IMG/VR virus record: IMGVR_UViG_3300045974_000132
Coordinates: 155,740 to 219,739 of that record
Source: a virus
Length of the DNA stretch: 64,000 nucleotides
Direction: 5' to 3' (one strand)
The translations under genes and the position numbers were made by a program. Of the stretch, positions 1 through 64,000 are shown one piece after another (position 1 is the first letter of the stretch; every line of letters starts with the position of its first letter). The notes beneath the pieces are model-generated. The model was not told the DNA's origin. It saw only the letters and a program-made list of their open reading frames with translations, and ran no database searches.

Positions 1-268
1 CCTTCTTATCGAGTTCGGCTTTCTCGTTAACAACCCGTTGTTGGTGCGGTTCAAGCTTTTGGGCAGATTGTTCCGCAGCACGTTCTTCTTCAAGCCTAGC
101 GAGTTCCATATTGTTTCCTTGAGGGATTGTATAAACAGCATCGCTACCCTTGAAAGAAGCGGCAGCTTTCTTCAAAGCTTCAGAAGGTTCAGGCGGGCTA
201 TCAATAAGGGCCGAAAGATGGGCAGCAGCTTTCTCAGGGAGATTAACCGATTCACTGTCTTGACTCAT
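1..268 (-). CDS. Hypothetical protein, 3' end outside window
   Basis: Open frame from ATG (268) leftwards off the window edge, so only the first 89 codons are visible. The start has an AAGGGAAG ribosome-binding site. The visible N-terminus is rich in Ala, Glu and Lys, then a Glu/Gln-rich helical stretch that could be coiled coil. It overlaps the end of the next upstream gene by 17 nt. I do not recognise a family. Confidence 0.7.
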   Translation of the reverse strand, partial: MSQDSESVNLPEKAAAHLSALIDSPPEPSEALKKAAASFKGSDAVYTIPQGNNMELARLEEERAAEQSAQKLEPHQQRVVNEKAELDKK

Positions 269-428
269 TTTGCTTCCCTTGTGTAAGTAGTTTGTCTTTA
301 GCGTCAAGTTCCTTCATAAGCTTTTCAAGCTGTTGACGCGCTTTAGGATCTTTACTGTGGTACAACTCAAAGCATTGACTGCCTGGAGCCAACCAAGAAT
401 CTTTGAATTTTACAGCGTTGCGATACAT
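252..428 (-). CDS. Small hypothetical protein (58 aa)
   Basis: ATG at 428 shares a base with the stop of the upstream gene (TGATG), and its own stop lies 17 nt inside the downstream gene, so all three look translationally coupled. It is a charged, helix-prone peptide with a Lys/Glu/Leu-rich C-terminal half. It is too short for a family assignment. Support is the tight overlap chain and the lack of any other frame here. Confidence 0.6.
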   Translation of the reverse strand: MYRNAVKFKDSWLAPGSQCFELYHSKDPKARQQLEKLMKELDAKDKLLTQGKQNESRQ

Positions 429-697
429 CAGTGAGCTTTCTTAGAAAGGTATTCTTTACAAATATGGAGTTTCTTCTTTTTCTTAGACATAAGACGCCAA
501 CCCGCTGAAGTATTTACCCAACGCAACTTTTTCTTACCGCAATACTGACATGTTACCTTTTTTGGTTTGTGAAAGTTTGTAGAGTTTTCACAACCAGGGT
601 AACTTGAATAGAGAGGGCGTTCATCCTGTCCGTCAGCGCTTCTCCCGCACATCAAATCATCCCAAGCATCTGCTTCATGGTCAAAACAATCACTCAC
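428..697 (-). CDS. Small zinc-ribbon-like protein (89 aa)
   Basis: The GTG start at 697 is preceded by AGGAGAA at ideal spacing; a TTG further upstream lacks such a site. The C-terminal half has a CQYCGKKK knuckle and a Trp-rich stretch followed by HICKEYLS, consistent with a Cys/His metal-binding fold (C-x2-C...H-x-C). Proteins of this shape are common unknowns in T4-like phages. The function is unknown. Confidence 0.7.
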   Translation of the reverse strand: MSDCFDHEADAWDDLMCGRSADGQDERPLYSSYPGCENSTNFHKPKKVTCQYCGKKKLRWVNTSAGWRLMSKKKKKLHICKEYLSKKAH

Positions 698-707
698 AGA
701 AGTTCTC

Positions 708-947
708 CTAACCAGACCCCATTGCAAAGCTACCCACTACACGTAGCTCTTTTGTCTCAACAAGCTCTGTGCAGGTTGTACGGGATTTATCGTCCCAGAT
801 ACCCGGATAGTCACTGCTCGGGAATTGAATATCTGCCCAACCGCAGGCACCACTTTCATTACCTGCTTCGACTAGCACCATATGAGTACGGTCATACGGC
901 ATTTCGTTGAACTCTTTATCTGTTATCTGCAACAAGAAGAAAGGCAT
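708..947 (-). CDS. Hypothetical protein (79 aa)
   Basis: ATG at 947 with a GGAGC site seven bases upstream; it begins inside the last 32 nt of the hemerythrin gene. It is an acidic soluble protein with no recognisable motif. The overlap suggests co-translation with the hemerythrin, but no shared function can be deduced. Confidence 0.6.
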   Translation of the reverse strand: MPFFLLQITDKEFNEMPYDRTHMVLVEAGNESGACGWADIQFPSSDYPGIWDDKSRTTCTELVETKELRVVGSFAMGSG

Positions 948-1368
948 TTTGATGCTCCGACGTTTGGGTAGAGTGGCTCTTAAGCCAAGGTATAAATTGT
1001 GCGTCATCTACTAGGATGTGCTTTGTCAGCCAGTCAACAACAAGAGTACGCAACTCTTCTAGGATGCACGTACTAGCATCAATGAACAAAGGTCGAGAAA
1101 TCTGCTCGAACAGGTTGTCAAGCTGATACGTCAAGGCACGATGTTGCATTACATGACTAGCGTATCCTTCCCACCCTTTAATTAGTTCTTCTTCATGTTT
1201 AAGATGCGTCCATACGTATTCGTACAACTCTGCGGCAATATCAAAAGAACTTAGCAAAGAAGTTCCGTTTAAGATAGCTTCCAGCCTATTACTAAGGTAG
1301 AACAACTTGATATGTTCTTCGTCAATAACAGGAACACCTAAAAGGTAGCTTTCGACAGAGATAGTCAT
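916..1368 (-). CDS. Bacteriohemerythrin-like di-iron protein
   Basis: A 150-residue protein with the full hemerythrin ligand set: His19 in VIDEEH, His55 and Glu59 in HLKHEEELI, His72 and His76 in HVMQH, and His117 with Asp122 in HILVDD. Spacing matches the four-helix bundle that holds an oxo-bridged di-iron centre and reversibly binds oxygen. The length equals stand-alone bacterial hemerythrins. ATG at 1368 follows AAGGAC. A variant ACTGTAAG promoter element lies about 23 nt upstream. In bacteria such proteins carry or sense oxygen, for example delivering it to oxidases or to methane monooxygenase; in a phage it could alter host oxygen supply during infection (inference). Confidence 0.88.
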   Translation of the reverse strand: MTISVESYLLGVPVIDEEHIKLFYLSNRLEAILNGTSLLSSFDIAAELYEYVWTHLKHEEELIKGWEGYASHVMQHRALTYQLDNLFEQISRPLFIDASTCILEELRTLVVDWLTKHILVDDAQFIPWLKSHSTQTSEHQNAFLLVADNR

Positions 1369-1385
1369 TTTATTATGTCCTTAAA

Positions 1386-1467
1386 CACACTTACAGTAGC
1401 ACACTATCTTAGTTTGAATGTCGGCTCTTATAACAATCTATATAGATAATGTGCTTTCGTAAGTGTG
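1386..1467 (-). ncRNA. Long hairpin element upstream of hemerythrin
   Basis: The ends are perfect inverted copies (CACACTTAC / GTAAGTGTG). Inside them a second pair, AGCACATTATCT / AGATAGTGTGCT, extends the stem with one G-U pair. The 82-nt element lies between the tmRNA segment and the hemerythrin start and could be a processed RNA or a 5' structure. Nothing protein-coding is visible. Confidence 0.5.
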
Positions 1468-1521
1468 CCGCTCACCTATTTTGGTAATAAGGACTCCGTC
1501 ATTATCAGGAGAGTGAGCGGC
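1467..1521 (-). other. Hairpin next to the tmRNA coding piece
   Basis: Nine-base perfect inverted repeat, GCCGCTCAC (1467-1475) with GTGAGCGGC (1513-1521). It sits just beyond the predicted 3' end of the tmRNA coding piece and may be a processing stem or terminator-like structure for the pre-tmRNA. There is no U-run after it. Confidence 0.45.
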
Positions 1522-1845
1522 TTAACAAACCAAAGTCTGTTAGTGACCCCATCCGTTTAGGTGCTGTTAGGCAGCCTTCCGGAAAGACGCATCATTCGCG
1601 GCAATTACAAGTTTAGCCCGGTTTAACGAGAGTACAATGCTCGGATCGTTCTTTATCAACTACTCATGCCCAATCGAAACCAGGTCAGGCCCATCAGGAT
1701 CGTTCTATGTATCACCCACCCCGGTGACCTCAGCCTTGCGGTAGGACCTTTCGGCACACAGAACGATTTTGGTGGACCTGGGGAGAATCGAACTCCCGTC
1801 TTGAACACTTTTATTTCAAAAGTCTCATAAGCAAAGTTGTTCCGG
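1522..1845 (-). ncRNA. ssrA: tmRNA, circularly permuted (two-piece) gene
   Basis: On the minus strand the acceptor piece comes first: T-arm GGGAG-TTCGATT-CTCCC, then CAGGTCC-A-CCA ending at 1770. About 77 nt later the coding piece starts at 1692 with GGGCCTG, pairing with CAGGTCC over seven bases (one G-U), followed by GACCTGGTTTCGA, a typical tmRNA 5' end. The tag frame at 1570-1599 reads ANDASFRKAA then TAA. CATGAG-TA-GTTG downstream of the acceptor pairs with CAAC-TTTG-CTTATG before the T-arm, as helix P2. The intervening segment is closed by an 11-bp stem (ATCGTTCTGTG / CATAGAACGAT). This is the order of two-piece tmRNAs. It should rescue stalled ribosomes or retag proteins. Outer ends are approximate. 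The tag lacks the usual LAA terminus. Confidence 0.88.
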
Positions 1846-1907
1846 TAGCTAATCGGCTTTACTTACATACGATCATATTCCTTAACACGCCAATGATTAC
1901 GTGTTAG

Positions 1908-2441
1908 TTAAGACCTACGCTTGATTGACATAAAGCCGATCATACCAAGGCCGGCAAACATCATAGCGTAGTTCTCAGGTTCGGGCACAGAAGAAATGAC
2001 GCTTGCTGCGATAGGAGCAACAAGTGACGCATCAATGTGACCGCCCAAAGCTTGGAAGGCACCTACTTGATTACCATATAGTGTCAGCACAAACGGTGAC
2101 TTGGTATTAACAGAGATAACACCAAAGTCAAAGCCCGGACCAGTAAGGATAGGGGCGCCGAAAGCACCATTCAGATTAGTCTTAGACCAATCAATGTTCA
2201 AGCCAGAACCACCGAAAGAGGATACAACATGATACGTACCCAGAACAGCAGTAGTCGGTAGCGTAAACGTAAATACGTCAGAGCCACCATCAAGAACAGA
2301 AGGTCCAAAGTTGGCGAAGTCAGCAACGTAACTCTTGGAAGCTGTGTCAAAAGACAAGCCAGAAGAACTATCCGATGCCCAAGCGCCTTGCAAACCCATT
2401 GACAGAACAAGGGCAACAAGCAGAGTTTTAAACCACTTCAT
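1908..2441 (-). CDS. Secreted PEP-CTERM sorting-domain protein
   Basis: 177 aa from ATG 2441 (AGGGAG site upstream). Residues 1-22 form a Sec signal peptide ending AWA-SD. The middle is a Gly/Ser/Thr-rich beta-type domain with an FTFTLP motif reminiscent of FxDxF-type PEP-CTERM proteins. The C-terminus has VPEPENYAMM, a hydrophobic helix, then IKRR, the exact layout of a PEP-CTERM signal cut by host exosortase. It is expected to be exported and anchored or released at the outer surface. PEP-CTERM genes are typical of biofilm-forming Gram-negative bacteria with exosortase; in a phage this implies such a host and probably recent capture of a host gene. The role during infection is unknown. Confidence 0.85.
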   Translation of the reverse strand: MKWFKTLLVALVLSMGLQGAWASDSSSGLSFDTASKSYVADFANFGPSVLDGGSDVFTFTLPTTAVLGTYHVVSSFGGSGLNIDWSKTNLNGAFGAPILTGPGFDFGVISVNTKSPFVLTLYGNQVGAFQALGGHIDASLVAPIAASVISSVPEPENYAMMFAGLGMIGFMSIKRRS

Positions 2442-2498
2442 TAAGAAATACTCCCTAGGTGAGTTGAAAAGAAATTTTATTATGTAAGTAAAATTGGG

Positions 2499-2606
2499 GA
2501 GAAGTGCTTGCCCTACTACTAAGAGGCTCGAAATGGACGATGAAACCAAAGCGAGATACAGGCTATTTTGAAAGTCGCCGAGACGACTTGTTAGCAAGCA
2601 CTTCTC
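2499..2606 (-). ncRNA. Candidate structured RNA, element 1 of a tandem pair
   Basis: A non-coding segment closed by a perfect 13-bp inverted repeat, GAGAAGTGCTTGC with GCAAGCACTTCTC. Inside is an AGTCG-loop-CGACT hairpin and, on the plus strand, TACAGGCTATTT, both shared with the next element. The strand is inferred from neighbouring genes. Confidence 0.5.
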
Positions 2607-2615
2607 TTACACGGG

Positions 2616-2712
2616 TGAGAGGTATTGAACGTTTTCCACCGAAAGGAAAACCAACGAGGCACAACGTACAGGCTATTTATCGTCGCCGAGACGACTAGTC
2701 CAATACCTCTCA
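2616..2712 (-). ncRNA. Candidate structured RNA, element 2 of a tandem pair
   Basis: Closed by TGAGAGGTATTG / CAATACCTCTCA (12 bp, perfect). It shares the plus-strand blocks TACAGGCTATTT and GTCGCCGAGACGACT with element 1, in the same order, although the closing stems differ in sequence. That is the pattern expected of a conserved RNA fold. It lies 4 nt from the CCA end of tRNA-Ala. Confidence 0.5.
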
Positions 2713-2716
2713 AAAC

Positions 2717-2791
2717 TGGTTGAGGATGACGGGATCGAACCGACGACCCTCTGCTTGCAAGCAGAGGCTCTCCCAACTGAGCTAATCCCCA
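2717..2791 (-). tRNA. tRNA-Ala (UGC) with irregular anticodon loop
   Basis: Acceptor TGGGGAT / ATCCTCA includes the G3-U70 pair that specifies alanine; discriminator A and CCA are encoded. D-arm GCTC...GAGC and the TTCGATC T-loop are present. The anticodon region is a perfect 18-nt palindrome, CTCTGC-TTGCAA-GCAGAG, so the loop has six or eight bases rather than seven. Compared with ordinary tRNA-Ala one U appears missing. It may be non-functional or decode unusually. The T-stem has one T-T mismatch. Confidence 0.8.
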
Positions 2792-2893
2792 AACACTTGC
2801 AGTCTACTGCCGGACTTCAGGACTTAGTATAAGTCGTCCTCGGCTCCGCATCTTTTTAACACAAGTCCTGCGGTTGCTTGTGAGCAAGTGTTT
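2791..2893 (-). ncRNA. Candidate structured RNA upstream of tRNA-Ala
   Basis: Closed by AAACACTTGC / GCAAGTGTTT (10 bp, perfect), abutting the 5' end of tRNA-Ala on one side and the stop region of the next gene on the other. An internal GGACTT / AAGTCC pairing is visible. An ATAAAGTTT junction, also found next to several tRNAs here, precedes it. No open frame is present. Confidence 0.45.
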
Positions 2894-2899
2894 TAAACT

Positions 2900-3289
2900 T
2901 TATTTCGTAGGTAGAGGAGGCAACACAATAGTTATTGCCGCGTAGTGGCCGTGATGTACGGCGTTATAAGCTTTTTGCAATTCAGGCTCTTTCAGAAGTC
3001 TGTCAGTGGCAGAACGCAGCTTCTCAAGCTTTCTGCCTCTAGGCTTCCTACCATAAATTGAAATGTCGGTAAGATGCGGGTGCAAATCTGTAAACGTAAT
3101 TGGGCACTTTGCTGGTGAACCTACAAAATCAATATTTACCGAACTAGTTCTACCGTAATCACACTTGTTAAATGTTATTACAAGCTCCCGCTGTGCAAGC
3201 CCAGGTGATAGGTGGTTGGATACGTCTAAGATACTATCAACAAACTCAGCATGTGCGGTCAAACTGACGGGACTGCTCTTTTTTGACAT
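2900..3289 (-). CDS. Hypothetical protein (129 aa)
   Basis: ATG 3289, AAGG site. A soluble mixed alpha/beta protein with a basic RKPRGRKLEKLR stretch near residue 85. I do not recognise it. The stop codon is part of the ATAAAGTTT junction that leads into the structured element before tRNA-Ala, so mRNA and stable RNAs are probably co-transcribed. Confidence 0.65.
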   Translation of the reverse strand: MSKKSSPVSLTAHAEFVDSILDVSNHLSPGLAQRELVITFNKCDYGRTSSVNIDFVGSPAKCPITFTDLHPHLTDISIYGRKPRGRKLEKLRSATDRLLKEPELQKAYNAVHHGHYAAITIVLPPLPTK

Positions 3290-3316
3290 TTTAGTTTACC
3301 TTTGACTTGAGAAACT

Positions 3317-3357
3317 TGATGGGTTGTGACAAGCTAGTGCCGACTGAGCTAAAACCC
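3317..3357 (-). pseudogene. tRNA remnant (internal deletion)
   Basis: The 5' part reads GGGTTTTAGCTCAGTCGG like a tRNA acceptor and D-arm, and 36 nt later AACCC-A-TCA pairs with the first five bases. Anticodon and T arms are absent. It looks like a decayed tRNA gene whose ends survive. Confidence 0.5.
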
Positions 3358-3363
3358 GAAACT

Positions 3364-3687
3364 TTATGACGCACCCTTTGCAATCTTCTCAAAGTGACGA
3401 GTCAAACTTACAGTGAGCGATTTTTCTATCTGCTGCACAGGCTCAAGTAAAGGATCATTAGAAGCATAATAAAAAGAACCTCGAAGCCTGTAAGCATGTA
3501 TAAGGGAAGCGATTAACTTTAGAGCCTCTGCATCACCTTTACAGTACGCACGAATTTCCTTAATAGCTTTTTTCTCTTTTACTATGTTATCCTTAGACAG
3601 TATAGTACCGCGAAAGCGGCAAGCATACATCAAAGTTCGGAGCAGTTCGTACTGCTCCCGCGTCATCTTATTTCGCTTAGGTATCAT
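3364..3687 (-). CDS. Hypothetical basic helical protein (107 aa)
   Basis: ATG 3687, AGAG site. The protein is helix-rich and basic, with two similar helical units (YACRFRGT near residue 22 and HAYRLRGS near 65), suggesting an internal duplication. No known family is recognised. Downstream is the ATAAAGTTT junction and a tRNA remnant. Confidence 0.65.
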   Translation of the reverse strand: MIPKRNKMTREQYELLRTLMYACRFRGTILSKDNIVKEKKAIKEIRAYCKGDAEALKLIASLIHAYRLRGSFYYASNDPLLEPVQQIEKSLTVSLTRHFEKIAKGAS

Positions 3688-3694
3688 AATAGCT

Positions 3695-4009
3695 CTAGCA
3701 CCACTCTATCTTATTGTTTCGGATGAAGTAATGACTCTTGCAAGGAAACTGCATGTTGCCGACAGAAGGGCTAAACGTAACACTGACTGAATCAGTAGCT
3801 ACCCAAGTATAGTCCCAGCCGAACGTAGTCATTGTGCCGTCTTCTTGCTTGTAGTTTATAGGCATCACAGTCTTAACACGACACCCACAAGCACACATAT
3901 GGATTGCACAACTATACTTTTCAGATATGTAGATCACGCCGTCTTTCAGTTCGTCATCAGGCGGTACAGTATCTACAAACTCAGGTGTTATCGTTGTCAG
4001 TCTTGGCAT
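3695..4009 (-). CDS. DUF6527-family protein
   Basis: 104 aa from ATG 4009 (AAGGG upstream; an in-frame TTG further out has no site). The pattern DGVIYISEKY, IHMCACGCR and SPSVGNMQFPCKSHYFIRN matches my recollection of DUF6527, a small Cys/His metal-binding family often found beside bacterial ubiquitin-like conjugation genes (multi-ubiquitin, E1/ThiF, E2). No such partners are seen here, so it stands alone. The biochemical role is unknown. Confidence 0.75.
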   Translation of the reverse strand: MPRLTTITPEFVDTVPPDDELKDGVIYISEKYSCAIHMCACGCRVKTVMPINYKQEDGTMTTFGWDYTWVATDSVSVTFSPSVGNMQFPCKSHYFIRNNKIEWC

Positions 4010-4017
4010 AGCACATA

Positions 4018-4190
4018 CCCTTAAATATTTAGAACAACACCCTGACCTCCAGTGTAACTGCCGGGTGAGAGAAGGGTTTACCGTCTGCTGGTCGGGCACT
4101 TGGCGTTGAAGACTAATCAACAACGTTGAGTCCAAGTGTCTCACTCCCGTTAATCGTCGCCAAGGGCGTTGATCTAAATATTCGTAAGGG
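4018..4190 (-). ncRNA. Candidate structured RNA with closing stem
   Basis: Segment bounded by CCCTTAAATATTTAG (4018-4032) and CTAAATATTCGTAAGGG (4174-4190), which pair with a small bulge. It holds further short inverted pairs (for example CACTTGG / CCAAGTG) and no convincing gene. It directly abuts the next closed element. Confidence 0.5.
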
Positions 4191-4330
4191 TCTTGTACAG
4201 GCATTACTCACCATATGTCAGTCAGGCCGTACTCATAGAGTGACGCTGGTCCAACCCATGTATGTTGTTTGGTCCCTGCTTCGGAGAATGACTTTTTCGA
4301 CGGTATGCATTCCGTCCCGAAATACAAGAC
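4190..4330 (-). ncRNA. Candidate structured RNA with closing stem
   Basis: Closed by GTCTTGTA / TACAAGAC at 4190-4197 and 4323-4330, back to back with the element at 4018-4190. It fills the rest of the 330-bp gap between the DUF6527 gene and the next upstream gene. No open frame with a ribosome-binding site is visible. Confidence 0.45.
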
Positions 4331-4342
4331 TTTAAACTTAAA

Positions 4343-4807
4343 CTACTCCATCAATTCAGCAGTAGCAATTACTGAACTTACATCAAGGTCGTAATACTCA
4401 TGAGACTCCTTACCCAGTGGCCCATAACAAGCACTACTTTCAGGATACATCAAGTACAAACCGGCTCTACTAGAAGACAAGGTTCGTGTCTTTATAATAC
4501 CTTCGTCTTCAGGATCCAAAGAATCGTCAGCTTCTAAAACATAATTAAGCTTATGGCCTTCGGGGAGCCGTTCAAAATACATTTCAGTATCGGCAATGTA
4601 TTCAGCAATACTTTTATGAAACCAAAACTGCGAAATAGCTCCAGTCACACCTAAGCTGAGAATTTCATCCCCTCCTTCAGGTTGTTCAGAGATTTCTCCA
4701 GCTTCATCAGTATCAAGCGCAAGCTCATGTAAGTAACTAACAAGATCAAAAGCTTCTGCAACAGAAAGAGCAACTTCCGAAAACTTTAAAGGTGTATTTG
4801 TGGTCAT
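4343..4807 (-). CDS. Hypothetical acidic protein (154 aa)
   Basis: ATG 4807 with GAGGAC nine bases upstream. Strongly acidic soluble protein with Asp/Glu clusters; Cys appears once. No recognisable motif. It is flanked on both sides by structured non-coding segments. Confidence 0.65.
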   Translation of the reverse strand: MTTNTPLKFSEVALSVAEAFDLVSYLHELALDTDEAGEISEQPEGGDEILSLGVTGAISQFWFHKSIAEYIADTEMYFERLPEGHKLNYVLEADDSLDPEDEGIIKTRTLSSSRAGLYLMYPESSACYGPLGKESHEYYDLDVSSVIATAELME

Positions 4808-4984
4808 GTTATATCAGTCCTCGAATAGAAATTGTAATAGACGCGATTACCTAGTATTAGTCTATTTGCACTTCACTTCACTTCATCCTAGTATGGGTAG
4901 TGTTACGTTCTCGCTACCAACGCCTGAAGATCACACTCTACAGGTAGTGTTTTATATACATCTACTTCTATTGACTTTCAATAA
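4808..4984. other. Non-coding region with several short hairpins
   Basis: No gene. Contains inverted pairs AATAGAC / GTCTATT, GGTAG / CTACC and ACACT / AGTGT. It may be part of a larger RNA together with the three closed elements that follow up to 5499, giving nearly 700 bp of non-coding DNA beside tRNA-Thr. Confidence 0.4.
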
Positions 4985-5092
4985 GTGAAGGTTCTACATT
5001 CGCTACACCCTAACGCTCTCGTGTCATAGCCTCCGCGCATTCGGGCAGGCCGTCTGGTTGCAAGAGTAGGTGGTTAAATACAGAACCTTCAC
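4985..5092 (-). ncRNA. Candidate structured RNA (108 nt)
   Basis: Perfect 11-bp closing repeat, GTGAAGGTTCT with AGAACCTTCAC. The interior is GC-richer than the surroundings and has no open frame. Confidence 0.5.
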
Positions 5093-5121
5093 GTATTTAA
5101 AGTACATGCTACTTATTTACA

Positions 5122-5391
5122 CTTTTGTTTAAGGGTGCCCAGGCTTGATTAGGGCTCAGCAACACACTGGCAGTTGCCTCCGGTGAGTCGTGCGTCCACG
5201 TTGCTCACACCATTTCCTATCAATGCCTTCGCAGCACAAGCTAGTGTATTTCCCGCAAAGATGAATGGTTAGACCAAGCAGAGCTTTTACCCTATAGACC
5301 ATGTGAAAGCGTGAACGGGGTTAACGGACTTGTGTTTCATGTTTCTGCATCACATCTAGCGTGTCCATCCACGCCGACCCTTAAACAAAAG
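5122..5391 (-). ncRNA. Candidate structured RNA (270 nt)
   Basis: Closed by a perfect 15-bp inverted repeat 240 nt apart: CTTTTGTTTAAGGGT and ACCCTTAAACAAAAG. A random match of this length at such a distance is very unlikely. A GTGTAAATAAG promoter-like element lies just downstream on the minus strand (about 5113-5121). No gene inside. Confidence 0.6.
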
Positions 5392-5396
5392 AAGTA

Positions 5397-5499
5397 TATA
5401 TTGCCACACTCACTAACGGCAGCTATGATTTTCTTGCTTACATTGACGCAGCCTAGGCTTTTGAGGCATCTGCGGGTCATCAGTGAGTGTGGGAATATA
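5397..5499 (-). ncRNA. Candidate structured RNA (103 nt)
   Basis: The ends pair over 17 of 18 positions (5397-5414 with 5482-5499). It lies 4 nt from the CCA end of tRNA-Thr(AGU) and 5 nt from the previous closed element, so the three elements and the tRNA form a tandem array. Confidence 0.55.
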
Positions 5500-5503
5500 A
5501 ACT

Positions 5504-5579
5504 TGGTGCCCTGTGTCTGAATCGAACAGACGACCTCTCGCTTACTAGGCGAGTGCTGCTACCTCTGAGCTAACAGGGC
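5504..5579 (-). tRNA. tRNA-Thr (AGU)
   Basis: Complete 76-nt cloverleaf: acceptor GCCCTGT / ACAGGGC, T-arm GTCTG-TTCGATT-CAGAC, anticodon stem-loop CTCGC-CTAGTAA-GCGAG, encoded CCA. Anticodon AGU is rare in bacteria, where A34 is almost confined to tRNA-Arg(ACG); it would need deamination to inosine to read several Thr codons. An ACTGTAAA element ends 19 nt upstream. Confidence 0.88.
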
Positions 5580-5597
5580 TTTTGTTACTTGAAACTT

Positions 5598-5605
5598 TTT
5601 ACAGT
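5598..5605 (-). promoter_or_regulatory. ACTGTAAA promoter element upstream of tRNA-Thr
   Basis: Minus-strand ACTGTAAAAAG, one of about a dozen similar sites. Only 19 nt separate it from the mature tRNA 5' end, which fits a minus-10-type element giving a very short leader. Confidence 0.45.
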
Positions 5606-5606
5606 T

Positions 5607-5846
5607 TTACTTTCGACCGTAGTATTTTAGCTTACGCTGGGTAAACCGATAGTTGTACCGATAAGCAGAAGCTAGATCCTTCAATAAGAAACTAAACCTA
5701 CGTTGCACTATACGTTGCTGCGTTCGGACTGTACGAAGTTTGCTCCTGATCGAAGTTGTCGAACGATTGTAGTACAACCTCTTCGACCAAAACTTACGAA
5801 CATAAGGAGACCAATATTCACCAGCACGAATTACATAGGTGGCCAT
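5607..5846 (-). CDS. Small very basic protein (79 aa)
   Basis: ATG 5846 overlaps the upstream stop as TAATG and has GGGTGA upstream. The protein is extremely rich in Arg, Lys and Tyr with no acidic cluster, suggesting nucleic-acid binding (inference). No family is recognised. Confidence 0.65.
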   Translation of the reverse strand: MATYVIRAGEYWSPYVRKFWSKRLYYNRSTTSIRSKLRTVRTQQRIVQRRFSFLLKDLASAYRYNYRFTQRKLKYYGRK

Positions 5847-6346
5847 TATGTTTTCACCCATTGGGCTAAGAGAGGGCCGTTCGTTGAGTTGTCCAAATAA
5901 CGCTGATACTGAAACAGAAGATTATCCAGCCAGCTATTACGACTTCGCAGGTTTATCTTTTTCATAAGCCTCTGCATGTCATCACTCTCTGGCGCAAGCT
6001 CTAAGAGTTTTGCAATTGCGGGTGCATATCGAGTATAGTCCGTACGCAGCGGCATAGGAAACTCGGGCATTTCGTATATGCGATCATCTTGCACTGCCGA
6101 AAGAAAAACCTTAGCAGTATGGACGAAGCCGTTGTACACGTTTGCAAAGCACGGGAAGGTAACTATGTAGCAGTCAGTGTCAAGCATCTTTCCTGTATGC
6201 TTTACCCAAACATTAGCATAACGCAAGGCAGATTCTTGATTACGCAAATTGGACTTCAGATGAAAGTCTTTGCAGTTGTGAATACCCATGTCCATAGAAC
6301 GGACTTGGTAGCCACCTGCTCCCGCAACGAAATAAACAAGAATCAT
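5846..6346 (-). CDS. Hypothetical protein (166 aa)
   Basis: ATG 6346, AAGGTAGG site. The N-terminus ILVYFVAGAGGYQVRSMDMG resembles the first strand and turn of a Rossmann-like or glycosyltransferase-like fold, but no diagnostic motif follows. Translationally coupled to the basic 79-aa protein downstream. Confidence 0.6.
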   Translation of the reverse strand: MILVYFVAGAGGYQVRSMDMGIHNCKDFHLKSNLRNQESALRYANVWVKHTGKMLDTDCYIVTFPCFANVYNGFVHTAKVFLSAVQDDRIYEMPEFPMPLRTDYTRYAPAIAKLLELAPESDDMQRLMKKINLRSRNSWLDNLLFQYQRYLDNSTNGPLLAQWVKT

Positions 6347-6370
6347 TTTAGCCTACCTTGATACAAAAGT

Positions 6371-6395
6371 TGGTGCCCCCGGTCGGAATCGAACT
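6371..6395 (-). pseudogene. 3' fragment of a split tRNA
   Basis: Reads TTCGATT-CCGAC-CGGGGGC-A-CCA on the minus strand: T-loop, 3' T-stem, acceptor and CCA. Its acceptor pairs perfectly with GCCCCCG at 7143-7149, on the far side of the intervening tRNA-Thr and HNH gene. Confidence 0.65.
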
Positions 6396-6415
6396 GTTAA
6401 CTGAGCTTGTGTATA

Positions 6416-6500
6416 TGGTGCTGAGGGCGGGACTCGAACCCGCGTGTCCTTTCGGAGCCGGATTACAAATCCGGTGCTGTCGCCACTGAGCCACCTCAGC
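6416..6500 (-). tRNA. tRNA-Thr (UGU) with enlarged variable loop
   Basis: Acceptor GCTGAGG / CCTCAGC, T-arm GCGGG-TTCGAGT-CCCGC, anticodon arm CCGGA-TTTGTAA-TCCGG, encoded CCA. G1-C72, C2-G71 and the G35-U36 core fit threonine identity. The variable region CTCCGAAAGGACAC is about 14 nt and can form a small hairpin, unusual for a class I tRNA. It lies 3 nt from the stop of the HNH gene. Confidence 0.85.
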
Positions 6501-6503
6501 AAT

Positions 6504-7100
6504 TTAAACTTTCCTACCTCTAAAATAATCGAATGGGTTTATACCATAAGCTATAGCCCATTTACGCACTGCGTTATCACTAACGCCGTAATGCTCACCC
6601 ACCGCTACCCATGATTGCCTACTTAGGCGTTTCATAAGGTTTGCTTTACTTGGTTTTTTCTGAGTGCTACCCGCAATGAAACATTCTCGGTGAGAACTCT
6701 GACATACCGATCCGCAGTAGCTACTGTTGTCCGTAGGCATTTGACAGACTTTACAGCGGGTACATTTTGCAAGAACTTTATCAATACAGCCGTTGTGTCG
6801 ATACGAATAAATGCGGTGCTCAGAAAAGTACCCAATCGAATCAAGCCACCCATGAAGTTTGGCATGACTAGCACGGCTAAGAACTAGCAGGTTTGAAGGT
6901 GCATTATTTACCTTGTTAAGATCAAGATGGTGTACGTGTTCCGTGCGCTTTAGAGGTCGTCCTAGCGCCCGCTCTGCCACCAAGATATGCTCATAGACAT
7001 ACCCTTCATAAGCACCTGACTTATCGGCCCGGTCGTGAGTCGGCTGCCAAACTAGCAAGTAGCCCACATTATTTACGATCCGAACACGGTTGCGTATCAC
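6504..7100 (-). CDS. HNH homing endonuclease adjoining tRNA-Thr
   Basis: 198 aa from GTG 7100 (GAGGA eight bases upstream). The core EHVHHLDLNKVNNAPSNLLVL is an HNH active site (His-His-Asn/Asp), followed by SRASHAKLH. A Cys cluster (CTRCKVC, CGSVCQ) may bind zinc, and the C-terminal SWVAVGEHYGVSDNAVRKWA is a helix-turn-helix typical of homing-enzyme DNA-binding modules. It should nick or cut a specific DNA site to spread. Its stop is 3 nt from tRNA-Thr, and both lie between the two ends of another tRNA. Confidence 0.9.
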   Translation of the reverse strand: MIRNRVRIVNNVGYLLVWQPTHDRADKSGAYEGYVYEHILVAERALGRPLKRTEHVHHLDLNKVNNAPSNLLVLSRASHAKLHGWLDSIGYFSEHRIYSYRHNGCIDKVLAKCTRCKVCQMPTDNSSYCGSVCQSSHRECFIAGSTQKKPSKANLMKRLSRQSWVAVGEHYGVSDNAVRKWAIAYGINPFDYFRGRKV

Positions 7101-7138
7101 AGCGTTTCCTCTTCAAAATCAACTGCACGAATCTTCAT

Positions 7139-7149
7139 GCTACGGGGGC
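7139..7149 (-). pseudogene. 5' fragment of a split tRNA
   Basis: GCCCCCGTAGC on the minus strand is a tRNA acceptor 5' strand plus the start of the D-arm. It complements the CGGGGGC-A-CCA fragment at 6371-6381. The tRNA appears to be interrupted by the HNH gene and tRNA-Thr(UGU). Confidence 0.55.
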
Positions 7150-7173
7150 AAATCGTTGACTATATGTATTATT

Positions 7174-7181
7174 TTTACAGT
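7174..7181 (-). promoter_or_regulatory. ACTGTAAA promoter element
   Basis: AACTGTAAAAATAATACATATAG on the minus strand lies upstream of the split-tRNA, HNH and tRNA-Thr cassette. The ACTGTAAA core matches the phage-wide element. Confidence 0.4.
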
Positions 7182-7186
7182 TTGTA

Positions 7187-7492
7187 TCAGCTTGCCTTCG
7201 AGGATTTACTATAGTTATTCAAGGAAGTAAGCATATCATGCCACATACCCGAACCACCGCTTGTCGCCAGCGCCACGACTACAATCAGTACGTACTCGTT
7301 AAGCTTCAGGAATGTAAACTCAGGAGGACTAGCATAACAAAGTAATCCGCCTACAATGCCAGCGATGATCTGATACACAACACCGGGAACTTCGATCTTG
7401 GCTAGATGGACGCGCTTTAGAATATCGGTTACGCGCTCGGCTGCTACGCTTGTAACTGCAAAGTATGTTATAAGCTGAATAAGATGATCCAT
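7187..7492 (-). CDS. Small membrane protein, holin-like
   Basis: 101 aa from ATG 7492 with AAAGGTGG upstream. Two hydrophobic segments are visible (about residues 5-20 and 37-80) separated by a charged ERVTDILKR stretch; the C-terminus contains SGGSGMWHDML. Size and topology resemble small phage membrane proteins including holins, but no lysis genes are adjacent, so holin is only a possibility. Confidence 0.6.
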   Translation of the reverse strand: MDHLIQLITYFAVTSVAAERVTDILKRVHLAKIEVPGVVYQIIAGIVGGLLCYASPPEFTFLKLNEYVLIVVVALATSGGSGMWHDMLTSLNNYSKSSKAS

Positions 7493-7502
7493 AGTTCCAC
7501 CT

Positions 7503-7934
7503 TTAGGGCATATCAAAGAAAGTATCTGACAACCCAATTGCTTTTGCTTTAGCTCTTAGTTCATCACTAATGCCCGGTTCGAGCGTCCAAAAATCTTCAG
7601 GAGACTTAACTACTAGATCAGCCTTAGCAAAGCAAGGTTGTCCATAGATAGCAGTAAGCTGCTTTTCAGAGCTTACATACAAGGGCTTAGAAAAGAACTT
7701 CTTGGCACCACGACGGGTCTTAAACAACAATGAGTTAGGAACGCATGTTGCATCTACCTGCTCACTTGTGTAATATCGGCCTACGAGCTTAATACGAAGT
7801 TTAGGTTTGTATCGTGCATCACCCTTAGTGATACGAATGTTGCTTATAGTGCCTATGCTGCATGTGAGGAATTTAGTATCGGCACCTGGTATCATAACGC
7901 TATGGTCAATTTCACGAACGTAGATTACACTCAT
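7503..7934 (-). CDS. Hypothetical protein (143 aa)
   Basis: ATG 7934 overlaps the preceding stop (ATGA). Beta-rich, basic N-terminal half, acidic C-terminal half. No family recognised. Part of a coupled run of small genes from 8736 to 7187. Confidence 0.65.
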   Translation of the reverse strand: MSVIYVREIDHSVMIPGADTKFLTCSIGTISNIRITKGDARYKPKLRIKLVGRYYTSEQVDATCVPNSLLFKTRRGAKKFFSKPLYVSSEKQLTAIYGQPCFAKADLVVKSPEDFWTLEPGISDELRAKAKAIGLSDTFFDMP

Positions 7935-8194
7935 TTGAAGCCTGCATCAAAGAAGGTGTTTAGCAGCCAGCGTTGAAACCAAGACTTGGCCTGAACTAAC
8001 TTCCACCCTTCTTGCTGGGCACGCCAGGACGGATGAAACACGCCGGTGTTGCACTCAATCACAGCAGATCGTATGTCGGCACCCGAGTGATAAACACAAC
8101 AAGCTTGATTGTGTTCGACAACGATACCTAGGTCGAGAAACTCAGGCTTGCGAGGTTGTAGATTGCCGTAAGCTAGTTTTAAATTGTTAGTCAT
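7931..8194 (-). CDS. Hypothetical protein (87 aa)
   Basis: ATG 8194 overlaps the upstream stop, and its own stop overlaps the next start, so it is embedded in a coupled operon. Contains paired Cys and several Trp residues. Function unknown. Confidence 0.6.
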   Translation of the reverse strand: MTNNLKLAYGNLQPRKPEFLDLGIVVEHNQACCVYHSGADIRSAVIECNTGVFHPSWRAQQEGWKLVQAKSWFQRWLLNTFFDAGFK

Positions 8195-8457
8195 GACAAC
8201 CTCTGAACGTTGTATAAAGTATGCCCATCATACTTGTAATAGTAAGGACCATAGTCAGGCAGAAGAGAGGGCACCCAGATTTTAACAACTGTCTCACCGT
8301 CATCATCGGAATACCCAAGTAAAGCTAAAGCTGCTGCCGCTGCTAGATAGTAGTTACCTGTTTTAACTGAGACCTGTTGTTCAGCACCCTCATTAATCCT
8401 AACATGAAAGGTGTTGAGTTTTAGTTTGAGTTTTTCTTCGTCATCATCAGAAGCCAT
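8191..8457 (-). CDS. Hypothetical protein (88 aa)
   Basis: ATG 8457 is chosen over an in-frame GTG because GAGG lies six bases upstream. The Asp/Glu/Lys-rich N-terminus leads into an Ala-rich helix (YYLAAAAALALLGY) and a Tyr-rich end. No known motif. Confidence 0.6.
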   Translation of the reverse strand: MASDDDEEKLKLKLNTFHVRINEGAEQQVSVKTGNYYLAAAAALALLGYSDDDGETVVKIWVPSLLPDYGPYYYKYDGHTLYNVQRLS

Positions 8458-8487
8458 CTTGAGCCTCACGTTCACGTTTATAGTATG

Positions 8488-8736
8488 TTAGTACCGCATA
8501 CTCTTTCGATTACCCGGTAGATTCTTTAAGCCTTCACGCAACTGTTTAGCTCTAAGCTTCGGCTTCTCAGTAGGCTCAATAACTTCAGATTTAGGCAAAT
8601 AGAAAGTTTGAATTCGATTGTCACGGTGGTGTGGACAATTGTAGCAACTACCTGTGATAGTTAGACTCTCGCTTTGCTTAAAGCAAGGTCCTGTGTATGC
8701 GCACCCAGTAACAGATATAGGAGAAGAACAAAACAT
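8488..8736 (-). CDS. Cys-rich hypothetical protein (82 aa)
   Basis: ATG 8736, GAGG site. Six Cys in the first 40 residues, ending CYNCPHH, suggest a metal-binding knuckle. The remainder is basic. It lies just downstream of tRNA-Ser. Confidence 0.6.
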   Translation of the reverse strand: MFCSSPISVTGCAYTGPCFKQSESLTITGSCYNCPHHRDNRIQTFYLPKSEVIEPTEKPKLRAKQLREGLKNLPGNRKSMRY

Positions 8737-8752
8737 ACACTACCTCATGTGT

Positions 8753-8842
8753 TGGCGGGAGCGGTGGGATTCAAACCCACGAATGTGTTTCCACATTGCC
8801 GGTTTTCAAGACCGGTGTATTCAATCGCTCTACCACACTCCC
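8753..8842 (-). tRNA. tRNA-Ser (UGA)
   Basis: Class II tRNA of 90 nt: acceptor GGGAGTG / CGCTCCC, anticodon arm CCGGT-CTTGAAA-ACCGG, long variable arm (AATGTGGAAACACATT hairpin), T-arm GTGGG-TTTGAAT-CCCAC, discriminator G and encoded CCA. The variable arm and G73 are serine identity features. An ATAAAGTTT junction immediately precedes it. Confidence 0.92.
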
Positions 8843-8849
8843 TAAAACT

Positions 8850-9974
8850 TTATGCCACTAGAACATCCCGCAATTTTGTTAGCATTTCAACCTGATGCTT
8901 GTAATGAGCTATCTCGAAGTCCAGTTGTTGAACAGCGAGTGTTATCTTGTTGCCTGCGATAGAACTAGGCGGAAAGTATTCGCTATTTTCAAACATCGTA
9001 ACGCCAGGACTTTTAAGTACAGGACGTTCAAGAGTAGCATGACCCGCAACACAGCAACCTGATGCTTCACCGATGGGACCTAAACTAGAAAGAGTCGTTT
9101 GTTGCCACTTAGGATCAGCTGCGATCATTGCATCATCAGCGGCAGTGAAGTCTTTATGTACAACGGGCTCAATCTCTACCTTAGGCCGCTTTGAATCATA
9201 GTAAGCAGCAACAGTAGGGTACGGAAGCAACTCAGTGTCAGTAGCGAGTGTCTTATCAAAGGGATACGCAAACTTGTTAGACCACTTGAAGTAGGGCTTA
9301 CGGAAGTCTGTATCGTTCTTGTCAGCATACCCTTGCTCTACAAGCTTGGTCATAACCGAGTACAAAGAAGTCTTTGGACATTGCGTAATGGCAACCATAT
9401 CGTCAAGTGTAAGAGCAGGCTCAGCACGGAACTTGAACAGAGCAAGAGCAGCAGCCCCCAGGCTCTTAGAGCGATGCAGATCACCGAATGGGAGACGCTT
9501 GTCACCTTGCACAACCTGTGTAGAGGCTTGAACTTGCTGGGTAGACATAGTTGCAATCTCCTTCAGAACGTCAGTAGGGCTTTCTACAACAAGAGCTACT
9601 TTAGTATTTGGGCCACTATCCGCAGGAACTTCATCATGCTTACCCGGAACTACTTTGAAAGAGGTTTCAGGAAAGGTCTCACGCAAACTCTTCGGTTCAA
9701 ACTTAGCTTTGGATGCAGCCCAAGGGTCTTCTTTGCTACTAGTAGGAGTGGGCTGAATAGTGTCAGCATAATCCTTAGAGGTAGTGACAAGGAAGTGTAA
9801 GCCACTCTTGTTATACATCCAGCCTTGATGCTTGGCTGCATGAAGACCTAGAGACAGTTCTTGCTTCTCCCCAAAGGTCTTACACTTGGCCCAAAGAGCT
9901 TCGGTACTAATACCGATAGGATGTTGAGCTAAGACACTACGGAGTTCATCTTCTTGATCGGTAGAAAGTTCCAT
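8850..9974 (-). CDS. Hypothetical protein with winged-helix-like domains (374 aa)
   Basis: ATG 9974, AGGGG site. Residues 1-65 form a predicted helical domain (ELRSVLAQHPIGISTEALWAKC) resembling a winged helix, and residues about 180-230 (ALTLDDMVAITQCPKTSLYSVMTKLVEQGYADK) look like a second helix-turn-helix with wing. A low-complexity linker joins them. DNA binding or transcriptional control is plausible but unproven. The stop codon leads into the junction preceding tRNA-Ser. Confidence 0.65.
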   Translation of the reverse strand: MELSTDQEDELRSVLAQHPIGISTEALWAKCKTFGEKQELSLGLHAAKHQGWMYNKSGLHFLVTTSKDYADTIQPTPTSSKEDPWAASKAKFEPKSLRETFPETSFKVVPGKHDEVPADSGPNTKVALVVESPTDVLKEIATMSTQQVQASTQVVQGDKRLPFGDLHRSKSLGAAALALFKFRAEPALTLDDMVAITQCPKTSLYSVMTKLVEQGYADKNDTDFRKPYFKWSNKFAYPFDKTLATDTELLPYPTVAAYYDSKRPKVEIEPVVHKDFTAADDAMIAADPKWQQTTLSSLGPIGEASGCCVAGHATLERPVLKSPGVTMFENSEYFPPSSIAGNKITLAVQQLDFEIAHYKHQVEMLTKLRDVLVA

Positions 9975-9989
9975 AACAACCCCTGTTTA

Positions 9990-10178
9990 TTATTTTTTTG
10001 AGTATTGACGACGCTGATTAGGGCGCGTTAACACCCGTACAGCTACCTCCAGCGGAACACCCAAACAGCCACAAACTAAGGCAGCATCTTGAACAAAGCC
10101 CATTTCAGCTATTCGGATCGCTTTTTCAACTTCCCGTGCAGTTTCAAAATCAGTACGTTTCACTTTAGCAGATTTCAT
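9990..10178 (-). CDS. Small hypothetical protein (62 aa)
   Basis: ATG 10178; the ribosome-binding site is weak. Helical, basic, with VCGCLGVPLEVAVRVL near the middle resembling a helix-turn-helix core. It lies directly upstream of the winged-helix protein. Confidence 0.55.
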   Translation of the reverse strand: MKSAKVKRTDFETAREVEKAIRIAEMGFVQDAALVCGCLGVPLEVAVRVLTRPNQRRQYSKK

Positions 10179-10185
10179 AGTTATA

Positions 10186-10564
10186 CCACATAAATTTTCT
10201 ATAGAGCCTTAAATTAGAAAGCTTATGTGGTAAGACTCAGAAGTGCTTAACACCGTCTGAGTCAAACCGGTGTAGCTTGCGTTGTGCCAAGCAGCAATTC
10301 TCGATGGGATAGTATTGAGAAAAGCCGCATTGACTGCACCTTGCAAACTACTGATTATTCTCGCCTAAAGCGCATGGTCATCACCCTTATATAATGTTCT
10401 ATATGTATGCTTGTATATAGAACCCTACTTAGATTTAAGAACTATATTAGACGTAACATTAAGTTACCCTCCAAAAGAGTTCGCTATGAGCGTAGCGGGA
10501 GCTTCTGTTCACAAGCTTGCCGGCCCGACTCTCACGGGCAGTACCTAGGGCGAAGAGTTAAAGA
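10186..10564. other. Non-coding structured region (about 380 bp)
   Basis: Holds CCACATAA / TTATGTGG (10186-10230), then GACTCAGA / TCTGAGTC (10234-10263), then on the minus strand GTTCTATAT / ATATAGAAC near 10400. Two tiny minus-strand frames with good ribosome-binding sites (5 and 8 codons) are present but are too short to call. Probably one or more structured RNAs. Confidence 0.45.
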
Positions 10565-10999
10565 CTACTTCTTCTTTTTGCTACCGAACGTCATCTTCTT
10601 GTAGTCAGAAGGAACGACCAGAGCTTCGGGTTTGATACCACGCAACGAAGGCAGAGGCATCACGATACCAGCCAGAGGCAAGTAGTTGGACGACTCGTTA
10701 CCGTAGTCAATAGCAGTGTCAATATGAGCAAGCATACGCTGGGCTTCAGCGATAGAAGCACGGGCATTACGAATCGCCACAACTTGCTGAAACTTGACCG
10801 TCTCTGCCTGGTCGATGATAGCGATGATCGAATCAGCAGCACGTTCTGCCTTTTCAACGTCACGCTGCTCCAGACGCTTCTTCATAACCGCTTGCAAATG
10901 CTCAGGAAGCTTCTCGCTGACTTTGGCTTCCTTCGACAAGTCGGTGTCAGCCAGCATTGCCAAAGCTTCGAGATTGATTTGGTTGGTACAACACGACAT
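10565..10999 (-). CDS. Hypothetical helical protein (144 aa)
   Basis: ATG 10999 with a strong AAGGAG site. Long amphipathic helices between residues 25 and 95, with Lys/Glu heptad-like spacing, suggest coiled coil; the C-terminus is a Lys-rich tail (GSKKKK). No family recognised. Confidence 0.65.
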   Translation of the reverse strand: MSCCTNQINLEALAMLADTDLSKEAKVSEKLPEHLQAVMKKRLEQRDVEKAERAADSIIAIIDQAETVKFQQVVAIRNARASIAEAQRMLAHIDTAIDYGNESSNYLPLAGIVMPLPSLRGIKPEALVVPSDYKKMTFGSKKKK

Positions 11000-11018
11000 A
11001 CGTTTTCTCCTTGGAAAG

Positions 11019-11234
11019 TTATGTTTGCATTTCAGTTAAGATTACCTTAACGCCTTTAAGACGTTCAGCAATCTCAGGATCAGACTTAGCCAATTTCTTA
11101 GCATTGTGAGTCTCACCTAGCTGGACTACAACTTCGCAGCCTAGAGACTCTAAATAATGAGCTATAGCAGCCATTGCATAGCCTTTACCGGACTTATCAG
11201 GCCCTTCAATACTCACTCTTAGAGTATCGGGCAT
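11019..11234 (-). CDS. Truncated P-loop kinase-like protein (71 aa)
   Basis: ATG 11234, AAGGAG. The start IEGPDKSGKGYAMAAIAHYL is a Walker A region like that of thymidylate kinases (GxDxSGK), but the usual Thr/Ser after Lys is Gly and the protein stops after the second strand, without lid or Walker B. It is either a reduced domain or a broken kinase that kept its start. It immediately follows PhoH in the operon. Confidence 0.6.
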   Translation of the reverse strand: MPDTLRVSIEGPDKSGKGYAMAAIAHYLESLGCEVVVQLGETHNAKKLAKSDPEIAERLKGVKVILTEMQT

Positions 11235-11244
11235 ATTAAACTCC

Positions 11245-12063
11245 TTATGAAGTAGCTGCCACTATATGAATAGAAGGAGCAGCAAGTTTTGCATACAACT
11301 CAGTCACACCGTTTTCTTTATACAAGTGCGACAAGAAGGAACGAACAAAGCCTGAACGAACAATGTCTTCTAACTGAAAGACTGTTATTGGGATGTCAAA
11401 GCCATTACGTTGGGCAAAGGCATGCAACCACAAAAGCCCACTTTCTCCCTTTAGATCGTTTTGGAAGGGATCTCCAAGAAGTACAATACGACCTGACTCA
11501 TAGCGAGTAATGATTGCGATCATGTCCTCTTCGTCAAGGTTTTGAGCTTCGTCAATGATTACAAACTTGTTGATGAATGAACGCCCACGTACATACTCAA
11601 AGGGAAGCATTTCAATCTGCCCTTTGTTAAGCATGTAATCTACTTTAGGACCAAGATGGCGACGTAAGCTATCAAGAATAGGCATTAGCAAAGGAGTCAT
11701 CTTATCTTCTTTGCTGCCTGGCAAGAAACCTACTGTTTCACCGCGCAACACATTAGCGCGTGTTAGAACAAACCCATCAACAAGGTCTGCTAAAAACATC
11801 TGAGCAGCAACCCCTGCTGCACAGTATGTCTTACCTACGCCCGCTGGCCCAATTGCCGCACATACTTCACTGTCCTTAAGAGCATTGATAAAATGACGCT
11901 GATTAACAGTCTTGGGAAGGAGTTCAACACGCCACGATTCGCGCTCACGAAACTTTTTATGCTTCTCACTTTCGGCTATACGCTCAAGATCCCGCTGCGT
12001 GTCACGGAGTCGACTCTTATTAGAGGACTTAGGGATACTCTTGACCTTATTGCTGCGCGCCAT
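11245..12063 (-). CDS. phoH: PhoH-like ATPase
   Basis: 272 aa from ATG 12063 (AAAGG). Walker A GPAGVGKTY near residue 75, Walker B FVIIDEAQN near 170, and LGDPFQND as the following motif are diagnostic of PhoH/PhoL RNA-helicase-like ATPases. The first 50 residues are basic and disordered. PhoH genes are frequent in large and marine phages; the role is unclear, with links to RNA metabolism and phosphate stress. Confidence 0.93.
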   Translation of the reverse strand: MARSNKVKSIPKSSNKSRLRDTQRDLERIAESEKHKKFRERESWRVELLPKTVNQRHFINALKDSEVCAAIGPAGVGKTYCAAGVAAQMFLADLVDGFVLTRANVLRGETVGFLPGSKEDKMTPLLMPILDSLRRHLGPKVDYMLNKGQIEMLPFEYVRGRSFINKFVIIDEAQNLDEEDMIAIITRYESGRIVLLGDPFQNDLKGESGLLWLHAFAQRNGFDIPITVFQLEDIVRSGFVRSFLSHLYKENGVTELYAKLAAPSIHIVAATS

Positions 12064-12630
12064 ATTGAACCTTTGATGATATGGGAGGAAGAAACTTTAA
12101 ACTCTGTACGACTCTCAGGTGGGGTCTAGCTTGCAAGGCCAAACCACACGAGGCAGTCGTGCACAACTACTTCTATTCACTAGAGCAAGGTAATAGCTTA
12201 CCTATTAATCTATGCTAGGTTGCTCTAGCTAACCGTCCGACCTTTGGCTGTCGTCCCCGCTCAAGCTGGCTTCACTGAGTTTCCTCTCCACTGTCTCGAT
12301 CTGCTGCTCCGAAGAGCTTCAACAAGGACACGCTTGACCCACTGTGCAATCTAAATACTCAGCTAGACACCTAAGGGGATAGGTACCGGCTTATGCTAGA
12401 CCGTTACAAGTATTCGATAAGATTAACAACTTTCCATCGACGTACCCTAGCGCGTATAACGAAATCACGGCTCCAACATTGTAAGACTTTCCAATCATTG
12501 CTTAAACCGCTGTACCCTGGCCGGGGCCTTCAATTCTGCTATACTCGGGCTATTCGGTAACTGACTACACAGACTACTCTTGCATTTTTCGGTGGTGGCC
12601 TTTAATGTGCGCCTCACGGCGTTAAGGTTT
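12064..12630 (-). ncRNA. Candidate large structured RNA (about 540 nt)
   Basis: No gene in 557 bp. The outermost pairing is AAACTTTAA (12092-12100) with TTAAGGTTT (12622-12630), one G-U. Inside lie GTACGACT / AGTCGTGC (12107-12162), CTAGAGCAA / TTGCTCTAG (12180-12228) enclosing GGTAA / TTACC, and a GC-rich hairpin near 12600-12628. The complexity and length fit a large phage ornate RNA; the class cannot be named by eye. Confidence 0.5.
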
Positions 12631-12861
12631 CTGCAATTTTTGTATTTCTTCAAATCTACCTAAAGCTGTGGCCAGTTCAGCGCGAGCTTTACCCACTTGC
12701 TTTTCAGCAACACCGTATAGGTGCGCATGAGCAGCATCCCAAGTGTCGAAGCGTAAAATTTCGCGCATCGCAGGAGGATTAAAGTCAGACGCAACCTCTT
12801 CACGACTTATATTAGTTGATATACCTGGGTAGCGTAAAACAAATTGAATTTTAGTATCCAT
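12622..12861 (-). CDS. Hypothetical protein (79 aa)
   Basis: ATG 12861 preceded by AGG at nine bases; the stop of the nucleotidyltransferase gene lies just before it. Soluble, helical C-terminal half (KARAELATALGRFEEIQKL). The neighbour suggests it could partner the nucleotidyltransferase, but no antitoxin family is recognised. Confidence 0.6.
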   Translation of the reverse strand: MDTKIQFVLRYPGISTNISREEVASDFNPPAMREILRFDTWDAAHAHLYGVAEKQVGKARAELATALGRFEEIQKLQKP

Positions 12862-12862
12862 G

Positions 12863-13441
12863 TTAACTACCTGCGCGTCGTTTTGCATCGTTAAACTTAG
12901 ATAACTGATCTTCAGTTAAGAACTGTTCCCAGCCCTCTAAGATTAGATCCGGATGAGAAGACAAGATTGAAACAATGTCATTCAAGTCTTTGAACTCGCG
13001 CTTCAACGTGTTAGCACCAAACAACTTTAGAACAACCATTGCCTCCTTAGAAGCAACAAGTATCCCGTCATGGTTTACTGCGGTGTGTATCACCTTCTTA
13101 GCAACGGGTATAGGTAGTTCAATTGAAGCAGGTGTTGTAAGCTCAATATCAACCTGCGTTTTGTTTTCTTGAAAGGCACCTGGCCTATAACGCTTGAAGC
13201 CCTTGACTTCAGTAGGTACTAAAGCTTTACTAAGAAACAGAAGGTCTACGTCTTCAGTGTAACGAGGCTTTGCATAGAAAGACATTGCAAGTCCGCCGAT
13301 TAAAACACCGGGAGCTTCTGTACCTACTTTAGATTTAATCCAAGCAAGTAAAGCATGTTGCACTTCAGGAACTAAGGCTACATGCTTTACCTCAGATACT
13401 GCCGACGCATACACAGACATGTTACGAAGTATCAGTTCCAT
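12863..13441 (-). CDS. Nucleotidyltransferase, AbiEii/AbiGii-like fold
   Basis: 192 aa from ATG 13441 (AGGAG). GVLIGGLAMSFYAKPRYTEDVDLLFL is the nucleotidyltransferase signature, GG...R.T.DVDL, with metal-binding Asp pair; VASKEAMVVLKLFG and KDLNDIVSIL match the following helix region of AbiEii-like proteins. Such enzymes add nucleotides to tRNA or proteins and act as toxins in abortive-infection systems. As a phage gene beside tRNA genes it may act on tRNA, or counter host defence (inference). Confidence 0.75.
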   Translation of the reverse strand: MELILRNMSVYASAVSEVKHVALVPEVQHALLAWIKSKVGTEAPGVLIGGLAMSFYAKPRYTEDVDLLFLSKALVPTEVKGFKRYRPGAFQENKTQVDIELTTPASIELPIPVAKKVIHTAVNHDGILVASKEAMVVLKLFGANTLKREFKDLNDIVSILSSHPDLILEGWEQFLTEDQLSKFNDAKRRAGS

Positions 13442-13535
13442 CGTTGCTCCTAAAGAAAGAAGACCGGGCTTCCACCGGCAGCAAGATTAAGCCGAAGCAA
13501 CCTCTCTGCGTCAGATTTGGTATCCGACGACTTTC

Positions 13536-13570
13536 TGGTAGGCCCGGTCAGACTTGAACTGACGACCAAA
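13536..13570 (-). pseudogene. 3' half of a split tRNA
   Basis: Minus strand GGTC-GTCAG-TTCAAGT-CTGAC-CGGGCCT-A-CCA: intact T-arm, acceptor strand and CCA. The acceptor pairs with AGGCCTG at 14320-14326 (one G-U), across tRNA-Met/Ile and the HNH gene. Confidence 0.7.
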
Positions 13571-13587
13571 TACTTAAACTAACTTAG

Positions 13588-13662
13588 TGGGCCCAACTGG
13601 ATTTGAACCAGTGACCCTCCGGTTATGAGCCGGGCGCTGCTAACCAACTGAGCTATAGGCCC
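13588..13662 (-). tRNA. tRNA with CAU anticodon (elongator Met or Ile2)
   Basis: Acceptor GGGCCTA / TGGGCCC, T-arm CACTGG-TTCAAAT-CCAGT, anticodon loop CTCATAA on a CCGG stem with one mismatch at the base. CCA is not encoded (CTA follows). It is not initiator type, as no CGCGGGG acceptor is present. CAU could be read as Met, or as Ile if C34 becomes lysidine. Its 5' end is 1 nt from the HNH stop. Confidence 0.85.
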
Positions 13663-13663
13663 T

Positions 13664-14254
13664 CTAAGTAAGCTTTCGTCCTCTACCTAGCTTAGGCAAT
13701 AGAGTACGGCAAATTTTGGTATAGCTGCTTTTAACATGACTATAAGTATCACCGCGCAACATTGAGAACAGGGTAAGAGGATGCACATCTAACTCTTCTG
13801 CTAGTTCATGATGGGACAATTCATACTCAGAAAAGTATTTCCTAAGGCGTTTAACTTCACTATCTAAAAACTTTGAATTAGGTCTAAGCTCACCTCGAGG
13901 ATCAACGCGCAAACCTGTTGCCAGTGCGTGTTTCACATTACCGGAATTAGTTGTCAATTCAAGATTTGTTAATCGACAGTTAGCTTTAATCCCATCACGA
14001 TGGTTTAACTGTAGTTCAGAGTCCTCTGGTATCCCCTTAAAGTGCGCCCATACAAGCCGGTGCAATTGTATCTGACGAATCTTTTTAGAGTTAGGATCTT
14101 GCCAAGATAGCTTTCGATATCCTTTTGAAGAAGGAGTCTTAGCTACTTCCTTACCTGAAATCAAATTAAAAGCTTTACCAGACTTCGTAACTTTTAACTT
14201 ACCTGAGTTTATCAGGCTAAGAAAGAAGCGTTCATTTCTAAGGTTTGCCGCCAT
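13664..14254 (-). CDS. HNH homing endonuclease adjoining tRNA-Met/Ile
   Basis: 196 aa from ATG 14254. IQLHRLVWAHFKG...LQLNHRDGIKANCRLTNLEL is an HNH active site of the NUMOD4-HNH type (His and Asn-His-x-Asp-Gly), followed by TTNSGNVKHA. The C-terminal 60 residues (HHELAEELDVHPLTLFSMLRG) form a helix-turn-helix for target recognition. Its stop is 1 nt from the tRNA, and the HNH-tRNA pair interrupts another tRNA, evidence of homing into a tRNA gene. Confidence 0.9.
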   Translation of the reverse strand: MAANLRNERFFLSLINSGKLKVTKSGKAFNLISGKEVAKTPSSKGYRKLSWQDPNSKKIRQIQLHRLVWAHFKGIPEDSELQLNHRDGIKANCRLTNLELTTNSGNVKHALATGLRVDPRGELRPNSKFLDSEVKRLRKYFSEYELSHHELAEELDVHPLTLFSMLRGDTYSHVKSSYTKICRTLLPKLGRGRKLT

Positions 14255-14287
14255 GAGGTTAGAGCAGAGTAGTGGTATAGCTCATAA

Positions 14288-14326
14288 ATTAGTATCCTCT
14301 GCTCTGACCAACTGAGCTACAGGCCT
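14288..14326 (-). pseudogene. 5' half of a split tRNA
   Basis: AGGCCTG-TA-GCTC-AGTTGGTCA-GAGC-AGAGGA on the minus strand: acceptor strand, complete D-arm and the start of an anticodon stem, then unrelated sequence. It pairs with the 3' half at 13536-13570. ATAAAGTTT precedes it as it does intact tRNAs. Confidence 0.7.
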
Positions 14327-14334
14327 AAAACTTT

Positions 14335-14488
14335 ATAAGGTTGCTTACATTCTCGATCACCTACCACCAGTAAGTCAGTGTCGATAGTTGTGATACGCTC
14401 AACGTGCAGCCCACAACTCCTATGCACGTTAAAGCTCAACTTCATCTGGACTATACATCGACCAGTCTAGGTGTTAAGCAAACCTTAT
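14335..14488 (-). ncRNA. Candidate structured RNA between split tRNA and ACP
   Basis: Closed by ATAAGGTTGCTTA with TAAGCAAACCTTAT (one-base bulge); inside, ACGTGCA / TGCACGT forms a second stem. No gene. Confidence 0.5.
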
Positions 14489-14757
14489 TGGGTAGCAGCA
14501 GCTTCGTAATAATATTCCTTGAAGTGCTTTAAGAAATCTGACAGCGTAGATTTGATAGTCACCTTAGGGCGGAAGCTATCGTCAAGCATCGTATTAAAGG
14601 TTTCTTCAACAAGAAGGATTAACTCAAACATGTCCATCGAGTCTAAATCTAAGCCTTCTAAAGTATCAGACAGACTTGCTTTGCAGGAACGATCATCTGA
14701 AAACAGTTTCAGGAATTGCTCTTGCAAAACATCTTCTTTCAGTTTTAAATTAGTCAT
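14485..14757 (-). CDS. Acyl carrier protein
   Basis: 90 aa from ATG 14757. LEGLDLDSMDMFELILLVEETF carries the Asp-Ser-Met-Asp motif with the phosphopantetheine-attachment Ser at about residue 40, followed by the acidic recognition helix. Length and helix pattern match AcpP. It would carry acyl chains if host phosphopantetheinyl transferase modifies it. Phage ACPs are rare; possible uses are diverting host lipid synthesis or acylating a phage component (inference). No acyltransferase is adjacent; a histone-like gene lies upstream. Confidence 0.87.
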   Translation of the reverse strand: MTNLKLKEDVLQEQFLKLFSDDRSCKASLSDTLEGLDLDSMDMFELILLVEETFNTMLDDSFRPKVTIKSTLSDFLKHFKEYYYEAAATQ

Positions 14758-14814
14758 AGCACAAATGAAGAAACAGGATGACCGAAGCCACCCTGTTTAT
14801 CAATACCTCGAAGG

Positions 14815-15189
14815 TTACTGACGGGACTTGCGTGAAGACTTCTTGCCATCCTTGGAACCGCGCGAAGACTTTTCGGCCTTCTTCGGTTCAGCAGCAGCGG
14901 CCGCTTTCTTAGCAGCACGGGTAGAAGTCTTGGCCGGAGCAGCAGCCTTAGCAGGAGCAGCTTTGGCAGCAGCAGCAGCAGCTTTGGCCGGGGCAGCTTT
15001 GGCGGTTGCCGCAGCAGCACGGGTAGAGCGAGCCGGAGTCTTTTCGCCAGCGGTGCCGATTGCCGAAGATTGAGCAATAGTTTGATTGACAGCTTCGACA
15101 GCATCAGCAACAGCCTTCTTGGCAGCGTCGATAGCTTTGTTGGCAGCAACCAGAGAAGAAATAGCCTTCTTGAGAGTACGAGAATTCAT
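14815..15189 (-). CDS. Histone H1-like Ala/Lys-rich protein
   Basis: 124 aa from ATG 15189 (AAGGA). The first 45 residues form an Ala-rich amphipathic helix; the rest is low-complexity Ala-Pro-Lys (AAPAKAAAPAK) ending in Arg/Ser/Lys (SSRGSKDGKKSSRKSRQ). Composition resembles eukaryotic H1 and bacterial AlgR3/HctB-type tails and predicts DNA compaction. First of a set of charged low-complexity proteins between 14.8 and 20.1 kb. Confidence 0.75.
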   Translation of the reverse strand: MNSRTLKKAISSLVAANKAIDAAKKAVADAVEAVNQTIAQSSAIGTAGEKTPARSTRAAAATAKAAPAKAAAAAAKAAPAKAAAPAKTSTRAAKKAAAAAEPKKAEKSSRGSKDGKKSSRKSRQ

Positions 15190-15277
15190 TGTTGTATTCC
15201 TTATATATGTAAAGTTGGGGAGAACATTACGCCCTCCCCTTTAAAACAGACTACTTGGTTAGTGCAATGAGACGGAA

Positions 15278-16372
15278 TTACTCGTCGTCATCACCCCAAT
15301 CTTCGTCATCTTCTTCATCATCTTCTTCATCATCTTCTTCGTCGTCGGAGTCTTCATCATCCTCGTCATCTTCTTCGTCGTCGTCGGAGTCTTCATCATC
15401 CTCGTCATCACCTTCTTCGTCATCTTCTTCATCATCTTCTTCGTCGTCGTCGGAGTCTTCATCATCCTCGTCATCACCTTCTTCGTCGTCGGCATCTTCA
15501 TCATCGCCGTCTTCGTCGTCATCACCTTCTTCTTCGTCGTCCTCGTCTTCTTCCTCAGCAGCCTTACGACCTCGCTTGGCTTTCGGAGCAGCGACTTCAG
15601 CAGCAGACGCATCTTCTTGGGAGAAGACTTGAACTTCGACGCCTGCATCATTGTTGGTGTTGATGATAACGGTTTCGCCATCAGTCGTCGTAACCTGAAT
15701 CAGGCCGCCTTCCAGTTGCGAAACTTCGCCTTGATACTCGGCCAGCGTGACCGTCTTGTAAACGTACAGCGTTGCGTCTTCACCTTCGTTGCCCTTGATA
15801 GAGACAACATCCTTCAGCGGGAAGGTAGAGACTTGGACACGCTTGCTGCGTTCCTTAGCATGACGGAACACGACATTCTCGGTAGAGAACGAAACGAGTT
15901 GACCTTCAAGCTGAACAACCAGGCGGCTGACAAGAGCGATTTGCTGACCTTCGTCAACGCCCTTGGAAGCCTTGGAACCGCGACGCGGAGCCTTGGTAGC
16001 TTTTTCGGTTGCAGCAGCGCCTCGACGCGAAGACTTCGCCGGAGCAGCTTTTGCAGTACGTGTAGTCTTGGCAGGAGCTGCCTTTGCAGCAGCGGCACCA
16101 CGACGGCCACGAGCCGGCTTTTCTTCAACTTCTTTTGCAGCACGACGACCACGTGCCGGCTTTTCAGCGGCAGCAGCCTTGCTTGAGCGAGTAGAGCGTG
16201 CCGGCTTTTCAGCAGCGGCAGCAGCGCCACGACGACCACGAGCCGGTTTTTCTTCAACTTCCTTTGGTGCGCGACGACCGCGAGTAGAGGTCTTTTCAGC
16301 GGCAGCAGCGCCACGACGGGTTGAGGTCTTTGCCGGGGCAGCCTTGGAACTACGGGTTGATGCACGAGCCAT
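15278..16372 (-). CDS. Basic-core-acidic tripartite protein (364 aa)
   Basis: ATG 16372. Residues 1-140 are basic repeats of EKPARGRR / STRSSKAAPAK type; residues about 140-265 form a compact beta-rich domain; residues 275-364 are almost entirely Asp and Glu with imperfect DDEDSDDDEEDDEE repeats (DNA repeats at 15300-15540). Similar EKP-R-R repeats occur in the recombinase and the 18995-20050 protein. The charge layout suggests nucleic-acid binding with self-association (inference). An ACTGTAAATA element lies 54 nt upstream. Confidence 0.75.
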   Translation of the reverse strand: MARASTRSSKAAPAKTSTRRGAAAAEKTSTRGRRAPKEVEEKPARGRRGAAAAAEKPARSTRSSKAAAAEKPARGRRAAKEVEEKPARGRRGAAAAKAAPAKTTRTAKAAPAKSSRRGAAATEKATKAPRRGSKASKGVDEGQQIALVSRLVVQLEGQLVSFSTENVVFRHAKERSKRVQVSTFPLKDVVSIKGNEGEDATLYVYKTVTLAEYQGEVSQLEGGLIQVTTTDGETVIINTNNDAGVEVQVFSQEDASAAEVAAPKAKRGRKAAEEEDEDDEEEGDDDEDGDDEDADDEEGDDEDDEDSDDDEEDDEEDDEEGDDEDDEDSDDDEEDDEDDEDSDDEEDDEEDDEEDDEDWGDDDE

Positions 16373-16425
16373 TTGTTACTCCTTGTTGATAAAGGTTTGT
16401 TGTATTACGTTTGTTACAACTGTTA

Positions 16426-16433
16426 TTTACAGT
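16426..16433 (-). promoter_or_regulatory. ACTGTAAATA promoter element
   Basis: AAAACTGTAAATAACAG on the minus strand, between the stop of the 356-aa gene and the start at 16372. Best-match copy of the phage element. Confidence 0.5.
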
Positions 16434-16480
16434 TTTCGGGAAAACCCAAATTGTACTTCGGGTAGAACTACATCGGACAA

Positions 16481-17551
16481 TTATTCGTTGTCGTCTTCTT
16501 CACCGGCAGCTTCTTCTTCCTCGTCCCCTTCGTCTTCATCTGCAAAGACATGAGAGAACAGAAGAATATCAGTACCGTTGACGAACAAGCTGTCAGCGTC
16601 CTTCGGACTGATCCACGGTTCCTTGCCAAGAGACACAGAATTACGTGACACCAGAGCAAAGCCTTCTTCCGGAGAAAGAAGGATGTCAAGCAATTCACGA
16701 TTTTCAGGTTCTTGCAAAGAGTCGCTAGAGATAGCAACACCGACGTATGGGTTTAGAACTTCTTCGCCCATCTTTTCCAGGATACCGCGAACGAACGAGA
16801 TAGCACGGATGATGAACTTGTGCGGTTCAGGCGAATCGTACAGCGCCGCTGCATTGATGACCAAGTTGAGATTGATAACCGAATTGACAACGCTGGTCTC
16901 TTCGTCGAGAGCAACAACTGTCCAGGTCTTCAACGTGAACAGGTCTCCGAACTTGAGGTCGAAGTCAGTGCCGTCCACGACCAGTTCAAGAAGTGTTTCA
17001 TCTTGAGAAAGCGGGAACTTGCGAAGAATATCACGTACCAGGCCTTCAGCGACTTGCTGCACGATAGGTTGCAGATCGACGGGCTTGCCGATATACGAGA
17101 CTTCACGATTTTGTGCAGCACGAACGATATTGACGATCTTGCCGAAGACACGACGCAGAACGCCTTCGCTCAGATTCTTGGCGCCGTTTGCCTTCAAGAA
17201 CGGATTGTGAAAGTTGAAAGTTTCTTCGGTGCCCGGTGTTACTTCCAGCGTAACAGACTTCAGTTCTTTCAAACCCTTCATGTACGGAGTACCGTAGCTG
17301 AGGGTAACGAACGGAAGAACCGTGATCGTATTGATCGAAGGAGCATTGAGAAACTTCAGCTCCTGCGCGATTTCTGCGTCGAGCGGATCGACAACAACAA
17401 CGGGTACGGGAGTAGCAGCACTGATACCGCCGATAGTAGCAATCGGCTTTTCAGGAGCAGCATCAGCAGCTTGAGCAGCCAGCTGTGCGTCAACCTTCAC
17501 GAGACCCGCGTCAAAATTCACGGCACCTTGATGATGTTCAGTTTGAGACAT
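16481..17551 (-). CDS. Hypothetical protein with acidic tail (356 aa)
   Basis: ATG 17551, AAGGAG site. Mixed alpha/beta body of about 330 residues with no family I recognise, ending DEGDEEEEAAGEEDDNE. The tail matches the acidic ends of neighbouring proteins. Its size, leader and adjacency to charged proteins suggest an abundant, possibly DNA-associated, late product (inference). Confidence 0.7.
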   Translation of the reverse strand: MSQTEHHQGAVNFDAGLVKVDAQLAAQAADAAPEKPIATIGGISAATPVPVVVVDPLDAEIAQELKFLNAPSINTITVLPFVTLSYGTPYMKGLKELKSVTLEVTPGTEETFNFHNPFLKANGAKNLSEGVLRRVFGKIVNIVRAAQNREVSYIGKPVDLQPIVQQVAEGLVRDILRKFPLSQDETLLELVVDGTDFDLKFGDLFTLKTWTVVALDEETSVVNSVINLNLVINAAALYDSPEPHKFIIRAISFVRGILEKMGEEVLNPYVGVAISSDSLQEPENRELLDILLSPEEGFALVSRNSVSLGKEPWISPKDADSLFVNGTDILLFSHVFADEDEGDEEEEAAGEEDDNE

Positions 17552-17598
17552 TTAAAACTCCTTGTCGGTAAGGATAAACAAAATGTTACTAGACGATA

Positions 17599-17606
17599 TT
17601 TACAGA
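17599..17606 (-). promoter_or_regulatory. ACTGTAAATA-like promoter element (TCTGTAAATA)
   Basis: Minus-strand AATCTGTAAATATCG, 48 nt before the start at 17551; one mismatch from the common core. Confidence 0.4.
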
Positions 17607-17621
17607 TTTTACTACCTGCCG

Positions 17622-18260
17622 TTATTCAATAAGAAAACGGTAATAATGCCCACTATAGTTTTCGCCGGTAGTGTAGTATTGACCCATATCAGCGATAGAC
17701 TTCACAGAGGTTACAGCTAAAACTTTTATTACAAAACCTACTTCGTCGACTTCAATAGCAGATACGGTTTTTCCTTTCTGCAAAGCTTCACCTATTCGAC
17801 GAACCCAAAAGCCACGACCCCGTGTAGATTGCGTGTTGTCGCTAATAATCTTAGAATACTTCGGATAGAGTCGATTGGTAAACAACCATTCAGGCAGGTT
17901 GGTAGTAAGATCGTAAGCTCCGTTTCGCCACACACTAACTTGGCCACACGCTTTGCTATGAAGCTTCCCTGTAAGATCGTAGTGTCGAACTCGTGCACCG
18001 TATTGAATCATGTCGGGGTCGTCACCTATATTAGCATGAACAAAATAGAAATCGGCTCCACCATCCTCCACCAGCAACACAGGTACCTTGCCACCTGTTG
18101 CAGTATAGGTTGCAACTACTTCGGCACGTTTAAGCAAAGACTTCAACTTTGCTGCGTTCTTTGCCTTGGACCTAGACCATTCTGGCTTGTACGTTCCTTC
18201 AAGCAAGTACGGCATAGAAAGAGATATGTGAGGAGTAGCAACAGTGAGAGATAGTTCCAT
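17622..18260 (-). CDS. Hypothetical protein (212 aa)
   Basis: ATG 18260, AAAGGA. Soluble alpha/beta protein with a basic segment around residues 28-48 and an aromatic C-terminus (GHYYRFLIE). No diagnostic motif. It lies just downstream of tRNA-Leu. Confidence 0.65.
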   Translation of the reverse strand: MELSLTVATPHISLSMPYLLEGTYKPEWSRSKAKNAAKLKSLLKRAEVVATYTATGGKVPVLLVEDGGADFYFVHANIGDDPDMIQYGARVRHYDLTGKLHSKACGQVSVWRNGAYDLTTNLPEWLFTNRLYPKYSKIISDNTQSTRGRGFWVRRIGEALQKGKTVSAIEVDEVGFVIKVLAVTSVKSIADMGQYYTTGENYSGHYYRFLIE

Positions 18261-18279
18261 ATTGCATCCTTTAAATAAG

Positions 18280-18290
18280 TGGTGCCCGTA
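18280..18290 (-). pseudogene. 3' tip of a split tRNA-Leu-like gene
   Basis: Minus-strand TACGGGC-A-CCA. Its CGGGC can pair with the GCCCG start of the tRNA-Leu-like fragment at 18870-18890. The fragment is short, so this rests partly on the same arrangement at two other loci. Confidence 0.4.
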
Positions 18291-18299
18291 GCACTTTAT

Positions 18300-18384
18300 T
18301 GGTGGGCGGAAAGGGACTCGAACCCTTACACCTTGCGGCTGCGGGTTTTAAGCCCGCTGCGTCTACCGATTTCGCCACCCGCCC
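18300..18384 (-). tRNA. tRNA-Leu (UAA)
   Basis: Class II, 85 nt: acceptor GGGCGGG / TCCGCCC, D-arm TGGCGAAATCGGTAGACGC, anticodon arm GCGGG-CTTAAAA-CCCGC, variable arm GCCGCAAGGTGT, T-arm AAGGG-TTCGAGT-CCCTT, encoded CCA. All leucine hallmarks are present. Its 5' end directly abuts the last base of the HNH reading frame. Confidence 0.93.
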
Positions 18385-18856
18385 TTAACATCTATAGCCA
18401 GTTAGAGCATTACCGTACTGGTTTGCTTTGAAGTACCTAGAGCGGCATGAGTGGGAGCAGAATGCAACCTTAACACGCTTCTTAGAATAAACTTCTCGAA
18501 CAAACCCAGAACACTTTGCACAATAAAGCTTTACTGGTTTTCCGTAAAGCTGGACTTGCTGCTTTTTACGATTCTTAGTTCCAGATAGCAACTGAAGATT
18601 ACGAAACTTATCATTTCTAAAGTTGCCGTCTTTGTGATCTACTTCTTCAGCGGAAGTTAAAAACCGACCAAGCTTTATTTCCAACTCTAGCATATTGCCT
18701 AGCTGTCCGTTTCACGCTATCGTACAGGATAACGATCTTTCGTCCATCTTTTCTTTTATACGGGCCGTACACCTTAAACGCATTTCCGTACAAAGCAACA
18801 AAGTCAGTGTAAAAAGTTGAGTACGGCTTACACTTTGTTTTAGACTTTGCTGGCAT
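18385..18856 (-). pseudogene. HNH homing endonuclease, frameshifted
   Basis: Two frames together make one HNH protein. The first (ATG 18856) gives VYGPYKRKDGRKIVILYD...TARQYAR; a +1 shift near 18700 then gives LEIKLGRFLTSAEEVDHKDGNFRNDKFRNLQLL, the HNH core with Asp-His and Asn-x-x-Asn, plus CAKCSGF and CSHSCRS knuckles. The join point AGA-G-TTG reads through as R-L-E-I if one base is skipped. Either an inactivated homing gene, a sequencing error or programmed shifting; no slippery heptamer is evident. Fits the HNH-tRNA pattern of this window. Confidence 0.8.
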
Positions 18857-18869
18857 TTTGGTCCTTTGT

Positions 18870-18890
18870 TACCAATTTCCCCACCCGGGC
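18870..18890 (-). pseudogene. 5' fragment of a tRNA-Leu-like gene
   Basis: GCCCGGGTGGGGAAATTGGTA on the minus strand differs from the intact tRNA-Leu 5' region (GGGCGGGTGGCGAAATCGGTA) at five positions and stops in the D-loop, exactly where the HNH leader begins. Confidence 0.6.
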
Positions 18891-18984
18891 AGTCAAGGAA
18901 GCTCTAACTCTTTTCATCTAAATCAGATGTAACGAATTAGTATTTACAAGTTGAAAGAAACTACCTTGTATTTCATTCCCTTTG

Positions 18985-18992
18985 TTTACAGT
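18985..18992 (-). promoter_or_regulatory. ACTGTAAA promoter element
   Basis: AAACTGTAAACAAAGGG immediately after the stop of the 351-aa gene on the minus strand. A second, weaker copy (CTTGTAAATACTAA) lies at about 18942. Both could start transcripts through the HNH, tRNA-Leu and 18260 gene. Confidence 0.4.
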
Positions 18993-18994
18993 TT

Positions 18995-20050
18995 TTAAAC
19001 GCGGGGACGACGAACCGTTTGAGCAGCAGCCCGTACCTTAGTAGCGTCCATGCGGTCTTCAACTTGAACGCGACGGACGGTAGTTTTGGCAGGACCTACA
19101 ACCTTACGAATCTTGGCAATAGCCCCTTCTACTTTATGTCCCTTATTTACAGTTTTTCCGGGAACACCGGGGCGGTTGGATTTGGCCTTTGCGGTCGGCT
19201 TTTCGTCATCCTCGAAGTCCATTTCTGCCGGGACGGCCTTGATACGCGGTTTGACGACAGTGGAGGCCCCGGTACGACCGCGGCGGGTCGGCTTCGATTC
19301 AACCAGCTTACGACTGCCGCGACGGGTTGGCTTTTCGTCGGCTTCGTCTGCATCTTCGACAACGGGTTGGGCACCGCGGCGGCCACGGGTAGAGGGCTTT
19401 GCATCAGCTTCAGTAGCACGACGGCCACGGGCAGGCTTTTCTTCGTCGTCTTCACGGCGGCCGCGTTTGGCTTTTTCCGCAGCTTCAAGACGCCGCTGGG
19501 CACGTGCGCTCAAAGGCTTGTCTGCGCTACGACGGGTTGGGGCAGCTGTAGAAGCAGCGGAAGCACGGCGCGAAGTGCGCGTAGGCTTTTCTTCAATGTC
19601 AGCCCCGAATTCTTTCACGAACTTTGCCGGAGCATCTTCACGTTCAGACAAGTCCTTCAGAGTACGGGCAGACAAGCTTTCGCTGTACGCAACGATCATC
19701 GTCCAAAGACGATTGGAGATTTCAGTGTAGTTGATTGCCCGTTTGACCAACAGATGAATGTCATCTTCATCCTTGAGCTTGATGATTGCATCTTGGGCAG
19801 CGACAACGGGATCGACAAGAACAGAGGCCGACTTTTCATCGAGCTTGGCGTACGCTGCAATAAGGCCAGCATGACGGGCTTGGTTGCCGTTTGCTTTCAT
19901 CCAGGTACGAACCTGACGTTCAAGCTTGCTGGGAAACTCTTCGTTGTCCCAATGATCGACAGCAAGTTGCACGTTGGCCGAAGTGAGGGTTGCTTTTGCA
20001 GTAAGAGCATGAAGCTTGGTGAGGGTAGAATTTTGACGCGAGATTGCCAT
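18995..20050 (-). CDS. Protein with helical head and Arg-rich repeat tail (351 aa)
   Basis: ATG 20050. Residues 1-155 are a helical globular domain; the remainder is low-complexity with repeats EKPARGRRATE, KPSTRGRRGA, EKPTRRGSRK and SKPTRRGRTG. The same EKP-x-R-R unit appears in the 15278-16372 protein and in the recombinase N-terminus, pointing to shared origin or convergent selection for a polycationic tail. Probably nucleic-acid associated (inference). Confidence 0.72.
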   Translation of the reverse strand: MAISRQNSTLTKLHALTAKATLTSANVQLAVDHWDNEEFPSKLERQVRTWMKANGNQARHAGLIAAYAKLDEKSASVLVDPVVAAQDAIIKLKDEDDIHLLVKRAINYTEISNRLWTMIVAYSESLSARTLKDLSEREDAPAKFVKEFGADIEEKPTRTSRRASAASTAAPTRRSADKPLSARAQRRLEAAEKAKRGRREDDEEKPARGRRATEADAKPSTRGRRGAQPVVEDADEADEKPTRRGSRKLVESKPTRRGRTGASTVVKPRIKAVPAEMDFEDDEKPTAKAKSNRPGVPGKTVNKGHKVEGAIAKIRKVVGPAKTTVRRVQVEDRMDATKVRAAAQTVRRPRV

Positions 20051-20116
20051 GACGTTTCTCCGAGAGAAAGAATTTGGATACTGAAGATTGAAAGTTTCAA
20101 ACTTTGAGAAGGCTTG

Positions 20117-20539
20117 TTAGCCGCCGACAGCGGGCACCGGAATGCGCTTCGGGTGTAACGAATAGACCTGGTTTTCTGTATGAAACTCGATTTCAGCCCA
20201 GTCTGTCATATCGCGCTGAATACCGTAAGTCATCAAAGCTGACTCAAAGGAATCGAGCTTGTCTGAGGTGAAAGTAGTAGTGCTTTCTTCACCAACGACA
20301 TGATCGCCAGCTTTGACAATGAAGTACGAGGCAGGACGTACATCGCTGCCGCGCAGTTCATTGAATCGACGGAGAGCTTCTGCTTTGGGAGCAAATGCCA
20401 TTGTCAGAAGTTTTTGTACGGGCTTGGGTACGTTACGGCCTGCTTCATAGCGAGAGCCGCCGCTTTGAGTAACACCAAGACGCGACCAGAAAGCCACTTG
20501 ATTGAGGCCGAGTTTTTTGCGGAGTTCAGTTGCGTTCAT
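20117..20539 (-). CDS. XRE-type helix-turn-helix protein
   Basis: 140 aa from ATG 20539. Residues 1-50 (LRKKLGLNQVAFWSRLGVTQSGGSRYEAGRNVPK) match a Cro/C1-type helix-turn-helix, with Gln at the recognition-helix start. The remaining 85 residues form an unrelated acidic domain. A DNA-binding regulator is likely; its target is unknown. It lies between the polycationic protein and the PC4-like protein. Confidence 0.75.
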   Translation of the reverse strand: MNATELRKKLGLNQVAFWSRLGVTQSGGSRYEAGRNVPKPVQKLLTMAFAPKAEALRRFNELRGSDVRPASYFIVKAGDHVVGEESTTTFTSDKLDSFESALMTYGIQRDMTDWAEIEFHTENQVYSLHPKRIPVPAVGG

Positions 20540-20554
20540 TTTGAAAGTGTCCTT

Positions 20555-21043
20555 TTACAGAGAGGTTTGCTTGACCCAAACAGCATCATTGAAGGTTGCG
20601 ACACGGCGTTTCTTGACATTCTTGCTGAAGACGTAGAACTTATCGACCAGTTCATAGTCCCCAAGGAAGGCAAAGATAACATCACCTTCAGCCTTCTTGC
20701 GGTACTTCTTGGCTTCCACGTAGCTTTCAAAGATGCGGTATTCTGCAATCTTCAATTCACGATTCAGCGGGCGATCAGCTTTGTCAGCCGGCAGCAGAAC
20801 GTAGAGCTTGGGCGTGTTCATGTCGTCACGCACTTTGCCGAAGACTTCAAGCTGCTTTAGCATTGCCGCAGCAACAGCTTCAACCTGATCGACGGGCACC
20901 ATAATGCCCTTCGGCGTCGGCTTGAACTCTTCGCCGGCCAGATAGAAGTTGCGAACGTCGATGTAGTCCACGTTTTTGAAACGAGTACCCACGACTTGAA
21001 TGCAAGCTTTGCCACCGGGCTTTTTCAGAACGAGTGGTTTCAT
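20555..21043 (-). CDS. PC4/p15-like single-stranded-DNA-binding protein
   Basis: 162 aa from ATG 21043 with a perfect AAGGAG. Residues about 20-65 (VDYIDVRNFYLAGEEFKPTPKGIMVPVDQVEAVAAAML) follow the PC4 pattern: IDIR-x-Y, then K-P-x-x-K-G-I, then a helix. PC4-fold proteins dimerise, bind single-stranded DNA and influence transcription. The C-terminal 90 residues are phage-specific and basic. Assignment is by motif only. Confidence 0.65.
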   Translation of the reverse strand: MKPLVLKKPGGKACIQVVGTRFKNVDYIDVRNFYLAGEEFKPTPKGIMVPVDQVEAVAAAMLKQLEVFGKVRDDMNTPKLYVLLPADKADRPLNRELKIAEYRIFESYVEAKKYRKKAEGDVIFAFLGDYELVDKFYVFSKNVKKRRVATFNDAVWVKQTSL

Positions 21044-21056
21044 GTTGTGAATCTCC

Positions 21057-21557
21057 TTAAGGCCGTATGCCTGCGTTGCTGTGGAATTTCTCCACTGCGT
21101 CAAGAACGATCTTTTCAAGAACGTCCTTGTGTAAAACAGGTTGCAGGATACAGTCGATTATCTGAGCGTAAAGATGCTCAAGTGTATGCTTGATTGTCGG
21201 ATACGAATACATGAAGGTGCTCTCTGTCACCAAAGGTTTGTACTCGGGCTTACCGATAACGTTGGTCATCCAATTACCCAAGCAAGAGTGGTACTCGCCG
21301 AAGTAATTCCTGTGCAGAGTTTTTAACAACCAGTCCTTCTTGATGCGCTTGTTTCCCTTGATAAGGGAGAATTGATAAACACGCGCAAGAGGAGCAAGAA
21401 CACCGTTGTTTAGCCAGTGATGACTATCAACACAGGGAGGCAGTCCGAGCAGTAGGCATATATGCTCCTGAATAACAGGAGTGAGGGCTTCGATTTTGTT
21501 TTCAGCATCTTTCTTGGGAAGAGACATGCCCAAAGAAATCAGAACATGCTTTACCAT
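21057..21557 (-). CDS. Hypothetical helical protein (166 aa)
   Basis: ATG 21557 overlaps the upstream stop (TAATG), AAAGG site. Mostly helical with several Cys and His; no recognised motif. Confidence 0.6.
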   Translation of the reverse strand: MVKHVLISLGMSLPKKDAENKIEALTPVIQEHICLLLGLPPCVDSHHWLNNGVLAPLARVYQFSLIKGNKRIKKDWLLKTLHRNYFGEYHSCLGNWMTNVIGKPEYKPLVTESTFMYSYPTIKHTLEHLYAQIIDCILQPVLHKDVLEKIVLDAVEKFHSNAGIRP

Positions 21558-21808
21558 TATTTAAACCTTTCACACAGGGCCGCAATATCAAAGAACGGTT
21601 TGCGGCGAATTTCTTCAGAATCAGGTAGTGCTGCGCGGAAGTCCTTCCACATCAAGATAAGCTGACGCTCACGAAATTCGTGCTGGTCAATAGACGCAGT
21701 GGACATGTTGTGCTTACCGAGAATGGGCAGAAACAGGTTTTCGTAATACTTCTTCTCAAAAACCTGATTCATAACTTCTGCCGACTTTGATTTTATATCA
21801 AGCGGCAT
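21557..21808 (-). CDS. Hypothetical protein (83 aa)
   Basis: ATG 21808, GGGG site. Charged helical protein, coupled to the 166-aa protein. No family recognised. Confidence 0.6.
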   Translation of the reverse strand: MPLDIKSKSAEVMNQVFEKKYYENLFLPILGKHNMSTASIDQHEFRERQLILMWKDFRAALPDSEEIRRKPFFDIAALCERFK

Positions 21809-21814
21809 GGTCGT

Positions 21815-22180
21815 CTACCCCAATGAAGCAAACATCGTACGGAGCAGCGTCACAGCACTGTTGGCCGCAGCAAACGCTTCAATACGAGAGGCAGGCAGAG
21901 CGATGGCAAACAGTTCAAGTGCTTGCCCTTCAACCTGCATGTTGAGAAACAGACGGCTTTCAACCTTCTGCGTTTCATCGACGATCAGAACATTGACGTC
22001 CTTGATTTCGCAGCCTTCTGTGACCATGTCGTAGTCAGCAACAACCCCGTCGGCCAATTTCTTGGACGAGAAGAAGGTTGCTTCTTCCAACTTCTCGACG
22101 AAGCCTATGCTGTTTGGGTATTGAACAACGAAACCCTGATTCGGGATGAAGATAGAGTGAAACAGTTTCAGCTTGGGCAT
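21815..22180 (-). CDS. Hypothetical protein (121 aa)
   Basis: ATG 22180 is selected because GGAGG lies seven bases upstream. Compact alpha/beta protein; VNVLIVDETQKVESRLFLNM in the middle. Unknown. Confidence 0.65.
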   Translation of the reverse strand: MPKLKLFHSIFIPNQGFVVQYPNSIGFVEKLEEATFFSSKKLADGVVADYDMVTEGCEIKDVNVLIVDETQKVESRLFLNMQVEGQALELFAIALPASRIEAFAAANSAVTLLRTMFASLG

Positions 22181-22236
22181 GATGTGCCTCCAACGTTTAT
22201 TTAAGGTGTAGAGCTTAGAGCCTTTGAGCAAGACTC

Positions 22237-22731
22237 TTAATGAGCAAACTTGGCTTGAAGGGCAACAAGCTTGTTATCAGAAACAGTCCTGCTGTGTAAG
22301 CGGTTTAAGGATTCCGAAAGAAACTCACGAAAACCTTCGCTTGCTTGAACGGCGCGATTGATGACACACGGAACACGATGCCCTCTAATCGTTTGATACT
22401 GAACCTTCAGAACACGCGTGGCTTTCAGAATAGCGGGATTCAAAAAGCCTTCCTCAAAGGCAAACAGCTTCGGCTCGACCTGTTCGATCTTGCGAAGAGC
22501 CATGTTCTTTATACGGACAGCAAGGAAGTTGACCGTGGACAACAGATCACTACCCTTGCTCGACAATTCGCCATAAATGCGATACCAGCCAAAGCCGCTA
22601 GGATAGACAGTCATACCTCGAACACGGAAAGCACCGGACTTCTTCCCACCGCGAAGATGGGTAGCGATTGCCTTGTTGATTTGCAGGACTGCATACGAAA
22701 CGGTTTTGTGAACGTGCATAAAATAGCGCAT
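22237..22731 (-). CDS. Hypothetical protein (164 aa)
   Basis: ATG 22731 follows GAGGAAAACAAA, the leader type used by many genes up to 37 kb. First gene after the consensus promoter at 22800-22828. Basic, alpha/beta; no motif recognised. Confidence 0.65.
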   Translation of the reverse strand: MRYFMHVHKTVSYAVLQINKAIATHLRGGKKSGAFRVRGMTVYPSGFGWYRIYGELSSKGSDLLSTVNFLAVRIKNMALRKIEQVEPKLFAFEEGFLNPAILKATRVLKVQYQTIRGHRVPCVINRAVQASEGFREFLSESLNRLHSRTVSDNKLVALQAKFAH

Positions 22732-22799
22732 TTTGTTTTCCTCACGAATTGTCATTAATCAAGTTGTCGATCATAGAGGTGTGACTTCTACGTGTACGT

Positions 22800-22828
22800 A
22801 TTATAGCACAAAAATCAAAACTTGTCAA
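22800..22828 (-). promoter_or_regulatory. Consensus sigma70 promoter
   Basis: Minus strand TTGACA, 17-bp spacer, TATAAT: a perfect match. Directs transcription toward 22731 and the genes below. A strong host-type promoter expected to act immediately after infection. Confidence 0.9.
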
Positions 22829-22835
22829 GCCTGCT

Positions 22836-23060
22836 CTAGGTCTTCAGATTAGGCCGCTTTTCGTAAAAATGTTGAAACACGAGTTTTCGAGGATTGCAGA
22901 AACGCCCTGCTTTTGAAGACTTTTCTGATATGACAGGTATGTGCAAAAACTTGATCCCTTCTATATGCACAACACGTATAGAATCGTCATAAGGGGCGTG
23001 CCCTCTAACACGCCACCCTTCTTTCTTATCAAACGTTACGAGCAGGCTAGTAAAGGCCAT
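22836..23060 (-). CDS. Small hypothetical prot. (74 aa)
   Basis: ATG 23060 lies within the last codons of the upstream gene. Basic beta-rich protein; the stop is 8 nt from the promoter -35. No family recognised. Confidence 0.55.
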   Translation of the reverse strand: MAFTSLLVTFDKKEGWRVRGHAPYDDSIRVVHIEGIKFLHIPVISEKSSKAGRFCNPRKLVFQHFYEKRPNLKT

Positions 23061-23820
23061 TTTCGATTATCACTGGTTTCACAGTGAGCACCCAAATGTC
23101 AGGGTTTTCTTCATCCGCATCAGACACACCCCATTTGTAAGCATCAATGACAACAGCCCGGAATGACTTTGAAGAAATCAGTTTTTCGGTTTGAACGACA
23201 AGCGGAACACGAAACCCTTTCTTGAAACTTTCGACAATCGAGTTCAGTTCATCGACAAGCCCTTTCGGTACGGCACCGAGGTCGTCAACAGGCCATTCAA
23301 ATTTGGCTTTCTCAGGGCTTTGCTGCCAAACGAACTTGCGATTCTCAGATTCCGGCGCTGCTTGAGCTACCGAGTAGCGAGTGACATTCAGTAGCCCGTG
23401 CATTGCAGTCAGCCACTCATTCAGGGAAGTAGCGGACTTGCACTTAGCTTGAAGCTCCTTCCATTCTGCACGAATACGTTTGCTGCCGACTTGAATCTTG
23501 CGTGTGTTGGTCGTATCATCGACGGGCACTTCAAGAGTAGTGACTTTCGGAGGAAGCGGTACTACTTTGCAGTTATGGGTATGCGGAAGATCAGCCATGC
23601 CTTCATGCGTAAAGAAAGCATAGCTAGAAGGTAGTTGAATGTCGTCAGACCCAAGAAGTACATTGATGCCTTCAAGGGCAGTAGAAGCAGTAATGCCCCC
23701 GCGATCAATGAAAGGTAGGCTGTATTTCAAGCACAATTGCGTGACAGTATATTCTGCATCAGCAGACCAGCGATCACCTACAACGCGAATTTTCAGAGAG
23801 CTTTCAGTTGTTGTGTTCAT
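23047..23820 (-). CDS. Hypothetical protein, paralogue of 27056-27649 (257 aa)
   Basis: ATG 23820. A central helical block, VGSKRIRAEWKELQAK...LNEWLTAMHGLLNVTRYS, aligns with IGTRRVRKEWKALADQ...FDEVLALLHDLIETPKYA of the 197-aa protein near 27 kb, and both end in a beta-rich domain. The two form a phage-specific family; the N-terminal 100 residues are extra here. Function unknown. Confidence 0.68.
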   Translation of the reverse strand: MNTTTESSLKIRVVGDRWSADAEYTVTQLCLKYSLPFIDRGGITASTALEGINVLLGSDDIQLPSSYAFFTHEGMADLPHTHNCKVVPLPPKVTTLEVPVDDTTNTRKIQVGSKRIRAEWKELQAKCKSATSLNEWLTAMHGLLNVTRYSVAQAAPESENRKFVWQQSPEKAKFEWPVDDLGAVPKGLVDELNSIVESFKKGFRVPLVVQTEKLISSKSFRAVVIDAYKWGVSDADEENPDIWVLTVKPVIIENGLY

Positions 23821-24154
23821 GTTTGTTTTCGATAGGTAGTTTGGAGGACTTGATAAGAGGGAAGGCTATCTTGTTTGCTTTGTGTTCAAGAGCTTTAAGA
23901 ACAGCTTCTTCAAGGATGCGATCCCAGTTTGCTTCAACGATCTTGCTGATTTTGGTAACGGCAGCATCGGAGCAGATCAATGCGGTTACCGTTTCTTCAA
24001 CGGCCCCATAAGCAATGCCCTTAGTACCGCTGTACTTACCGTCATTGAATTGCGAGTTGATTATTTGGATAGCTGTCGTCCGAGCTTCTTGCTCAATCTT
24101 TGCCTGAAGGTCTTTCTCGTTGATAGAGATAGCGATTGGGATCTTAACTTCCAT
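23804..24154 (-). CDS. Hypothetical protein (116 aa)
   Basis: ATG 24154 chosen over two upstream in-frame starts because AAGGA is optimally placed. Helical with an isoleucine-rich start; no motif. Overlaps the paralogue gene downstream. Confidence 0.6.
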   Translation of the reverse strand: MEVKIPIAISINEKDLQAKIEQEARTTAIQIINSQFNDGKYSGTKGIAYGAVEETVTALICSDAAVTKISKIVEANWDRILEEAVLKALEHKANKIAFPLIKSSKLPIENKHEHNN

Positions 24155-24905
24155 TTTCGTCATCCTTGTTATAAGGGCCGGCATTACGCAAGCAGCTATT
24201 AATTTTGAAACCGATTACCCTAGTGTCTTCTTGAGCGAAGAGGTCTTCACGCAAAGATACAATGTTATTGGTAATCTTCAGCAGGTTCTTGATCCAGCGA
24301 GACATGATAGCTGTATGGCTTGAAGACACCATTGCATCTTCTGGGAAACCAAGCAGCGGCTCAGAATGACGATTGGTAAAAGCTTCTTGCGTCCATTCTG
24401 TCTCAGCGCAGATTTCACCCAGGCGCTTACTACAGTCATGGGCCTTGTACATCAAGCAAGCAAGTTCTTCGGCTGACACAGATACCGTCATGTTCTTGAT
24501 CTTACGGATTTCTTGCAGCTTGGCAGCACTGTCTTCAAAGTGTTCATCTGCAAGACTGAGGACTCCAATGTACTCGCCTGGATTATCAGACCAGTCAGAG
24601 CAGTCATCGACAAGAACGCGCATGTCGTAACCAGTGTCACGATCAAAATCTTTTGTGATCCAAACGTCACCCATGCGAGAAGCGCCGGTCATGCGAAAAC
24701 GTTTACCTTCATACGTGCAAAACAACTTGTGTTTTTTAATCCACTCAGGCCAATCCATTTGAAAGACAGCGGCCAGCCTGTATAAGAACAGACAGAAACG
24801 AGCATACTTTTGTCCAACAGATTGTTTGCCCGTATCAAAAGCATCCACCCAGTCATCTACATGAGTAGGATCTTTCTTTTCTGCACTACTTTTGTTCTTT
24901 GTCAT
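24144..24905 (-). CDS. Hypothetical protein (253 aa)
   Basis: ATG 24905. Alpha/beta acidic protein with scattered Cys; no catalytic motif recognised. Member of the overlapping early-type gene run. Confidence 0.62.
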   Translation of the reverse strand: MTKNKSSAEKKDPTHVDDWVDAFDTGKQSVGQKYARFCLFLYRLAAVFQMDWPEWIKKHKLFCTYEGKRFRMTGASRMGDVWITKDFDRDTGYDMRVLVDDCSDWSDNPGEYIGVLSLADEHFEDSAAKLQEIRKIKNMTVSVSAEELACLMYKAHDCSKRLGEICAETEWTQEAFTNRHSEPLLGFPEDAMVSSSHTAIMSRWIKNLLKITNNIVSLREDLFAQEDTRVIGFKINSCLRNAGPYNKDDENGS

Positions 24906-25422
24906 TTTGTTCTTTCAAGTTCACGTTTGAAGTAAAGTTAGGTTTGAGCTTTTCCAGAAGTTCTGGTGTAAACTCAATAATTTCAACAGGCTTACGTATG
25001 CAAGTACGAAAAATCCGTGACTGAGATTGAAACTCCTCGAGCGAAGAACCGTAGCCTGTTTTATAAAACTTTTCGCCAGGTGCAGTTTTTAGTATCTGCT
25101 CAATAGACTTTGAAAGGTCTACCTTCGCACGACTATTAACAATGCCTAGACCGTAACGCTTGTTCCACTTTTTTTGAATACGCTTGTGGTACGTTTCAGA
25201 CATCCAGCGTTTCTTTTTGTGTTGCCTGCCGTACATTGAATAGTACGCATTCTTCATTGACTGGTCACGTATAGAATGACCGTGCAACCGCTTTACAACT
25301 GAAGCTTTCCCAGCTTGATTGGGAATATGGAATACTGCTTTTCCTCCCATTGCACGAAGATCAGCAAGCATCTTTTCTTGATAAGGATGAAGAGGGAATG
25401 AAGTACCTATGTCAGCAATCAT
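24886..25422 (-). CDS. Hypothetical basic protein (178 aa)
   Basis: ATG 25422 overlaps the upstream stop by 11 nt. PLHPYQEKMLADLRAMGGKAVFHIPNQAGKASVV recalls the start of a helicase or terminase ATPase (Q-motif then a degenerate Walker A), but Gly-Lys-Ala replaces Gly-Lys-Thr and the rest is short and very basic. Probably not an active ATPase. Confidence 0.55.
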   Translation of the reverse strand: MIADIGTSFPLHPYQEKMLADLRAMGGKAVFHIPNQAGKASVVKRLHGHSIRDQSMKNAYYSMYGRQHKKKRWMSETYHKRIQKKWNKRYGLGIVNSRAKVDLSKSIEQILKTAPGEKFYKTGYGSSLEEFQSQSRIFRTCIRKPVEIIEFTPELLEKLKPNFTSNVNLKEQNDKEQK

Positions 25423-25717
25423 CTTCGTCATCGTCATCATCCTCGATTTCAATCTCTTCATCGTTTTCATCTTCTTCGGATTGAAGCATGTCTGTTACGA
25501 ACTGAAGAGTTTCAGGTGTTGCACGACTAACTAGTTCAAGGTGTTCTGGATCATACCAAGAACAACCGTTAACGGCATACTGCAAGCAACCGCCGTCAAG
25601 GGAAGCATCTGACACAACAAAAAAGTCACCACTAGGTGTAAACTTCCTGTCAGTAGTTGATTGCTCAGTGAAGTTGACAACGTCACCGATTGCAAGAGAT
25701 ACACAAACTTCAGGCAT
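25412..25717 (-). CDS. Hypothetical protein with acidic tail (101 aa)
   Basis: ATG 25717 with GGGAG. Small beta domain containing a WYDPEHLELV element, then an Asp/Glu-only tail (EIEIEDDDDDEDD). Unknown. Confidence 0.62.
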   Translation of the reverse strand: MPEVCVSLAIGDVVNFTEQSTTDRKFTPSGDFFVVSDASLDGGCLQYAVNGCSWYDPEHLELVSRATPETLQFVTDMLQSEEDENDEEIEIEDDDDDEDDC

Positions 25718-25718
25718 T

Positions 25719-25967
25719 TTAATTACTCCCAATATAGGAATTCAGAAGAGTACGTGCATGTAAAACAGATGTATTCCACTCACCTGCAATGGATACATAC
25801 AGTAAGTCTTTAGCACACTCACGGAGGCGCGTTTCAGACAGATCATACGCCAGACACCAATACAAACGAGCAGGTGTCTTTGTCCAGTATTCGCCAAATT
25901 GATGTTCAAGTGTTACAGCATTCCACTTTGCAAGAAACTCTTCAGGCGTCTTTACTTCACCGGCCAT
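25719..25967 (-). CDS. Hypothetical protein (82 aa)
   Basis: ATG 25967 follows AGGAGA. Helical, Trp-rich. No family recognised. Confidence 0.6.
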   Translation of the reverse strand: MAGEVKTPEEFLAKWNAVTLEHQFGEYWTKTPARLYWCLAYDLSETRLRECAKDLLYVSIAGEWNTSVLHARTLLNSYIGSN

Positions 25968-25968
25968 A

Positions 25969-26511
25969 CTAGTCTCCTGTGATGAAAGCGATTTCGTGAA
26001 TGATAGGATGAACGATACGCACAGGCCATACGTCAGAGTCACCGTCGATGTATCGAATAGCATCTTCCACCGTATTGAAATCACCTACGTGATTCTCGTA
26101 ATAGCCTTCGCCGTCAGGTTGTGAGAAGATAGCGATAGGTGAGCGACAAGCACCTTCGCTTACGCCTATCGTACTCATTGAAACTTGATACCCTTTGTAA
26201 GCAAACTGGGCACACGCATCAATGGGATTGTTCTTGTCGAGAATGACAAAGTCCTGAACAGGTCGATAACGTGCAAGCCAACGATCTTGCAATTCATTGT
26301 AGTTATATCGTTCATTCAAAAATTTGAAGTGAGGAGTGTCATCATCAGCCCAAGTATAAGTAGCAAAGGGCTCCTTGGAGTAATGAATCGTTACACCGTC
26401 ACCTGCAAACATAACGGTTTCAACAATATGAAGAGGGATGCCGATTTTGCTGAGTTGATACAAAAGCTTGCCTGCACAGCGACCAGCACTGCGATATTCA
26501 CCATAAGCCAT
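25969..26511 (-). CDS. Hypothetical protein (180 aa)
   Basis: ATG 26511 preceded by GGAAGAAAACAAA. The protein has a helical N-terminus and Tyr-rich middle; no recognised motif. Confidence 0.62.
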   Translation of the reverse strand: MAYGEYRSAGRCAGKLLYQLSKIGIPLHIVETVMFAGDGVTIHYSKEPFATYTWADDDTPHFKFLNERYNYNELQDRWLARYRPVQDFVILDKNNPIDACAQFAYKGYQVSMSTIGVSEGACRSPIAIFSQPDGEGYYENHVGDFNTVEDAIRYIDGDSDVWPVRIVHPIIHEIAFITGD

Positions 26512-26740
26512 TTTGTTTTCTTCCAAAATTGTTTTGTTGACCTTTGAGGCGCCGGGCGTCAGATTCGAGTTTGAGGATACGCTTTTCCAACGCTTCTTTA
26601 TCTTCCTTGAAACTCGCTTCTGCTTTATCGACAGATGAACCTGTCCCGCAGTCTTGTTGCCATCCATACTGCTTTGCAGATTCTTCAAAAGAGTCAACAA
26701 GCTTTTGTGAAGTCTTACTGAGTTTGATTTTCGCAGCCAT
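26498..26740 (-). CDS. Small coiled-coil protein (80 aa)
   Basis: ATG 26740 with the GAGGAGAAACAAA leader. KEDKEALEKRILKLESDARRLKGQQ is heptad-like, so coiled coil is likely. Unknown role. Confidence 0.6.
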   Translation of the reverse strand: MAAKIKLSKTSQKLVDSFEESAKQYGWQQDCGTGSSVDKAEASFKEDKEALEKRILKLESDARRLKGQQNNFGRKQNGLW

Positions 26741-26753
26741 TTTGTTTCTCCTC

Positions 26754-27059
26754 TTAGTAGTCGATGCTTTCGCCAAGGCCAGAAAGAGCGCAGGCCAAGG
26801 TCATGTAGTTGCTACCAAGCTTTGATATAGCTGCCGACAGCTTGATTGCAGAGTGAGCAATGTCACTACCTGAAAGAGGCACCTGAAACCCTTCATGGCC
26901 TGCAAGAGCTTTACTCATGGTATTCAAGTAGATTGACGTAGTTTGGTGTGCGCAGGCTGCTTCACCCTGTGCTTCCTTGATTGCAGTAACGATTGCTTGC
27001 ACTGTTGTATCCTTATCGTGCCAACTAGCAATTGTAAGGAGTTCAGCTTGAGTGGTCAT
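26754..27059 (-). CDS. Hypothetical helical protein (101 aa)
   Basis: ATG 27059 overlaps the previous stop (ATGA). Ala/Ser-rich helices; no motif. Confidence 0.58.
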   Translation of the reverse strand: MTTQAELLTIASWHDKDTTVQAIVTAIKEAQGEAACAHQTTSIYLNTMSKALAGHEGFQVPLSGSDIAHSAIKLSAAISKLGSNYMTLACALSGLGESIDY

Positions 27060-27649
27060 AAGAAAGCATTCCCAGGAAGAGTTTCAAGAATAAGAATTAC
27101 GGGAGTGATAACAACAGCCGTCGCATACGATATTGAATCGTTGTGCCCACCACCCGTCGATACTTCCTTGAAAGAGACAGTCAAGCATCTGGGCACTTCT
27201 ACTGTACCCTTAGTCATATAAAGAGAAGCTTGAACAATCCCCATTTCATAGTCTTCAAGGAAGTCGCGCATCCGCTCTTTGAATAATTCAGGGAACTTAA
27301 TTTCAGAAGTTTGCCCATCGACAAAAGCAAATGTACCCATGCCTGCTTTGTCACGTACCCACTTAACTTCAGTAGGCTTACCGGAAGCTGGATCGAAAGC
27401 AGAAGCTTTTGCAGTTGCGTACTTGGGAGTTTCAATAAGATCGTGCAACAGCGCAAGAACTTCATCGAAGTTGGAAGACTTCTTAATCTGGTCAGCAAGA
27501 GCTTTCCACTCCTTGCGAACCCTCCTCGTACCGATAGTGGGAAGAAGAGTCTTCACTTCTTCAACAGACGGTTTGATCTTTGGAGCGGGCACAGCTTTCA
27601 GAATTTTAAAAGCGTCAACCAGAACATTGGGTTTCTTAGTAACAGGCAT
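27056..27649 (-). CDS. Hypothetical protein, paralogue of 23047-23820 (197 aa)
   Basis: ATG 27649. Shares the R-x-R-x-EWK-x-L and helical block with the 257-aa protein at 23 kb, and both end in a beta-rich segment before a short hydrophobic terminus. A duplicated early-gene family. Function unknown. Confidence 0.66.
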   Translation of the reverse strand: MPVTKKPNVLVDAFKILKAVPAPKIKPSVEEVKTLLPTIGTRRVRKEWKALADQIKKSSNFDEVLALLHDLIETPKYATAKASAFDPASGKPTEVKWVRDKAGMGTFAFVDGQTSEIKFPELFKERMRDFLEDYEMGIVQASLYMTKGTVEVPRCLTVSFKEVSTGGGHNDSISYATAVVITPVILILETLPGNAFL

Positions 27650-27667
27650 GGTAAATCTCCAGACGTT

Positions 27668-28537
27668 TTATTGTTGCAGTTTGCGACGCAGATAAGGATA
27701 CTCAAGGGCTAAGATTTCGCGCAACTCGCGGTCATCATTCAGCCTAAACCAATTCGCTTGTTTCAAAATCATTTCTTCAGAGCCGCTCTTGATAAACATC
27801 GCAACAGCAAGCACCTGATCTAACATAGGCGTGTCTTTCATATACACGCACAGGTTTGCTACATGCACATCAGACTTAGTGTGCAGAGACAAAGCATAGG
27901 GTGTGCTATGCCCAGGCCGCTCTGTTCTGTCCATTACGCTATGATACGCTTTCTTGATTACAAACTTGAACAGACTTTCAGGGTGTGCAACTTCTACAGT
28001 GTCACCCTTCAAGAATATTCTTGCTTCTTCCTCAAAGCCTACGTTCAGCATAAGCTTCAAGGCACGCTTGATCGAACTCTTTGTTCTACGCTCTCTCGCA
28101 AGTGCAACCTTCTTTGCAATCTGGAAGCCAGCCCTGTTAATCGGCGGACTAACTCCTGCATTGTATATGAAATAGTTTGTACCATTGATTGCAATACTAC
28201 CTTGAACAATTGCAGTGCTGCTAGTAGTGGTGGGTACGAATATCCCACTACCACCTGAAACATAAAAGCCGTTAGTCGTAGCAGCAGTTGAAGTAGTGCT
28301 TACAAGGATGTTAGTCGAAGTGGCTGTCTGATAAAAGCGAATGTCAGTACCGTTTGAGGGAACTAGCATATAGCCATTTACAACCAAGTTGCTGCCTGGA
28401 GTAGTTACACAAGCTGCTTCTATCTCAGGTGGAATCCTACTCGATACTATCTGAAGTGAATTCGCTTCAATAGCAGCATTAAACAACCCAGCAGCTACTG
28501 GCGGATTTTGATAGGTTGTTTGTGCTTGAACAGGCAT
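27668..28537 (-). CDS. Hypothetical two-domain protein (289 aa)
   Basis: ATG 28537 with AGGAGG. Residues 1-140 are Thr/Ser/Gly-rich and beta-like, reminiscent of a fibre or carbohydrate-binding domain; residues 140-289 are basic and helical (KKVALARERRTKSSIKRALK). The halves differ in composition, suggesting fusion. No family recognised. Confidence 0.62.
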   Translation of the reverse strand: MPVQAQTTYQNPPVAAGLFNAAIEANSLQIVSSRIPPEIEAACVTTPGSNLVVNGYMLVPSNGTDIRFYQTATSTNILVSTTSTAATTNGFYVSGGSGIFVPTTTSSTAIVQGSIAINGTNYFIYNAGVSPPINRAGFQIAKKVALARERRTKSSIKRALKLMLNVGFEEEARIFLKGDTVEVAHPESLFKFVIKKAYHSVMDRTERPGHSTPYALSLHTKSDVHVANLCVYMKDTPMLDQVLAVAMFIKSGSEEMILKQANWFRLNDDRELREILALEYPYLRRKLQQ

Positions 28538-28538
28538 A

Positions 28539-29024
28539 CTAGCCTCCTGCGAGTGGCCTTACTGCAAGGCTTTGCTCTTCCATAACATCTTCTGCTTTGC
28601 TGAGGCGCTTGATAGCGTCCATCGTGCGATTCTTGGACTGACGTTTGCTCAAATGCGCGTGGCCGTCACGAACGGCAGACGCAACATCAACGTCGTCCAT
28701 TGCTTTGGTGAAGCGTTCAAAATCTTCGTCGGAGATGATAAGCGATTCGAGCTTATCCAGATTCTTCTCAGTGACCTTGACTTCACGGTACATACGAAGA
28801 AGCGGAATCTTTCTCGTAGTGAAGAACGTAAAACCCTCAGCCATTTTCTTGCGAACCATTTCGAGAATCTTTTCACGGTTCTGTTCGTCCCAGGTGAGCG
28901 TAATGTCACCGGACATATTCATAAACGTGATACACGGAATGTCCTTCAGATGCTCTTGAGCAACCTGCTCGGCATCACAATCAGGGCAGACAACATTGTT
29001 AGTACGACCATGCTTTTCACAAGA
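28539..29024 (-). CDS. Zinc-knuckle protein (161 aa)
   Basis: ATG 29024 (AAGGAG). N-terminal CEKHG...VVCPDCDAEQ is a Cys/His-Cys-x2-Cys knuckle; the body is helical with a VDVASAVRDG element. Upstream are a hairpin and an ACTGTAAATA promoter element, unlike most genes in this block. Confidence 0.65.
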   Translation of the reverse strand, partial: SCEKHGRTNNVVCPDCDAEQVAQEHLKDIPCITFMNMSGDITLTWDEQNREKILEMVRKKMAEGFTFFTTRKIPLLRMYREVKVTEKNLDKLESLIISDEDFERFTKAMDDVDVASAVRDGHAHLSKRQSKNRTMDAIKRLSKAEDVMEEQSLAVRPLAGG

Positions 29025-29053
29025 CATTTGGAACTCCTTCAAGGACAATGAAT

Positions 29054-29086
29054 AATGCCCAGCTAAAATGAACTCTAGCTGGGCAA
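29054..29086 (-). promoter_or_regulatory. Leader hairpin of the zinc-knuckle gene
   Basis: GCCCAGCTA / TAGCTGGGC stem lies between the promoter element (29104-29111) and the start at 29024. No U-run follows on the minus strand, so a stability or translation-control hairpin is likelier than a terminator. Confidence 0.4.
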
Positions 29087-29103
29087 TTTTACTACACTAT
29101 CTA

Positions 29104-29111
29104 TTTACAGT
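29104..29111 (-). promoter_or_regulatory. ACTGTAAATA promoter element
   Basis: TACTGTAAATAGATAG on the minus strand, between two genes, 80 nt upstream of the 29024 start. Confidence 0.48.
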
Positions 29112-29112
29112 A

Positions 29113-29376
29113 TTAGCGGTCTTCCGCTGCAATCAAGTCCTTGTGGATTTCAATTGACAGCTTACCCGTCACACTGAGCTTGCAGGTTGCAATCAGAAAG
29201 CCGAAATTGGAATTGCTGAACTCCACAACGTCCCCCGGCTGGCCTTCCAGAATTGCCAGTCCTACTGCGCGAGGGATTGCTGTGGAGATTTTCACGTAGT
29301 AACGTGACCAGACAAGTTCTTTACCGCGATGCAGTTGTGCCAAAATGGGACGCTTGTGATGCTTAACAGCAGGCAT
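29113..29376 (-). CDS. Hypothetical protein (87 aa)
   Basis: ATG 29376, AAGGAAG. Beta-rich small protein (GQPGDVVEFSNSNFGFLIATCKLS) of unknown role. Confidence 0.6.
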   Translation of the reverse strand: MPAVKHHKRPILAQLHRGKELVWSRYYVKISTAIPRAVGLAILEGQPGDVVEFSNSNFGFLIATCKLSVTGKLSIEIHKDLIAAEDR

Positions 29377-29470
29377 TTTATTCTTCCTTGACGTTGTGGG
29401 AGTGAAAGTGAAAGTTTCAACAAAATGATGTAGGATACTCGATACTGACTTGAATACCCTACCGCGTTTG

Positions 29471-29806
29471 TCAACTACCTGATCGACTCAACGTTACGTG
29501 ATACGGTTCTTTGGGATGATTCTCAAAGCAGGTAGCACAGAATAACACGCGCCATTCAAGCTGCACTTCAATAACAGCAGCAGACTCCGCACTGACCAGC
29601 CACGCAAGGAGCAACTTGCTATCAAGACTGCTTCCATCTGTATAGAAAGCGGGATCAAAAGCCCCATTCATTTCCAGATACAGTGCAGTTTGCTCCTTCA
29701 GCTTGGTTTGAAATGCTGCAAGCTTAGGTGAGCGTAAGATCGCTTTGTCTGCAATTTTTCTAGCACCTGCTACAATCTCATCCCAATTCATCGGGGGCTT
29801 TTCCAT
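29471..29806 (-). CDS. Hypothetical protein (111 aa)
   Basis: ATG 29806 is supported by AAGGAG; upstream in-frame starts are not. Helical N-terminal half, CATCFENH near the end. Unknown. Confidence 0.6.
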   Translation of the reverse strand: MEKPPMNWDEIVAGARKIADKAILRSPKLAAFQTKLKEQTALYLEMNGAFDPAFYTDGSSLDSKLLLAWLVSAESAAVIEVQLEWRVLFCATCFENHPKEPYHVTLSRSGS

Positions 29807-29807
29807 T

Positions 29808-30059
29808 TCAAAACTCCTTTTTAGGGTTACGATACACCACTTGTTCCAGAAGCGGTGCAATGTCTGCATCAAGAGCAACTTCGCGCATTTCAAGTTCGTC
29901 GCGCTTGGCCAACAACGGCGCAATTTGCTCAACCATGATTATTCGGATTTGAAGATCAACTGCTCTACGTGCAGCAGCAACCCTTTGACGCTCAGAATCC
30001 AGGATTGCAATCTTCAGCCCTTCTGCACTAACTTTTGATTCCTGGATAACATAATTCAC
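29808..30059 (-). CDS. Hypothetical coiled-coil protein (83 aa)
   Basis: GTG 30059 follows AAGGA at proper spacing. Long charged helix (SERQRVAAARRAVDLQIRI) predicted coiled coil. Unknown. Confidence 0.58.
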   Translation of the reverse strand: MNYVIQESKVSAEGLKIAILDSERQRVAAARRAVDLQIRIIMVEQIAPLLAKRDELEMREVALDADIAPLLEQVVYRNPKKEF

Positions 30060-30061
30060 AG

Positions 30062-30517
30062 TTAGTCCTTCCACTTATTGTTAACAGCATCCACCTGACG
30101 TTCACCCCACTGCAATTCAATGGCACCTTCTTTCACAGCAGGGAGTTCAGACATAGGCACAACATAAACGGGATACATAGTAATACCCATTTTGTAAAAC
30201 TTCACCATACGATGATGGCCGTCTATTGGGCACATACCACCACCGCGTTCTTCTGATAAGGGTGTAACAAACCCAGGTAGCTTATAATGATCTATGTTAA
30301 GCTGCTCAACCCGAGCTTCGTCGATTTCACGCTTCTCATACAAGAAGTCAATTACCTCTTTAGACAAGAAGATATTTGTTTGTGTCCACTTATCAGGGTT
30401 TGCACTCACAGCTTCCCGCAAACTGCTAACATCAACGACAAAGGGAATGTCAGAGGATGTGAATGTCTCTCTTGCCAGCCCAGCTTCGATCAAAGCCATT
30501 GCTTCACTTTTAGTCAT
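30062..30517 (-). CDS. ParB/Srx-like domain protein
   Basis: 151 aa from ATG 30517 (GAGGTGG). GGMCPIDGHHRMVKFYKMGITMYPVYVV matches the ParB-N/sulfiredoxin core D-G-H-H-R followed by a helix and a strand. In this superfamily the motif binds nucleotide. Phage members are often stand-alone; DNA-partition or enzymatic roles cannot be separated here. Confidence 0.75.
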   Translation of the reverse strand: MTKSEAMALIEAGLARETFTSSDIPFVVDVSSLREAVSANPDKWTQTNIFLSKEVIDFLYEKREIDEARVEQLNIDHYKLPGFVTPLSEERGGGMCPIDGHHRMVKFYKMGITMYPVYVVPMSELPAVKEGAIELQWGERQVDAVNNKWKD

Positions 30518-30535
30518 TATGCCACCTCTTAGAAA

Positions 30536-30570
30536 GACTTAATCAAGTAGCCTGTTTCCAAGCTACTCTG
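30536..30570 (-). promoter_or_regulatory. Leader hairpin flanked by TTTAACA and TGATTAAG
   Basis: GTAGC / GCTAC stem between TTTAACA and TTGATTAAGT, just upstream of the start at 30517. Two relatives lie at 31660 and 36650; the family is described in the findings. Confidence 0.4.
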
Positions 30571-30580
30571 TTAAATAGTT

Positions 30581-31063
30581 CTACGGCTTTTGGTCAGATC
30601 GGAGTACTACCATTTGTTCTGACATACCATAGTTATGAAGAATAACACGGCATTGCGATTGAGCATAGTGAGATTGTAAAAACTCACATGTAACATCCCG
30701 CGTATCGAGCCATCTTGGGCCTTCTTTACTAAACCACTTCTTGCGCGAACTGGAATAGATAGCGTAGGTGAAGGGCTGTTCAGCGGCTTCATAAAGATCG
30801 TCAGCAGGGCCACCTTCTGCATCAGTTTCATTCAATGCGAGTTCGGCTGCACAGTCTTCAGCAACCTCACGACCGAATTCTTCGCAATACAGAATACCGA
30901 CGCGCTCATACGAGTCAGGCAGGCCTTCTGCTTCTTTCACAACAAGGCAGCCTTTGTGGTCGGGCGTATCGTAGTGAATCTCGAAAGCGCCGTCTGTTTC
31001 AAACAACTCGACGCGCAAAGCTTGCCCAGGCTTCAGAGTAACGACAACAGGTTCAAGTTTCAT
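30581..31063 (-). CDS. Hypothetical protein (160 aa)
   Basis: ATG 31063, AAGGGGAAG. Acidic alpha/beta protein with AVVRL-like beta strands at the C-terminus; no motif recognised. Follows the small 55-aa frame directly. Confidence 0.62.
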   Translation of the reverse strand: MKLEPVVVTLKPGQALRVELFETDGAFEIHYDTPDHKGCLVVKEAEGLPDSYERVGILYCEEFGREVAEDCAAELALNETDAEGGPADDLYEAAEQPFTYAIYSSSRKKWFSKEGPRWLDTRDVTCEFLQSHYAQSQCRVILHNYGMSEQMVVLRSDQKP

Positions 31064-31231
31064 TTACTTCCCCTTATTAAGTAATGGACTTATGTCCAAT
31101 GTACCGCCTGCTTCAACTACGGCACGCATTAAAGTCAACCAACTAGGAACTACCCAGCCTTCGGGTGTAAATTTTGCAAACACACATTCGAGTCTGTCTA
31201 CCTGCTCTATGGTACAGTGCAATGTAATCAT
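31064..31231 (-). CDS. Small hypothetical protein (55 aa)
   Basis: Open frame from ATG 31231 ending immediately before the 31063 start. The ATG touches the -10 of the promoter at 31232-31260, so that promoter cannot supply its leader; it would need read-through from upstream or a later start. The peptide looks protein-like (EGWVVPSWLTLM). Confidence 0.45.
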   Translation of the reverse strand: MITLHCTIEQVDRLECVFAKFTPEGWVVPSWLTLMRAVVEAGGTLDISPLLNKGK

Positions 31232-31260
31232 AGTATATCATATTTCGTCAGAAATGTCAA
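31232..31260 (-). promoter_or_regulatory. Sigma70 promoter
   Basis: Minus strand TTGACA, 17-bp spacer, TATACT. It overlaps the 3' end of the 95-aa gene and directs transcription to the 30581-31063 gene and those below. Confidence 0.8.
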
Positions 31261-31525
31261 GCCCTTCAATATCGCACTCATAGACGACGTAATGCCCAGC
31301 ATTCTTGTAGTCAATAGACATGAAGACCACAACATGGTTGAAGTTGTAGAACAGCATATCGCAGGGAATCAGGTCTGTAAAGACAACCTGAAAAGGAAGC
31401 TTAGGAATTACTTCCTTTATCTTTGCCAGAAATTCTTTACGCCCTTGATGCGGATCACTATGAACGAGTTGCTCAACCAACTCCGAAAGTTCGCGTGCTT
31501 TTACTTCAATCCAAGAGGCTGCCAT
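31238..31525 (-). CDS. Hypothetical protein (95 aa)
   Basis: ATG 31525 with GAGGAC. Alpha/beta, ends in an acidic VYECDIEGLDISDEI. Unknown. Confidence 0.6.
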   Translation of the reverse strand: MAASWIEVKARELSELVEQLVHSDPHQGRKEFLAKIKEVIPKLPFQVVFTDLIPCDMLFYNFNHVVVFMSIDYKNAGHYVVYECDIEGLDISDEI

Positions 31526-31535
31526 GATAAAGTCC

Positions 31536-31637
31536 TCAGAAAACCAACGTTGCAAGCAAAGCAATACCGGGCAAAGGTTTGCCGGCAACAATAAGGTATA
31601 TAGCAATTATAAGTTGTACTACGACACGAAGTGTCAT
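31536..31637 (-). CDS. 33-residue membrane peptide
   Basis: ATG 31637 preceded by the same AGGAGAAACAAA leader as many real genes here. The product, starting MTLRVVVQLIIAIYLIVAG, is one hydrophobic helix with almost no soluble part. The strong leader argues that it is translated; small membrane peptides of this sort are common in phage early regions. Confidence 0.6.
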   Translation of the reverse strand: MTLRVVVQLIIAIYLIVAGKPLPGIALLATLVF

Positions 31638-31644
31638 TTTGTTT

Positions 31645-31683
31645 CTCCTAGAAAACTTAATCAGGTGCTCGATAAAGAACACC
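31645..31683 (-). promoter_or_regulatory. Leader hairpin flanked by CTTAACA and TGATTAAG
   Basis: Minus strand GGGTGTTC / GAGCACC stem with outer CTTAA / TTAAG pairing, ending just before the ribosome-binding site of the 33-residue peptide gene. Confidence 0.4.
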
Positions 31684-31703
31684 CTGTTAAGCCTACTAGA
31701 ACT

Positions 31704-32099
31704 CTAGTCAAACAGCTTGCCCAAAGAAGGGAAGTCTTCATTGCTGCGAAGCATGCGGTGCATCAAACGCTGATGGTGCAGAGCAATACGCAGGCCGTTA
31801 AGCATCTTGAGTTCTTCGACAGAGACTTTACCGTCCTTGCCGTCAGCAGAATAACTGTAGATGTAGAACGTCCCCTTCGTTTGCCCGATCTTGAGTTTGG
31901 CACAAGAAGTCAGGCAGTATTCAAAGAACGATTCTTTACCAGAGCGGTAAGCACGGAACTGCTGTTCCAGACGTTCTGCTTCCCACTTCGGAAAGCGATG
32001 GGTGACGCTCAGAATTTCGGCCATCATCTTGTCAGTGCAGTCGATCTTGATAGCACCAAACTGCTCGACACGCTGGCCCTTCTTGTAATGAATTTTCAT
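31704..32099 (-). CDS. Hypothetical protein (131 aa)
   Basis: ATG 32099 overlaps the upstream stop (ATGA). Basic, helical; no motif recognised. Confidence 0.62.
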   Translation of the reverse strand: MKIHYKKGQRVEQFGAIKIDCTDKMMAEILSVTHRFPKWEAERLEQQFRAYRSGKESFFEYCLTSCAKLKIGQTKGTFYIYSYSADGKDGKVSVEELKMLNGLRIALHHQRLMHRMLRSNEDFPSLGKLFD

Positions 32100-32476
32100 T
32101 TTATCCAAAATCCTTGAGGAGTTAAGTGGTCGTCATTCAGAAAGTGATCGCTACCTGCGACTAACGGAAAAGAACCGATCACGTATTGCTTACGGCGAGC
32201 AGGCCCATAGCGTGCTTGTTCATGGCAGTTATGAATCGTCACAACATTCGTCCAACGATTGATAGACACCCAGACGTTTTTCCAACCACGCTTGCTTGCA
32301 GCTTTTGCAACCTCGTTCAGCAGCCAGTAAGTTTCATGCTCAGTTGGACGATACTGCTCAATGTCATCATCCAACATTGCTACATGGACTGCGCGTTTAC
32401 CGATACCTCGTACAAGCCAATCCTTACGCACTGCACGGGGACGACACTTGGTTATCGTAATATTTTTCGTATTCAT
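32096..32476 (-). CDS. Hypothetical protein (126 aa)
   Basis: ATG 32476, AAAGG. Basic N-terminus and Trp-rich middle; no motif. Coupled to the 131-aa gene. Confidence 0.62.
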   Translation of the reverse strand: MNTKNITITKCRPRAVRKDWLVRGIGKRAVHVAMLDDDIEQYRPTEHETYWLLNEVAKAASKRGWKNVWVSINRWTNVVTIHNCHEQARYGPARRKQYVIGSFPLVAGSDHFLNDDHLTPQGFWIK

Positions 32477-32517
32477 TTTGAACCTTTCTTCAGTCTAGTG
32501 TGACACTTTCATCTTAT

Positions 32518-33201
32518 CTAGGGCAGCTCACATATATTTGGTTCTTGTTTCTCGTAAGTTGAAAGATTAGATTTAGTAGGCCAAGGTAAAGAGCCTGCAA
32601 TACGCCTAGTGCTTTCTGAAATTGATCCGCAGATGAAAAGATTTTCCTTTTCATTATGTGTCTTATCGTTGTCTAGGTGCAGGACATGTTCATATTTTTC
32701 AAGCTCTCGACCTATGCACTGTTCAGCTACTAGCCTGTGAGCAGCAGTATAATCACCGACTCGATTCTCACGCTTTGTCAGGACTATGTCATAGCCTTCA
32801 GTGGTTTTAGACTTTCCACCTTTCCACCTATGATGACGTTCACCCAACATATCCTTACGCTGGCAAGCATCTGTGCAGTAAGTTTTCTCACCGCCTGACA
32901 CCGCAGAAGGTTTGCGCGTAAACGATTTTTTGCAGCAATCGCAGACAAGAGATACCTGTTCACCAGTCTGTGCAATATCAAAGCAAACCTTTGAACAATA
33001 CTTTGCACCGCGCGGTCTTAATGACTTAGCTATAGTGATCGTATTTTTACATGTCGGACACTCAAACGTTATTTGCCCGTCAAGCGTTTTACACTCACGA
33101 CAGCAGTATGATTTTCCCTTAGCAACCTGAGAAGGCTTTCTTTTGAATGTCTTAGAGCAGGGTGCATAAGAACATACAAGAGAAACTACATAGGCTTTCA
33201 T
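32518..33201 (-). CDS. HNH endonuclease with multiple zinc knuckles
   Basis: 227 aa from ATG 33201 (GAGGACGG). Residues 1-130 hold three repeated Cys-rich modules (CSYAPCSKTF...CCREC, CPTCKN...CSKVC, CDCCKKSF...CTDAC), probably DNA-binding zinc ribbons. Residues 165-200 (AAHRLVAEQCIGRELEKYEHVLHLDNDKTHNEKENLFIC) carry the HNH site. A free-standing homing endonuclease; unlike the other three it is not beside a tRNA. Confidence 0.88.
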   Translation of the reverse strand: MKAYVVSLVCSYAPCSKTFKRKPSQVAKGKSYCCRECKTLDGQITFECPTCKNTITIAKSLRPRGAKYCSKVCFDIAQTGEQVSLVCDCCKKSFTRKPSAVSGGEKTYCTDACQRKDMLGERHHRWKGGKSKTTEGYDIVLTKRENRVGDYTAAHRLVAEQCIGRELEKYEHVLHLDNDKTHNEKENLFICGSISESTRRIAGSLPWPTKSNLSTYEKQEPNICELP

Positions 33202-33380
33202 CGTCCGTCCTCAGTTATAAAAGCTTGCGAGTAGCAAATCTTAGCAGCCATGCTACCGTTAGTACGAATATCGACAGTTGAAACACCACCGACAATCTCT
33301 GCACCACAGGCCAACAAGTCATTGCATTTGTTGACAAATTCCTTTTTGGAAGTTTCTTGTACTAAAACATACTTTCTCAT
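33198..33380 (-). CDS. Small hypothetical protein (60 aa)
   Basis: ATG 33380 with GAGG; the longer frame upstream reads through low-complexity repeats without a ribosome-binding site. Stop overlaps the HNH start. Unknown. Confidence 0.58.
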   Translation of the reverse strand: MRKYVLVQETSKKEFVNKCNDLLACGAEIVGGVSTVDIRTNGSMAAKICYSQAFITEDGR

Positions 33381-33381
33381 T

Positions 33382-33684
33382 TTATTCGTTCCTCTCCATA
33401 TTAATCTTAGAAGCCATATTAATCTTAGAAGCCATATTATTCCAAAATGCAGCATTGGCGCTATGACAAGATTCAACATGAGCATCTACGTAAGATAATG
33501 CCCATTCTGGATTTGATCTCCACTTACCTAGAGTATCAGGTATTTTCCAAGTGCTAGGAGCAGGTGCGACGCCAATACCGAATCGAAGTTTTCTAAGAGC
33601 CTCCTCCAAAAGACTTTTACTATGTTCGGTCCTTTTTATAGCTGCTATAAAAGCTTCGTATTCAGCCCTTGTTAATTGTTGCAT
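33382..33684 (-). CDS. Hypothetical protein with a MASKIN repeat (100 aa)
   Basis: ATG 33684, AAGGAG. The C-terminus has MASKIN twice, encoded by a tandem 18-bp duplication at 33403-33440, a recent slippage. Helical; unknown. Confidence 0.6.
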   Translation of the reverse strand: MQQLTRAEYEAFIAAIKRTEHSKSLLEEALRKLRFGIGVAPAPSTWKIPDTLGKWRSNPEWALSYVDAHVESCHSANAAFWNNMASKINMASKINMERNE

Positions 33685-33764
33685 AATTGCTCCTTGTTCG
33701 GTAGTTGCATCAACCTAAGCCACTTTCACAATGACTTAGGGTAAGCATAACTACAGGTTTTAAT

Positions 33765-34004
33765 TCAGCACTCGAAGAAGCGGTCTTCCTCAGAGTATAT
33801 GTAGCCGCTACAGTCATCATCGGCTTCCATATCCTCGTCGTCGCGTTCACATTCAATGCTATCTTCGTCTTCGAGAGGTTTATTCATAAGAGCCTCGACG
33901 GTAGTATTGGTCACGCCACCGTTTGCTTCGTAGATAACTACCTTTTTGCCTTTGACGAAAGCGCGAGGAAGTTTATTGAATACATGGTCTGCAGGAATAG
34001 CCAT
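33765..34004 (-). CDS. Acidic hypothetical protein (79 aa)
   Basis: ATG 34004, AAGGAG. Basic first third, then a run rich in Asp and Glu with three Cys. Unknown. Confidence 0.6.
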   Translation of the reverse strand: MAIPADHVFNKLPRAFVKGKKVVIYEANGGVTNTTVEALMNKPLEDEDSIECERDDEDMEADDDCSGYIYSEEDRFFEC

Positions 34005-34036
34005 TTCAGTTCTCCTTGAGAAAAGCTTTTACGAAT

Positions 34037-34522
34037 TTAATCGGGTTCGTGCAACTGGCTACCGTGTTCAGGATCCATCCAGCAATACTGATCGTCAGCC
34101 TTGATCCTCTTCGTATTCAGAACCCATACGTCATCTTGCCGCTGCATGATCGGCTTACTGCAATGCTTGCACTTATCGAAGCGCGGCCGCTTATCAGGAT
34201 AGGCACTAACAATCCAGTGTTTGCCGTTCGCATCACGGAACTCGATTTCACTGAAGTGGTAGTCACTGACGGTCAGCAGTTCAGTAATTGCTTCGGTCAG
34301 ATTGGACTTCGGCTCACCGCTGAACTTATAGTTGCGCCCGTCATCGCCCTCTTCTTCAGGCGACTCATACTTACCTGCGACGACGACAAACTTTTCTTTC
34401 AGTAGAGCATCAAGTCGTGCCTTCAAAATCGCAGCACACGAATGGGTGCCACTAAGGCCGCGCTTCCATTGAAAACCGCAAGTGCTGCATGTACACATTT
34501 CAGATTCAACTGCGTTGTTCAT
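34037..34522 (-). CDS. Protein with two zinc-ribbon ends (161 aa)
   Basis: ATG 34522, AAAGGAGAAACAAA leader. CTCSTCGFQW...HSC at the N-terminus and CKHCSKPI...C-W at the C-terminus are Cys-x2-Cys knuckles. The central part is alpha/beta. Function unknown. Confidence 0.65.
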   Translation of the reverse strand: MNNAVESEMCTCSTCGFQWKRGLSGTHSCAAILKARLDALLKEKFVVVAGKYESPEEEGDDGRNYKFSGEPKSNLTEAITELLTVSDYHFSEIEFRDANGKHWIVSAYPDKRPRFDKCKHCSKPIMQRQDDVWVLNTKRIKADDQYCWMDPEHGSQLHEPD

Positions 34523-34802
34523 TTTGTTTCTCCTTTGTGGCCTGCATCAAGTGCATCAATTCAGGCTTGCCGTAAAAGATGCGAACGAAGGGGCCTTCAG
34601 CATTGATAATCGCAATGCACGTAACACGCGCAAACCACTGCCCAGGTTTCTTGTCACGCTCTACGTACATACGACTTAGAGGATGCTGTGTCAACAACAC
34701 CCGATGACAATTCATGAAAGCACGACTGACAGGATGAAGCAGGGCAACTGCAAAGCATGTCACCCACACTATTAGCAAACTATAAGGCAGTATGTCAAGC
34801 AT
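34506..34802 (-). CDS. Membrane-anchored small protein (98 aa)
   Basis: ATG 34802, GAGGTG. Residues 3-24 are a transmembrane helix; the remainder is basic and soluble, presumably cytoplasmic. Unknown. Confidence 0.6.
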   Translation of the reverse strand: MLDILPYSLLIVWVTCFAVALLHPVSRAFMNCHRVLLTQHPLSRMYVERDKKPGQWFARVTCIAIINAEGPFVRIFYGKPELMHLMQATKEKQNEQRS

Positions 34803-34803
34803 G

Positions 34804-35055
34804 TTACACCTCGTTTTTGTTTAAATCAGCGGTATCAAATGTTTTCCGCTTGTCTGAGAGGTTCTTCAGATGTTCATCCCAATCATCAATAGAAAGCTTA
34901 AACATCGCTTTCGCGGGCAGATCATACATTTGAAGTAGAGCTTTCACCTGAAGATCATCACACTGCAAGGCTAGCAGTAGCTCAACATCAGAAACAAGAC
35001 CTTGCGCGTGTTGTTTGATTACTTCCAGCATTTCTGCGAATGTACGTTGAGCCAT
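34804..35055 (-). CDS. Hypothetical protein (83 aa)
   Basis: ATG 35055; GAG lies 12 bases upstream. Helical acidic protein; unknown. Confidence 0.55.
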   Translation of the reverse strand: MAQRTFAEMLEVIKQHAQGLVSDVELLLALQCDDLQVKALLQMYDLPAKAMFKLSIDDWDEHLKNLSDKRKTFDTADLNKNEV

Positions 35056-35057
35056 GA

Positions 35058-35516
35058 TTACTTGCACTCCCGGTAATGAGTGATAGTTGAGTCACCTTGC
35101 AACAACGTCCAATCCCAATCACTGGGATTCTGATTGTAGCGTATGCAGTCAACACCCGGCCACTCTTCTTCGTAACAGTTGAGTTTTATATCAACCCGCT
35201 TTGCATCAGGCTTAACGCCCGTGTTTGATACCCAAGCCGACTTGTCGTCGAGAGTAAGGAAGCGTTGTAGCTCTGCATTCCACTTGTTATTGCACGAACG
35301 TCCTTCAGGCAAAGGGAACATCAGAGCGCCTTGAACGATCTGCATCGTGCAGTTGTCGCCCAAGTCAGTAATACGAAGTTCGTAAAACTTTTCGATGTTC
35401 TCAACCATGAAGGCCATCAACGCAGCTTCACTATCAAGACGAACAGGCTTGTCGTAAGTCTGTTCAAAGGTCGTGCAATAACCCAACATCGGTTCCCACA
35501 CTTCAGTGTTGCTCAT
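35058..35516 (-). CDS. Hypothetical protein (152 aa)
   Basis: ATG 35516 with GGGAGATCGAA. Acidic, with several Trp and Cys; no motif recognised. Confidence 0.62.
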   Translation of the reverse strand: MSNTEVWEPMLGYCTTFEQTYDKPVRLDSEAALMAFMVENIEKFYELRITDLGDNCTMQIVQGALMFPLPEGRSCNNKWNAELQRFLTLDDKSAWVSNTGVKPDAKRVDIKLNCYEEEWPGVDCIRYNQNPSDWDWTLLQGDSTITHYRECK

Positions 35517-35641
35517 TTCGATCTCCCTTTCCAGCAAGTTTTGTGAAAGAAGTTTGTCGGAGTACCGCGCATATCGACAAACCAAATACCATTGCGCTTG
35601 AGCGCAGCCCGAAGAATCTCAGGACTTACTTTTGTTATCAT
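35513..35641 (-). CDS. Small basic protein (42 aa)
   Basis: ATG 35641 has GGAGCAGATA upstream, inside the end of the alpha-CTD-like gene, and its stop overlaps the next start. Basic, ends CWKGRSK. Unknown. Confidence 0.5.
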   Translation of the reverse strand: MITKVSPEILRAALKRNGIWFVDMRGTPTNFFHKTCWKGRSK

Positions 35642-36038
35642 TATCTGCTCCGGGGAGGCTGCCACCCTCATAAAGAACATACCCGTGTGCTTCAAGAACT
35701 TCCGTCAACTCTTGAAGATGCCTTCTACCGAAGTGAGGTAACCTCAAAATACGCTTACTACCCCACTCCAAAACTTTTACAACAGTGTCAATCTTGTGGT
35801 GCAGCAGAAGGTTTGTCGTGCGCACCGACATGTCCAAATCAAGCACTGTTGGAGATTGGCTTGTCTGCGGTTGAATCTCCAAAACCATTTTGCCCTGATC
35901 GAAGAAGTACGACAAAACTTCGTACTTGCCAGAAGGCCCATGAATAACAATATCAGCGTTCATGGCTTCAGCAACTTGATAAACAGGTGTGTTGGGAGAG
36001 CTATCACCCTTGAACACAACAAAATCAATCGGCTTCAT
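35619..36038 (-). CDS. RNA polymerase alpha-CTD-like protein
   Basis: 139 aa from ATG 36038 (GGAGAAGAAA). Residues 66-120 read LDLDMSVRTTNLLLHHKIDT...ILRLPHFGRRHLQELTEVLEAHGY, closely following bacterial RpoA C-terminal domains (L-x-L-S-V-R-x-x-N-C-L...L-L-x-x-P-N-x-G-x-x-S-L-x-E). Arg73, Asn76 and Gly104 align with the DNA-contacting R265, N268 and G296 of E. coli alpha; H107 replaces S299. The N-terminal 65 residues are phage-specific, not an alpha-NTD. It could compete for UP elements or activators and redirect host transcription (inference). Confidence 0.82.
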   Translation of the reverse strand: MKPIDFVVFKGDSSPNTPVYQVAEAMNADIVIHGPSGKYEVLSYFFDQGKMVLEIQPQTSQSPTVLDLDMSVRTTNLLLHHKIDTVVKVLEWGSKRILRLPHFGRRHLQELTEVLEAHGYVLYEGGSLPGADNDNKSKS

Positions 36039-36051
36039 TTTCTTCTCCAAA

Positions 36052-36279
36052 TCAATCATTTAGCACAACAAGAGAGATACAGCCAGCAAGTTGTATATAC
36101 ATTGCTTTTTGCTCATTGACAGTAACGCGCACAAAGTTTTTCTTGTTGCCTATATCCGTTTCAAATTCTTTCGGGAAAAAGCCCGGTGCAAGGCCAAGAG
36201 CGCAAGCATGGACAGTGTATTCAAAGCCGCAGTGGCTTACAGGAAACTCAACATCCTCTAAGCCAATAAACAGTCCCAT
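36052..36279 (-). CDS. Hypothetical protein (75 aa)
   Basis: ATG 36279, GAGGAG. Compact beta-rich protein with two Cys; unknown. Confidence 0.6.
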   Translation of the reverse strand: MGLFIGLEDVEFPVSHCGFEYTVHACALGLAPGFFPKEFETDIGNKKNFVRVTVNEQKAMYIQLAGCISLVVLND

Positions 36280-36283
36280 GATG

Positions 36284-36622
36284 TTACTCCTCAGACTCTA
36301 ACTCAAAACGTTCAATAGCGTACCAGCCAACACCTATCGGCAACCCAAGTTCTTTACGGCGACGCGAAAGTTGCCCGAGCGTGTAAAGCCTAATGTGCGG
36401 CTTCTTGTCGCAGCAGTACAGGCACACCAAATGTTCTTCTACGCAAACATTCACAAGCTTGCGAAAGTTGAAAATGTTGCTGACGTACAACCAGTTATTG
36501 ATACCTTTGGTCTTGAACTCGACAGCGAGAATGACCGCACGTTTACCGTTACGAGTAACCTGACTTTTAAATAGGCTTGTATAAAACGCATTCAAGGCGC
36601 GCTTCAGATTTTTCGAGTTCAT
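36284..36622 (-). CDS. Hypothetical basic protein (112 aa)
   Basis: ATG 36622, GGAGAAGAA. Basic alpha/beta protein with a CLYCCDKK cluster. Unknown. Confidence 0.62.
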   Translation of the reverse strand: MNSKNLKRALNAFYTSLFKSQVTRNGKRAVILAVEFKTKGINNWLYVSNIFNFRKLVNVCVEEHLVCLYCCDKKPHIRLYTLGQLSRRRKELGLPIGVGWYAIERFELESEE

Positions 36623-36640
36623 GTTCTTCTCCACACGTTG

Positions 36641-36690
36641 GTTAACTTTAATCAAGCAACCTGCAAGAAATCACAAGTTGCTTTGTTAAA
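36641..36690 (-). promoter_or_regulatory. Leader hairpin flanked by TTTAACA and TGATTAAA
   Basis: AAGCAACTTG / CAGGTTGCTT stem upstream of the 36622 start, third member of the leader-hairpin family. Confidence 0.4.
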
Positions 36691-36692
36691 GG

Positions 36693-36989
36693 TTAGTTAA
36701 CGGTACTTTGTTCACGCCTCCAACCGGACCCTGGTGCAACTACACCGCAATGCTCAGGCTTAAACAGCACTTGGAAAACAATACGTCCATTTTCCAAAAC
36801 CCGATACCCGACAATACAACCGCTGAAGAAAGAGGGTGATGACTTAGTGCGGTGTGCATAAAGAGTAGCCCCGATCAAACGTTGAGCTTTCTTTTTAGAC
36901 ACCACCCAGGCACCACACTCGCAAAGCAGAGTAGTCCAGTTGATTGTAACAATGCTGCTACCCTTGACGACGAAACTGATTGAAGTCAT
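36693..36989 (-). CDS. Hypothetical protein (98 aa)
   Basis: ATG 36989, AGGAGAAACAAA leader. Beta-rich with three Cys; unknown. Confidence 0.6.
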   Translation of the reverse strand: MTSISFVVKGSSIVTINWTTLLCECGAWVVSKKKAQRLIGATLYAHRTKSSPSFFSGCIVGYRVLENGRIVFQVLFKPEHCGVVAPGSGWRREQSTVN

Positions 36990-37042
36990 TTTGTTTCTCC
37001 TAAAAGATTAGACTGCGAAAGGAAGCATAATATTCCTGCTCC

Positions 37043-37090
37043 CGGTTCTCTATGGTAGAATTGAACTACCGTGGCCTAATACCTAGAGAA
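37043..37090 (-). pseudogene. Mini-tRNA remnant (acceptor plus T-arm)
   Basis: TTCTCTA pairs perfectly with TAGAGAA; between them only 13 nt precede a full T-arm, GGTAG-TTCAATT-CTACC. D and anticodon arms are missing, and CGG replaces CCA. Either a tRNA with an internal deletion or a short tRNA-like hairpin in an intergenic leader. Confidence 0.5.
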
Positions 37091-37124
37091 TAACCGTCTT
37101 AGGAGTAACAGCATTGTTAGTGGG

Positions 37125-37445
37125 TTACATCAACTTACTGTACTTGAACATCGGCCCCCAGTCCCACACATACACAGAGTAGGACATCGAGAAGTCGAAG
37201 TCAGTCCCGCGAATCCACTCGCGCTTTTCTTTCAACCACTCTACCAACTGGCCGATGTTATCGAAATATACAACAGTGACCGGTTGCCAAACTTTCGGGA
37301 ACTGACGATCTTGCAACTTGTACTCGACGCCGAATCTCGAACTATTCGGCCAGTGCATCGGGTTTGTTATATCCGATGTGCCTGTATCGTAAGAGGAACA
37401 CAGCGCAGCATGGACAACTTGGGAAGCGACTGTCTGTACGTTCAT
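37125..37445 (-). CDS. Hypothetical protein (106 aa)
   Basis: ATG 37445, AGGAGATCAAA. Aromatic-rich protein ending VYVWDWGPMFKYSKLM. Unknown. Confidence 0.62.
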   Translation of the reverse strand: MNVQTVASQVVHAALCSSYDTGTSDITNPMHWPNSSRFGVEYKLQDRQFPKVWQPVTVVYFDNIGQLVEWLKEKREWIRGTDFDFSMSYSVYVWDWGPMFKYSKLM

Positions 37446-37960
37446 TTTGATCTCCTAGACTTTGTACTACTACCTTCTAGTTCTTGAATACGTGCACCAA
37501 TAATTGAATGGTACTTTATGTTACTTATTATGTGGCTAACAAAACCTAATTGCTCCTGCGTCAAACTCTTGATGAATTCATCAACAGGTATATCTTTACA
37601 GCTTGCCCGATAACGAGGATGCGAAGAAAACTTCTCAGGATTCGCCTTCGCTTCAGCTAACAACCTGATTACGTCTTCCTTAGTTACCTCACAGTAGAAA
37701 GAGTCTTTGAAAAAATCAGCAGTAGGTTCTGAACCATTCTGCGCTTTCAAAGTCTTCAGCACCTTATTCAAAGGTGTTCCCAGGTCTAGTGCTGGGTGGA
37801 TCAAACCGACTGGTGAGATTTCACACTTCCAACCTCCGTATCGGGTCTTCCCTCTTTCAACCCAAGTTGCAGTAACAAGAAATACACGATGCTCAGGGCA
37901 ACCGCTACGGACAGCTTTCTTAGTGTGCATGAACATTTTGGGTGCAGTTGTAACTGACAT
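37442..37960 (-). CDS. Hypothetical protein (172 aa), first gene of the early block
   Basis: ATG 37960, AAGGAGATCAAA. Basic start, helical C-terminal half with basic SSTKSRRSK end. Closest to the strong promoter at 38048-38076, so probably among the first and most expressed phage proteins. No family recognised. Confidence 0.65.
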   Translation of the reverse strand: MSVTTAPKMFMHTKKAVRSGCPEHRVFLVTATWVERGKTRYGGWKCEISPVGLIHPALDLGTPLNKVLKTLKAQNGSEPTADFFKDSFYCEVTKEDVIRLLAEAKANPEKFSSHPRYRASCKDIPVDEFIKSLTQEQLGFVSHIISNIKYHSIIGARIQELEGSSTKSRRSK

Positions 37961-38047
37961 TTTGATCTCCTTGTGATTTTCTCAAAAACGTAACCCTGAT
38001 TTCTTGCATTTTGCATAGCGATATACGGTCGCGCGTTACGTGCACGT

Positions 38048-38076
38048 ATTATAGCATAAAAAAGTCGATTTGTCAA
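38048..38076 (-). promoter_or_regulatory. Consensus sigma70 promoter of the early block
   Basis: Minus strand TTGACA, 17-bp spacer, TATAAT, then TACGTGCACG. The downstream flank TATAATACGT is shared with the promoter at 22800-22828. Confidence 0.9.
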
Positions 38077-38126
38077 ACCGTCGATTTTACGCGCTTTTCG
38101 AGAGCTTTTGAGCAAAGCATGGACGT

Positions 38127-38152
38127 AAAAAAAGGGCCCGAAGACCCTTTTC
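38127..38152 (-). terminator. Rho-independent terminator
   Basis: Minus strand AAAAGGGTC-TTCG-GGCCCTTTTTTT: GC stem, UUCG tetraloop and T-run, right after the stop of the VWA gene. It separates the 38-46 kb unit from the early promoter. Confidence 0.9.
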
Positions 38153-38158
38153 TAATTG

Positions 38159-40474
38159 CTACATCATACTGTTTCCAACGCGCACTAATTCAAGCTCCAT
38201 ATTCTTCCGAGTAACATTTACGCATTCGTCAACCCACGGAAGATGCTTCTTATTACTGACCAGAACTGCCGTCGTCTTGACCCCTGGAGGTTTCTTGGCC
38301 TTAGTAGCTTCACTGATAGTCCCATATCCATCTGACACAAGTAGGCCTTGAGCATTGAGCCACCCATACTTCAAGCAGACATCAAAGAAGGCTTGAAGCG
38401 CATCATCGAAGTCAGTGCCACCACCGCTCGGTGTAGATAGAGCTTGAGCCAATTCAGCTAGAGTTGGAACGCGCTGCCCTTTCTCCCAAACGTGTATGCT
38501 ATCGACGCCTCCTGAGAACTTGATTAAGGCAATGCCTCGCTTAGACAGGTAGAGCTTATGAATCATTGACAGACAGAAGCCTGCGGCCATTTCATAATAA
38601 GAGCCACCCATAGAGCCTGAACAATCTAGCATCAGTACAATAGGACCACGACGCGGGTCTAGGTCTGTGTATTGAAGCAAATTGCCGTTAGCTAAATCGA
38701 CTAAGAATGACAGTCGCGCAAAGTCACTACCCAATCGGCCTAGTTCGGAAGCAGGAAGTCTAGTTAGGTCTGTACCGAACGTAAGAGTACGATCAATCAT
38801 ACCTTCATCATTCGGTTTGAACGAAGGCTTGACAATAAGCTTAGCCCCGAAGTCATGGGCTGACTTCAGAATAGCTTTGAAGATTTTGGGGTTGGAAGCA
38901 AGCGTATTAAGAGTTACAAGCTTACCGCCGCTGCCTCTACCTGTCCCTTGAGAAGGGGAATCTTCATCAGGCATATCTCCGCCACCTAAAGCATCAACGT
39001 CAATATCTTCATCGTCGTTAGGAGCAGCGTCTGATCCAGCAGACTGTTTTCCTTTTGAAGGTTTTTCAGTATCCTCTGAACCATCCTCTGTTTCGCTATC
39101 GGTAGTTTCAGAGTTCGCATCGTCTTCTGAATTTTCAAAGTCTTCCTGATCGTCACTGTCCTGTTCACCCTTCTGCGATTTAGGTAGCTTTTCTTCGGCA
39201 TCTGCTTCGTCATTCGCATCATCAGGTGCAAAGTCTTTAGCGAAGGTTTTAACATTGGCATACAGGTCTTCAATGTCAGCTAAGAACTCGCCCGCGTTTT
39301 TGAGAATGAAGCGAATCAGCTTTATCAGTTCGTGCCCACGATCATACCTAGGTGTATCAGATACTAGGTTTATCGCAGATGATAGACAACCTGCTTTAGG
39401 ATCAAAGCGTTTAACACGAACAGAGGGAATTGCTTTAAGCAAGTCAGGAAGCTTAGGTAGAGCTTCCAAAGCAGATTGCTTTTCCCGTAGTCGTTTAATA
39501 CGGTGAGGAATACGATCAATCGAATCCTGAAGCTCACTCTGGGCAGACAAAGAATACTTACGCTTTTTACGAAGCGTCACCAACTTCTGCTTAAGGTCGA
39601 TTCTGCGCTCTTTGGCTCTAGAGATCAACCTGTCAATGTAGATGATCCTCTTCTCTACAATCTTGTTGGCTTCATTCAGGGTGTTGACTAAATGAACAGC
39701 CGCAAACATTGCAAACTCAGGGTCGTCAAAAGCATCTATCTTGGTAAGAGTAGGCACTATCGAAAGTGTTTGGGTGTGCGATAGAACTCGATCAAAGCTT
39801 GAGTGAATCCACCTAGGAGACATTTGATAGTGGCGCACCCACAGATTACGCACGACTACATCGGGATTGATATTGGGCAGATTCTGAAACTTGAATTCAG
39901 GGTAGTGCTTCCGAAGTTCTGAATAGTAAGCATCCTCATACTTGAACTTCAAAATCTCAGGATGCAAAGCCTTAATGCCTAACGCATCACGCAACTGTTT
40001 AGCGATCTTGATAACGATAGGGTGACGCATGTGACTGTTAAAATGCTGAGGTAGCTTCGACGGTAGAAGGGCACAGATTTGCTCAATCGAAAGAGCGTCA
40101 TACTTAATAGAACGCAAGCCCTTGAACTTCACTGCCTGCACATCATACCCAAAGAACTCTCCTAGGTATTGATTGATCTTGTAGTCAGCAGCCGTATTCA
40201 CAGTGTTGGCTCTATACACATGGAGGATTGATTCATCCTCAACTACTTCGTGCATAATCTCATGTGCTACATACACTTCCAGATTGAAGGTATCTTCATC
40301 AACGCATTTGTCAGTCAGCTTAATCCCTACAGCATCAATACAAGCTACAGGAAAGCCGCAAGTTTTATGATCGACTATCTCAACAGGTAGGAACAGCACA
40401 TCAGGCCCGAACTTTTGTGCCAGGCGCTGAAGTGCTGCTTCTACTGAACGCATCCTACGTTCATACGATTTCAT
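38159..40474 (-). CDS. Metallopeptidase-like plus VWA domain protein (DUF2201-type)
   Basis: 771 aa from ATG 40474 (AGGGC). The N-terminal domain has HEIMH at residues 71-75 (HExxH zinc motif). A helical middle and a long Asp/Glu/Ser-rich linker (about 415-510) follow. The C-terminal VWA domain has DCSGSMGGS around 615, SGGGTDFDDAL and VSDGYG, a complete metal-ion-dependent adhesion site. Domain order matches DUF2201 proteins, which pair with MoxR ATPases as here (9-nt gap). Such pairs act as chaperone-like machines for protein or metal-centre assembly; the phage target is unknown. Confidence 0.88.
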   Translation of the reverse strand: MKSYERRMRSVEAALQRLAQKFGPDVLFLPVEIVDHKTCGFPVACIDAVGIKLTDKCVDEDTFNLEVYVAHEIMHEVVEDESILHVYRANTVNTAADYKINQYLGEFFGYDVQAVKFKGLRSIKYDALSIEQICALLPSKLPQHFNSHMRHPIVIKIAKQLRDALGIKALHPEILKFKYEDAYYSELRKHYPEFKFQNLPNINPDVVVRNLWVRHYQMSPRWIHSSFDRVLSHTQTLSIVPTLTKIDAFDDPEFAMFAAVHLVNTLNEANKIVEKRIIYIDRLISRAKERRIDLKQKLVTLRKKRKYSLSAQSELQDSIDRIPHRIKRLREKQSALEALPKLPDLLKAIPSVRVKRFDPKAGCLSSAINLVSDTPRYDRGHELIKLIRFILKNAGEFLADIEDLYANVKTFAKDFAPDDANDEADAEEKLPKSQKGEQDSDDQEDFENSEDDANSETTDSETEDGSEDTEKPSKGKQSAGSDAAPNDDEDIDVDALGGGDMPDEDSPSQGTGRGSGGKLVTLNTLASNPKIFKAILKSAHDFGAKLIVKPSFKPNDEGMIDRTLTFGTDLTRLPASELGRLGSDFARLSFLVDLANGNLLQYTDLDPRRGPIVLMLDCSGSMGGSYYEMAAGFCLSMIHKLYLSKRGIALIKFSGGVDSIHVWEKGQRVPTLAELAQALSTPSGGGTDFDDALQAFFDVCLKYGWLNAQGLLVSDGYGTISEATKAKKPPGVKTTAVLVSNKKHLPWVDECVNVTRKNMELELVRVGNSMM

Positions 40475-40483
40475 TGCAATGCC

Positions 40484-41950
40484 CTATTCTGTTTTGGCAA
40501 GGGAAGAAACTTCAAGAGTGATACCTGCTTTGATGAACGTCTGCTTCAGGGTAGTTAGCTTGTGGTCGCTATACCAATAATTGGCCTTACGCTTGTGACG
40601 GAAGCCAAATGCACGAAGCTCCTTGCTAGACCATGACATGGTTGAAGACTGAGAAGCTTTGATCTGAATCCCTGCCCCTACATGCACACGGATGATACGG
40701 AACACTTTGCGCTCTTTGATGATATGAGCGAAAGACATACCGATAGACTTGATTTCAGCAGCAGCTTGCCTAGCATACCGACTACTAAGCTTATTGACCT
40801 CTGCATACAATTTCTTCAATTCCGAAAGCTTGCTGCGAAGGTCACCGCCTTGTCCAATAGTCTCACGTAGGGCATGAGCGCGTTCCAAGTAAGTCGAAAT
40901 CTCAGCGGTGTCGCCCGACGTATTGGAAAACACAATAGACTGAACCTTACTGACTTGCGCAGGCTCATTCCAGAAGATGTTTGCAAGCACCTCCAAGTCT
41001 TTGTTGATAATCTCAGAACGACCGTCGAGAATAGCAGCAGCTTGCATAACACGGAAGGACTTGATAAATCGACGATCACTGATTTTGATATTCAGAGCAT
41101 ACTCAACCTGACGGCGAATACGCATAGCCATATCACGCAGCTTATCCGGTAGCGTTACAGCACGGGTAGTCTTACGAAGTTGCTCTACCTCAGGCGAAGT
41201 AAGATAGTGAGTTTCAATCAAGTCTGGGATGTCGAGAGACTTAGCAATCAGCTTGCGGACATTCTCTTCGTCCTTCAGGTAGGCTACATTGAAGCGTAAC
41301 AGAAAGCGATCATACAGTGCTTTCAGAATAGGGTCATTAGGCAGTTCGTTTGATGCTGCGAAAGTTGCCTTGACCTTACACTTGATAATCCCATTATCCC
41401 CGTCACGGAACAGATGCTCATTGATGATCCAGAGCAAAGGATTTAGGACAGTAGCATTTGATTTGAAGATTTCGTCGAAGAACAGAATCTCACAATCGGG
41501 GGCATACCCAATGTATTTTGTTTGTTGTCTGCCCTGAGCTAGAGCCGGGATGTCCGTCGGCCCAAAAATCTGATCAGGTTTTACAGTCTCACTCATGAGG
41601 ATGTCAAAGTTCGACAAGCCTAGTAGGGAAGACGCTGTTTGAATATGGAATGTCTTTGCAGTACCTACGTCACCGAAGAACAGAGCATTCGAGCCAGATA
41701 GAATACACAGTAGGATACCGTCTGTTTCATCGTGCCGTTCATACACGAACTCATTCAAGACAGAACGAACCTTCTGCAATTTCTCAAACAAAGGGTTGTC
41801 GTACTTGACAGGGACTTCCTGGACAGCTTCTTCAAAAGCAGCAGCTTCCTTAACAGCTTTCTCAGCACGTTCCGCCTTAGTCGGTAGCGGCTTAGAGGGC
41901 CGTAACGATGGACGGTTGGAACTACGCAAAAGAGGTTTAGGTAGAGGCAT
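40484..41950 (-). CDS. MoxR-family AAA+ ATPase
   Basis: 488 aa from ATG 41950. Walker A GDVGTAKT at residues 93-100, Walker B CEILFFDEIF about 145, sensor 1 ATFAASNELP about 195 and an arginine-finger region (LYDRFLLRF) follow MoxR/RavA. It is co-transcribed with the VWA partner. The first 40 residues are a basic Pro/Arg-rich tail. Expected to hydrolyse ATP as a hexamer and remodel a target presented by the VWA protein. Confidence 0.92.
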   Translation of the reverse strand: MPLPKPLLRSSNRPSLRPSKPLPTKAERAEKAVKEAAAFEEAVQEVPVKYDNPLFEKLQKVRSVLNEFVYERHDETDGILLCILSGSNALFFGDVGTAKTFHIQTASSLLGLSNFDILMSETVKPDQIFGPTDIPALAQGRQQTKYIGYAPDCEILFFDEIFKSNATVLNPLLWIINEHLFRDGDNGIIKCKVKATFAASNELPNDPILKALYDRFLLRFNVAYLKDEENVRKLIAKSLDIPDLIETHYLTSPEVEQLRKTTRAVTLPDKLRDMAMRIRRQVEYALNIKISDRRFIKSFRVMQAAAILDGRSEIINKDLEVLANIFWNEPAQVSKVQSIVFSNTSGDTAEISTYLERAHALRETIGQGGDLRSKLSELKKLYAEVNKLSSRYARQAAAEIKSIGMSFAHIIKERKVFRIIRVHVGAGIQIKASQSSTMSWSSKELRAFGFRHKRKANYWYSDHKLTTLKQTFIKAGITLEVSSLAKTE

Positions 41951-41981
41951 GGGATTTCCGATACGTTTTATGTACTATATA

Positions 41982-41989
41982 TTTACACT
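41982..41989 (-). promoter_or_regulatory. ACTGTAAATA-like promoter element (AGTGTAAATA)
   Basis: Minus-strand ATAGTGTAAATATATAG, 32 nt before the MoxR start and right after the terminator at 42031-42052. Confidence 0.42.
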
Positions 41990-42030
41990 ATGTCGTAGTC
42001 ATATAGAATACGGCCTTCCGGAAATAGAAA

Positions 42031-42052
42031 TAGGAGCCAAAAGAGGCTCCTA
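42031..42052 (-). terminator. Rho-independent terminator
   Basis: TAGGAGCC-TCTTTT-GGCTCCTA followed by TTTCTATTT on the minus strand, after the stop at 42062. Confidence 0.75.
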
Positions 42053-42061
42053 GTTTCATAG

Positions 42062-42274
42062 TCAAAGAGTGAATTGACCTTCGGGAGGTTTCCACTTTGG
42101 GTCTGGCTGAAAGAACTGAGTTGAAGAGTAATTTGTCCAGCCGATCTTTGTTTTAAGGCCGACCGGACAGTTCAAAGTCTTTGCTAAGTGGCTACCGCGA
42201 TCTTTCCCACAAAGCAAACACTTATGGCAAATATTACTCTTCGTCTTCGTCGTCTCCGCTTTCTTCTTCGTCAT
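42062..42274 (-). CDS. Zinc-knuckle protein overlapping the recombinase tail (70 aa)
   Basis: ATG 42274 lies in another frame within the acid-tail codons of the recombinase gene, with GGGTAACG before it. CHKCLLCGKD...LNC is a Cys-x2-Cys-x2-Cys knuckle, and the rest (WTNYSSTQFFQPDPKW) looks like genuine protein. A 41-bp overlap with the upstream gene is unusually long for this window. Confidence 0.6.
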   Translation of the reverse strand: MTKKKAETTKTKSNICHKCLLCGKDRGSHLAKTLNCPVGLKTKIGWTNYSSTQFFQPDPKWKPPEGQFTL

Positions 42275-44033
42275 CGTTACCCTTGTCACTATCTTTACCA
42301 CCCTGTAGAGTGTATTCAACAAAGAGGTCGATGCCGCGTCCGTTAGCGAGTTGAGCGAAACACTTGTCCCGAATCTTGACAGGCTTCATACCCACAGAGG
42401 CACAGATTTCCTTAATCTCAGCAGTCTTACCTAAGATAAGTTTCTTGAAGTCCATCCAAGACATAAACTTCGTAGCTTCGTTACCTTCAAACATCAGCTT
42501 CATCTTGCGACGAGGGCCAGACACTTGACCGGTGAACTTCAGATACTGGAATACGTCGAATACTGGATCGAAGCCTTGTGCATTGCCCTTAGCATCAGTA
42601 ATCCATAGACGCAGATACATTTCCAAGTACGGACGGCTGAGCTTGTTCTTGAATGCCCGAACATGCAAGTAGCGATAGTTGTCCATACCTTTACCGTAAG
42701 TAGCGGAACGCTCAGATTCAATCTGGCCTTCACCCTTGACAGTCTCACCAAGGTGCTTACTAACAGCAGAGAGGGCGCGAGAGGTATGCTTCAGACGAAC
42801 ATCGCTGTAAAGCTTTAGTGCTTCACCGCAGGGCTCATATTCAGGATTACCCATCATCACCATAGGACGCAAACGTAGCTGATTGATACCTAGGACAGCA
42901 ATACGCTTACCCTTCATCTTACCCTTGACTCGACGAAGTTGCTCGGCAAACATACGAGCTTGAACACCGATAGAGCTATTCGGGTCATCAACGTCTTGTG
43001 TCTCAGGAAGCATAGCAGGATAGCTATCGACCAAAACCATAGCTTGCAGAGTACCGTCTTTAGCAGGGATGCGCCATAAGCCAGTCTTCTTGAAATAGTT
43101 CTTGTCGTACTTATCACCTACGATTGCTTGATTGGCTTTGTGAACCATCGACTTGCCCTTGACCATCTTTTTGGACTCGTAGATGTAATACCAGTTTTCA
43201 CCGATCTTCTTCTTATCAGGCAGCATACGCTGAAGCTGTGCCAGATAGTCGAAGAACTTTTCAGCGATAGCTTCTGAGTTGTAACGAACGCGAGGCTTGA
43301 CAACCCAGTTGCCAGTCTTTTCATCCCGAACACCAAAGATGGATTTTACGTCAGCTTTAACGCCCATGTTGCGCATGATGTTTTCGATGTAGTCAGGAGT
43401 AGCACTACCCTCGAAGTCAAAATACGACAAGATGGGAACATCAGAGTTCAGAGCCGCTGCAAGCATTGTTACCGCGTCAGTCGTCTTACACGACTGCTCT
43501 TGCCCGAAGTTTGTGTACCAGCCAGCAGTGATACCGCCACCTAGCACCAAGTCCATTGCAAGCGTACCTGTACTTTGGCGAGAATCGCTACCGTCCATTG
43601 AAGAAGCAGACAGACCGATGTGACGTTCGATTTCATCCAGCTGATTGTCAAGGTGGGCATAAGGATCAAAGTATTCAGTAGAAGCAAGAGCTTCAGCTTT
43701 GGTTTTCTTACGACCAGATACTACTACCTCTTCACCAGTTTCTGCTTTTGCACCGCGAGTTCTACGAGTAGGCTTTGTTTCAACAACTTCCTCAGCAGTT
43801 TTCCGAGAACGCCTTGTGGGCTTCTTCTCTTCAACCACTTCCTTAGAGGCCCGAGTAGTTCTACGCGCAGGCTTTGCTTCCTCAACAGGTGCTTTTGCAG
43901 TACGAGTTCTACGAGTAGGCTTTTCTTCTACTTCTTTAGCAGCCCGAGTACGACGCGCAGGTTGAGCTTCTTTTGTAGCAGCAGCAGAAGTACGACGACT
44001 ACGTGCGGGTGGGGCTTCAGATTTTCTAGCCAT
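42234..44033 (-). CDS. uvsX: RecA/UvsX-family recombinase with basic N-tail and acidic C-tail
   Basis: 599 aa from ATG 44033 (AAGGGAAG). Residues 1-112 are basic repeats (PARRTRAAKEVEEKPTRRTR type). The core starts about 115: Walker A GQEQSCKTT (177-185) has Cys where most have Gly, just as T4 UvsX has Phe; LVDSYPAML is Walker B; VLGINQLRLRP...PCGEALKLYSDVRLK matches RecA loop L2 and beyond. The end is acidic (DDEEESGDDEDEE). It should form filaments on single-stranded DNA for strand exchange. The long cationic extension is unusual for RecA. Confidence 0.9.
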   Translation of the reverse strand: MARKSEAPPARSRRTSAAATKEAQPARRTRAAKEVEEKPTRRTRTAKAPVEEAKPARRTTRASKEVVEEKKPTRRSRKTAEEVVETKPTRRTRGAKAETGEEVVVSGRKKTKAEALASTEYFDPYAHLDNQLDEIERHIGLSASSMDGSDSRQSTGTLAMDLVLGGGITAGWYTNFGQEQSCKTTDAVTMLAAALNSDVPILSYFDFEGSATPDYIENIMRNMGVKADVKSIFGVRDEKTGNWVVKPRVRYNSEAIAEKFFDYLAQLQRMLPDKKKIGENWYYIYESKKMVKGKSMVHKANQAIVGDKYDKNYFKKTGLWRIPAKDGTLQAMVLVDSYPAMLPETQDVDDPNSSIGVQARMFAEQLRRVKGKMKGKRIAVLGINQLRLRPMVMMGNPEYEPCGEALKLYSDVRLKHTSRALSAVSKHLGETVKGEGQIESERSATYGKGMDNYRYLHVRAFKNKLSRPYLEMYLRLWITDAKGNAQGFDPVFDVFQYLKFTGQVSGPRRKMKLMFEGNEATKFMSWMDFKKLILGKTAEIKEICASVGMKPVKIRDKCFAQLANGRGIDLFVEYTLQGGKDSDKGNDDEEESGDDEDEE

Positions 44034-44058
44034 TATCACTTCCCTTAAATGAGTAAAG

Positions 44059-44090
44059 GGCTCGACCTTTTACAGCCAAGCCCCTGTACT
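44059..44090 (-). terminator. Possible terminator
   Basis: Minus strand AGGGGCT...AGCCCTTT hairpin with a GGCTGTAAAAGG loop, between the single-stranded-DNA-binding protein and recombinase genes. Short stem; may be attenuating or a processing site. Confidence 0.35.
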
Positions 44091-44096
44091 TAGAAG

Positions 44097-45434
44097 TTAA
44101 AAAGGAATGTCGTCCTCTTCATCCTCGTCATCTTCATCACGCGACTTACGAGCAGGCTTCTTGGCAGGAGCCTTCTTAGGAGGAGCCTTCTTTGCGGGTG
44201 CGGCCTTCTTTACACCACGCTTGGGAGCGGGTTCATCATCCTCGTCGTCTTCGTCATCCAGATCGTCGTCTTCATCATCGTCGAGGTCTTCATCATCCTC
44301 GTCGTCATCCTCGTCATCTTCATCACGGGAAGAACGCTTCTTGGAAGGAGCCGCTTTCTTTGCAGTAGCTTTCTTACCACGAGCAGGCGGTTCATCATCC
44401 TCGTCATCATCGTCGAGGTCTTCGTCATCCTCGTCGTCATCCTCGTCGTCATCCTCGTCTTCGTCACGCGAAGGACGCTTCTTGGAAGGAGCCTTCTTAG
44501 GAGGAGCCTTCTTTGCGCCGCGCTTAGGGGCCGGCTCGTCATCTTCGTCATCGTCGTCGAGGTCTTCATCATCCTCGTCGTCTTCGTCTTCATCATCGTC
44601 GAAGAATTCTTTACCCTTCTTTGCGGGAGCACCCTTCTTTGCAGGCGCTTTCTTCTTCTTACCGCCTAGGTCATCCCCGTCATCATCGTCATCACCTTCG
44701 CCGTCAAATTCTTCGGCACCGACGATTTGCATAGAATCAAGTTGCTTCTTAGCAATAGCAGGGCTTTCAAGACCCATTTCCGTCAACAGCTCCGGATTCA
44801 GATCATAGACCAGATACCCGAGTTGTTCTTCAGTCAGCGGAGACTTGTCAGCTAGGTTGATCTGATACTTGTCGCCACCCTTTGCTTTTTCATCGTAGCG
44901 GATATTAATGTCAATACCGTACTTAGCATCACTGATATGGAACGTCTTCTTAGCGCCCTTGATAACACGCTTGTTGAGTTCCTTCAGGTCTTGAATCTTA
45001 CGCATCAAGGTAGCAGTAATACGCATTACCTTAACAGGAGTCCAAGAGTTGCTAGACAGCTCCTTGAAGCCTGTCTTCTTTTCTTCCGGAGTAATACGAG
45101 CCTTACCCGGCTTTTCTTCTTCAACAGAGCGAACGATAACGTTCGCCAGATAGTTGACAGAAGTTTGGCTTTCAATAGTGCAGTATGGGCACTTGCAACC
45201 CTTCTTGCTCTCTTCCGTGATCGGGTCGAAAGAAACGCACAGCTTAGGAATCTTAACTTCGCGCTTAGTCTTACCTGCGAGAATATTAATCCAGTGAGTC
45301 TTCATTGCCAAAATGTCATTCGGCATAATACGAAGTTGAACCCACTTACCGTTCGGCAGTTTCAAAACATCGACAAGGTCTTCCAGTCGAGCATGGTCAC
45401 CGCGTGTTTGAGGCTTGGCATCACCTAATTTCAT
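44097..45434 (-). CDS. gp32-like single-stranded-DNA-binding protein with bacterial SSB tip
   Basis: 445 aa from ATG 45434 (AAGGAG-type CAAGGAG). Residues 1-220 are the core with a CKCPYC zinc-ribbon half (C-x-C-x2-C), typical of T4 gp32-like proteins. Residues 245-445 alternate acidic blocks (DDDEDEDDEDDEDLDDDDED) and basic blocks (APKRGAKKAPPKKAPSKK) four times. The last residues DEEDDIPF equal the E. coli SSB C-terminal tip (DDDIPF), which recruits host replication and repair proteins. An ACTGTAAATA promoter is 40 nt upstream. Confidence 0.85.
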   Translation of the reverse strand: MKLGDAKPQTRGDHARLEDLVDVLKLPNGKWVQLRIMPNDILAMKTHWINILAGKTKREVKIPKLCVSFDPITEESKKGCKCPYCTIESQTSVNYLANVIVRSVEEEKPGKARITPEEKKTGFKELSSNSWTPVKVMRITATLMRKIQDLKELNKRVIKGAKKTFHISDAKYGIDINIRYDEKAKGGDKYQINLADKSPLTEEQLGYLVYDLNPELLTEMGLESPAIAKKQLDSMQIVGAEEFDGEGDDDDDGDDLGGKKKKAPAKKGAPAKKGKEFFDDDEDEDDEDDEDLDDDDEDDEPAPKRGAKKAPPKKAPSKKRPSRDEDEDDDEDDDEDDEDLDDDDEDDEPPARGKKATAKKAAPSKKRSSRDEDDEDDDEDDEDLDDDEDDDLDDEDDEDDEPAPKRGVKKAAPAKKAPPKKAPAKKPARKSRDEDDEDEEDDIPF

Positions 45435-45468
45435 TACAACTCCTTGTATTAAAATAGTACAACATTAA

Positions 45469-46581
45469 TTATTTACAGTTACGTGTAGGTTGCACTGAAG
45501 CAGCCGCTACTAAAGCACTTTCAACACCTTTAGTCGGCATGAAGCCTAACTGTTTCTTCATAGATCGAAGCATTCTGATCTTTTCCTTTCTAGATATATA
45601 CTCGTCAAGGTCGAGATACAAACGAGCAATACCTAGATTGTCTGCACTTTTTATAAGATAGAGAAGAGTGGCAGACTCTTGGTCATCCTCTATCTGTCGA
45701 TCAACACCCTGACAACCTACTAAGAAGTGCTTTAAGTCTATAGCACCTTCATCTTCGTTGTCACTCATTACGCTATCCAGGCTTACACTGAAGTTTACCT
45801 GAGACGCTTTAGTACCTTGTACATTCCTCTTTTGCAACTGAGGCATTGTATAAGCGATACCGTACTCATGCCCATAGTTGGCATTTGAATACGTTTGAGC
45901 ATTTAGAATCCAATAGTTTATGTAACTGGTGAGAGCTCCTTTACTACTATCGTATTTATCAATAGCTTTAGTAATTGCCGCCATTAAGCTTTGATAAACG
46001 TCTTTGAAGTCAAAGTTTCCAGTCTTTTGTTTGCAGAACGCATGGGCTTGCTTGTAACCATGCTTTAGATACTGCTCCACAATGTTATTTCTAAAGGTAT
46101 ACGCGAGTTCAACGTAGTGCCTACATATGTTCAATGTAGAAAACAAGTGGTCGCGTGTAAATCCTACGGTACGTTCTATAGCCTGCAACTTAAGGTCTAG
46201 GGTGGTTCGCTCCATGTGCTTGGAGCAAGTAAGGTATTTGGTATATAGATCCGTGTAATCTTCTGTTTCCGAAAGGAAGTTCACAAGGAAACTATATACA
46301 AAGCTGCGTTCAATCTTTGCTTTAGATAAAAGGTCTATCTTCCGATCAAGATCAGTAGTGGTAAGTACATTGCACAGACAGACAATGAATACTTCCCGCT
46401 CTAGGGCAGAGATTTTTCTTTTCTTGTTTGTTGCAGCTACACCTAATAGATGGGCTACTTGTATATCAAATACCTGACTATGGCGAATAATGGGTTCAAG
46501 ACCCTTATAGATAAGGAAATCAAGAGCTTCCTGTATCTGCCCACCGGTCAGGTTTGAAGTGTCAATGGGCTTTTTATCCAT
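45469..46581 (-). CDS. Sigma-70-like transcription factor (late sigma)
   Basis: 370 aa from ATG 46581. Residues about 190-250, FDFKDVYQSLMAAITKAIDKYDSSKGALTSYINYWILNAQ, follow sigma region 2 (D-x-x-Q-x-x-x-x-G-L-x-x-A-I-x-K-F-D-P-x-x-G-x-x-F-x-T-Y-A-x-x-W-I). Regions 3 and 4 are not clear. T4 gp55 is a comparably reduced sigma directing late promoters. It lies among genes preceded by ACTGTAAATA, so it is the best candidate reader of that element (inference). Confidence 0.78.
   Translation of the reverse strand: MDKKPIDTSNLTGGQIQEALDFLIYKGLEPIIRHSQVFDIQVAHLLGVAATNKKRKISALEREVFIVCLCNVLTTTDLDRKIDLLSKAKIERSFVYSFLVNFLSETEDYTDLYTKYLTCSKHMERTTLDLKLQAIERTVGFTRDHLFSTLNICRHYVELAYTFRNNIVEQYLKHGYKQAHAFCKQKTGNFDFKDVYQSLMAAITKAIDKYDSSKGALTSYINYWILNAQTYSNANYGHEYGIAYTMPQLQKRNVQGTKASQVNFSVSLDSVMSDNEDEGAIDLKHFLVGCQGVDRQIEDDQESATLLYLIKSADNLGIARLYLDLDEYISRKEKIRMLRSMKKQLGFMPTKGVESALVAAASVQPTRNCK
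45474..45481 (-). promoter_or_regulatory. ACTGTAAATA promoter element
   Basis: AACTGTAAATAATTAATG on the minus strand, directly after the sigma gene stop and 40 nt before the single-stranded-DNA-binding gene start. Confidence 0.52.
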
Positions 46582-46615
46582 ACGATACCTTGAGTAAGTG
46601 TGTTATACTGATTCT

Positions 46616-46623
46616 TTTACAGT
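46616..46623 (-). promoter_or_regulatory. ACTGTAAA promoter element before the sigma gene
   Basis: ATACTGTAAAAGAATCAG on the minus strand, 35 nt upstream of the sigma factor start. If the sigma reads this element it would autoregulate. Confidence 0.48.
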
Positions 46624-46638
46624 ATCGCTAGTTTTATG

Positions 46639-47178
46639 TTACATGTGTTCTTCAATAACAGTACCAGCTAGTCTAACTAGGTGCTTGCACAGCATAGGTT
46701 GAAGCTGAGGATTGGTAACATTTGGGTGTTCACCGTTGGAATACTTGATCTTAGCACTACCCCAATGGTTTAGAGCTACCTCACAGTAGTAAAGGAAGTA
46801 GTCGCATTGGCAGGATACCAGAACATGCTTCTGCCTAGACAGAGGAATATCCTTTTCCTTACCGATAATATCAGTAGCGTACACATTGCGCTGACCTTTA
46901 TTACCAACAGACAACACCTTTGCACGAATAGCCGGAAAGCCACCCTTGGTGGTAGCCGGCTTTAGCATCTTGACCAACACTTCATGAGCATTGTTTTTGA
47001 TGAAAGGCGGGGTAGCACGAATCAAAGCTTTAAGGCTTAAGCCATCTAGCTTATAATCTATTGTCTCAGGCTTTGCTTTACCACGAGGTGCAGGGGCTAC
47101 CTTGTCACGTTTTACCTGAACCGGACTGGGCTTTGTCTGAGCTACGCGTCTTCCTGCTTTAATAGTAATCTTTGCCAC
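46639..47178 (-). CDS. SWIM zinc-finger-like protein (179 aa)
   Basis: GTG 47178 with AAGGAGAG at eight bases. VLVSCQCDYFLYYCEVAL...PMLCKHLVRL gives the SWIM pattern Cys-x-Cys...Cys-x-His. The N-terminal 35 residues are basic. SWIM domains bind DNA or proteins; phage members of this shape are of unknown role. Confidence 0.72.
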   Translation of the reverse strand: MAKITIKAGRRVAQTKPSPVQVKRDKVAPAPRGKAKPETIDYKLDGLSLKALIRATPPFIKNNAHEVLVKMLKPATTKGGFPAIRAKVLSVGNKGQRNVYATDIIGKEKDIPLSRQKHVLVSCQCDYFLYYCEVALNHWGSAKIKYSNGEHPNVTNPQLQPMLCKHLVRLAGTVIEEHM

Positions 47179-47227
47179 GATGTACTCTCCTTATAAATGA
47201 GTACAATTAAATTAGCAACGGTGGCAT

Positions 47228-47590
47228 TTAAGAGGATATGCGCTGCGTAACAGTTGCCCCGTTCTCAAGGTCTTCAGAAACCTCAACAGAACAATTGCGA
47301 ACACCGTAGCAGGAGTTCAAATACCCGATCACATTATGTGCAATCATTTCACAAGATCGGTGTTGCAGATCAGTACCTGTTAAGAACTTATCCAGCCCAC
47401 GTTTGACCAAGATGAACTCAAGTTCACGATCATCATGGAAGACTTCAATAGTTGCCTTCACATGAAAGATGTGTCGGTGAGGGCTACGAAGGAATGCTAC
47501 TTCATCAGGGGCATCTGGGTAGCAATGAATGCCTTCAAAAGAAGTAGTAACAAAGATCGTAGTATGGCAGGAAGTAATCACAGGGACCAT
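47228..47590 (-). CDS. queD: QueD/6-pyruvoyl-tetrahydropterin-synthase-like protein
   Basis: 120 aa from ATG 47590. FEGIHCYPDAPDEVAFLRSPHRHIFHV matches the QueD/PTPS fold with its zinc-binding His set (first His then H-x-H). QueD makes carboxytetrahydropterin, an early precursor of 7-deazaguanines. This short phage type is often only a distant homologue, so catalytic activity is uncertain. The DpdA-like gene 4 kb away makes a DNA 7-deazaguanine pathway plausible. Confidence 0.65.
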   Translation of the reverse strand: MVPVITSCHTTIFVTTSFEGIHCYPDAPDEVAFLRSPHRHIFHVKATIEVFHDDRELEFILVKRGLDKFLTGTDLQHRSCEMIAHNVIGYLNSCYGVRNCSVEVSEDLENGATVTQRISS

Positions 47591-48531
47591 TTGTCAGCCT
47601 CAATGTGTTTGAAGAACTCAATAGTTTTCAGAACGCCATCTTCTAAGGGCAGATACAGACGCTTAGAAAAGACACGCTTATACTTAGACAAGTCAGGCTT
47701 ACGCACTTTGGGATCATCCGCCGGTAGGTCTTTGTGGATGAATTGATCGAACTTAGTTAAGCGCCCTACAATATCTGCAAGTTGCTCAATTGTAAACTCT
47801 TGGTCATTGCCTAAGTTCATCGGCCCATAGTTGTTATCGTTTGTCATGACCTGCCAGAGCATATCAATCATATCACTAACGTAACAGAAGCTACGAGTCT
47901 GCTCACCTGAACCATAGATTGTAATAGGCTTGCTTTCGAGAGCTTGAGTGATAAAGTTTGAAACTACCCGTCCGTCGTTGTAGGCCATGTTAGGCCCATA
48001 AGTGTTGAACAGTCGAACAACACGGATATCAACGTTGGTAGTACGCTTATAATCTGCACAAAGCGTTTCAGCAGCCCGCTTACCTTCATCGTAGCAAGCA
48101 CGTGGGCCAGTGATACTTACGTTGCCGTTGTACGACTCAGGCTGCGGATGTACTTCAGGGTCACCGTAAACTTCAGAAGTAGAGGTGAACAGCATACGTG
48201 CGCCTGTCTTGTTGGCAAGATCAAGCATGTTTTTCGTGCCGATAACAGAAGTCATCAACGTCTTAATCGGATCACGCGAATACCACTCAGGGCTTGCAGG
48301 ACAAGCTAAGTGATATATGTAATCCAGATCAGACAGATAGAAACCAGTATCACAAACATCCAAATTGATGAAGTGAAAGTTCTTATGTTGCAGGAAGGGC
48401 TTAATGTTAGCACCCGATGAACAGCTAAGGTTGTCCAAACAGAACACTTCATTGTTGGGATTGCAGAGCAGTCGATAGCAAAGATTACTACCTAGAAAAC
48501 CTGCACCGCCTGTTACTAGAATGCGTGACAT
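47578..48531 (-). CDS. UDP-glucuronate decarboxylase-like epimerase
   Basis: 317 aa from ATG 48531. N-terminal GGAGFLGSNL binds NAD; LACPASPEWY, TSTSEVYGDPEVHPQPE and GPRACYDEGKR are the hallmark of UDP-xylose synthase, with the Tyr-x3-Lys pair. It should convert UDP-glucuronate to UDP-xylose. Flanked by a glycosyltransferase and the modification genes, it likely supplies a pentose donor for phage DNA or a capsid or host glycan (inference). Confidence 0.9.
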   Translation of the reverse strand: MSRILVTGGAGFLGSNLCYRLLCNPNNEVFCLDNLSCSSGANIKPFLQHKNFHFINLDVCDTGFYLSDLDYIYHLACPASPEWYSRDPIKTLMTSVIGTKNMLDLANKTGARMLFTSTSEVYGDPEVHPQPESYNGNVSITGPRACYDEGKRAAETLCADYKRTTNVDIRVVRLFNTYGPNMAYNDGRVVSNFITQALESKPITIYGSGEQTRSFCYVSDMIDMLWQVMTNDNNYGPMNLGNDQEFTIEQLADIVGRLTKFDQFIHKDLPADDPKVRKPDLSKYKRVFSKRLYLPLEDGVLKTIEFFKHIEADKWSL

Positions 48532-49724
48532 TACAATCTTCCTTGTGTTAGAGCATAACAGATTTGAGTATCACCGATGTAGTGTTCCATGAGCATACCG
48601 GACTGCTGCAATAGACCATTACTTCCATAAGAAGGATCATCAAACTGCGTAAGCATTTCCTTGATCTTATTAACCAATTCTTCTTTATGGGCAAGATAAC
48701 TTTCAAAGCTAAGTGTCCATTCAGAAGGATACAAGAAACGTTTGAAGTACATTTCGGAGTACGACAAACGATCAGGGCTTAGAGACATGGCACCTGCAAA
48801 GATAGCTTCTGTCTGTGCAATACCGTAAGTCTCCTGCAGTGCTGCGGAGAATACAAGCTTGCTGCGACCTAGAAGATCATGATACTCGGGTTTAGTCAGT
48901 TGCTTTTCCTGACACACAATAAACTTGTAGTCCTCATATCCAGGTTCATTAGCAAACGTGTTTTCAAGGTCGTAGAAGATTTCAATTTGCTTCTCAGGAG
49001 CAATACGATGTGGGAAGAGAATGATGTTCTCTTTAGGCTTTACACTGTAGGGCGCAAGCTTATCAAACAGATACGAATTCGGATAGCCTACCCGCAGAAT
49101 CTTTTCACGAAGACTTGCCTGTGTTTCGTCACCCGCTAGTAGGTAGTCCCTTAGCCTTGAGAAGAATAGCTTGATATAAGCCTCGGTAGTGAATAGGTTT
49201 ATATCAATAGCGTGAAACAAAGATGCTTCAAAAGCAGGAGCCCATTCACTCTTGATCTTACGCCCTAAGAAGTCATTGGGGTCATGCCAACCCGCGTGCC
49301 ATTGCCCAACAATAGTAACAGGGATGTCAAGCAAGTCCGACATGTAGCGCACTTGGATGATTGCAGGATTCCAAGCATCTGTGAAGTAGAACACATCGCC
49401 AGGCTGAACACGATCATTATGGAAGTGATCTGCAATCTTTTGAGCCTGTGAAGACTTCCAAACATTCGTAGAAGCAAAGTTAATGAAGGCACCAGTAGAA
49501 GCATCTTGCGTAGGCATATCGCCTTCGATGTTAACCAAACGGACCTCGGGTGTATTATACTCACGGAAGTGGGCATAGTGCCACGCATCATCTTGGCGCA
49601 AAAACTTGATGTTGTTTTGAGCGCAATACTTTTCAATCATTGCAGGGATGTGATCTGCCCACTCATACGTGTAACGAGTTTCAATCTTTTCCAGTGGCAC
49701 CAGCCAGATTGTTTTCATAGTCAT
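48531..49724 (-). CDS. Glycosyltransferase, GT-B/GT4-like
   Basis: 397 aa from ATG 49724; its stop overlaps the epimerase start. The C-terminal half shows LFPHRIAPEKQ and SKLVFSAALQETYGIAQTEAIFAGAM, the nucleotide-sugar-binding E-x7-E pattern of GT4 enzymes. The coupling to the UDP-pentose synthase suggests a UDP-xylose-type donor. The acceptor is unknown; DNA bases are possible. Confidence 0.82.
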   Translation of the reverse strand: MTMKTIWLVPLEKIETRYTYEWADHIPAMIEKYCAQNNIKFLRQDDAWHYAHFREYNTPEVRLVNIEGDMPTQDASTGAFINFASTNVWKSSQAQKIADHFHNDRVQPGDVFYFTDAWNPAIIQVRYMSDLLDIPVTIVGQWHAGWHDPNDFLGRKIKSEWAPAFEASLFHAIDINLFTTEAYIKLFFSRLRDYLLAGDETQASLREKILRVGYPNSYLFDKLAPYSVKPKENIILFPHRIAPEKQIEIFYDLENTFANEPGYEDYKFIVCQEKQLTKPEYHDLLGRSKLVFSAALQETYGIAQTEAIFAGAMSLSPDRLSYSEMYFKRFLYPSEWTLSFESYLAHKEELVNKIKEMLTQFDDPSYGSNGLLQQSGMLMEHYIGDTQICYALTQGRL

Positions 49725-49726
49725 GG

Positions 49727-49906
49727 TTATTTAATCTCAGGAATGCACATCATCAAAGCTTTATGGGCTTCTTCAACGTGACGGACGTAAACTACTACTC
49801 CATCATTCATATCATTGATTGCTGCCTTCGTACAAGCCAGTTGAACATCAGTAGGCGTTATAGGAAGCAGAGCGTATTTTGTTTCGTCGTAGGTGATTGT
49901 TTTCAT
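49727..49906 (-). CDS. Small hypothetical protein (59 aa)
   Basis: ATG 49906 inside the end of the HAD gene; weak ribosome-binding site. Unknown. Confidence 0.5.
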   Translation of the reverse strand: MKTITYDETKYALLPITPTDVQLACTKAAINDMNDGVVVYVRHVEEAHKALMMCIPEIK

Positions 49907-50316
49907 AAGATGCAAAGATCGGACAGAGTTAGTACCGCTATGTTAGGGCGCAATTCTGCTATGCGTGATGCGATCTTCTCACAGCTTTCTACAAAGATGG
50001 TAATATTGTTTTCGTCGATAGCGTTTACTTTGAATAGAGCAGACTCTTCTGTATCCAAAACCTTATCTTCAGAATTATGTACGACACGGCACCGCAATTG
50101 GAAATAATTCTGTGCCCAAATATAAGTATCGTGATAGTCAGAAGACGGACGACCTGTAACAATGTAGAAGTGTTCATGCTGCGGTATGAACAAAGGCTTC
50201 AGATGATACCTAGCCTTAACTACCGACATTAATTGTTCTTGTGATAAACCTTCTACGTTAATGTCAGGGCATAATATTCCGTCAAGATCATACCCATAAA
50301 TGTCAGCTAGTCCCAT
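49903..50316 (-). CDS. HAD-superfamily phosphatase-like protein
   Basis: 137 aa from ATG 50316. YGYDLDGILCPD is HAD motif I (Asp-x-Asp), IVTGRPSSD motif II. The small size suggests a nucleotide or sugar phosphatase such as those in base-modification pathways; substrate unknown. Coupled to the phosphoribosyltransferase. Confidence 0.78.
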   Translation of the reverse strand: MGLADIYGYDLDGILCPDINVEGLSQEQLMSVVKARYHLKPLFIPQHEHFYIVTGRPSSDYHDTYIWAQNYFQLRCRVVHNSEDKVLDTEESALFKVNAIDENNITIFVESCEKIASRIAELRPNIAVLTLSDLCIL

Positions 50317-50773
50317 ATTTACTACTCCCTTCGCTAAACAAATTCTTATCGCCTACTGTTACTTTACAGCTTTCTTCATTTGGCATAATAAGCCATTTGT
50401 CTTTAGCAACTTCTCCGACTAAATCTACTTCGTAGTCACCTACCTGGAATACCGCAGAGTACATAACTTCTTTGTTAGGGAAGAATTTGTCAAGGTAGTA
50501 TTTAACTAGATCGAATGTACGTCCTTGATCGACCATGTCATCGACGACCAACAATCGTTGAAATAGGTCTAGACCTGCCGATTGGGTCATATGACCATAT
50601 CGAATAATAAAAGCAATAGGTAGGTTCAATGCTTTAGCAATGATATGGGAAGCAGTCATGCCCCCGCGGGCAATACAAAGTACAGCGTCTGGCCTAAACA
50701 GTTGAGCCTGCTCTGACATGCTCAAACAAAGAGCTTTAAACTCAGTGTAAGGAACTTCATAAGGTTGGATCAT
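50303..50773 (-). CDS. Phosphoribosyltransferase
   Basis: 156 aa from ATG 50773. LLVVDDMVDQGRTF is the PRPP-binding motif, ARGGMTASHIIAK the pyrophosphate loop. Closest in layout to xanthine/guanine-type enzymes. It could salvage a modified purine or attach ribose to an unusual base. Confidence 0.85.
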   Translation of the reverse strand: MIQPYEVPYTEFKALCLSMSEQAQLFRPDAVLCIARGGMTASHIIAKALNLPIAFIIRYGHMTQSAGLDLFQRLLVVDDMVDQGRTFDLVKYYLDKFFPNKEVMYSAVFQVGDYEVDLVGEVAKDKWLIMPNEESCKVTVGDKNLFSEGSSKYGTS

Positions 50774-51618
50774 ACATAGTCCACTGCGATAGGAAAGTCA
50801 GGTAGTGCTAAACGAGTCTCTACCTGACGTTGATAGAAGTCACTATGATCTTCCAGATTATCACTCCAGTCGAACGTCTTCATACCTACATGCTCAATAT
50901 AAGCACCAAGCATCAAGTAGATAGGGACTTTGTTCTCGACCAGAGCTTCTTGGATCATGCAGTCATAGCCGCGCATACCTTTCTTCCAATTACTCATTGA
51001 CTCAAGAACAGACCAAGCACAATTGTTGTAATGGAAGAGGAAGAATCTAACAGGAATTATCCAGCCGTTGCTGATATAGTCAGTACGAATAACTTCTGTT
51101 TTATCCGTAGCCCATTTCTGGTGAGCAACGCTCTTGATACCAAAACGTTCAACGAAAGGAACAAGATGGTGCATATAACGAAGCTCATTACTCCAGTCGT
51201 CATAGCTATGAACATTCATAACGTCAACCGCCGCGCACGTTATAACTTTGTTCTTACAGAAGCCTTGACGAATAGCATACTGAAGCAACGCCAACGTCTT
51301 GTAAGGAAATATATGGTCATCATCAACATTGAATACCAGATCAGTAGTAAGCAGTTCCCTTATAACGCGTGCCTTCGATTGAGCAACAGACAGTTCCGGT
51401 GAATGATTATGAATAACAAGAGTATTGTTATTAGCTTGGGCAATTTGCTGAAGCAAATAAAGATGCTCAAAGGTATCAGAATCATACTGGAAGCAAACAT
51501 GCCATCTAACGCATTCAACGTTGCTCAGAATGTTTGCCATTGTTGCAAATAACTCTGTCTTACGCCCTTGCCCTGTAACAGTCAGCAAGTTAAGAGCCAT
51601 GCCTCTGAAGTTTATCAT
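50770..51618 (-). CDS. Glycosyltransferase, GT-A/GT2-like
   Basis: 282 aa from ATG 51618 overlapping the previous gene. TTDLVFNVDDDHIFPY has the DxD metal-nucleotide motif of GT-A enzymes, preceded by a Rossmann-like strand order. Acceptor unknown. Confidence 0.78.
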   Translation of the reverse strand: MINFRGMALNLLTVTGQGRKTELFATMANILSNVECVRWHVCFQYDSDTFEHLYLLQQIAQANNNTLVIHNHSPELSVAQSKARVIRELLTTDLVFNVDDDHIFPYKTLALLQYAIRQGFCKNKVITCAAVDVMNVHSYDDWSNELRYMHHLVPFVERFGIKSVAHQKWATDKTEVIRTDYISNGWIIPVRFFLFHYNNCAWSVLESMSNWKKGMRGYDCMIQEALVENKVPIYLMLGAYIEHVGMKTFDWSDNLEDHSDFYQRQVETRLALPDFPIAVDYV

Positions 51619-53006
51619 TTCAGTTGATTCTCCAAGCTAGCCAGCAGATTAGAAGTACGCTCATACAATTCCTTCTGCGAAGACTTTTCAGAAGTAGAGG
51701 TTGTATCGAACAAAGACTGCGGTATGTCATCAGACTGACGCCAGTTGTTAATATGGCGCGCATACTTCTTCTGAGCTTCCTTAAGACCGTGCTGTGTAAC
51801 CACATCAATGTAATCGAGAGCCAGCTTAACGTCAGCTTTGTTCTTGATGTTCTTCAGTTGGAGTATAACGTACTTGTTATACTCATGAGGAGTAAGGTGT
51901 CGACAGGCTTCCTGAAGAGACTGGGTATATCGAGCCATCTGAATCGCATTGTGCAGCGCCAAAAATCCATTGAAGCGATTATGGCCGAATGCAAATATAT
52001 CCCGATACTTGATTGCTCCGCACACTGGGCAACTGCAATTTAGATGCAAAGCAGGGTTTGAGATACTACCTGCTTTAGTTCCGTATGCTTGCCTACTCAT
52101 AATGTGTTGCTCATTCATCTGAATATGGTAGACGTTATTCAGAGAGGCTTGAATGTGACTGGTACTGTCGCTAGTGATATGAGGAGGATTGTCACCGCTG
52201 TTTGCAATCTTAACCAGCAGAGCCAGATAAGACATATCAAACACACCTAGTGCGTGATATTGCTTATAGCGATACGACCCACCTTCAATGATCTCATATA
52301 ACGTGTTGACACCTGTGAGGGGCTTTTGTAGAAGAAGACCGCCGATAGCAACCCGCGGAATACGTTCGTCTTCAACAATGTCCCGATACTTTTTGCGATC
52401 TTCAACGCTGCCTCCGTGAAATATATTGATTAGCTCTAAGCCCTTACGCCCATTCTTCAGCATAACCTCATTGTTCTTACGCTGGAGAAGTGCTGCTCGT
52501 TTAGCGATCTTGTCATCCTTAATCCACAACGGAATGTCAAGTACCATACCTGCATCGACGTTCTTGTTGTAGAACTCAACCAAGTCTTTCGGATGAATCA
52601 GTCCAGCTACTTCCCGTGCTAATTGCAGACCGCCGCTGTCAGAAAGAATTTGAACTTTCTTTGCACTAGCAGGCAGGGAATCACGATTGATAGCTTCACT
52701 ATTGTTATGCGTGAAGTTGGTCATGAAGTAGTCGATACCAATACCTGCGCCAAGATCATCACGGAAGGTATTTAGATCGAGACACAGATCAAAGGATTCA
52801 TTCGGATAGAACGCATCATCGTTGAATGAGTCCCGGACGAACACGAATTCCCGATCAGGACAATCATACCAGATATAGTTCTTATCTACCCGTTTAATGG
52901 TGATTTCGTTAGACTTTGTTTTCTTGTATTTGACATAGATAGTCAAGCCGCCATAATTCTGAAACAAGTTGGCGGCCGCCACAAACCGATAGCCGTTGAA
53001 GTCCAT
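51615..53006 (-). CDS. dpdA: DpdA-like DNA/tRNA-guanine transglycosylase
   Basis: 463 aa from ATG 53006. ILSDSGGLQLAR (general-base Asp123), VLDIPLW (Asp157), ELINIFHGG, VAIGGLL and ITSDSTSHIQ match tRNA-guanine transglycosylase, and CSCPVC plus LALHNAI give its Zn site (Cys-x-Cys-x2-Cys...His). The overall length and insertions fit phage DpdA enzymes, which replace guanine in DNA with 7-deazaguanines. QueD-like protein, two glycosyltransferases and a phosphoribosyltransferase next to it suggest further decoration of that base. Confidence 0.84.
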   Translation of the reverse strand: MDFNGYRFVAAANLFQNYGGLTIYVKYKKTKSNEITIKRVDKNYIWYDCPDREFVFVRDSFNDDAFYPNESFDLCLDLNTFRDDLGAGIGIDYFMTNFTHNNSEAINRDSLPASAKKVQILSDSGGLQLAREVAGLIHPKDLVEFYNKNVDAGMVLDIPLWIKDDKIAKRAALLQRKNNEVMLKNGRKGLELINIFHGGSVEDRKKYRDIVEDERIPRVAIGGLLLQKPLTGVNTLYEIIEGGSYRYKQYHALGVFDMSYLALLVKIANSGDNPPHITSDSTSHIQASLNNVYHIQMNEQHIMSRQAYGTKAGSISNPALHLNCSCPVCGAIKYRDIFAFGHNRFNGFLALHNAIQMARYTQSLQEACRHLTPHEYNKYVILQLKNIKNKADVKLALDYIDVVTQHGLKEAQKKYARHINNWRQSDDIPQSLFDTTSTSEKSSQKELYERTSNLLASLENQLK

Positions 53007-53043
53007 ATCAACTCACTTTATGAAAGGGATTATATACATACAG

Positions 53044-53051
53044 TTTACAGT
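53044..53051 (-). promoter_or_regulatory. ACTGTAAA promoter element
   Basis: AAAACTGTAAACTGTATG on the minus strand, 38 nt before the DpdA start. Confidence 0.45.
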
Positions 53052-53070
53052 TTTCTCTTTTTGCGGACAT

Positions 53071-53096
53071 GGAAAAGGGTAGCTCAAAGGCTACCC
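53071..53096 (-). terminator. Rho-independent terminator
   Basis: Minus strand TTGGGTAGCC-TTTGA-GCTACCCTTTTCC after the nuclease gene stop; a promoter element follows at once. Confidence 0.8.
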
Positions 53097-53117
53097 AATT
53101 CTTTAAAGCTTTAAATC

Positions 53118-54059
53118 TTACAATACGACTAACGAATTGTCCTTCTTAGCTTTCTTGTAATCCCGGAAAGTGAGTTTAACAAACTTCTCAATCTTAGGAG
53201 TGAAGCACAAGGACTCTAATGGGCATCCTGTGAAGCCCTTGAAATGCTCATTGTAGTAGCCTATAGACTTACAGGGCTTGGTATCAATTAAGAATTCAAT
53301 GTCTTCCTTAGTCTGTAGATCCTGAATTACTTCATACTGTTCATCATACAATTCGCATTTCTTGATGATGGCTTTCTTGATAGTCTTTGTCACAGTTCCG
53401 GTAGAGACTTCGACCATAAAGGGATCATCACGCGCGACATATAGTAATGCCCAGCCCGCAATAACAATCTTGTACTTTTTCTCAATCAGGGCACAGTAGG
53501 TGAGAATCTGCGCTTTATTCTTAGCATAGGGAAATAAGCCTCCCTCCCGCTTGTGTCGACGGATGTTTTTAACGGAAGTTGTCTTGTAGTCGATTACCCA
53601 AAACTGACCACGACTATCTTCATACACCCCGTCGATGTGTCCAGACAGATGACGGAAAGCTTTGACTTCAAACTCTTCGTACTCCATTTCAGTCTTGCAC
53701 TTAGGGCAATTCTGTTTAACACCGAATTCGATAAAGTGATTACATTGCTTGTTGTAGCACTTCCAGTTGCCCCAAATCTTACCGTTCTGCCCTAGCCAGC
53801 GTTGAAAGACTAAGTGAGCAGCAGTACCGACGGACGTATAGAACTCTCGACCAGCATCTGCTTTCTCTGGGAGTTTCTTCTTAGGGTCTTGTTCTTTGAC
53901 CATCTTCTCGTAAGCTTTCTTAAGCCCACAAAAAGGAAAGCCCGATACTCGAAGCTTATCGTCCCTCTTTATCAGGTCGGCCAGCTCCGTTCGCATCGAC
54001 TTATCGAAGTAGCTGGATATCTCCCTTGATATAGAGAAGACAGGCGTTAGATTTGACAT
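53118..54059 (-). CDS. Cas4/RecB-like PD-(D/E)XK nuclease
   Basis: 313 aa from ATG 54059. SGHIDGVYEDSRGQFWVIDYKTTSV is the PD-(D/E)XK core (His, Asp, then Asp-x-Lys), followed by QILTYCALI (motif Q-x3-Y). The N-terminal zinc-ribbon pair (CYNKQCNHF...CPKC) and terminal CPLESLC may bind metal or an iron-sulphur cluster as in Cas4. A recombination or end-resection role beside primase and Mre11 is plausible. Confidence 0.85.
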   Translation of the reverse strand: MSNLTPVFSISREISSYFDKSMRTELADLIKRDDKLRVSGFPFCGLKKAYEKMVKEQDPKKKLPEKADAGREFYTSVGTAAHLVFQRWLGQNGKIWGNWKCYNKQCNHFIEFGVKQNCPKCKTEMEYEEFEVKAFRHLSGHIDGVYEDSRGQFWVIDYKTTSVKNIRRHKREGGLFPYAKNKAQILTYCALIEKKYKIVIAGWALLYVARDDPFMVEVSTGTVTKTIKKAIIKKCELYDEQYEVIQDLQTKEDIEFLIDTKPCKSIGYYNEHFKGFTGCPLESLCFTPKIEKFVKLTFRDYKKAKKDNSLVVL

Positions 54060-54076
54060 AGTTGTGTTATCCAGAT

Positions 54077-54084
54077 ACTGTAAA
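54077..54084 (+). promoter_or_regulatory. ACTGTAAA promoter element, plus strand
   Basis: ATACTGTAAAAGTAATG in the divergent gap between nuclease and primase genes. The start of the plus-strand replication operon. Confidence 0.48.
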
Positions 54085-54106
54085 AGTAATGTACTTGATT
54101 CAAATT

Positions 54107-55165
54107 ATGGTCGATGTAAAAATGGCACAAGACATAGACAACTTCGATGTGATTAGGGACGCTCTTCATCAGTATGGAGGACGGCAGAAGCCTGCAGGCG
54201 ATTGGAGAATGATTCAATGCCCATTCCCTGACCACAATGACGGTGGACCTTCATGTGGCGTGTATATGCGGCGTGACGGTAGAGCTAAATTAGGATTCTT
54301 CAACTGTTTGGGCTGCGGGAAGAAAGGCGGATGGAATACATTAGCAGGCGTTGCAAATCTCCCGACAATCCAAGAATGGAATAATGCGGAAAAAAGCGTC
54401 GGTGAAGTAATCTCTAAAGCAGATGAAGAAAGTTTGCTGGGTGATCAAAGTTTGACAGTACGCCGAGTGCTTAAAATAATGAAGTGTGAAGAAGCGCAGC
54501 CCTGGCCTGAGAATATACCTTGGCGTGGATTCAAAGGTAATCTACTTCGCTTGGTAGGCGGTCTGATTATCAATGACTACTACAATGATTCTATTGCAGC
54601 TTTATTCCCTGTACGCATCGCAGGTAAAGTCAGAGGCGCTGTCAAAGCAGTATATGAGAAGAAGACTAAAGAGCAGTTAGGTTATATCACAATGTCAGGA
54701 GAATGGGTAAACAGTTACGGACTGTTCCCATTTGAGTTTACCAAGAAGTTGATTGATAAATATCATTACAACTTTGTGATATTGGTTGAAGGGCCACGTG
54801 ATGCACTTCGCTTATTGAAGCTCGGAATTCCAGCACTAGCTGTGTTAGGTGCAAATACGATCGGTCGTACTAAAGCTCTTTACATTAGCAGCTTAGGCGT
54901 AGATACATATTATGTTATGCCTGATAATGATATGGGCGGTACAAAACTGTGGAAGAATCTGAAGGAAGCTCTAGGTAGAAAGAAATGCAATGTAAAGCAG
55001 TTGAAGCTTCCGAAAGAAAAAGGAGAGGACGGTAAAGTAATAAAGATGGATCCGTTCAATGCCCCACGTGAGGTAATATCTAATTTAAAGACTCTGTTGA
55101 GAGAACGTCACGGCTGGGCTAATGAAGACATATATGCAATTCAGACGCGAAAGGTTGGTGTATGA
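54107..55165 (+). CDS. DnaG-type primase (CHC2 zinc and Toprim)
   Basis: 352 aa from ATG 54107 (ATG 54122 is also possible; no strong ribosome-binding site for either). Residues 38-70, CPFPDH...C-x2-C (CLGC), are the CHC2 zinc site. Toprim motifs are LVEGPRDALRLL (Glu228) and MPDNDMGG (Asp273, Asp275). Size equals stand-alone phage primases; no helicase domain is fused. It should make RNA primers for lagging-strand synthesis. Confidence 0.92.
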   Translation: MVDVKMAQDIDNFDVIRDALHQYGGRQKPAGDWRMIQCPFPDHNDGGPSCGVYMRRDGRAKLGFFNCLGCGKKGGWNTLAGVANLPTIQEWNNAEKSVGEVISKADEESLLGDQSLTVRRVLKIMKCEEAQPWPENIPWRGFKGNLLRLVGGLIINDYYNDSIAALFPVRIAGKVRGAVKAVYEKKTKEQLGYITMSGEWVNSYGLFPFEFTKKLIDKYHYNFVILVEGPRDALRLLKLGIPALAVLGANTIGRTKALYISSLGVDTYYVMPDNDMGGTKLWKNLKEALGRKKCNVKQLKLPKEKGEDGKVIKMDPFNAPREVISNLKTLLRERHGWANEDIYAIQTRKVGV

Positions 55166-55470
55166 GTTCTTGGATTCTTGAAATAGATACTGATTCAGAC
55201 TGTTGGTTGAACTTTATAAATCCTGTAAATAATGAAGAGAACAAGTTAAGATCAAGAATAAGGGCAGAATTTAACGGAGCTACGCATTTAACAAAGCTAT
55301 TCAGTTTTCTTGATACGCTAGAGGTTGTAGATAGGCCAGATAAAGAAGGTTGTGCAGTAGAATTAAAGCGCTACCTAAAACAGTTACGCAGAGTCAAAAG
55401 TGAAGACTTCCGCAAGGGTGGAAACATCACAGTCTCTTATAAGAAGTTGGTTGTTGAATTTTCAATATAA
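55162..55470 (+). CDS. Hypothetical protein (102 aa)
   Basis: ATG 55162 overlaps the primase stop (ATGA), AAAGG site. Basic C-terminal half; no recognised motif. Confidence 0.65.
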   Translation: MSSWILEIDTDSDCWLNFINPVNNEENKLRSRIRAEFNGATHLTKLFSFLDTLEVVDRPDKEGCAVELKRYLKQLRRVKSEDFRKGGNITVSYKKLVVEFSI

Positions 55471-55479
55471 GGATTAATT

Positions 55480-56169
55480 ATGTCAATAAAAAGCGACAAG
55501 TGGATTACAAGGATGTGTTCTCCGAACGGGGAAGAAGGAGAGCGCTACGGTAACGACGGTGAGATACTAGTACCGGGTAGGGAATCACGTTTACCAATGA
55601 TCTGGCCGTTCGAGCCTAATCAAGTACGTTCGCGGGAAGCACCGGTAGTGTATAGCCCAGGGTCAAACTTGCATGACGATCTGTACCGAGGACCACGGCC
55701 TGTTATAAGCTACGGCTGTTCCTCTTACGGTTACGACATTCGCTGCGGCCGTGAGTTCAAGATATTCACCAACATCAATTCATCAATCATTGATCCAAAG
55801 AACTTTGACCCAAAGTGTTTTGTAGATCACATTGGTGAATACTGCATAATCCCACCCAATTCGTTTGCACTAGCACGCACTGTTGAGTATCTTCGTATTC
55901 CTCGCGCTGTTCTGACTATTTGCTTAGGTAAGTCAACGTATGCGCGATGCGGTATCATTGTCAATGTAACGCCGTTTGAACCCGAGTGGGAGGGTTACGC
56001 TACACTGGAATTCTCGAATACAACACCCTTGCCTGCAAAGATTTATGCTAACGAAGGTTGTGCTCAGATCATGTTCTTCGAGAGCGATGAACAATGTGAA
56101 ACATCTTATAAGGATCGCAATGGAAAGTATCAGTGTCAAGAAGCATTGCCCGTAACACCAAAGCTGTAA
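55480..56169 (+). CDS. dcd: dCTP deaminase
   Basis: 229 aa. [32 protein letters not shown] and YATLEFSN contain the Dcd catalytic Ser-x3-Arg and the active-site Glu (TPFEPEWEG). [10 protein letters not shown] matches the trimer core. An N-terminal 75-residue extension is longer than usual. It converts dCTP to dUTP for thymidylate supply. Confidence 0.92.
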
Positions 56170-56233
56170 CACCTGAGTTACATAACACAATACAATAGAA
56201 TCACTATAAACCCAAGCAATAAAGGTATAATCC

Positions 56234-58723
56234 ATGACTTTTATCGAGTCTATCAAAGATGTATATGAGGTACCAGAAGGCATGCCTCTAGCGGTATTTC
56301 AGAATAAGTACAGCCGAGTCAAATACCTCGAAGACAACCCGAACTATGATGCAACTGTAATAGGTAGCAACCCGAAACGCCCTGTATATCAAACATGGGA
56401 AGAGCGTATCACAGAAGTTGTCGAAGGTAACTTCACTCTCGATCCGCGTTTCGGACCAAAGACGCCAGAAAACTGTGCTTCATTCTTTGATGATCTGTAT
56501 GCACCCTGGGACAATCTAGGTACTAAAGAAGAATTCTCAGCACGTAAAGAATTCCGTGATACACTGCGCTTATCTAAGCAAGGTGTAATGCCTTACTCCG
56601 GTCGACATTTGCAGCACGGTGATAGAGTTCAGTATGCAAAGACAGGTGAGTTATTTACCAACTGTTCTACTGCAATGTTCTCATGGACATTGTTCTATCT
56701 TCTACTCAAAGGCAGCGGTGTAGGTCGTGATTACTCTTCAGATATTTGCTGGGTTGACTGGGAGTACATGCCTGAGTGCCGTTTCGTACTCGACGGGCCA
56801 GATCAATGGGGTAACGGCGGTCATCCGGACTATGAGCCGTGGATTGAAAGTCTGCGTTCAGCAAGACACAAGTACGACAGTGAAGGTGAGAAGGTTCGTT
56901 GGTTTGATGTAGAAGACAGCGCAGAAGGCTGGGTCAAGATGATTATGATTCTTGAGACAGCTGCCTTCCATAAGAACAACAAAGAGCATCTGTTTGTCTT
57001 TAACTTTACGCCAGTTCGGAGTAAAGGCACGCCAATAAAAGGTCAGCAAGATAGACCAGCTTCAGGACCAGTACCGTTGATTGAAGCAATGATTAAGATA
57101 ATGACCATCAAAGGGGCAGGATTTAAACCTTGGAAGCAAGCATTATTCATTGATGACTATCTAGCAGCATGCGTTGCAGTAGGTGGAATTCGGCGGGCTG
57201 CACGAATGTCTACTAAGTATTGGAAAGACCGTGATGCTCTGGAATTTGCTGACATTAAACGTGAAGGCTTCTTGAAGAGTGCTAATAATAGCTTGCTGGT
57301 AGACGCTGAATTTTGGGAGCTTGTGCGCAACCCAACAAACCGCGAATCATGGGCTGTACATGCGCGCCGTGTGTTTGCAGCTGCAACGGAAGCTGCGTAT
57401 CATGATGGTACAGGGGAACCTGGCTTCATCAACGTCGATCAACTTACGTGGAGCGATGAAGGTATTGATGAAATCACGGTGGACAACTACATAGATGTTC
57501 ATTACGATAAGAATGTTCTTCGTGTGCACAAGAAGACGAAGGAAATGATTGGCTACATGCTGGACAAAGCCAAGCATAAGAAGTACAAGGTGATCGTGAA
57601 TCCTTGTGCAGAAATCCCAATTGCGGTTTGGGGTGCTTACTGTACGATCGGTGATATCTGCGGTACTTATGCACGAACGCTTGAAGAATTCAAGTATGCT
57701 TGCTGGTTGATGGCTCGTGCCCTGATGCGTGTAAACCTGATGCAGTATATGTACAGTGCGGAAGTAAAACGCACTATGCGTATCGGCGTAGGTATGATTG
57801 GCATCTTCGAGTTTGCTTGGAATCACTTCCAAATCAATCTGCACGAAATCCTGCTGTCTGAATTGCCGCCAGATCATCCGAAGGTGCTGGCTGCTATCGA
57901 AGCGGAAATAGTCCAGACAATGGGAGAAGATGGCTCTACGTTGGATAGTTACAACGTATATGAGCGGAGCTTGCAGTACGCCAAGTTCATCGAAGAGTGT
58001 CGTGAAACAGTTGAACAATCGGCTCGTCAATATGCTGCTGAAATCGGTGTCAATGTTCCGCACACGTTTATTACATTGAAGCCCTCAGGCACTGCATCTA
58101 AAGCACTAAATAGTACCGAAGCTGCAAACCCACCCTCAAACAATTTCTATCTGCGTAATAACCAGTATCCGTTTGATGATCCTCAGTATCTTGAACTACG
58201 TCGTCGCGGATATCCTTGGCAAGACATAAGTCACTCGTATGCAGGTCATCACATCGTTGGTTTTCCAACCAAGCAGCAAATATCGGACATCATGGGTGAC
58301 AAGGTTGTTGTATCAGCAGAACTTACGCCTGAAGATCAGTATGAGTGGTTGCGTTGGCTTGAACGTCATTGGTTTGGTGGCAAAGGCCGTAATGGTCAAG
58401 TATCATTCACAATGAAATACTACCCAGATCAGGTATCATTCAAAGAGTTTCAACAGTTGTTAATCGAGCACCAAAGCACAGTTAAGTGTTGCTCATGGAT
58501 GCAGATCATGGATATGAGTAAGTTCCCATATCAGCCTGAGCAGCCAATTACTGAAAAGCAATACTATGATTACCTAGAAGGCATTGATCGTGTTCAGATT
58601 GAAAGCTATGATGAATCAGAACTACAGTGTCCCGGTGGCTTCTGCCCAATCGAGAAAGATCAGTTGGTCTTTGCAGACGGTAGTAATGTGACAGATGCTG
58701 ATCTTCAAGGTGCTTCAAACTAA
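56234..58723 (+). CDS. nrdJ: Adenosylcobalamin-dependent (class II) ribonucleotide reductase
   Basis: 829 aa from ATG 56234 (AAAGG). FTNCSTAMFSWTLFYLLLKGSGVGRDYS, NPCAEI (thiyl-radical Cys, Asn and Glu), LKPSGTASKALN and the C-terminal redox pair CPGGFC match the monomeric Lactobacillus-type RTPR. It makes dNTPs independently of oxygen but needs host B12. Located with dCTP deaminase and primase in the plus-strand replication operon. Confidence 0.93.
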   Translation: MTFIESIKDVYEVPEGMPLAVFQNKYSRVKYLEDNPNYDATVIGSNPKRPVYQTWEERITEVVEGNFTLDPRFGPKTPENCASFFDDLYAPWDNLGTKEEFSARKEFRDTLRLSKQGVMPYSGRHLQHGDRVQYAKTGELFTNCSTAMFSWTLFYLLLKGSGVGRDYSSDICWVDWEYMPECRFVLDGPDQWGNGGHPDYEPWIESLRSARHKYDSEGEKVRWFDVEDSAEGWVKMIMILETAAFHKNNKEHLFVFNFTPVRSKGTPIKGQQDRPASGPVPLIEAMIKIMTIKGAGFKPWKQALFIDDYLAACVAVGGIRRAARMSTKYWKDRDALEFADIKREGFLKSANNSLLVDAEFWELVRNPTNRESWAVHARRVFAAATEAAYHDGTGEPGFINVDQLTWSDEGIDEITVDNYIDVHYDKNVLRVHKKTKEMIGYMLDKAKHKKYKVIVNPCAEIPIAVWGAYCTIGDICGTYARTLEEFKYACWLMARALMRVNLMQYMYSAEVKRTMRIGVGMIGIFEFAWNHFQINLHEILLSELPPDHPKVLAAIEAEIVQTMGEDGSTLDSYNVYERSLQYAKFIEECRETVEQSARQYAAEIGVNVPHTFITLKPSGTASKALNSTEAANPPSNNFYLRNNQYPFDDPQYLELRRRGYPWQDISHSYAGHHIVGFPTKQQISDIMGDKVVVSAELTPEDQYEWLRWLERHWFGGKGRNGQVSFTMKYYPDQVSFKEFQQLLIEHQSTVKCCSWMQIMDMSKFPYQPEQPITEKQYYDYLEGIDRVQIESYDESELQCPGGFCPIEKDQLVFADGSNVTDADLQGASN

Positions 58724-58734
58724 GGAAAACTTAA

Positions 58735-59016
58735 ATGGACGTAGGTACTAGTAGGGAAATGCCTAAGTATGTGTGCCACAAAGAAGTATGGGCACTAAAG
58801 ATCAAAGCTATTGAGGTTTTGTTTGTAGATGAAGATGATTCAGTACATGCAATCATCACGCCTGAAGAAGAAGGCTATGCTCCTTTTAAAGTAGATGAAG
58901 CATACCTTAACAAGCACAAACCTTTAGTAGGCGGTTACTATGTCTTATACAAAGGTGGCTATCAATCCTTTAGTCCAGCTAAGGAATTTGAGGAAGGCTA
59001 TACGCAATTAGTGTAA
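58735..59016 (+). CDS. Conserved phage protein (93 aa)
   Basis: ATG 58735, AAGGAAAA. KYVCHKEVWALKIKAIE...GGYYVLYKGGYQSFSPAKEFEEGYT is a pattern I associate with a widespread phage protein of unknown function. A terminator follows. Confidence 0.7.
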   Translation: MDVGTSREMPKYVCHKEVWALKIKAIEVLFVDEDDSVHAIITPEEEGYAPFKVDEAYLNKHKPLVGGYYVLYKGGYQSFSPAKEFEEGYTQLV

Positions 59017-59020
59017 AAAG

Positions 59021-59052
59021 ATAGGGAGTGTACAGTCTGCACTCCCTATTTT
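59021..59052 (+). terminator. Rho-independent terminator
   Basis: ATAGGGAGTG-TACAGTCTG-CACTCCCTATTTT; 10-bp stem, then TTTT. Ends the RNR transcript. Confidence 0.88.
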
Positions 59053-59070
59053 CATTTGAAGGAATAATAT

Positions 59071-59358
59071 ATGTTGCTACTTCATGTGCAGTGTGAAAAC
59101 CCATATGATCTAAATAGTAGTACCAAGAAACAAGATCGTGCCTATGCAACTAACAAAGAACTCCATGAAGCTATTGCAGACCTAAAGGAGTATAAAGCTC
59201 TTATTGAAAATAGGTCTACTGCATTTAAGCCTAACATGATCTTGCTTTCAGTTAGTGAAATTGACAATCTTACAGCCGATGAAATGAAATTCATGGGCAT
59301 TACTCTTATTGAAGGTATGCTGGAAGCTATAAAGGCACATCCAGCTATATCACAATGA
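59071..59358 (+). CDS. Hypothetical protein (95 aa)
   Basis: ATG 59071, GAAGGAA. Helical; overlaps the DUF4326 start. Unknown. Confidence 0.62.
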   Translation: MLLLHVQCENPYDLNSSTKKQDRAYATNKELHEAIADLKEYKALIENRSTAFKPNMILLSVSEIDNLTADEMKFMGITLIEGMLEAIKAHPAISQ

Positions 59359-59648
59359 TAACAATTGTCCACTGTGAACAAAAGCCCTTTGACATCTATA
59401 TAGGTAGAGAGAGTCATGGTCGAAAACGATCAAAGTGGGCAAACCCTTTCATAATAGGGCGTGACGGCACTAGAAAAGAAGTGATTGCAAAGTTTAGGCA
59501 ATGGATGAAGAACAATCCTCTACTAGCAGACTTGCATGAACTTGACAATAAAGTATTAGGCTGTTGGTGCGGAAAGAAGTCTTGTCATGGGCAAGTGCTT
59601 ATAGAATTACGCGAACAACAAAAACGAAAATCATTGTTTCCTATATAG
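59355..59648 (+). CDS. DUF4326-family protein
   Basis: 97 aa. YIGRESHGRKRSKWANPFIIGRDGTRKEVIAKFRQWM and LGCWCGKKSCHGQVL carry the typical DUF4326 Cys/His cluster and K-W-x-N-P. Common in phages; function unknown. Confidence 0.85.
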   Translation: MITIVHCEQKPFDIYIGRESHGRKRSKWANPFIIGRDGTRKEVIAKFRQWMKNNPLLADLHELDNKVLGCWCGKKSCHGQVLIELREQQKRKSLFPI

Positions 59649-59657
59649 GTAGGCATT

Positions 59658-60725
59658 ATGCTACGCGGTGTATCAACATCTGACTGGCACCTTGACGGTG
59701 GCCTTAGTAATGTATTCAAAGAAAAAGCTTTACCAAAGATGCTCCATGAACTTGATAAGATTTTCAAGTATTGTGTCGAGAACGATATTCACCATCTATT
59801 TATGTCCGGTGATATTTCTGATAAAGCTAGGCTGGATGAAGAAACATTTATTGCTTTAGTTACCTTGCTGTTGAAATACGATCAGTATGTAAACTTCTAC
59901 TACCTATTAGGCAATCATGATGTGGCGCATGTTGGTCGTACATCAATTGACGTTCTTCGTATTTTTGCAGAGAACGGTGGTCTAAAGAATGTTCGTATAT
60001 TCAGCAAGCCTGAAGTTATCACTATCGACGGTATTGAAGTAGGATTTGTACCATTCCCTTATACGCAACTTGAGACTAAAGATAAAACACCTAAGCTAAT
60101 CTTTGCACACATTGAAGAAGCTGGAGCAATAGGTGACAATGGACATCCTCTGAAGTCACAGCACCTTAAGTTGCTACGTAGCAAGGATGATTTTGTATTC
60201 AGTGGACACCTGCATACTTATCAAGTAATGAAAGATAGACGTATTGTGTTCCAAGGTGCTCCGTATCAGAAGAACTTCGGTGAGCAAGGTAAGAAGGGCT
60301 TTGTTGAATTCAAAGCTCGTTATAGTCGTGACGGTGATCTTCAGGTCAAACCAACGTTCGTAGATAATCGTCCTGAGTTTACTCTTATCAATCTTGCGAT
60401 CAATGAGGATGCAGACTTTGATAAGATTGAGCGCAATGAAAACATGCTTTACAAGATCACATTAGGTGAAGGAGTTATTGCACCTAAGGGTATTACGCGA
60501 GACTTTCCAAACATCATTATGTTGAACGGCGTGTCTTATAAAGGGCGCTCAAACATTGATACCTCTGAGAAAATGTCAGCGGAAGATATTCCAAAGATCA
60601 CTCCTCTTACAGGCCTTGTTAAGTATCTGCACAAGTATGAGCTTGAAAAAGCAGAAGTAAAACGAGCAGTAAGTATGGTCAAGGAAGCTATTGCGTTCAT
60701 CCAAAATAACGGAGTACCGAAATGA
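59658..60725 (+). CDS. Mre11/SbcD-like metallophosphoesterase
   Basis: 355 aa. SDWHLDGG, SGDISD, LGNHD and SGHLHTYQ are the metal-binding motifs of calcineurin-like nucleases; length and domain match T4 gp47 and SbcD. Its usual ATPase partner (gp46/SbcC) is not in the window and may follow elsewhere. DNA end processing is expected. Confidence 0.9.
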   Translation: MLRGVSTSDWHLDGGLSNVFKEKALPKMLHELDKIFKYCVENDIHHLFMSGDISDKARLDEETFIALVTLLLKYDQYVNFYYLLGNHDVAHVGRTSIDVLRIFAENGGLKNVRIFSKPEVITIDGIEVGFVPFPYTQLETKDKTPKLIFAHIEEAGAIGDNGHPLKSQHLKLLRSKDDFVFSGHLHTYQVMKDRRIVFQGAPYQKNFGEQGKKGFVEFKARYSRDGDLQVKPTFVDNRPEFTLINLAINEDADFDKIERNENMLYKITLGEGVIAPKGITRDFPNIIMLNGVSYKGRSNIDTSEKMSAEDIPKITPLTGLVKYLHKYELEKAEVKRAVSMVKEAIAFIQNNGVPK

Positions 60726-60886
60726 AATTTTTAAACTGGCTACGCAAAGTCAAATGTAAGCATGACTGGAAGTTGAAGTTTGTGCATGTAGTTACAGGTG
60801 CTCCTCTTGAACGCCATTGTACTAAGTGTTCTGCAATACAACGTGCTGAAACAGTTTGGTGCACAGTCAATAGAGGTACTATATGA
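60722..60886 (+). CDS. Small Cys/His protein (54 aa)
   Basis: ATG 60722 and stop 60886 overlap both neighbours by 4 nt. K-C-K-H-D-W...HCTKCSAIQ...WC suggests a tiny zinc ribbon. Confidence 0.6.
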   Translation: MKFLNWLRKVKCKHDWKLKFVHVVTGAPLERHCTKCSAIQRAETVWCTVNRGTI

Positions 60887-61095
60887 GCGTAGAAGATACT
60901 GAAAGATTAGATTGGGCAGAACAGCATCCTTTGGAGTTTATTGAGCAAGTATTAGGAAAGTGCCCCGACGGCTCAGACGGACTTAGAGTAACTGCCCCTT
61001 TAACAGGAAGGACTCTTGAAAGCGGAGCATTGGAGATCGGTAAGCCTCACTGGAACATGCGTTTAGCTATTGATGAAGCTAGGAGTAAAACATGA
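60883..61095 (+). CDS. Hypothetical protein (70 aa)
   Basis: ATGA overlaps at both ends. Acidic, soluble; unknown. Confidence 0.58.
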   Translation: MSVEDTERLDWAEQHPLEFIEQVLGKCPDGSDGLRVTAPLTGRTLESGALEIGKPHWNMRLAIDEARSKT

Positions 61096-61388
61096 GCATG
61101 ATACGAATTGATAAGTCTGCCTTGATTAGAACAATCGTAGGCAACACTGATGCGAATGAACAAGACGCCCGCGCTATAATCAATACAGTGATGTTCAAGC
61201 AAGAAAAAGAACACGGAAGCAAGTGTCAAGAAGACAGATCGTGGATGGATGTATGTGAAGGCACTTACGCAGACAAAGTTGATGAATGCTTACGCCTTGT
61301 CGAAACAATCCGTGCTATATATGCCTTAGCAGGAGAGAATCCGCAAATTAAAAATCTAGTTGACGAGGCTTTGATTGATTATGACTGA
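61092..61388 (+). CDS. Hypothetical protein (98 aa)
   Basis: ATG 61092 overlaps the previous stop. Helical, acidic; no motif recognised. Confidence 0.6.
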   Translation: MSMIRIDKSALIRTIVGNTDANEQDARAIINTVMFKQEKEHGSKCQEDRSWMDVCEGTYADKVDECLRLVETIRAIYALAGENPQIKNLVDEALIDYD

Positions 61389-61674
61389 GTTCGATACTCA
61401 AGTAGCTAGGTTGAGACTAGGTGCGACACCTAAGCTTCATCTTCTATACACAGGTGGTGGTCGTGGCCTACCCATATACATTCTGCATCGGCAGGAACTT
61501 ACGAAAGACAGCCTTGAAAAAGGGTACATTAAACCTTATTTAGCAAGGTGGTCAGAAGGTTGCGCAGTATTAGATGACAAATCTTACGAGGTTTGGTTGA
61601 AGGACTATAAACGTGCAGGTAGTCCTGTAGTTACTCGACACAATAAAAGTTACATGCAACTGGCTGAGAGGTAG
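61381..61674 (+). CDS. Hypothetical protein (97 aa)
   Basis: ATG 61381 overlaps the previous stop. Basic; contains LHLLYTGGGRGLPIYIL. Unknown. Confidence 0.6.
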   Translation: MTEFDTQVARLRLGATPKLHLLYTGGGRGLPIYILHRQELTKDSLEKGYIKPYLARWSEGCAVLDDKSYEVWLKDYKRAGSPVVTRHNKSYMQLAER

Positions 61675-61680
61675 GATCAA

Positions 61681-61920
61681 ATGCCTAATCGAATGAATTG
61701 TGATACGTGCGATCATAAAAAGATCAATCGCGATCCTGAACTGCATTGCTACATGTTCAAAGTAGAACCTGTCTGTACGTGTATGCAGCATACCTGTTTC
61801 AAGGAAGAAGTAAAAGCCTTCGCAGCTATCATCAAAGGTAATGTTAAAGACCACCTTGAGCTTATGAAGAAGCGCCGAGAGTATGCTAGGAGCTGTTTAA
61901 ATCCTGACAAGAATACCTGA
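61681..61920 (+). CDS. Cys-rich hypothetical protein (79 aa)
   Basis: ATG 61681, GAGAGGTAGG. CDTCDHKK, CYMF, CTCMQHTCF give seven Cys in the first 40 residues, probably metal binding. Last gene of the plus operon. Confidence 0.62.
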   Translation: MPNRMNCDTCDHKKINRDPELHCYMFKVEPVCTCMQHTCFKEEVKAFAAIIKGNVKDHLELMKKRREYARSCLNPDKNT

Positions 61921-61932
61921 AATTCAGCCAAC

Positions 61933-61970
61933 AAAAAGCCCCGGCTCTTAATTGAGTACGGGGCTTTTTT
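61933..61970. terminator. Bidirectional terminator
   Basis: AAAAAGCCCCG / CGGGGCTTTTTT between convergent genes; A-run on one side and T-run on the other serve both strands. Confidence 0.9.
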
Positions 61971-61976
61971 ACGTCC

Positions 61977-62525
61977 TTATTTTCTATCAGTTTCTAAGTA
62001 GGTTACCTTCCGATGCTTATCTATTACGCACCTTTCATATACAAACCCTAGAGTATGAATAAACCTAATAATATGATTGGTGAAGTATCCGCTGTATGTT
62101 CCGACTTCCTCAAAAGTAGGAAAGCAATCTATAAAGCTATTGTTTAACGGATCATAGAACAAAGGAATTCTAGTCTGACCTCTATATACGATCTTAGGTA
62201 TTGGGAACTCTAGGTTTGTATATACATGTCTACCTAGGTTTGTTAAACTCCGTAGACAATGCTTTTCCCAAGGATCTTTATGGACGGTATACTTTCGATC
62301 TATACCTCGAAAAGTAGATATTAACTCTACCTTTGACGGTAGAACTCCTCGTGACTTACATAAGGGACATATACCTACTAGATGGTTTACATTGTTTATC
62401 TCAGGGCAGGCAAATACAGACTTAGAAGCCTTTCTATACATTCGTGTAATTCGCTTCCTATAAAGGTCGGGAAAATCCTTGAAGGTCGGGAATTTTTTAT
62501 GTTTTTTAGCGTACTCGGTTGTCAT
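61977..62525 (-). CDS. Hypothetical basic protein (182 aa)
   Basis: ATG 62525. Basic, with CPEINNVNHLVGICPLCKSRG resembling a zinc knuckle. ACTGTAAATA element 52 nt upstream. Unknown. Confidence 0.62.
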   Translation of the reverse strand: MTTEYAKKHKKFPTFKDFPDLYRKRITRMYRKASKSVFACPEINNVNHLVGICPLCKSRGVLPSKVELISTFRGIDRKYTVHKDPWEKHCLRSLTNLGRHVYTNLEFPIPKIVYRGQTRIPLFYDPLNNSFIDCFPTFEEVGTYSGYFTNHIIRFIHTLGFVYERCVIDKHRKVTYLETDRK

Positions 62526-62576
62526 AAAAATACCGTGTGTAAAATAAATATGAGAAAACTACACTTGCATGTATTA

Positions 62577-62584
62577 TTTACAGT
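62577..62584 (-). promoter_or_regulatory. ACTGTAAATA promoter element
   Basis: AAAACTGTAAATAATACATG on the minus strand, serving the 62525 gene. Confidence 0.5.
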
Positions 62585-62734
62585 TTTTGATATAAATCAA
62601 TAGTTTAGCGTGCCTTACTAGAAAGCACTTTAAATAGACGGTATATGCTATTGGGAAACACCTGGCAGAATCTACGGGAAAACAGAGCCTAGAAAAGATA
62701 GCGTATGTAGGTTTCTGACTAGGGCTTAAACCAT

Positions 62735-62743
62735 ACTGTAAAC
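62735..62743 (+). promoter_or_regulatory. ACTGTAAAC promoter element, plus strand
   Basis: ATACTGTAAACTACGGTTATAACATG starts the long non-coding interval and faces the terminator at 63339. Confidence 0.4.
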
Positions 62744-62754
62744 TACGGTTATAA

Positions 62755-63371
62755 CATGAGTGTTGTGTGAGTTGGATCGCAGAGCCAATGAGTGTAGCTT
62801 GTTATACAGAGTAGCTAGCCGTCGGCGATTGAGACATGTGGGAGTATCATGTGCACTGGATCTTTAAGGTTTAGCTAATCGGGCAATTGAACTTTCCAGC
62901 AGTCTCTAGTGTGGGCTGACCAGTTCGCTACTGTGCTACCATATAGGCGTCACCGCTGAAGGCGGGGCGGGAGAGGGTTTAGAAGCCGGAGGCTGATGAT
63001 TCCCTGACTTGAATTTCGCGGAGCGTAAGTGGCCGTAGTGAGCGGAGCGAGCGAAGGGAAGTAACGTAGCGTAGCAGGAAATTTAAGGCCTTGAGTGAGC
63101 GCAGCGAACGAAGGATATAAGGCAACACAAATGACAACGGAAAAGCAGCTACCATATAGGCGATTGACAGGCTCCGGGTGTTTGTCAGCTACCTATAAGG
63201 CGAACAGATGCCGTGAGGCAAGGTTGCTCATATCCGCGGTCTTACAGACCTTACTTATTATGAGTAATCAGTAAAATCTTAAGGAATAATCTAATTTGAA
63301 CTAAGTTAGAAGGATGTTAACTTATAGATCCTTAATAGAAGTTTTTCCAAAGGAAAAACTTTGTTTTCTTT
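62755..63371 (+). ncRNA. Candidate long non-coding RNA (about 600 nt)
   Basis: Promoter-like element at 62735 and a strong terminator at 63339-63371 bracket sequence without a gene. It has short stems (ACATG / CATGT, TCCCT / AGGGA, TTGAATTTC / GAAATTTAA, TGACA / TGTCA), a 15-nt direct repeat GCTACCATATAGGCG (62935, 63148) with a variant at 63188, and similar blocks GAGCGGAGCGAGCGAAGG and GAGCGCAGCGAACGAAGG. An origin or packaging region is an alternative. Confidence 0.5.
63339..63371 (+). terminator. Rho-independent terminator
   Basis: AAGTTTTTCC-AAA-GGAAAAACTT, then TGTTTTCTTT on the plus strand. Confidence 0.75.
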
Positions 63372-63472
63372 AAACACGCGACGCTTCGGCGCCTGCGCTC
63401 ACCCTGATGATTGCTCTCGGGATGACCGCGCTGGCCACCGCCTGTGCGTAGCTAAATAGTTTGTTAAAGGTT

Positions 63473-63958
63473 ATGCAAAAAAGACTATTAGCGCACCAGT
63501 TAGTAGAAGCCTCTAAAGTATTTGCTTACAAAGGTGAGCTATACTTTAAAAGGATTGCTCCTACTACAGCCGTTGCTCCTCTGTACAACACGGGTCATTA
63601 CTTCGACCTATCATGTAACGGACTGAGCTTAAAATTCCACCCTATAAGCTTTACACTCCGCTCTGTACAGCCTATAATCTCTATCAGGGACTTACTTGAT
63701 CGTGAGTGCTTGCTTGAACGTGCTTTCTTCACCTGCTATTACGATCCTTATTTGTTGATCGAGGACGTCAAGATCGTTACTAAGATTACCTTAGAAAGTG
63801 CAGGTATATCTTACTTATTAAACTGTAAAGTATATACACCGAAGTACGAAATGTTCTATGACTACCTTTTGCCAGGTGCTCAAAGACGACATGTTACCGT
63901 AAGGGTGGAAAATGTTACAGTCGCACCTTCAATTATCATCAAAAATAAAGCTCCTTAG
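63473..63958 (+). CDS. Hypothetical protein (161 aa)
   Basis: ATG 63473 with AAAGG three bases before. Basic beta-rich protein; no family recognised. First gene of the plus-strand block that leaves the window. Codes after 100 bp of GC-richer sequence (63375-63460) in which I see no gene. Confidence 0.6.
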   Translation: MQKRLLAHQLVEASKVFAYKGELYFKRIAPTTAVAPLYNTGHYFDLSCNGLSLKFHPISFTLRSVQPIISIRDLLDRECLLERAFFTCYYDPYLLIEDVKIVTKITLESAGISYLLNCKVYTPKYEMFYDYLLPGAQRRHVTVRVENVTVAPSIIIKNKAP

Positions 63959-64000
63959 TCCTACGTTTGTGCAAGCGGCCATCCAGTTTAATAGGGATGC

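Follow-up and report, generated by a model that had tools for sequence, protein, structure and literature searches.

Profile comparisons and structure prediction confirm that a small gene of a large phage encodes a genuine C-terminal domain of the RNA polymerase (RNAP) alpha subunit (alpha-CTD), detached from the assembly domain of that subunit. The gene is located on the minus strand at positions 35619–36038 of the analysed stretch of DNA (64,000 nucleotides, hereafter the window), which belongs to a virus record of 286,393 bases. The first ATG of the open reading frame, at 36059, would yield a product of 146 aa (35619–36059, minus strand). However, the internal ATG at 36038 is preceded by a well-spaced Shine-Dalgarno sequence (GGAG), which the first ATG lacks; this makes the shorter gene model the better one; the product most likely consists of 139 aa. 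Residues of the phage protein are numbered here according to the 146-aa form, and the surface residues according to E. coli alpha.

The alpha-CTD itself (35670–35861, minus strand; residues 67–130) was delimited by Pfam, AlphaFold2 and VIA-align. The Pfam model RNA_pol_A_CTD (PF03118) matches residues 67–123 with an E-value of 6.5e-8 and 32.6 bits, compared to the cut-off of 23.8, and a hidden Markov model built from 23 other viral copies, with the window sequence left out, scores the protein at 59.7 bits (the best of 2,000 shuffled sequences reached 6.8). Apart from one weak unrelated match, all PDB sequence matches are RNAP alpha-CTDs, the best being that of Caulobacter crescentus (9zum), which provides only a hint of an alphaproteobacterial host. 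A structure model from the single sequence was useless (pLDDT 39), whereas the model built with 21 viral rows is good for the CTD only, with pLDDT of 92–98 over residues 71–130. The helix-hairpin-helix, on which the first-pass annotation had let its proposal of an alpha-CTD mimic depend, is present in this predicted fold, which aligns with the E. coli alpha-CTD over 63 residues (VIA-align Z 10.8, rmsd 1.3 Å). The top Foldseek matches in the PDB are likewise alpha-CTDs, including those in complexes with Spx, CAP and other activators. Full-length rpoA models align to the CTD alone (TIGR02027, 31.3 bits versus a cut-off of 227.8), and the alpha N-terminal assembly domain (PF01193) was matched neither in this gene nor elsewhere in the phage genome, so that the absence of that domain, also anticipated in the annotation, is borne out together with the identity of the CTD.

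Compared with bacterial alpha subunits (Caulobacter 9zum; E. coli 3n97 and 1lb2), the phage protein shares the fold, the helix-hairpin-helix and residues R265, N268, G296 and E302, but lacks the N-terminal domain, differs at C269, S299 and in the '287' patch, and carries a novel N-terminal part. The latter (~59 residues; 35862–36038, minus strand) belongs to no recognized family and is modelled by AlphaFold2 with low confidence (pLDDT below 50 over residues 1–35, falling to about 40 or lower in the first 20), with beta strands predicted near its end. Searches with this part alone yielded only chance-level matches among phages at E≤10, nothing better than E 1.3 in the PDB and no relative among the fetched viral alpha-CTD loci; searches of phages, viral contigs and bacterial genomes with the whole protein likewise retrieved no close relative.

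The roles of individual alpha-CTD residues are well established for E. coli alpha. Among the seven residues of the DNA-binding '265' determinant, R265, N268, G296 and E302 are identical in the phage protein and K298 is represented by arginine, whereas C269 and S299 are replaced by leucine and histidine, respectively. The Arg and Asn which had been assigned to the DNA-binding surface are R265 and N268, both in place, and much of that surface is kept. Only the R265 and G296 columns are invariant across the 24 viral sequences, and Ser299 is retained in 21 of the 23 other copies. Given that two of the seven DNA-binding residues are changed, DNA binding by the phage protein may be weak or altered. 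A single isolated alpha-CTD binds DNA weakly in any case, and the protein would thus need either high abundance or a multimerizing N-terminus. The sigma-contacting residues D259 and E261 are both represented by aspartate. By contrast, the CRP-contacting '287' patch (T285, E286, V287 and E288) reads G, S, K and R, which makes binding of a CRP-like activator less likely; most other viral copies retain S/T285 and E288.

The protein is not as singular as initially implied, although the presence of an alpha-CTD was correctly recognized: several phages have annotated proteins of this kind, which are also common in viral metagenomes. A profile scan of viral contigs recovered 35 loci with short open reading frames (106–252 aa), each encoding one alpha-CTD with varied attached parts, and the window gene, a short phage frame with one alpha-CTD and no alpha N-terminal domain, conforms to the same pattern. 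Host contamination as the source of these genes can be dismissed, because PF01193 is missing from all 16 records tested; full rpoA genes among purported phage records were set aside. By eye, some of the attached parts are helix-turn-helix-like (L044 and L056) or cysteine-rich (L033), and in one locus (L016) the alpha-CTD is found inside a protein annotated as a pyrophosphatase. Annotated lone alpha-CTDs are encoded by Bacillus phage Goe8, Erythrobacter phage L02, Rhodococcus phage Finch and uncultured Caudovirales. The proteins of Finch (240 aa) and Erythrobacter phage vB_EliS-L02 (ORF 40; PMC9127768) are likewise products of small open reading frames with matches spanning about 60–80 residues, the size of the CTD, but with appended parts different from that of the window protein. 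Lone alpha-CTDs also occur in gp005 of Bacillus phage vB_BmeM-Goe8 (210 aa, annotated as 'RNA polymerase subunit alpha'), gp26 of Microbacterium phage Mazun (141 aa) and gp23 of Ruegeria phage vB_RpoS-V16 (288 aa), which have other N- or C-terminal parts, the Ruegeria domain being joined to a part with a pyrophosphatase annotation; PF03118 scores of these three proteins are 44–78 bits. Goe8 has two copies of the gene with identical scores, one near each genome end (L017, 1959–2591, and the opposite end of NC_048797.1), which fits a terminal repeat and genes for early host takeover. Both the domain and the notion of a phage protein with a lone alpha-CTD are thus already represented in the databases; the present analysis adds this particular member, the promoter context of its gene and an initial view of the class among viral contigs. 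We found no experimental study of a phage stand-alone alpha-CTD in the open-licence literature searched.

The virus is a PaBG/Lu11-like jumbo phage. Its other transcription gene encodes a sigma factor of 370 aa (45469–46581, minus strand; phrog_17569, E 3.8e-95; Sigma70_r2), and the sigma factor–SSB–UvsX gene order is syntenic with that of PaBG, Lu11, Yoloswag, HRDY3 and their relatives. Searches for RNAP beta and alpha N-terminal domains gave no match in this phage, its relative G001, PaBG or Lu11, indicating that the phage most likely relies on the host polymerase, in part together with a sigma factor of its own, as reported for such phages in reviews (PMC7824862, PMC13282480); the sigma factor of PaBG is treated in PMC7412058. 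The motif AACTGTAAATA is enriched upstream of genes genome-wide, with copies in the window near 16.4, 19.2, 29.1, 45.5 and 62.6 kb. Its core is that of the annotated middle/late promoter of Lu11, and in both phages it precedes the SSB gene (here at 45470–45480, minus strand), where it is a probable promoter read by the phage sigma factor. A second motif, [AT]CTAATTTA, is also enriched upstream of genes throughout the genome (e.g. at window positions 10218, 14293 and 14754, minus strand).

The window contains several further features. A permuted tmRNA gene (1476–1862, minus strand; Rfam RF04321, 89.3 bits) has the predicted tag AANDASFRKAA, and a tRNA gene identified by ARAGORN (2717–2791, minus strand) has what looks like a four-base anticodon (tgca). 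A hemerythrin-domain protein (PF01814) is encoded at 916–1368 on the minus strand. A MoxR-type AAA ATPase (bpMoxR) adjoins a large VWA-domain protein (38159–41950, minus strand), resembling a chaperone-like pair. The ribonucleotide reductase (56234–58723, plus strand) is closest, at 35–38% identity, to enzymes of Rhizobium and Tunturiibacter phages, one of which is annotated as class II.

Among related phages, none of seven PaBG-type genomes yielded a PF03118 match over the cut-off. The nearest relative that we found, G001, encodes an alpha-CTD-like protein (25.4 bits) with a different N-terminus, in which N268, K298, S299 and E302 have been lost and which displays a PGVG hairpin as well as a weak match to HHH_5. 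Its gene is part of an early-type cluster and follows a perfect sigma-70 promoter of its own, and the surrounding region has several genes in common with the 22–28 kb region of the window. Orthology between the two proteins was considered but gains no support from BLASTP, which produces no alignment, although both genes have an early-type setting.

In the window, the alpha-CTD gene is part of a cluster of small, mostly tightly spaced genes (33382–37960, minus strand), probably one or more early operons as suggested by the spacing and start sites; a Pfam scan of nine members of the cluster retrieved no family over its cut-off. At the start of the cluster, 87 bases upstream of its first gene, lies a sigma-70 promoter with a TG extension (TTGACA-17-TATAAT; 38076–38048, minus strand), which matches the consensus at 12 of 12 positions. 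Transcription from this promoter would have to extend to approximately the sixth gene to reach that of the alpha-CTD, which it presumably does, and early expression, in line with the early setting originally ascribed to the gene, appears probable from this layout.

Three A4 tracts spaced by 10–11 bp (38106–38109, 38096–38099 and 38085–38088, minus strand) are found upstream of the promoter, in an arrangement resembling an UP element. The genome contains five 12/12 sigma-70 sites, which, together with one 11/12 site of the same type, constitute the six strongest sites compared here. AAA tracts at these sites share the registers −68 to −65, −57 to −54 and −47 to −44 (taking the start of TTGACA as −35), and none of 20,000 within-sequence shuffles produced registers 10–11 bp apart as good as these. 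All three tracts are present at the 38076 site, and one of the six sites has none. Outside the tracts, the sequences resemble each other at about the chance level, which renders simple duplication an unlikely origin of the pattern. By contrast, ten sites with the phage-sigma motif show no AAA-tract register (p 0.27). The distal register corresponds to the AAA of the UP-element consensus. This evidence comprises six promoters and was noticed post hoc, and the tracts may simply serve the host polymerase, which A tracts would help anyway.

How might such a protein act? The reading that we tentatively place ahead of the others, while considering it somewhat less than an even prospect, is that of an early DNA-binding regulator which competes with the host alpha-CTD at A-tract promoters. 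The small early protein, a detached alpha-CTD behind a short novel N-terminal part, would bind the narrow minor groove of A tracts via contacts of the Arg265/Asn268/Arg298 type, and its acidic residues at 259 and 261 might contact sigma region 4. Being unattached to the assembly platform of the polymerase, it would compete with the host alpha-CTD at UP-like promoters, including strong host promoters and the early promoters of the phage, among them that of its own gene. Lowered transcription from host-type promoters would then ease the hand-over to phage-sigma promoters, whose motif is devoid of tracts. This competition is supported by the retention of R265, N268, G296 and E302 along with the K298R replacement, the invariance of R265 and G296, the position of the gene behind a perfect sigma-70 promoter which three phased A4 tracts precede, the registers seen at the sigma-70-type sites but not at those with the phage-sigma motif, and the presence of a phage sigma factor without alpha N-terminal or beta domains of RNAP. 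A further argument comes from phage T4, in which Alt and ModA ADP-ribosylate Arg265 of alpha (PMC2988021) and thus target the same RNAP surface during host take-over, although T4 chemically modifies the host subunit whereas the window phage supplies a separate domain, so that the parallel is one of analogy only. The case is weakened by the C269L and S299H changes, the low affinity of single CTDs, the small post hoc promoter set and the absence of phased A tracts from the two perfect sigma-70 promoters examined in G001. The complete scenario, in which the phage protein displaces the host alpha-CTD from the phased A tracts of host-type early promoters, including that of its own gene, and thereby brings about an early-to-middle switch to the phage sigma factor, is rather improbable as a whole, with perhaps one chance in a few of being correct in full.

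The retained acidic residues at 259/261 and the phage sigma factor would also fit a co-activator acting in trans: the N-terminal part, possibly through its predicted beta-rich segment, would dock on the host RNAP or on the sigma factor of the phage, while the alpha-CTD would add a DNA or sigma contact which raises the activity of chosen phage promoters. We regard this as rather unlikely but next in rank, given that the N-terminus has neither relatives nor a confident fold, that no A-tract register accompanies the phage-sigma motif and that Pfam recognizes no Sigma70 region 4, with which the 261 determinant usually interacts, in the phage sigma factor. The drift of the G001 protein towards a PGVG hairpin and an HHH_5-like sequence, and the appearance of the N-terminal helix-hairpin-helix of Dmc1/RAD51 among VIA-align matches at Z of about 8, could instead point to a former alpha-CTD now serving as a generic DNA-binding protein outside transcription, for instance in a nucleoid-like, repair or replication role. 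Such a fate is improbable for the window copy, which keeps alpha-CTD-specific residues and has alpha-CTDs as its best matches throughout. Slightly less probable still is a decoy which soaks up host transcription factors, or another host protein acting on the alpha-CTD, rather than binding promoter DNA: activators and Spx-type factors commonly dock on the domain, as the Foldseek matches to Spx and CAP complexes illustrate, but the determinant used by CRP is lost here while most other viral copies keep its S/T285 and E288.

Many bacterial promoters have their strength set by the alpha-CTD, on which many activators also dock. The widespread occurrence of phage genes providing this domain alone, with varied attached parts, suggests a common candidate way to steer the host polymerase. 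The class is directly testable, since the interface has been mapped to individual residues and a matching promoter architecture is found upstream of the window gene itself. If competition with the host alpha-CTD does take place, the bacterial polymerase would be controlled through a detached copy of a domain that it already possesses.

Follow-up and report, generated by a model that had tools for sequence, protein, structure and literature searches.

Which proteins, if any, are recruited by a phage single-stranded DNA-binding protein (SSB) whose last residues are those of bacterial SSB? The question is raised by a gene in the window analysed here, a stretch of 64,000 nucleotides within a virus record of 286,393 bases. 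The gene begins with ATG and its product ends DEDEEDDIPF, with a TAA stop immediately after EEDDIPF. An earlier note on this DNA had placed it at positions 44097-45434, which is correct; it lies on the minus strand, as reading on the plus strand is interrupted by stops. The features of the window that bear on the question are these.

44097..45434, minus strand: phage ssDNA-binding protein gene, 445 aa (reading of the open reading frame; PHROG 15004, E 3e-79)
44718..45434, minus strand: predicted gp32-fold core, residues 1-239 (AlphaFold2 model, mean pLDDT 90.4)
44115..44699, minus strand: charged tail, residues 246-440, in which acidic and basic blocks alternate as far as the tip
44100..44114, minus strand: C-terminal tip DDIPF, residues 441-445, the same five residues with which E. 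coli SSB ends
45440..45445, minus strand: AAGGAG, likely ribosome-binding site, 5 nt upstream of the ATG
42234..44039, minus strand: UvsX/RecA-like recombinase, adjacent gene downstream (PHROG 97, E 3e-42; Pfam RecA)
45469..46581, minus strand: RNA polymerase sigma factor, adjacent gene upstream and a conserved neighbour (PHROG 17569, E 4e-95; Pfam Sigma70_r2)
54062..55165, plus strand: DnaG-like primase, possible phage-encoded partner (Toprim and PHROG DNA primase matches)

The genes for sigma factor, SSB and UvsX likewise adjoin one another in PaBG, Yoloswag, JA11, AD1, Y3, Alexandra and others, while at least one gene intervenes among them in Lu11, HRDY3, Motura, the Vibrio phages and Voja-6. 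Just downstream of UvsX in the window, a MoxR-type AAA+ ATPase is encoded beside a VWA-domain protein (38159-41950, minus strand).

The body of the protein is that of a phage rather than a bacterial SSB. A profile search matched residues 7-382 to phrog_15004 (single-strand DNA-binding protein, E 3.4e-79), and Foldseek with the core model returned RB69 gp32 as top hit (E 2.9e-6) and the T4 gp32 complex as second (3.6e-4). VIA-align of the same model gave Z-scores of 12.1 and 11.5 for RB69 and T4 gp32, respectively, compared with 4.3 for the best unrelated chain. The family match and the predicted core together bear out the earlier description of the protein as gp32-like. Identity of the core to gp32 is nevertheless about 14% despite the shared fold, and the protein matched no Pfam family at E values up to 0.1, the gp32 profile PF08804 included, indicating that it shares its fold with T4 gp32 without being a close gp32 orthologue. 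Nor did it match the bacterial SSB profile PF00436 or, in the PHROG search, the gp2.5 profile, and a sequence profile search of the PDB found nothing. T4 gp32 has a zinc-binding Cys/His set. Putative zinc-site residues of the window protein are C66 and a CxCPYC motif; its two closest relatives have CPYD, and several family members are without the set. Judged by fold and family, the window protein would bind ssDNA. It shares the gp32 core fold with T4 and RB69 gp32, and both the fold and the family profile with the PHROG 15004 SSBs of the jumbo phages PaBG, Lu11, Motura and Yoloswag, which also have in common with it a charged tail and a nearby sigma factor and UvsX.

With bacterial SSB (PF00436), the core of which is unrelated to this gp32 fold, the window protein shares the DDIPF end on an acidic tail at the extreme C-terminus. 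The E. coli tip is MDFDDDIPF (PMC7145534), and the earlier note had equated EEDDIPF with it; the identity holds exactly for the five residues DDIPF, position -6 being Glu and not Asp. The ending DEDEEDDIPF-stop has the form of the SSB C-terminal peptide (SSB-Ct), i.e. an acidic run and then I/V/L-P-F at the very C-terminus. Such an end seldom arises by chance in these phages. In 24 related genomes (5,677,410 bases) DD[IVM]PF-TRR was found four times, one match continuing into a Trp codon, and the three that are followed by a true stop are all the last codons of the SSB gene (the window phage, Motura and IMG44765). From base composition about 0.085 occurrences of DD[IVM]PF with a TAR stop would be expected in the same number of bases. 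The looser pattern [DE][DE]xPF-TRR shows no enrichment in the 24 genomes, where it matched 7 times and its backward control 8 times, a result that we count against the reading of the tip as a docking motif. In IMG/VR, 70 contigs contain a run of five acidic codons that leads into D-[IVM]-P-F-stop, and one contains the permuted D-F-P-[IVM]-stop. That the tip is a by-product of acidic codon repeats was rejected, as ATT-CCT-TTT does not derive from slippage in GAY/GAR, and the 70 contigs against a single permuted control likewise contradict it. These sequence counts suggest that the tip is a selected docking motif of the SSB-Ct type.

To what extent the tip is kept among relatives depends on which relatives are considered. 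C-termini were taken from 23 of 91 matching phage records (the other 68, mostly Erwinia, were left out) and from IMG/VR relatives, giving a 41-member sample gathered by core sequence only and independent of the tip. Omitted from the corresponding 41-row tree were Ep032, which runs off its record, the near-copies SNUABM16 and Afa-NA1, duplicate IMG/VR loci and the fragment L058; PhiXhv-16 was retained despite a tail that looks frameshifted. Three members end in DD[I/V]PF, nine in Trp with acidic residues, four are plain acidic and 25 basic. The three carriers, i.e. the window protein, Achromobacter phage Motura and IMG44765, are not sisters, and on the maximum-likelihood core tree they need three changes, all forced by well-supported branches, with gain and loss indistinguishable. 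As 38 of the 41 are without it, the tip is not essential to the family.

Five of the 70 tip-bearing IMG/VR contigs belong to the window family, namely Motura, IMG44765 and three new members. Two of the new relatives are the closest known here to the window protein (core identity 64% and 55%) and end in DDDDDIPF and DDDDDVPF; the third (44%) ends in DDDDDIPF. Together with the window protein the three form a clade (support 97/91) in which four of four carry the tip, a retention count biased by the initial discovery of three of these members through the tip itself. In the 19-member clade beside it the tip is absent throughout. A core-pattern search built on the window protein and its two closest relatives recovered the contigs of those two and no tip-less one. 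The tips of the window clade use different synonymous codons, and among the tip-bearers of the family the only varying position changes from I to V, while the Pro, the terminal Phe, the acidic run and the free C-terminus are conserved. The earlier note had suggested that the tip may recruit host SSB partners, and had proposed that lack of conservation in relatives would speak against this reading, which finds partial support here: conservation fails across the family (3/41) and holds in the window clade (4/4, on the tip-biased count). Within PHROG 15004, then, most members end Trp-acidic, acidic or basic, and DD[I/V]PF is confined to the window clade, Motura and IMG44765. Among the matches listed for [LF]PF-type tips (at least 120 contigs) there was no clear family member and one weak match, L221, and a core search of GTDB genome contigs gave 209 pattern matches, none of them a relative. 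Two phages assigned to different host genera, Salmonella phage Sen-NF and Alcaligenes phage Afa-NA1, have an identical SSB; at 108 and 78 kb, their records are short by the standard of this SSB family.

The same ending is found on proteins of other families. The scan covered 34 proteins from the 70 tip-bearing contigs, 29 of them from outside the window family and five from within; the rest were similar copies or cut fragments. Ten of the 29 outside representatives have SSB-labelled PHROG matches: three gp2.5-like, four to phrog_1192, and one each to phrog_44, phrog_7364 and phrog_14578 (weak). The other outside carriers include three primases or primase-helicases and one member of a family labelled DNA polymerase, and the remainder have no informative match. 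Pfam assigned PF00436 SSB to one of the 34, the Enc34 ssDNA-binding family to one and the gp32 family to two. Two proteins outside the window family's profile (L077 and L084) repeat the full plan of charged blocks and tip. This recurrence across SSB families indicates that the ending is typical of several kinds of phage ssDNA-binding proteins. The primases or primase-helicases (L066, L081 and L088) have an SSB-like end of an acidic run and [IV]PF.

What such an end could bind is known best from E. coli, where the pockets for SSB-Ct bury the terminal Phe, anchor its free carboxylate and contact Asp residues, and where removal of the Phe or a Pro-to-Ser change weakens or abolishes binding (PMC10164576); native SSB that loses the terminal Phe is lethal to the cell (PMC10164576), and the IPF motif is described as required for function (PMC10143822). 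The positions kept in the phage tips are those that SSB-Ct pockets need, and on this ground we interpret the tip as a putative docking peptide. On balance we lean slightly towards the window protein being a gp32-type SSB with an SSB-Ct-type tip that would dock host SSB-interacting proteins onto ssDNA coated by the phage SSB; host proteins appear likelier than phage proteins as its partners. In the mechanism that we propose, the gp32-fold core would coat phage ssDNA and the end of the tail, an acidic run followed by I/V-P-F and a free carboxylate, would serve as docking peptide. The coated ssDNA would display the ligand that RecO, Pol III chi, PriA, RecG and ExoI normally find on host SSB, and host restart, repair and recombination enzymes could thereby still access phage DNA once host SSB had been displaced. 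Support for host docking comes from the gp32 fold, the confinement of the tip to the SSB gene in the 24 genomes and its three separate placements in the tree. Also counted in its favour are retention in the window clade, the 70 contigs against one, the recurrence on unrelated SSB families and the failure to find a PF00436 SSB in any of the related genomes (0/24, the control search being positive in 10/14). Counted against it are the tip-less relatives (38/41), the phages' own Pol A (23/24) and UvsX, and the basic N-termini of UvsX.

If host docking is correct, its significance would lie in the fact that a phage SSB coating DNA takes away the landing site for host SSB-interacting enzymes. The host-type tip suggests that certain giant phages, despite having a polymerase of their own, continue to need the host's enzymes of restart and repair at their DNA.

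Because the phage encodes UvsX and Pol A, a phage-encoded partner is a live rival, which we consider doubtful yet quite possible. The tip would then dock UvsX, Pol A or primase of the phage itself, and its likeness to the host tip would reflect either a common chemistry or, on the phage protein concerned, a pocket of host origin. There are precedents. Like the window protein, the SSB of phage HK620 has terminal residues similar to those of bacterial SSB; it docks a recombinase, its last six residues, NDYPPF, being needed for binding to phage Sak4 (PMC5928155). T7 gp2.5 also has an acidic tail, and this tail acts on phage proteins, the polymerase and primase-helicase (PMC5686142), although gp2.5 is of its own type and not gp32-type. 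However, the HK620 end is merely similar to DDDIPF, whereas the window tip is exact over five residues, and an exact match to the host consensus (that of E. coli; the actual host may differ) exceeds the acidic-plus-aromatic end that a phage partner would require.

Gene content in the 24 related genomes bears on the same rival. Pol A is found in 23, and Pol B and Pol III alpha in none; tip-bearing phages are hence not distinguished by a missing polymerase. A review of jumbo phages likewise recognizes a group whose Pol A is T7-like (PMC7824862). Among relatives of host proteins known to partner SSB, the ExoI C-terminal domain and RecO were each found in 0/24, and RNase HI in five, none of them tip-bearing.

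Besides its position as the adjacent gene, UvsX offers a further indication of a phage partner. The window UvsX has a basic N-terminal extension (about 43689-44039) and an acidic C-terminus, and tip-bearing phages in general have a long basic extension there, with a Lys/Arg count of 18-62 in six of them against 0-19 in 37 other phages. This count covers 43 of 44 phages, IMG45971 having no UvsX in its locus, and the start codon of Voja-6 is doubtful. A rank test gives p 1e-4 with kinship ignored. The correlation is post hoc and reduces to three phylogenetically independent pairs, of which two agree, none disagrees and one is equal at a cut-off (20 Lys/Arg) picked after the data had been seen. 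We treat the basic extension as a lead towards a phage partner, or towards both kinds of partner at once, and it is possible that it is the charge partner of the acidic SSB tail.

It is improbable that regulation of DNA binding, through competition with ssDNA for the core, is the sole role of the acidic tail and that the terminal IPF is incidental. The acidic tails of phage SSBs can affect DNA binding (Enc34 ORF6, PMC5686142), and alternating charged blocks are a trait of the family. Acidity cannot, however, explain the terminal I/V-P-F, for which all three genomic occurrences are in the SSB gene, nor the 70 contigs against one permuted, nor the retention of the tip in the window clade. Less probable still is that the tip is a decoy that ties up host SSB-interacting proteins, or a disguise from a defence triggered by phage SSBs: Retron-Eco8 is triggered by phage SSBs and not by T1 SSB or host SSB, which cluster together, but its recognition is not tied to the C-terminus in the accessible part of the report (PMC12887533).

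The tail itself proved less distinctive than the earlier note had supposed. Four basic blocks are present as it described, and its four acidic blocks are five when the acidic tip is included. The notion that the blocks are special to the window protein was rejected, as repeated alternation is seen in 39 of 41 relatives, the exceptions being Voja-6 and Peetri. The long charged tail is probably disordered, and the DNA encoding it repeats in tandem at 44272-44600, with a period of 141.

HK620 already provides a phage SSB whose tail is host-like. New is an SSB that combines the gp32 fold with an exact match to five residues of the host tip, found throughout one clade (on tip-biased sampling) and in two other lineages; our searches of the open-licence literature turned up no phage gp32-type SSB described as having the bacterial tip. 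With its host-type, Trp-acidic and basic tips, this one family offers a comparative set on what SSB tails recruit. More speculatively, and in its full extent unlikely, the SSB end might be an exchangeable plug, in which the tip is switched between host SSB-Ct (DD[I/V]PF), Trp-acidic (e.g. WDDDDE) and basic forms, each choosing different partners, while core and neighbourhood stay constant. The host-type plug would then have been grafted convergently onto several unrelated ssDNA-binding folds, hijacking the host SSB interactome, here with the basic UvsX extension gripping the acidic blocks.

Two further tails were observed. In Xanthomonas phage PhiXhv-16 (L019:1953-3422) the SSB tail runs through poly-Asp into Met-Thr repeats, resembling a frameshift within a GAC repeat, so that its true C-terminus is uncertain. 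Elsewhere in the window, a protein encoded at 15278-16372 (minus strand) is built in a similar style: a small core (phrog_22271, of unknown function) is combined with basic Ala/Lys/Arg repeats and with a long acidic tail whose end, DEDWGDDDE, resembles the Trp-acidic tips of the PaBG-type SSBs.

Follow-up and report, generated by a model that had tools for sequence, protein, structure and literature searches.

The window, a stretch of 64,000 nucleotides from a 286 kb phage record, carries eight intact open reading frames that are tightly packed on the minus strand between positions 47228 and 53006. The genes named in the first-pass annotation are all present there as intact minus-strand frames, and the short overlaps that it had described for most of them are seen at the junctions, where neighbours overlap by 1-14 bases or are separated by 2-base gaps. 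The features are as follows.

51615..53006, minus strand: DpdA-like DNA guanine transglycosylase, 463 aa (homologues, profile match, catalytic residues)
50770..51618, minus strand: putative GT-A (GT2-like) glycosyltransferase, 282 aa (motifs and L020 homologue)
50303..50773, minus strand: purine-type phosphoribosyltransferase (PRTase), 156 aa (PF00156)
49903..50316, minus strand: putative HAD-like phosphatase, 137 aa (DLDG motif and L019 homologue)
49727..49906, minus strand: small ORF, 59 aa, between the HAD-like and GT-B genes, its ATG overlapping the HAD stop codon (sequence)
48531..49724, minus strand: GT-B glycosyltransferase (GT4-like), 397 aa (AlphaFold model, Foldseek, invariant residues)
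47578..48531, minus strand: UDP-glucuronate decarboxylase (UDP-xylose synthase, UXS), 317 aa (human UXS1 match)
47228..47590, minus strand: T-fold (QueD-fold) protein lacking the catalytic Cys of QueD, 120 aa (PHROG 17812, AlphaFold model, conserved residues)

A search for homologues of the 59-aa small ORF found none.

Homologues of the DpdA-like protein were found in 18 phage records, with identities of 26-34%. The single sequence matched none of the Pfam TGT models, and a direct IMG/VR scan with the protein as the query returned no relatives; the profile of the DpdA family matches archaeosine TGT (E = 2.6e-8). The motifs DSGG (containing Asp123), LD-P (Asp157; LDIP in this protein) and CxCxxC are invariant in 8/8 homologues, and the catalytic Asp123 and Asp157 are also kept across three divergent DpdA subfamilies. 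The sequence places the operon DpdA in the TGT superfamily, with the catalytic residues present, which bears out the transglycosylase assignment made at first reading. The phage DpdA proteins characterised so far modify DNA, and in a tgt mutant of E. coli the dpdA gene of phage 9g gave no complementation (PMC6884629).

The T-fold protein, described at first as QueD-like, falls in PHROG 17812. Its AlphaFold model (pLDDT 92) has E. coli QueD as the best structural match (TM 0.75), and His22, His38, His40, Cys80 and Glu106 are invariant in 69/69 family sequences. The QueD fold and the three zinc histidines are thus present. However, all 69 sequences have a Leu (Leu34) at the position of the QueD catalytic Cys in the CxxxHGH motif. 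Because this Cys is replaced and a separate, divergent QueD is encoded elsewhere in the genome, the protein is probably not a genuine QueD. It is probably a protein that processes 7-carboxy-7-deazaguanine (CDG) or binds the base. In 2023, Cui et al. reportedly identified DpdL as a CDG decarboxylase. DpdL would act on CDG in QueC-less phages, like the T-fold protein in the role proposed below, and the two may or may not be one family; the T-fold gene mostly adjoins a glycosyltransferase gene.

FolE, QueE and QueC had been noted as missing from the window. The first two proved to be encoded elsewhere in the same phage, together with a second QueD-family gene, and QueC was found nowhere in the record (designated G000).

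G000:19481-20143: FolE (E = 3.7e-47)
G000:10679-11587: QueE (QueE models score best)
G000:20140-21075: long divergent QueD (PF01242 above cut-off)

No match to PF06508 (QueC/Gat-QueC) was obtained at E values up to 1 across the whole 286 kb record; a control search with the same model gave matches in 14/14 cellular genomes. QueC above the cut-off was found in 1/12 complete isolates with the T-fold gene and 0/12 IMG/VR records, compared with 5/5 DpdA phages without the T-fold gene. The absence of QueC from nearly all T-fold phages suggests that CDG, rather than preQ0, is the precursor. Like the known phage systems for 7-deazaguanine DNA modification (Hutinet et al. 2019, PMC6884629; Cui et al. 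2023, NAR 51:9214), the phage combines FolE, QueD and QueE with a transglycosylase of the DpdA family in a single genome. It differs in having no QueC or amidotransferase; in their stead are the QueD-fold protein that lacks the Cys, a glycosyltransferase resembling GT4 and an enzyme of nucleotide-sugar metabolism. The words "glycosyl" and "sugar" are absent from the text of the 2019 paper, which mentions no glycosylated product.

Both the UDP-glucuronate decarboxylase and the GT-B were correctly recognised in the first-pass annotation. The best PDB match of the former is human UXS1 (E = 3e-95), with the active-site motifs TSEVYGDP and YDEGKR aligned, and a related locus (L019) has a UXS gene that is 49% identical. 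UDP-glucose dehydrogenase was searched for in this phage genome and not found; therefore, UDP-glucuronate must be supplied by the host. The GT-B sequence gave only sub-threshold matches in Pfam, whereas its AlphaFold model (pLDDT 93) has the GT4 enzyme BshA as the best Foldseek match (E = 7e-12). Arg240, Lys245 and Glu306 are invariant in 38/38 family sequences, and residue 298, the first position of the E-x7-E motif, is Glu in 28 of them and Asp in the other 10. The protein therefore has the GT-B fold, the Arg/Lys donor-phosphate site and a largely kept E-x7-E motif, as expected for GT4, and we propose it as the base glycosyltransferase. We also considered a tRNA-queuosine glycosyltransferase and rejected this assignment, since no Pfam model of that kind is matched by any GT-B family member. 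The GT-A remains putative: it had no match in Pfam, the PDB, the phage collection or a direct IMG/VR scan, and was assigned from the motifs NVDDD and KGxRGYD...H, which it shares with a single diverged homologue in locus L020 (25% identity).

The PRTase matches PF00156 above the cut-off (E = 2.7e-8) and is xanthine PRTase-like. Of the 106 T-fold loci, 37 have a PRTase gene beside FolE/QueE, and some of these lack GT-B. The family assignment of the first reading is thus upheld, but for the part in sugar attachment that it suggested, salvage of guanine is a simpler reading of a purine-base enzyme; the PRTase probably salvages the guanine released by DpdA. The HAD-like protein is putatively a phosphatase on the basis of its DLDG motif and one diverged homologue at the same position in L019, which itself gives a weak HAD_SAK_2 match. 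This family was found in only 2 of the 106 loci.

Because the GT-B and DpdA profiles are too divergent for IMG/VR scanning, relatives of the operon were gathered with the T-fold profile, which yielded at least 575 relatives in IMG/VR. The T-fold genes adjoin FolE, QueE, QueD, DpdA and a GT4-type glycosyltransferase in a diverse range of phages, PA5oct, Paride and ACP17 among them. Among the 106 T-fold loci surveyed, GT-B is present in 46 of the 49 that contain DpdA; in 51/55 loci no more than 1.5 kb separates it from the T-fold gene, and it is combined with three divergent DpdA subfamilies. When corrected for the tree, the DpdA/GT-B association is consistent in direction, with too few contrasts (4 supported, p = 0.125). 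A second class of T-fold loci has neither GT-B nor a nearby DpdA, indicating that the T-fold protein is not specific to glycosylation. The core is constant, whereas the sugar genes beside GT-B vary (UXS, ManC, GDP-mannose dehydratase, UDP-glucose dehydrogenase and DegT aminotransferases): the enzyme is a UDP-xylose synthase here, and GDP-mannose, UDP-glucuronate or aminosugar enzymes in other phages. Because unrelated phages carry the gene set as well, the operon is more than a chance assembly. The genes neighbouring the T-fold/GT-B/DpdA loci are DNA replication genes.

We consider it moderately likely that DpdA places a CDG-derived 7-deazaguanine in the DNA, where it is then glycosylated. The operon would be the insertion-and-decoration half of a two-locus hypermodification pathway. 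FolE, the divergent QueD and QueE would convert GTP to CDG; the T-fold protein, standing in QueC's place, would act on CDG, most likely by decarboxylating it to 7-deazaguanine, or would pass it on; and DpdA would swap guanines in the phage DNA for the CDG-derived base. GT-B would then glycosylate the inserted base, taking UDP-xylose, or a close derivative, from the UDP-glucuronate decarboxylase. A disaccharide could result if the putative GT-A lengthened the sugar, and the PRTase would return the freed guanine to GMP. Protection from nucleases would be the purpose. Insertion followed by glycosylation had already been suggested by the first-pass annotation; the clusters of T-fold, GT-B, DpdA, FolE and QueE with swapped sugar genes in many phages favour it, and the chemistry itself is predicted. 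A point against this reading is that obvious acceptors are few: one carboxylate in CDG, and in 7-deazaguanine no more than a ring carbon.

Alternatively, DpdA might insert dCDG or 7-deazaguanine into DNA that stays free of sugar, while the glycosyltransferases and UXS, as mere neighbours of DNA genes, have proteins, LPS or capsule as their targets, for example in a superinfection block. Large phages do carry clusters of sugar and glycosyltransferase genes predicted to change host surface polysaccharide (PMC7824862), UXS homologues also occur in phages outside the T-fold clusters, some T-fold loci have no GT-B, and the GT-B fold resembles GT4 enzymes that use small molecules and glycans. However, a surface-glycan gene is not expected to track DpdA, so that the linkage of GT-B with the T-fold gene and with DpdA of three subfamilies counts against a glycan role, as do the neighbouring replication genes. 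We regard this explanation as credible but rather unlikely.

It is very improbable that the sugar is carried, T-even style, by 5-hydroxymethyl-dU or -dC independently of deazaguanine. A thymidylate-synthase-family gene (G000:223611-224606) encodes Gly at the position where E. coli ThyA has Trp80, so that its sequence would permit a hydroxymethylase. However, its product passes the curated thymidylate synthase cut-off TIGR03284 (238.7 vs 108.35 bits), and the complete genomes of ACP17, X1 and BUCT-ZZ01 have T-fold, GT-B and DpdA genes and no thymidylate-synthase-family match. A thymidylate-synthase-family hydroxymethylase supplying the acceptor, as in T-even phages, was thus not found. We also rank very low the idea that the base is ribosylated from PRPP by the PRTase and HAD phosphatase and that the glycosyltransferases then extend the ribosyl group. 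Ribostamycin biosynthesis, in which a PRTase is followed by a phosphatase, is a precedent, and the two genes overlap here and are also neighbours in L019; against this, the PRTase is of the purine-base type that fits guanine salvage, and its relatives near FolE/QueE recur in loci without GT-B, whereas the HAD family is rare. It is scarcely probable that the pathway serves tRNA of the host or phage by making a glycosylated base of the queuosine type. DpdA does belong to the TGT superfamily, animal tRNA has glycosylated queuosine (PMC8654956, PMC7384130) and the phage encodes tRNA genes of its own; however, the characterised phage DpdA proteins act on DNA, the complementation with 9g dpdA failed (PMC6884629), the operon has no Q-specific gene and the GT-B family gave no Pfam match to a tRNA-queuosine glycosyltransferase model.

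Glycosylation of a CDG-derived base on the DNA would resemble the glucosylation of hydroxymethylcytosine in T-even phages (alpha-GT and beta-GT), where enzymes with the GT-B fold likewise use nucleotide sugars to modify a DNA base after replication, but the acceptor would be 7-deazaguanine instead of hydroxymethylcytosine, and the phage glycosyltransferase resembles GT4 enzymes such as BshA. To our knowledge, the sugars of phage DNA have been reported on hydroxymethyl-pyrimidines. The galactosyl- and mannosyl-queuosine of animal tRNA provide a precedent for a 7-deazaguanine nucleoside bearing a sugar (PMC8654956, PMC7384130), but there the sugar sits on the cyclopentene side chain, for which this phage has no genes. 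Should DpdA insert CDG unchanged, its carboxylate would give the DNA base a handle for hypermodification, as in the CmoX/CmoY carboxymethylcytosine system (PMC12783734), whose second enzyme is an amide ligase rather than a glycosyltransferase. No report of a glycosylated deazaguanine in DNA was found in a literature check made apart from Cui 2023, the 2024 deazaguanine review and Iyer 2013.

In its widest form, the proposal is tentative and on balance unlikely: an undescribed system, widespread among phages, would exchange guanine for a 7-deazaguanine derived from CDG and then add a sugar to it in the DNA, either at C7 or at the carboxylate. The sugar cassette would be interchangeable (xylose, mannose-/fucose-type, glucuronate-derived or aminosugar), and a Cys-less QueD-fold enzyme would be dedicated to linking CDG decarboxylation with glycosylation. 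The outcome would be a sugar-bearing purine analogue in DNA, perhaps joined to its sugar by a carbon-carbon bond.

The same core genes with different sugar enzymes in many phages point to an undescribed class of DNA armour. If the proposed pathway is correct, guanine positions too would be open to glycosylation, with a bulky group in the major groove, where restriction enzymes and CRISPR nucleases read. Cultured relatives include ACP17, PA5oct, Paride, Callisto, Xanthomonas X1 and Synechococcus BUCT-ZZ01. The pathway, if correct, would also point to a function for PHROG 17812 and the GT-B family, whose members are mostly annotated as hypothetical, including those in the jumbo-phage group of Paride, a phage that kills dormant Pseudomonas.

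The operon comprises eight closely packed ORFs running from 53006 down to 47228 of the window, with neighbouring ORFs overlapping by 1–14 bases or separated by a 2-base gap. The gene list of the first-pass annotation is correct, and all eight ORFs lie on the minus strand.

Genes of the operon, in order
First, minus strand: DpdA-like protein (DNA guanine transglycosylase), 463 aa
Second, minus strand: GT-A-like protein, 282 aa
Third, minus strand: PRTase, 156 aa
Fourth, minus strand: HAD-like protein, 137 aa
Fifth, 49727-49906, minus strand: small ORF, 59 aa
Sixth, minus strand: GT-B-like protein, 397 aa
Seventh, minus strand: UDP-glucuronate decarboxylase (UXS), 317 aa
Eighth, minus strand: QueD-like (T-fold) protein, 120 aa

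By composition, the operon does not stand out within the window. Also on the minus strand are a tmRNA-like gene (tag AANDASFRKAA) and six tRNA-like genes, at 1476-1862 and 2717-18384.

UXS matched human UXS1 structures (E 3e-95), and the alignment includes its STSEVYGDPEVHPQ and YDEGKR motifs. The PRTase is of the purine type and over the Pfam cut-off. Searched singly, the DpdA fell under every threshold; it is alignable with proteins from 18 phage records over 77–92% of its length, the DSGG, LD-P and CxCxxC motifs are invariant, and an eight-member profile matched archaeosine TGT (E 2.6e-8). A homologue in Achromobacter phage Motura lies within an annotated QueD-QueC-asparagine synthetase-TGT-QueE-FolE cluster. 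The asparagine synthetase-like gene between QueC and DpdA in Motura (stretch L006, 7061-10365) could, by analogy with CmoY (PMC12783734), encode an amide ligase acting on a carboxylated base. The GT-B was modelled as a GT4 enzyme, with BshA nearest, and the R/K and E-x7-E signatures are present in the GT-B sequences. Motifs and a single diverged homologue for each support the putative GT-A and HAD assignments.

FolE, QueE and QueC had been thought missing. FolE (19481-20143; PF01227, E 3.7e-47) and QueE (10679-11587) are both encoded in the virus record of 286,393 bases, outside the window (155740-219739). QueE immediately follows a family A DNA polymerase, and its top five NCBIfam models are all QueE, each under its cut-off. 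FolE is followed by a divergent long QueD (311 aa, 20140-21075; PF01242 above cut-off). Only for QueC did the earlier view hold: no match was found in the record up to E 1 by a search positive in 14/14 cellular control genomes. Therefore, the phage could in principle make 7-carboxy-7-deazaguanine (CDG), not preQ0, unaided. Directly upstream of FolE (18988-19494 of stretch L009), the genome encodes another HAD-type protein (HAD_SAK_2, E 5e-9).

A profile search of IMG/VR with the T-fold protein gave at least 575 relatives. The AlphaFold model (pLDDT 92.4) best matched E. coli QueD (TM 0.75). The zinc ligands His 22, 38 and 40 and Glu106 are unchanged in 69/69 sequences, and Cys80, Arg39 and Arg55 are likewise invariant. 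Four positions ahead of HxH, where QueD has Cys, every one of the 69 has Leu, and many carrier genomes encode a separate QueD; activity as a 6-carboxytetrahydropterin synthase is thus unlikely. The T-fold proteins are a family distinct from QueD and may retain a pterin- or deazaguanine-binding pocket.

Among 106 T-fold loci, FolE occurred in 64, QueE in 47, QueD in 38, PRTase in 37 and QueC in none. GT-B was present in 55 (51 within 1.5 kb) and any DpdA subfamily in 49, 46 of which also had GT-B. Where 6 kb or more of upstream sequence was available (66 loci), 36 had both, two DpdA alone, seven GT-B alone and 21 neither (Fisher p 2e-9, kinship ignored). On the T-fold tree, both traits change 12 times, and the four contrasts on well-supported branches gave a mean of 3.4 in agreement and 0 in disagreement (p 0.125). 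The linkage is consistent, though not formally significant once tree-corrected. Locus L019 of another phage holds nearly the full set in a single run at 25–53% identity (Cas4-like, DpdA, HAD, PRTase, methyltransferase, GT-B, UXS, T-fold), with the HAD/PRTase order reversed and the methyltransferase where the window has GT-A. T-fold loci of a second class (L091, L095, L098, L099, L112 and relatives; phages phiST, MA9V-3, RHph_I1_18, D479 and Ahp1) lack GT-B and have no DpdA nearby; they show the order QueE-QueD-PRTase-FolE-T-fold, then one or two ~276-aa proteins (PHROG 20335) and a dCTP deaminase-like gene. The PHROG 20335 proteins could be an alternative base-insertion or modification enzyme.

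The T-fold/GT-B pair also occurs in the PA5oct/MIJ3/Paride/Callisto group, Acidovorax ACP17, Xanthomonas X1, Sinorhizobium Phosso and Synechococcus BUCT-ZZ01. In the stretches examined, QueE was present in 5/5, FolE in all except PA5oct and DpdA in all except Phosso. In whole records, QueC passed its cut-off in 1/12 complete T-fold isolates (Vibrio D479, where the match is partial; the X1 match was below cut-off) and in 0/12 T-fold IMG/VR records, several of them fragments, whereas it was present in 5/5 DpdA phages without T-fold (Peetri, PhiXhv-15, Motura, NCTB and GR7B; Fisher p 0.001–0.003, uncorrected for kinship or comparator choice). Thus, in gene content, the T-fold protein substitutes for QueC. 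In Xanthomonas phage PhiXhv-15 (L077, 3624-6858), a Gat-QueC-like QueC-containing gene adjoins genes for a deacetylase resembling BshB and a glycosyltransferase resembling BshA. This may be another, separate connection of glycosylation with a deazaguanine pathway.

The strongest argument for a sugar in the product is the changing cassettes beside GT-B. While the core persists across T-fold loci, the sugar gene is UXS in the window and L019, ManC in L020 (with DpdA, a GT-A-like gene, T-fold and GT-B), GDP-mannose 4,6-dehydratase plus a sugar cupin in L011, and UDP-glucose dehydrogenase plus SDRs in L021. Of the 90 non-core GT-B neighbours, 14 matched SDR epimerases/dehydratases and nine DegT-type sugar aminotransferases. 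Such a pattern, with the GT4-type model and signatures of GT-B, is expected for a glycosyltransferase with phage-specific donors. The sugar region of another T-fold locus (L023, 10684-16490) holds a radical SAM/SPASM enzyme, a GT4-like gene, an SDR, IMPDH/GMP reductase and a PRTase, a content that suggests purine recycling coupled to the pathway.

The main rival is that the glycosyltransferases act on surface glycans; the GT-B linkage with three DpdA subfamilies speaks against it. A hydroxymethyl-pyrimidine as acceptor is unlikely: in ACP17, X1 and BUCT-ZZ01, the T-fold/GT-B pair occurs with no thymidylate-synthase-family match, and the family member of the present genome is over the thymidylate synthase cut-off. 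This protein (2612-3607 of stretch L165; 223611-224606 of the record) has a Gly in ENIGFLQG, at the position of Trp80 in E. coli ThyA, and may be a candidate for hydroxymethylase activity. A tRNA target is unlikely, since phage DpdA enzymes work on DNA (PMC6884629).

Most likely, the whole pathway leads from GTP through CDG and the inserted base to a glycosylated base. FolE, QueD and QueE would convert GTP to CDG, and the T-fold protein would act on CDG, with decarboxylation as a first guess; a CDG decarboxylase was reportedly named DpdL by Cui et al. in 2023. DpdA would insert the base, GT-B would glycosylate it from UDP-xylose and GT-A might extend the sugar. If DpdA inserts CDG, the acceptor would be its carboxylate; for a decarboxylated base, it would be C7 itself. 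UDP-glucose dehydrogenase was not found in this genome, and therefore UDP-glucuronate must be host-supplied. The PRTase would salvage the guanine set free, which would account for PRTases beside FolE/QueE even without GT-B.

The PA5oct deazaguanine system appears in a jumbo-phage survey, the part consulted making no link to a sugar (PMC7824862). The literature searched, of partial coverage that leaves absence unproven, held no report of a sugar on deazaguanine in DNA. We regard the system as a probable extension, by glycosylation, of the known 7-deazaguanine DNA modification.
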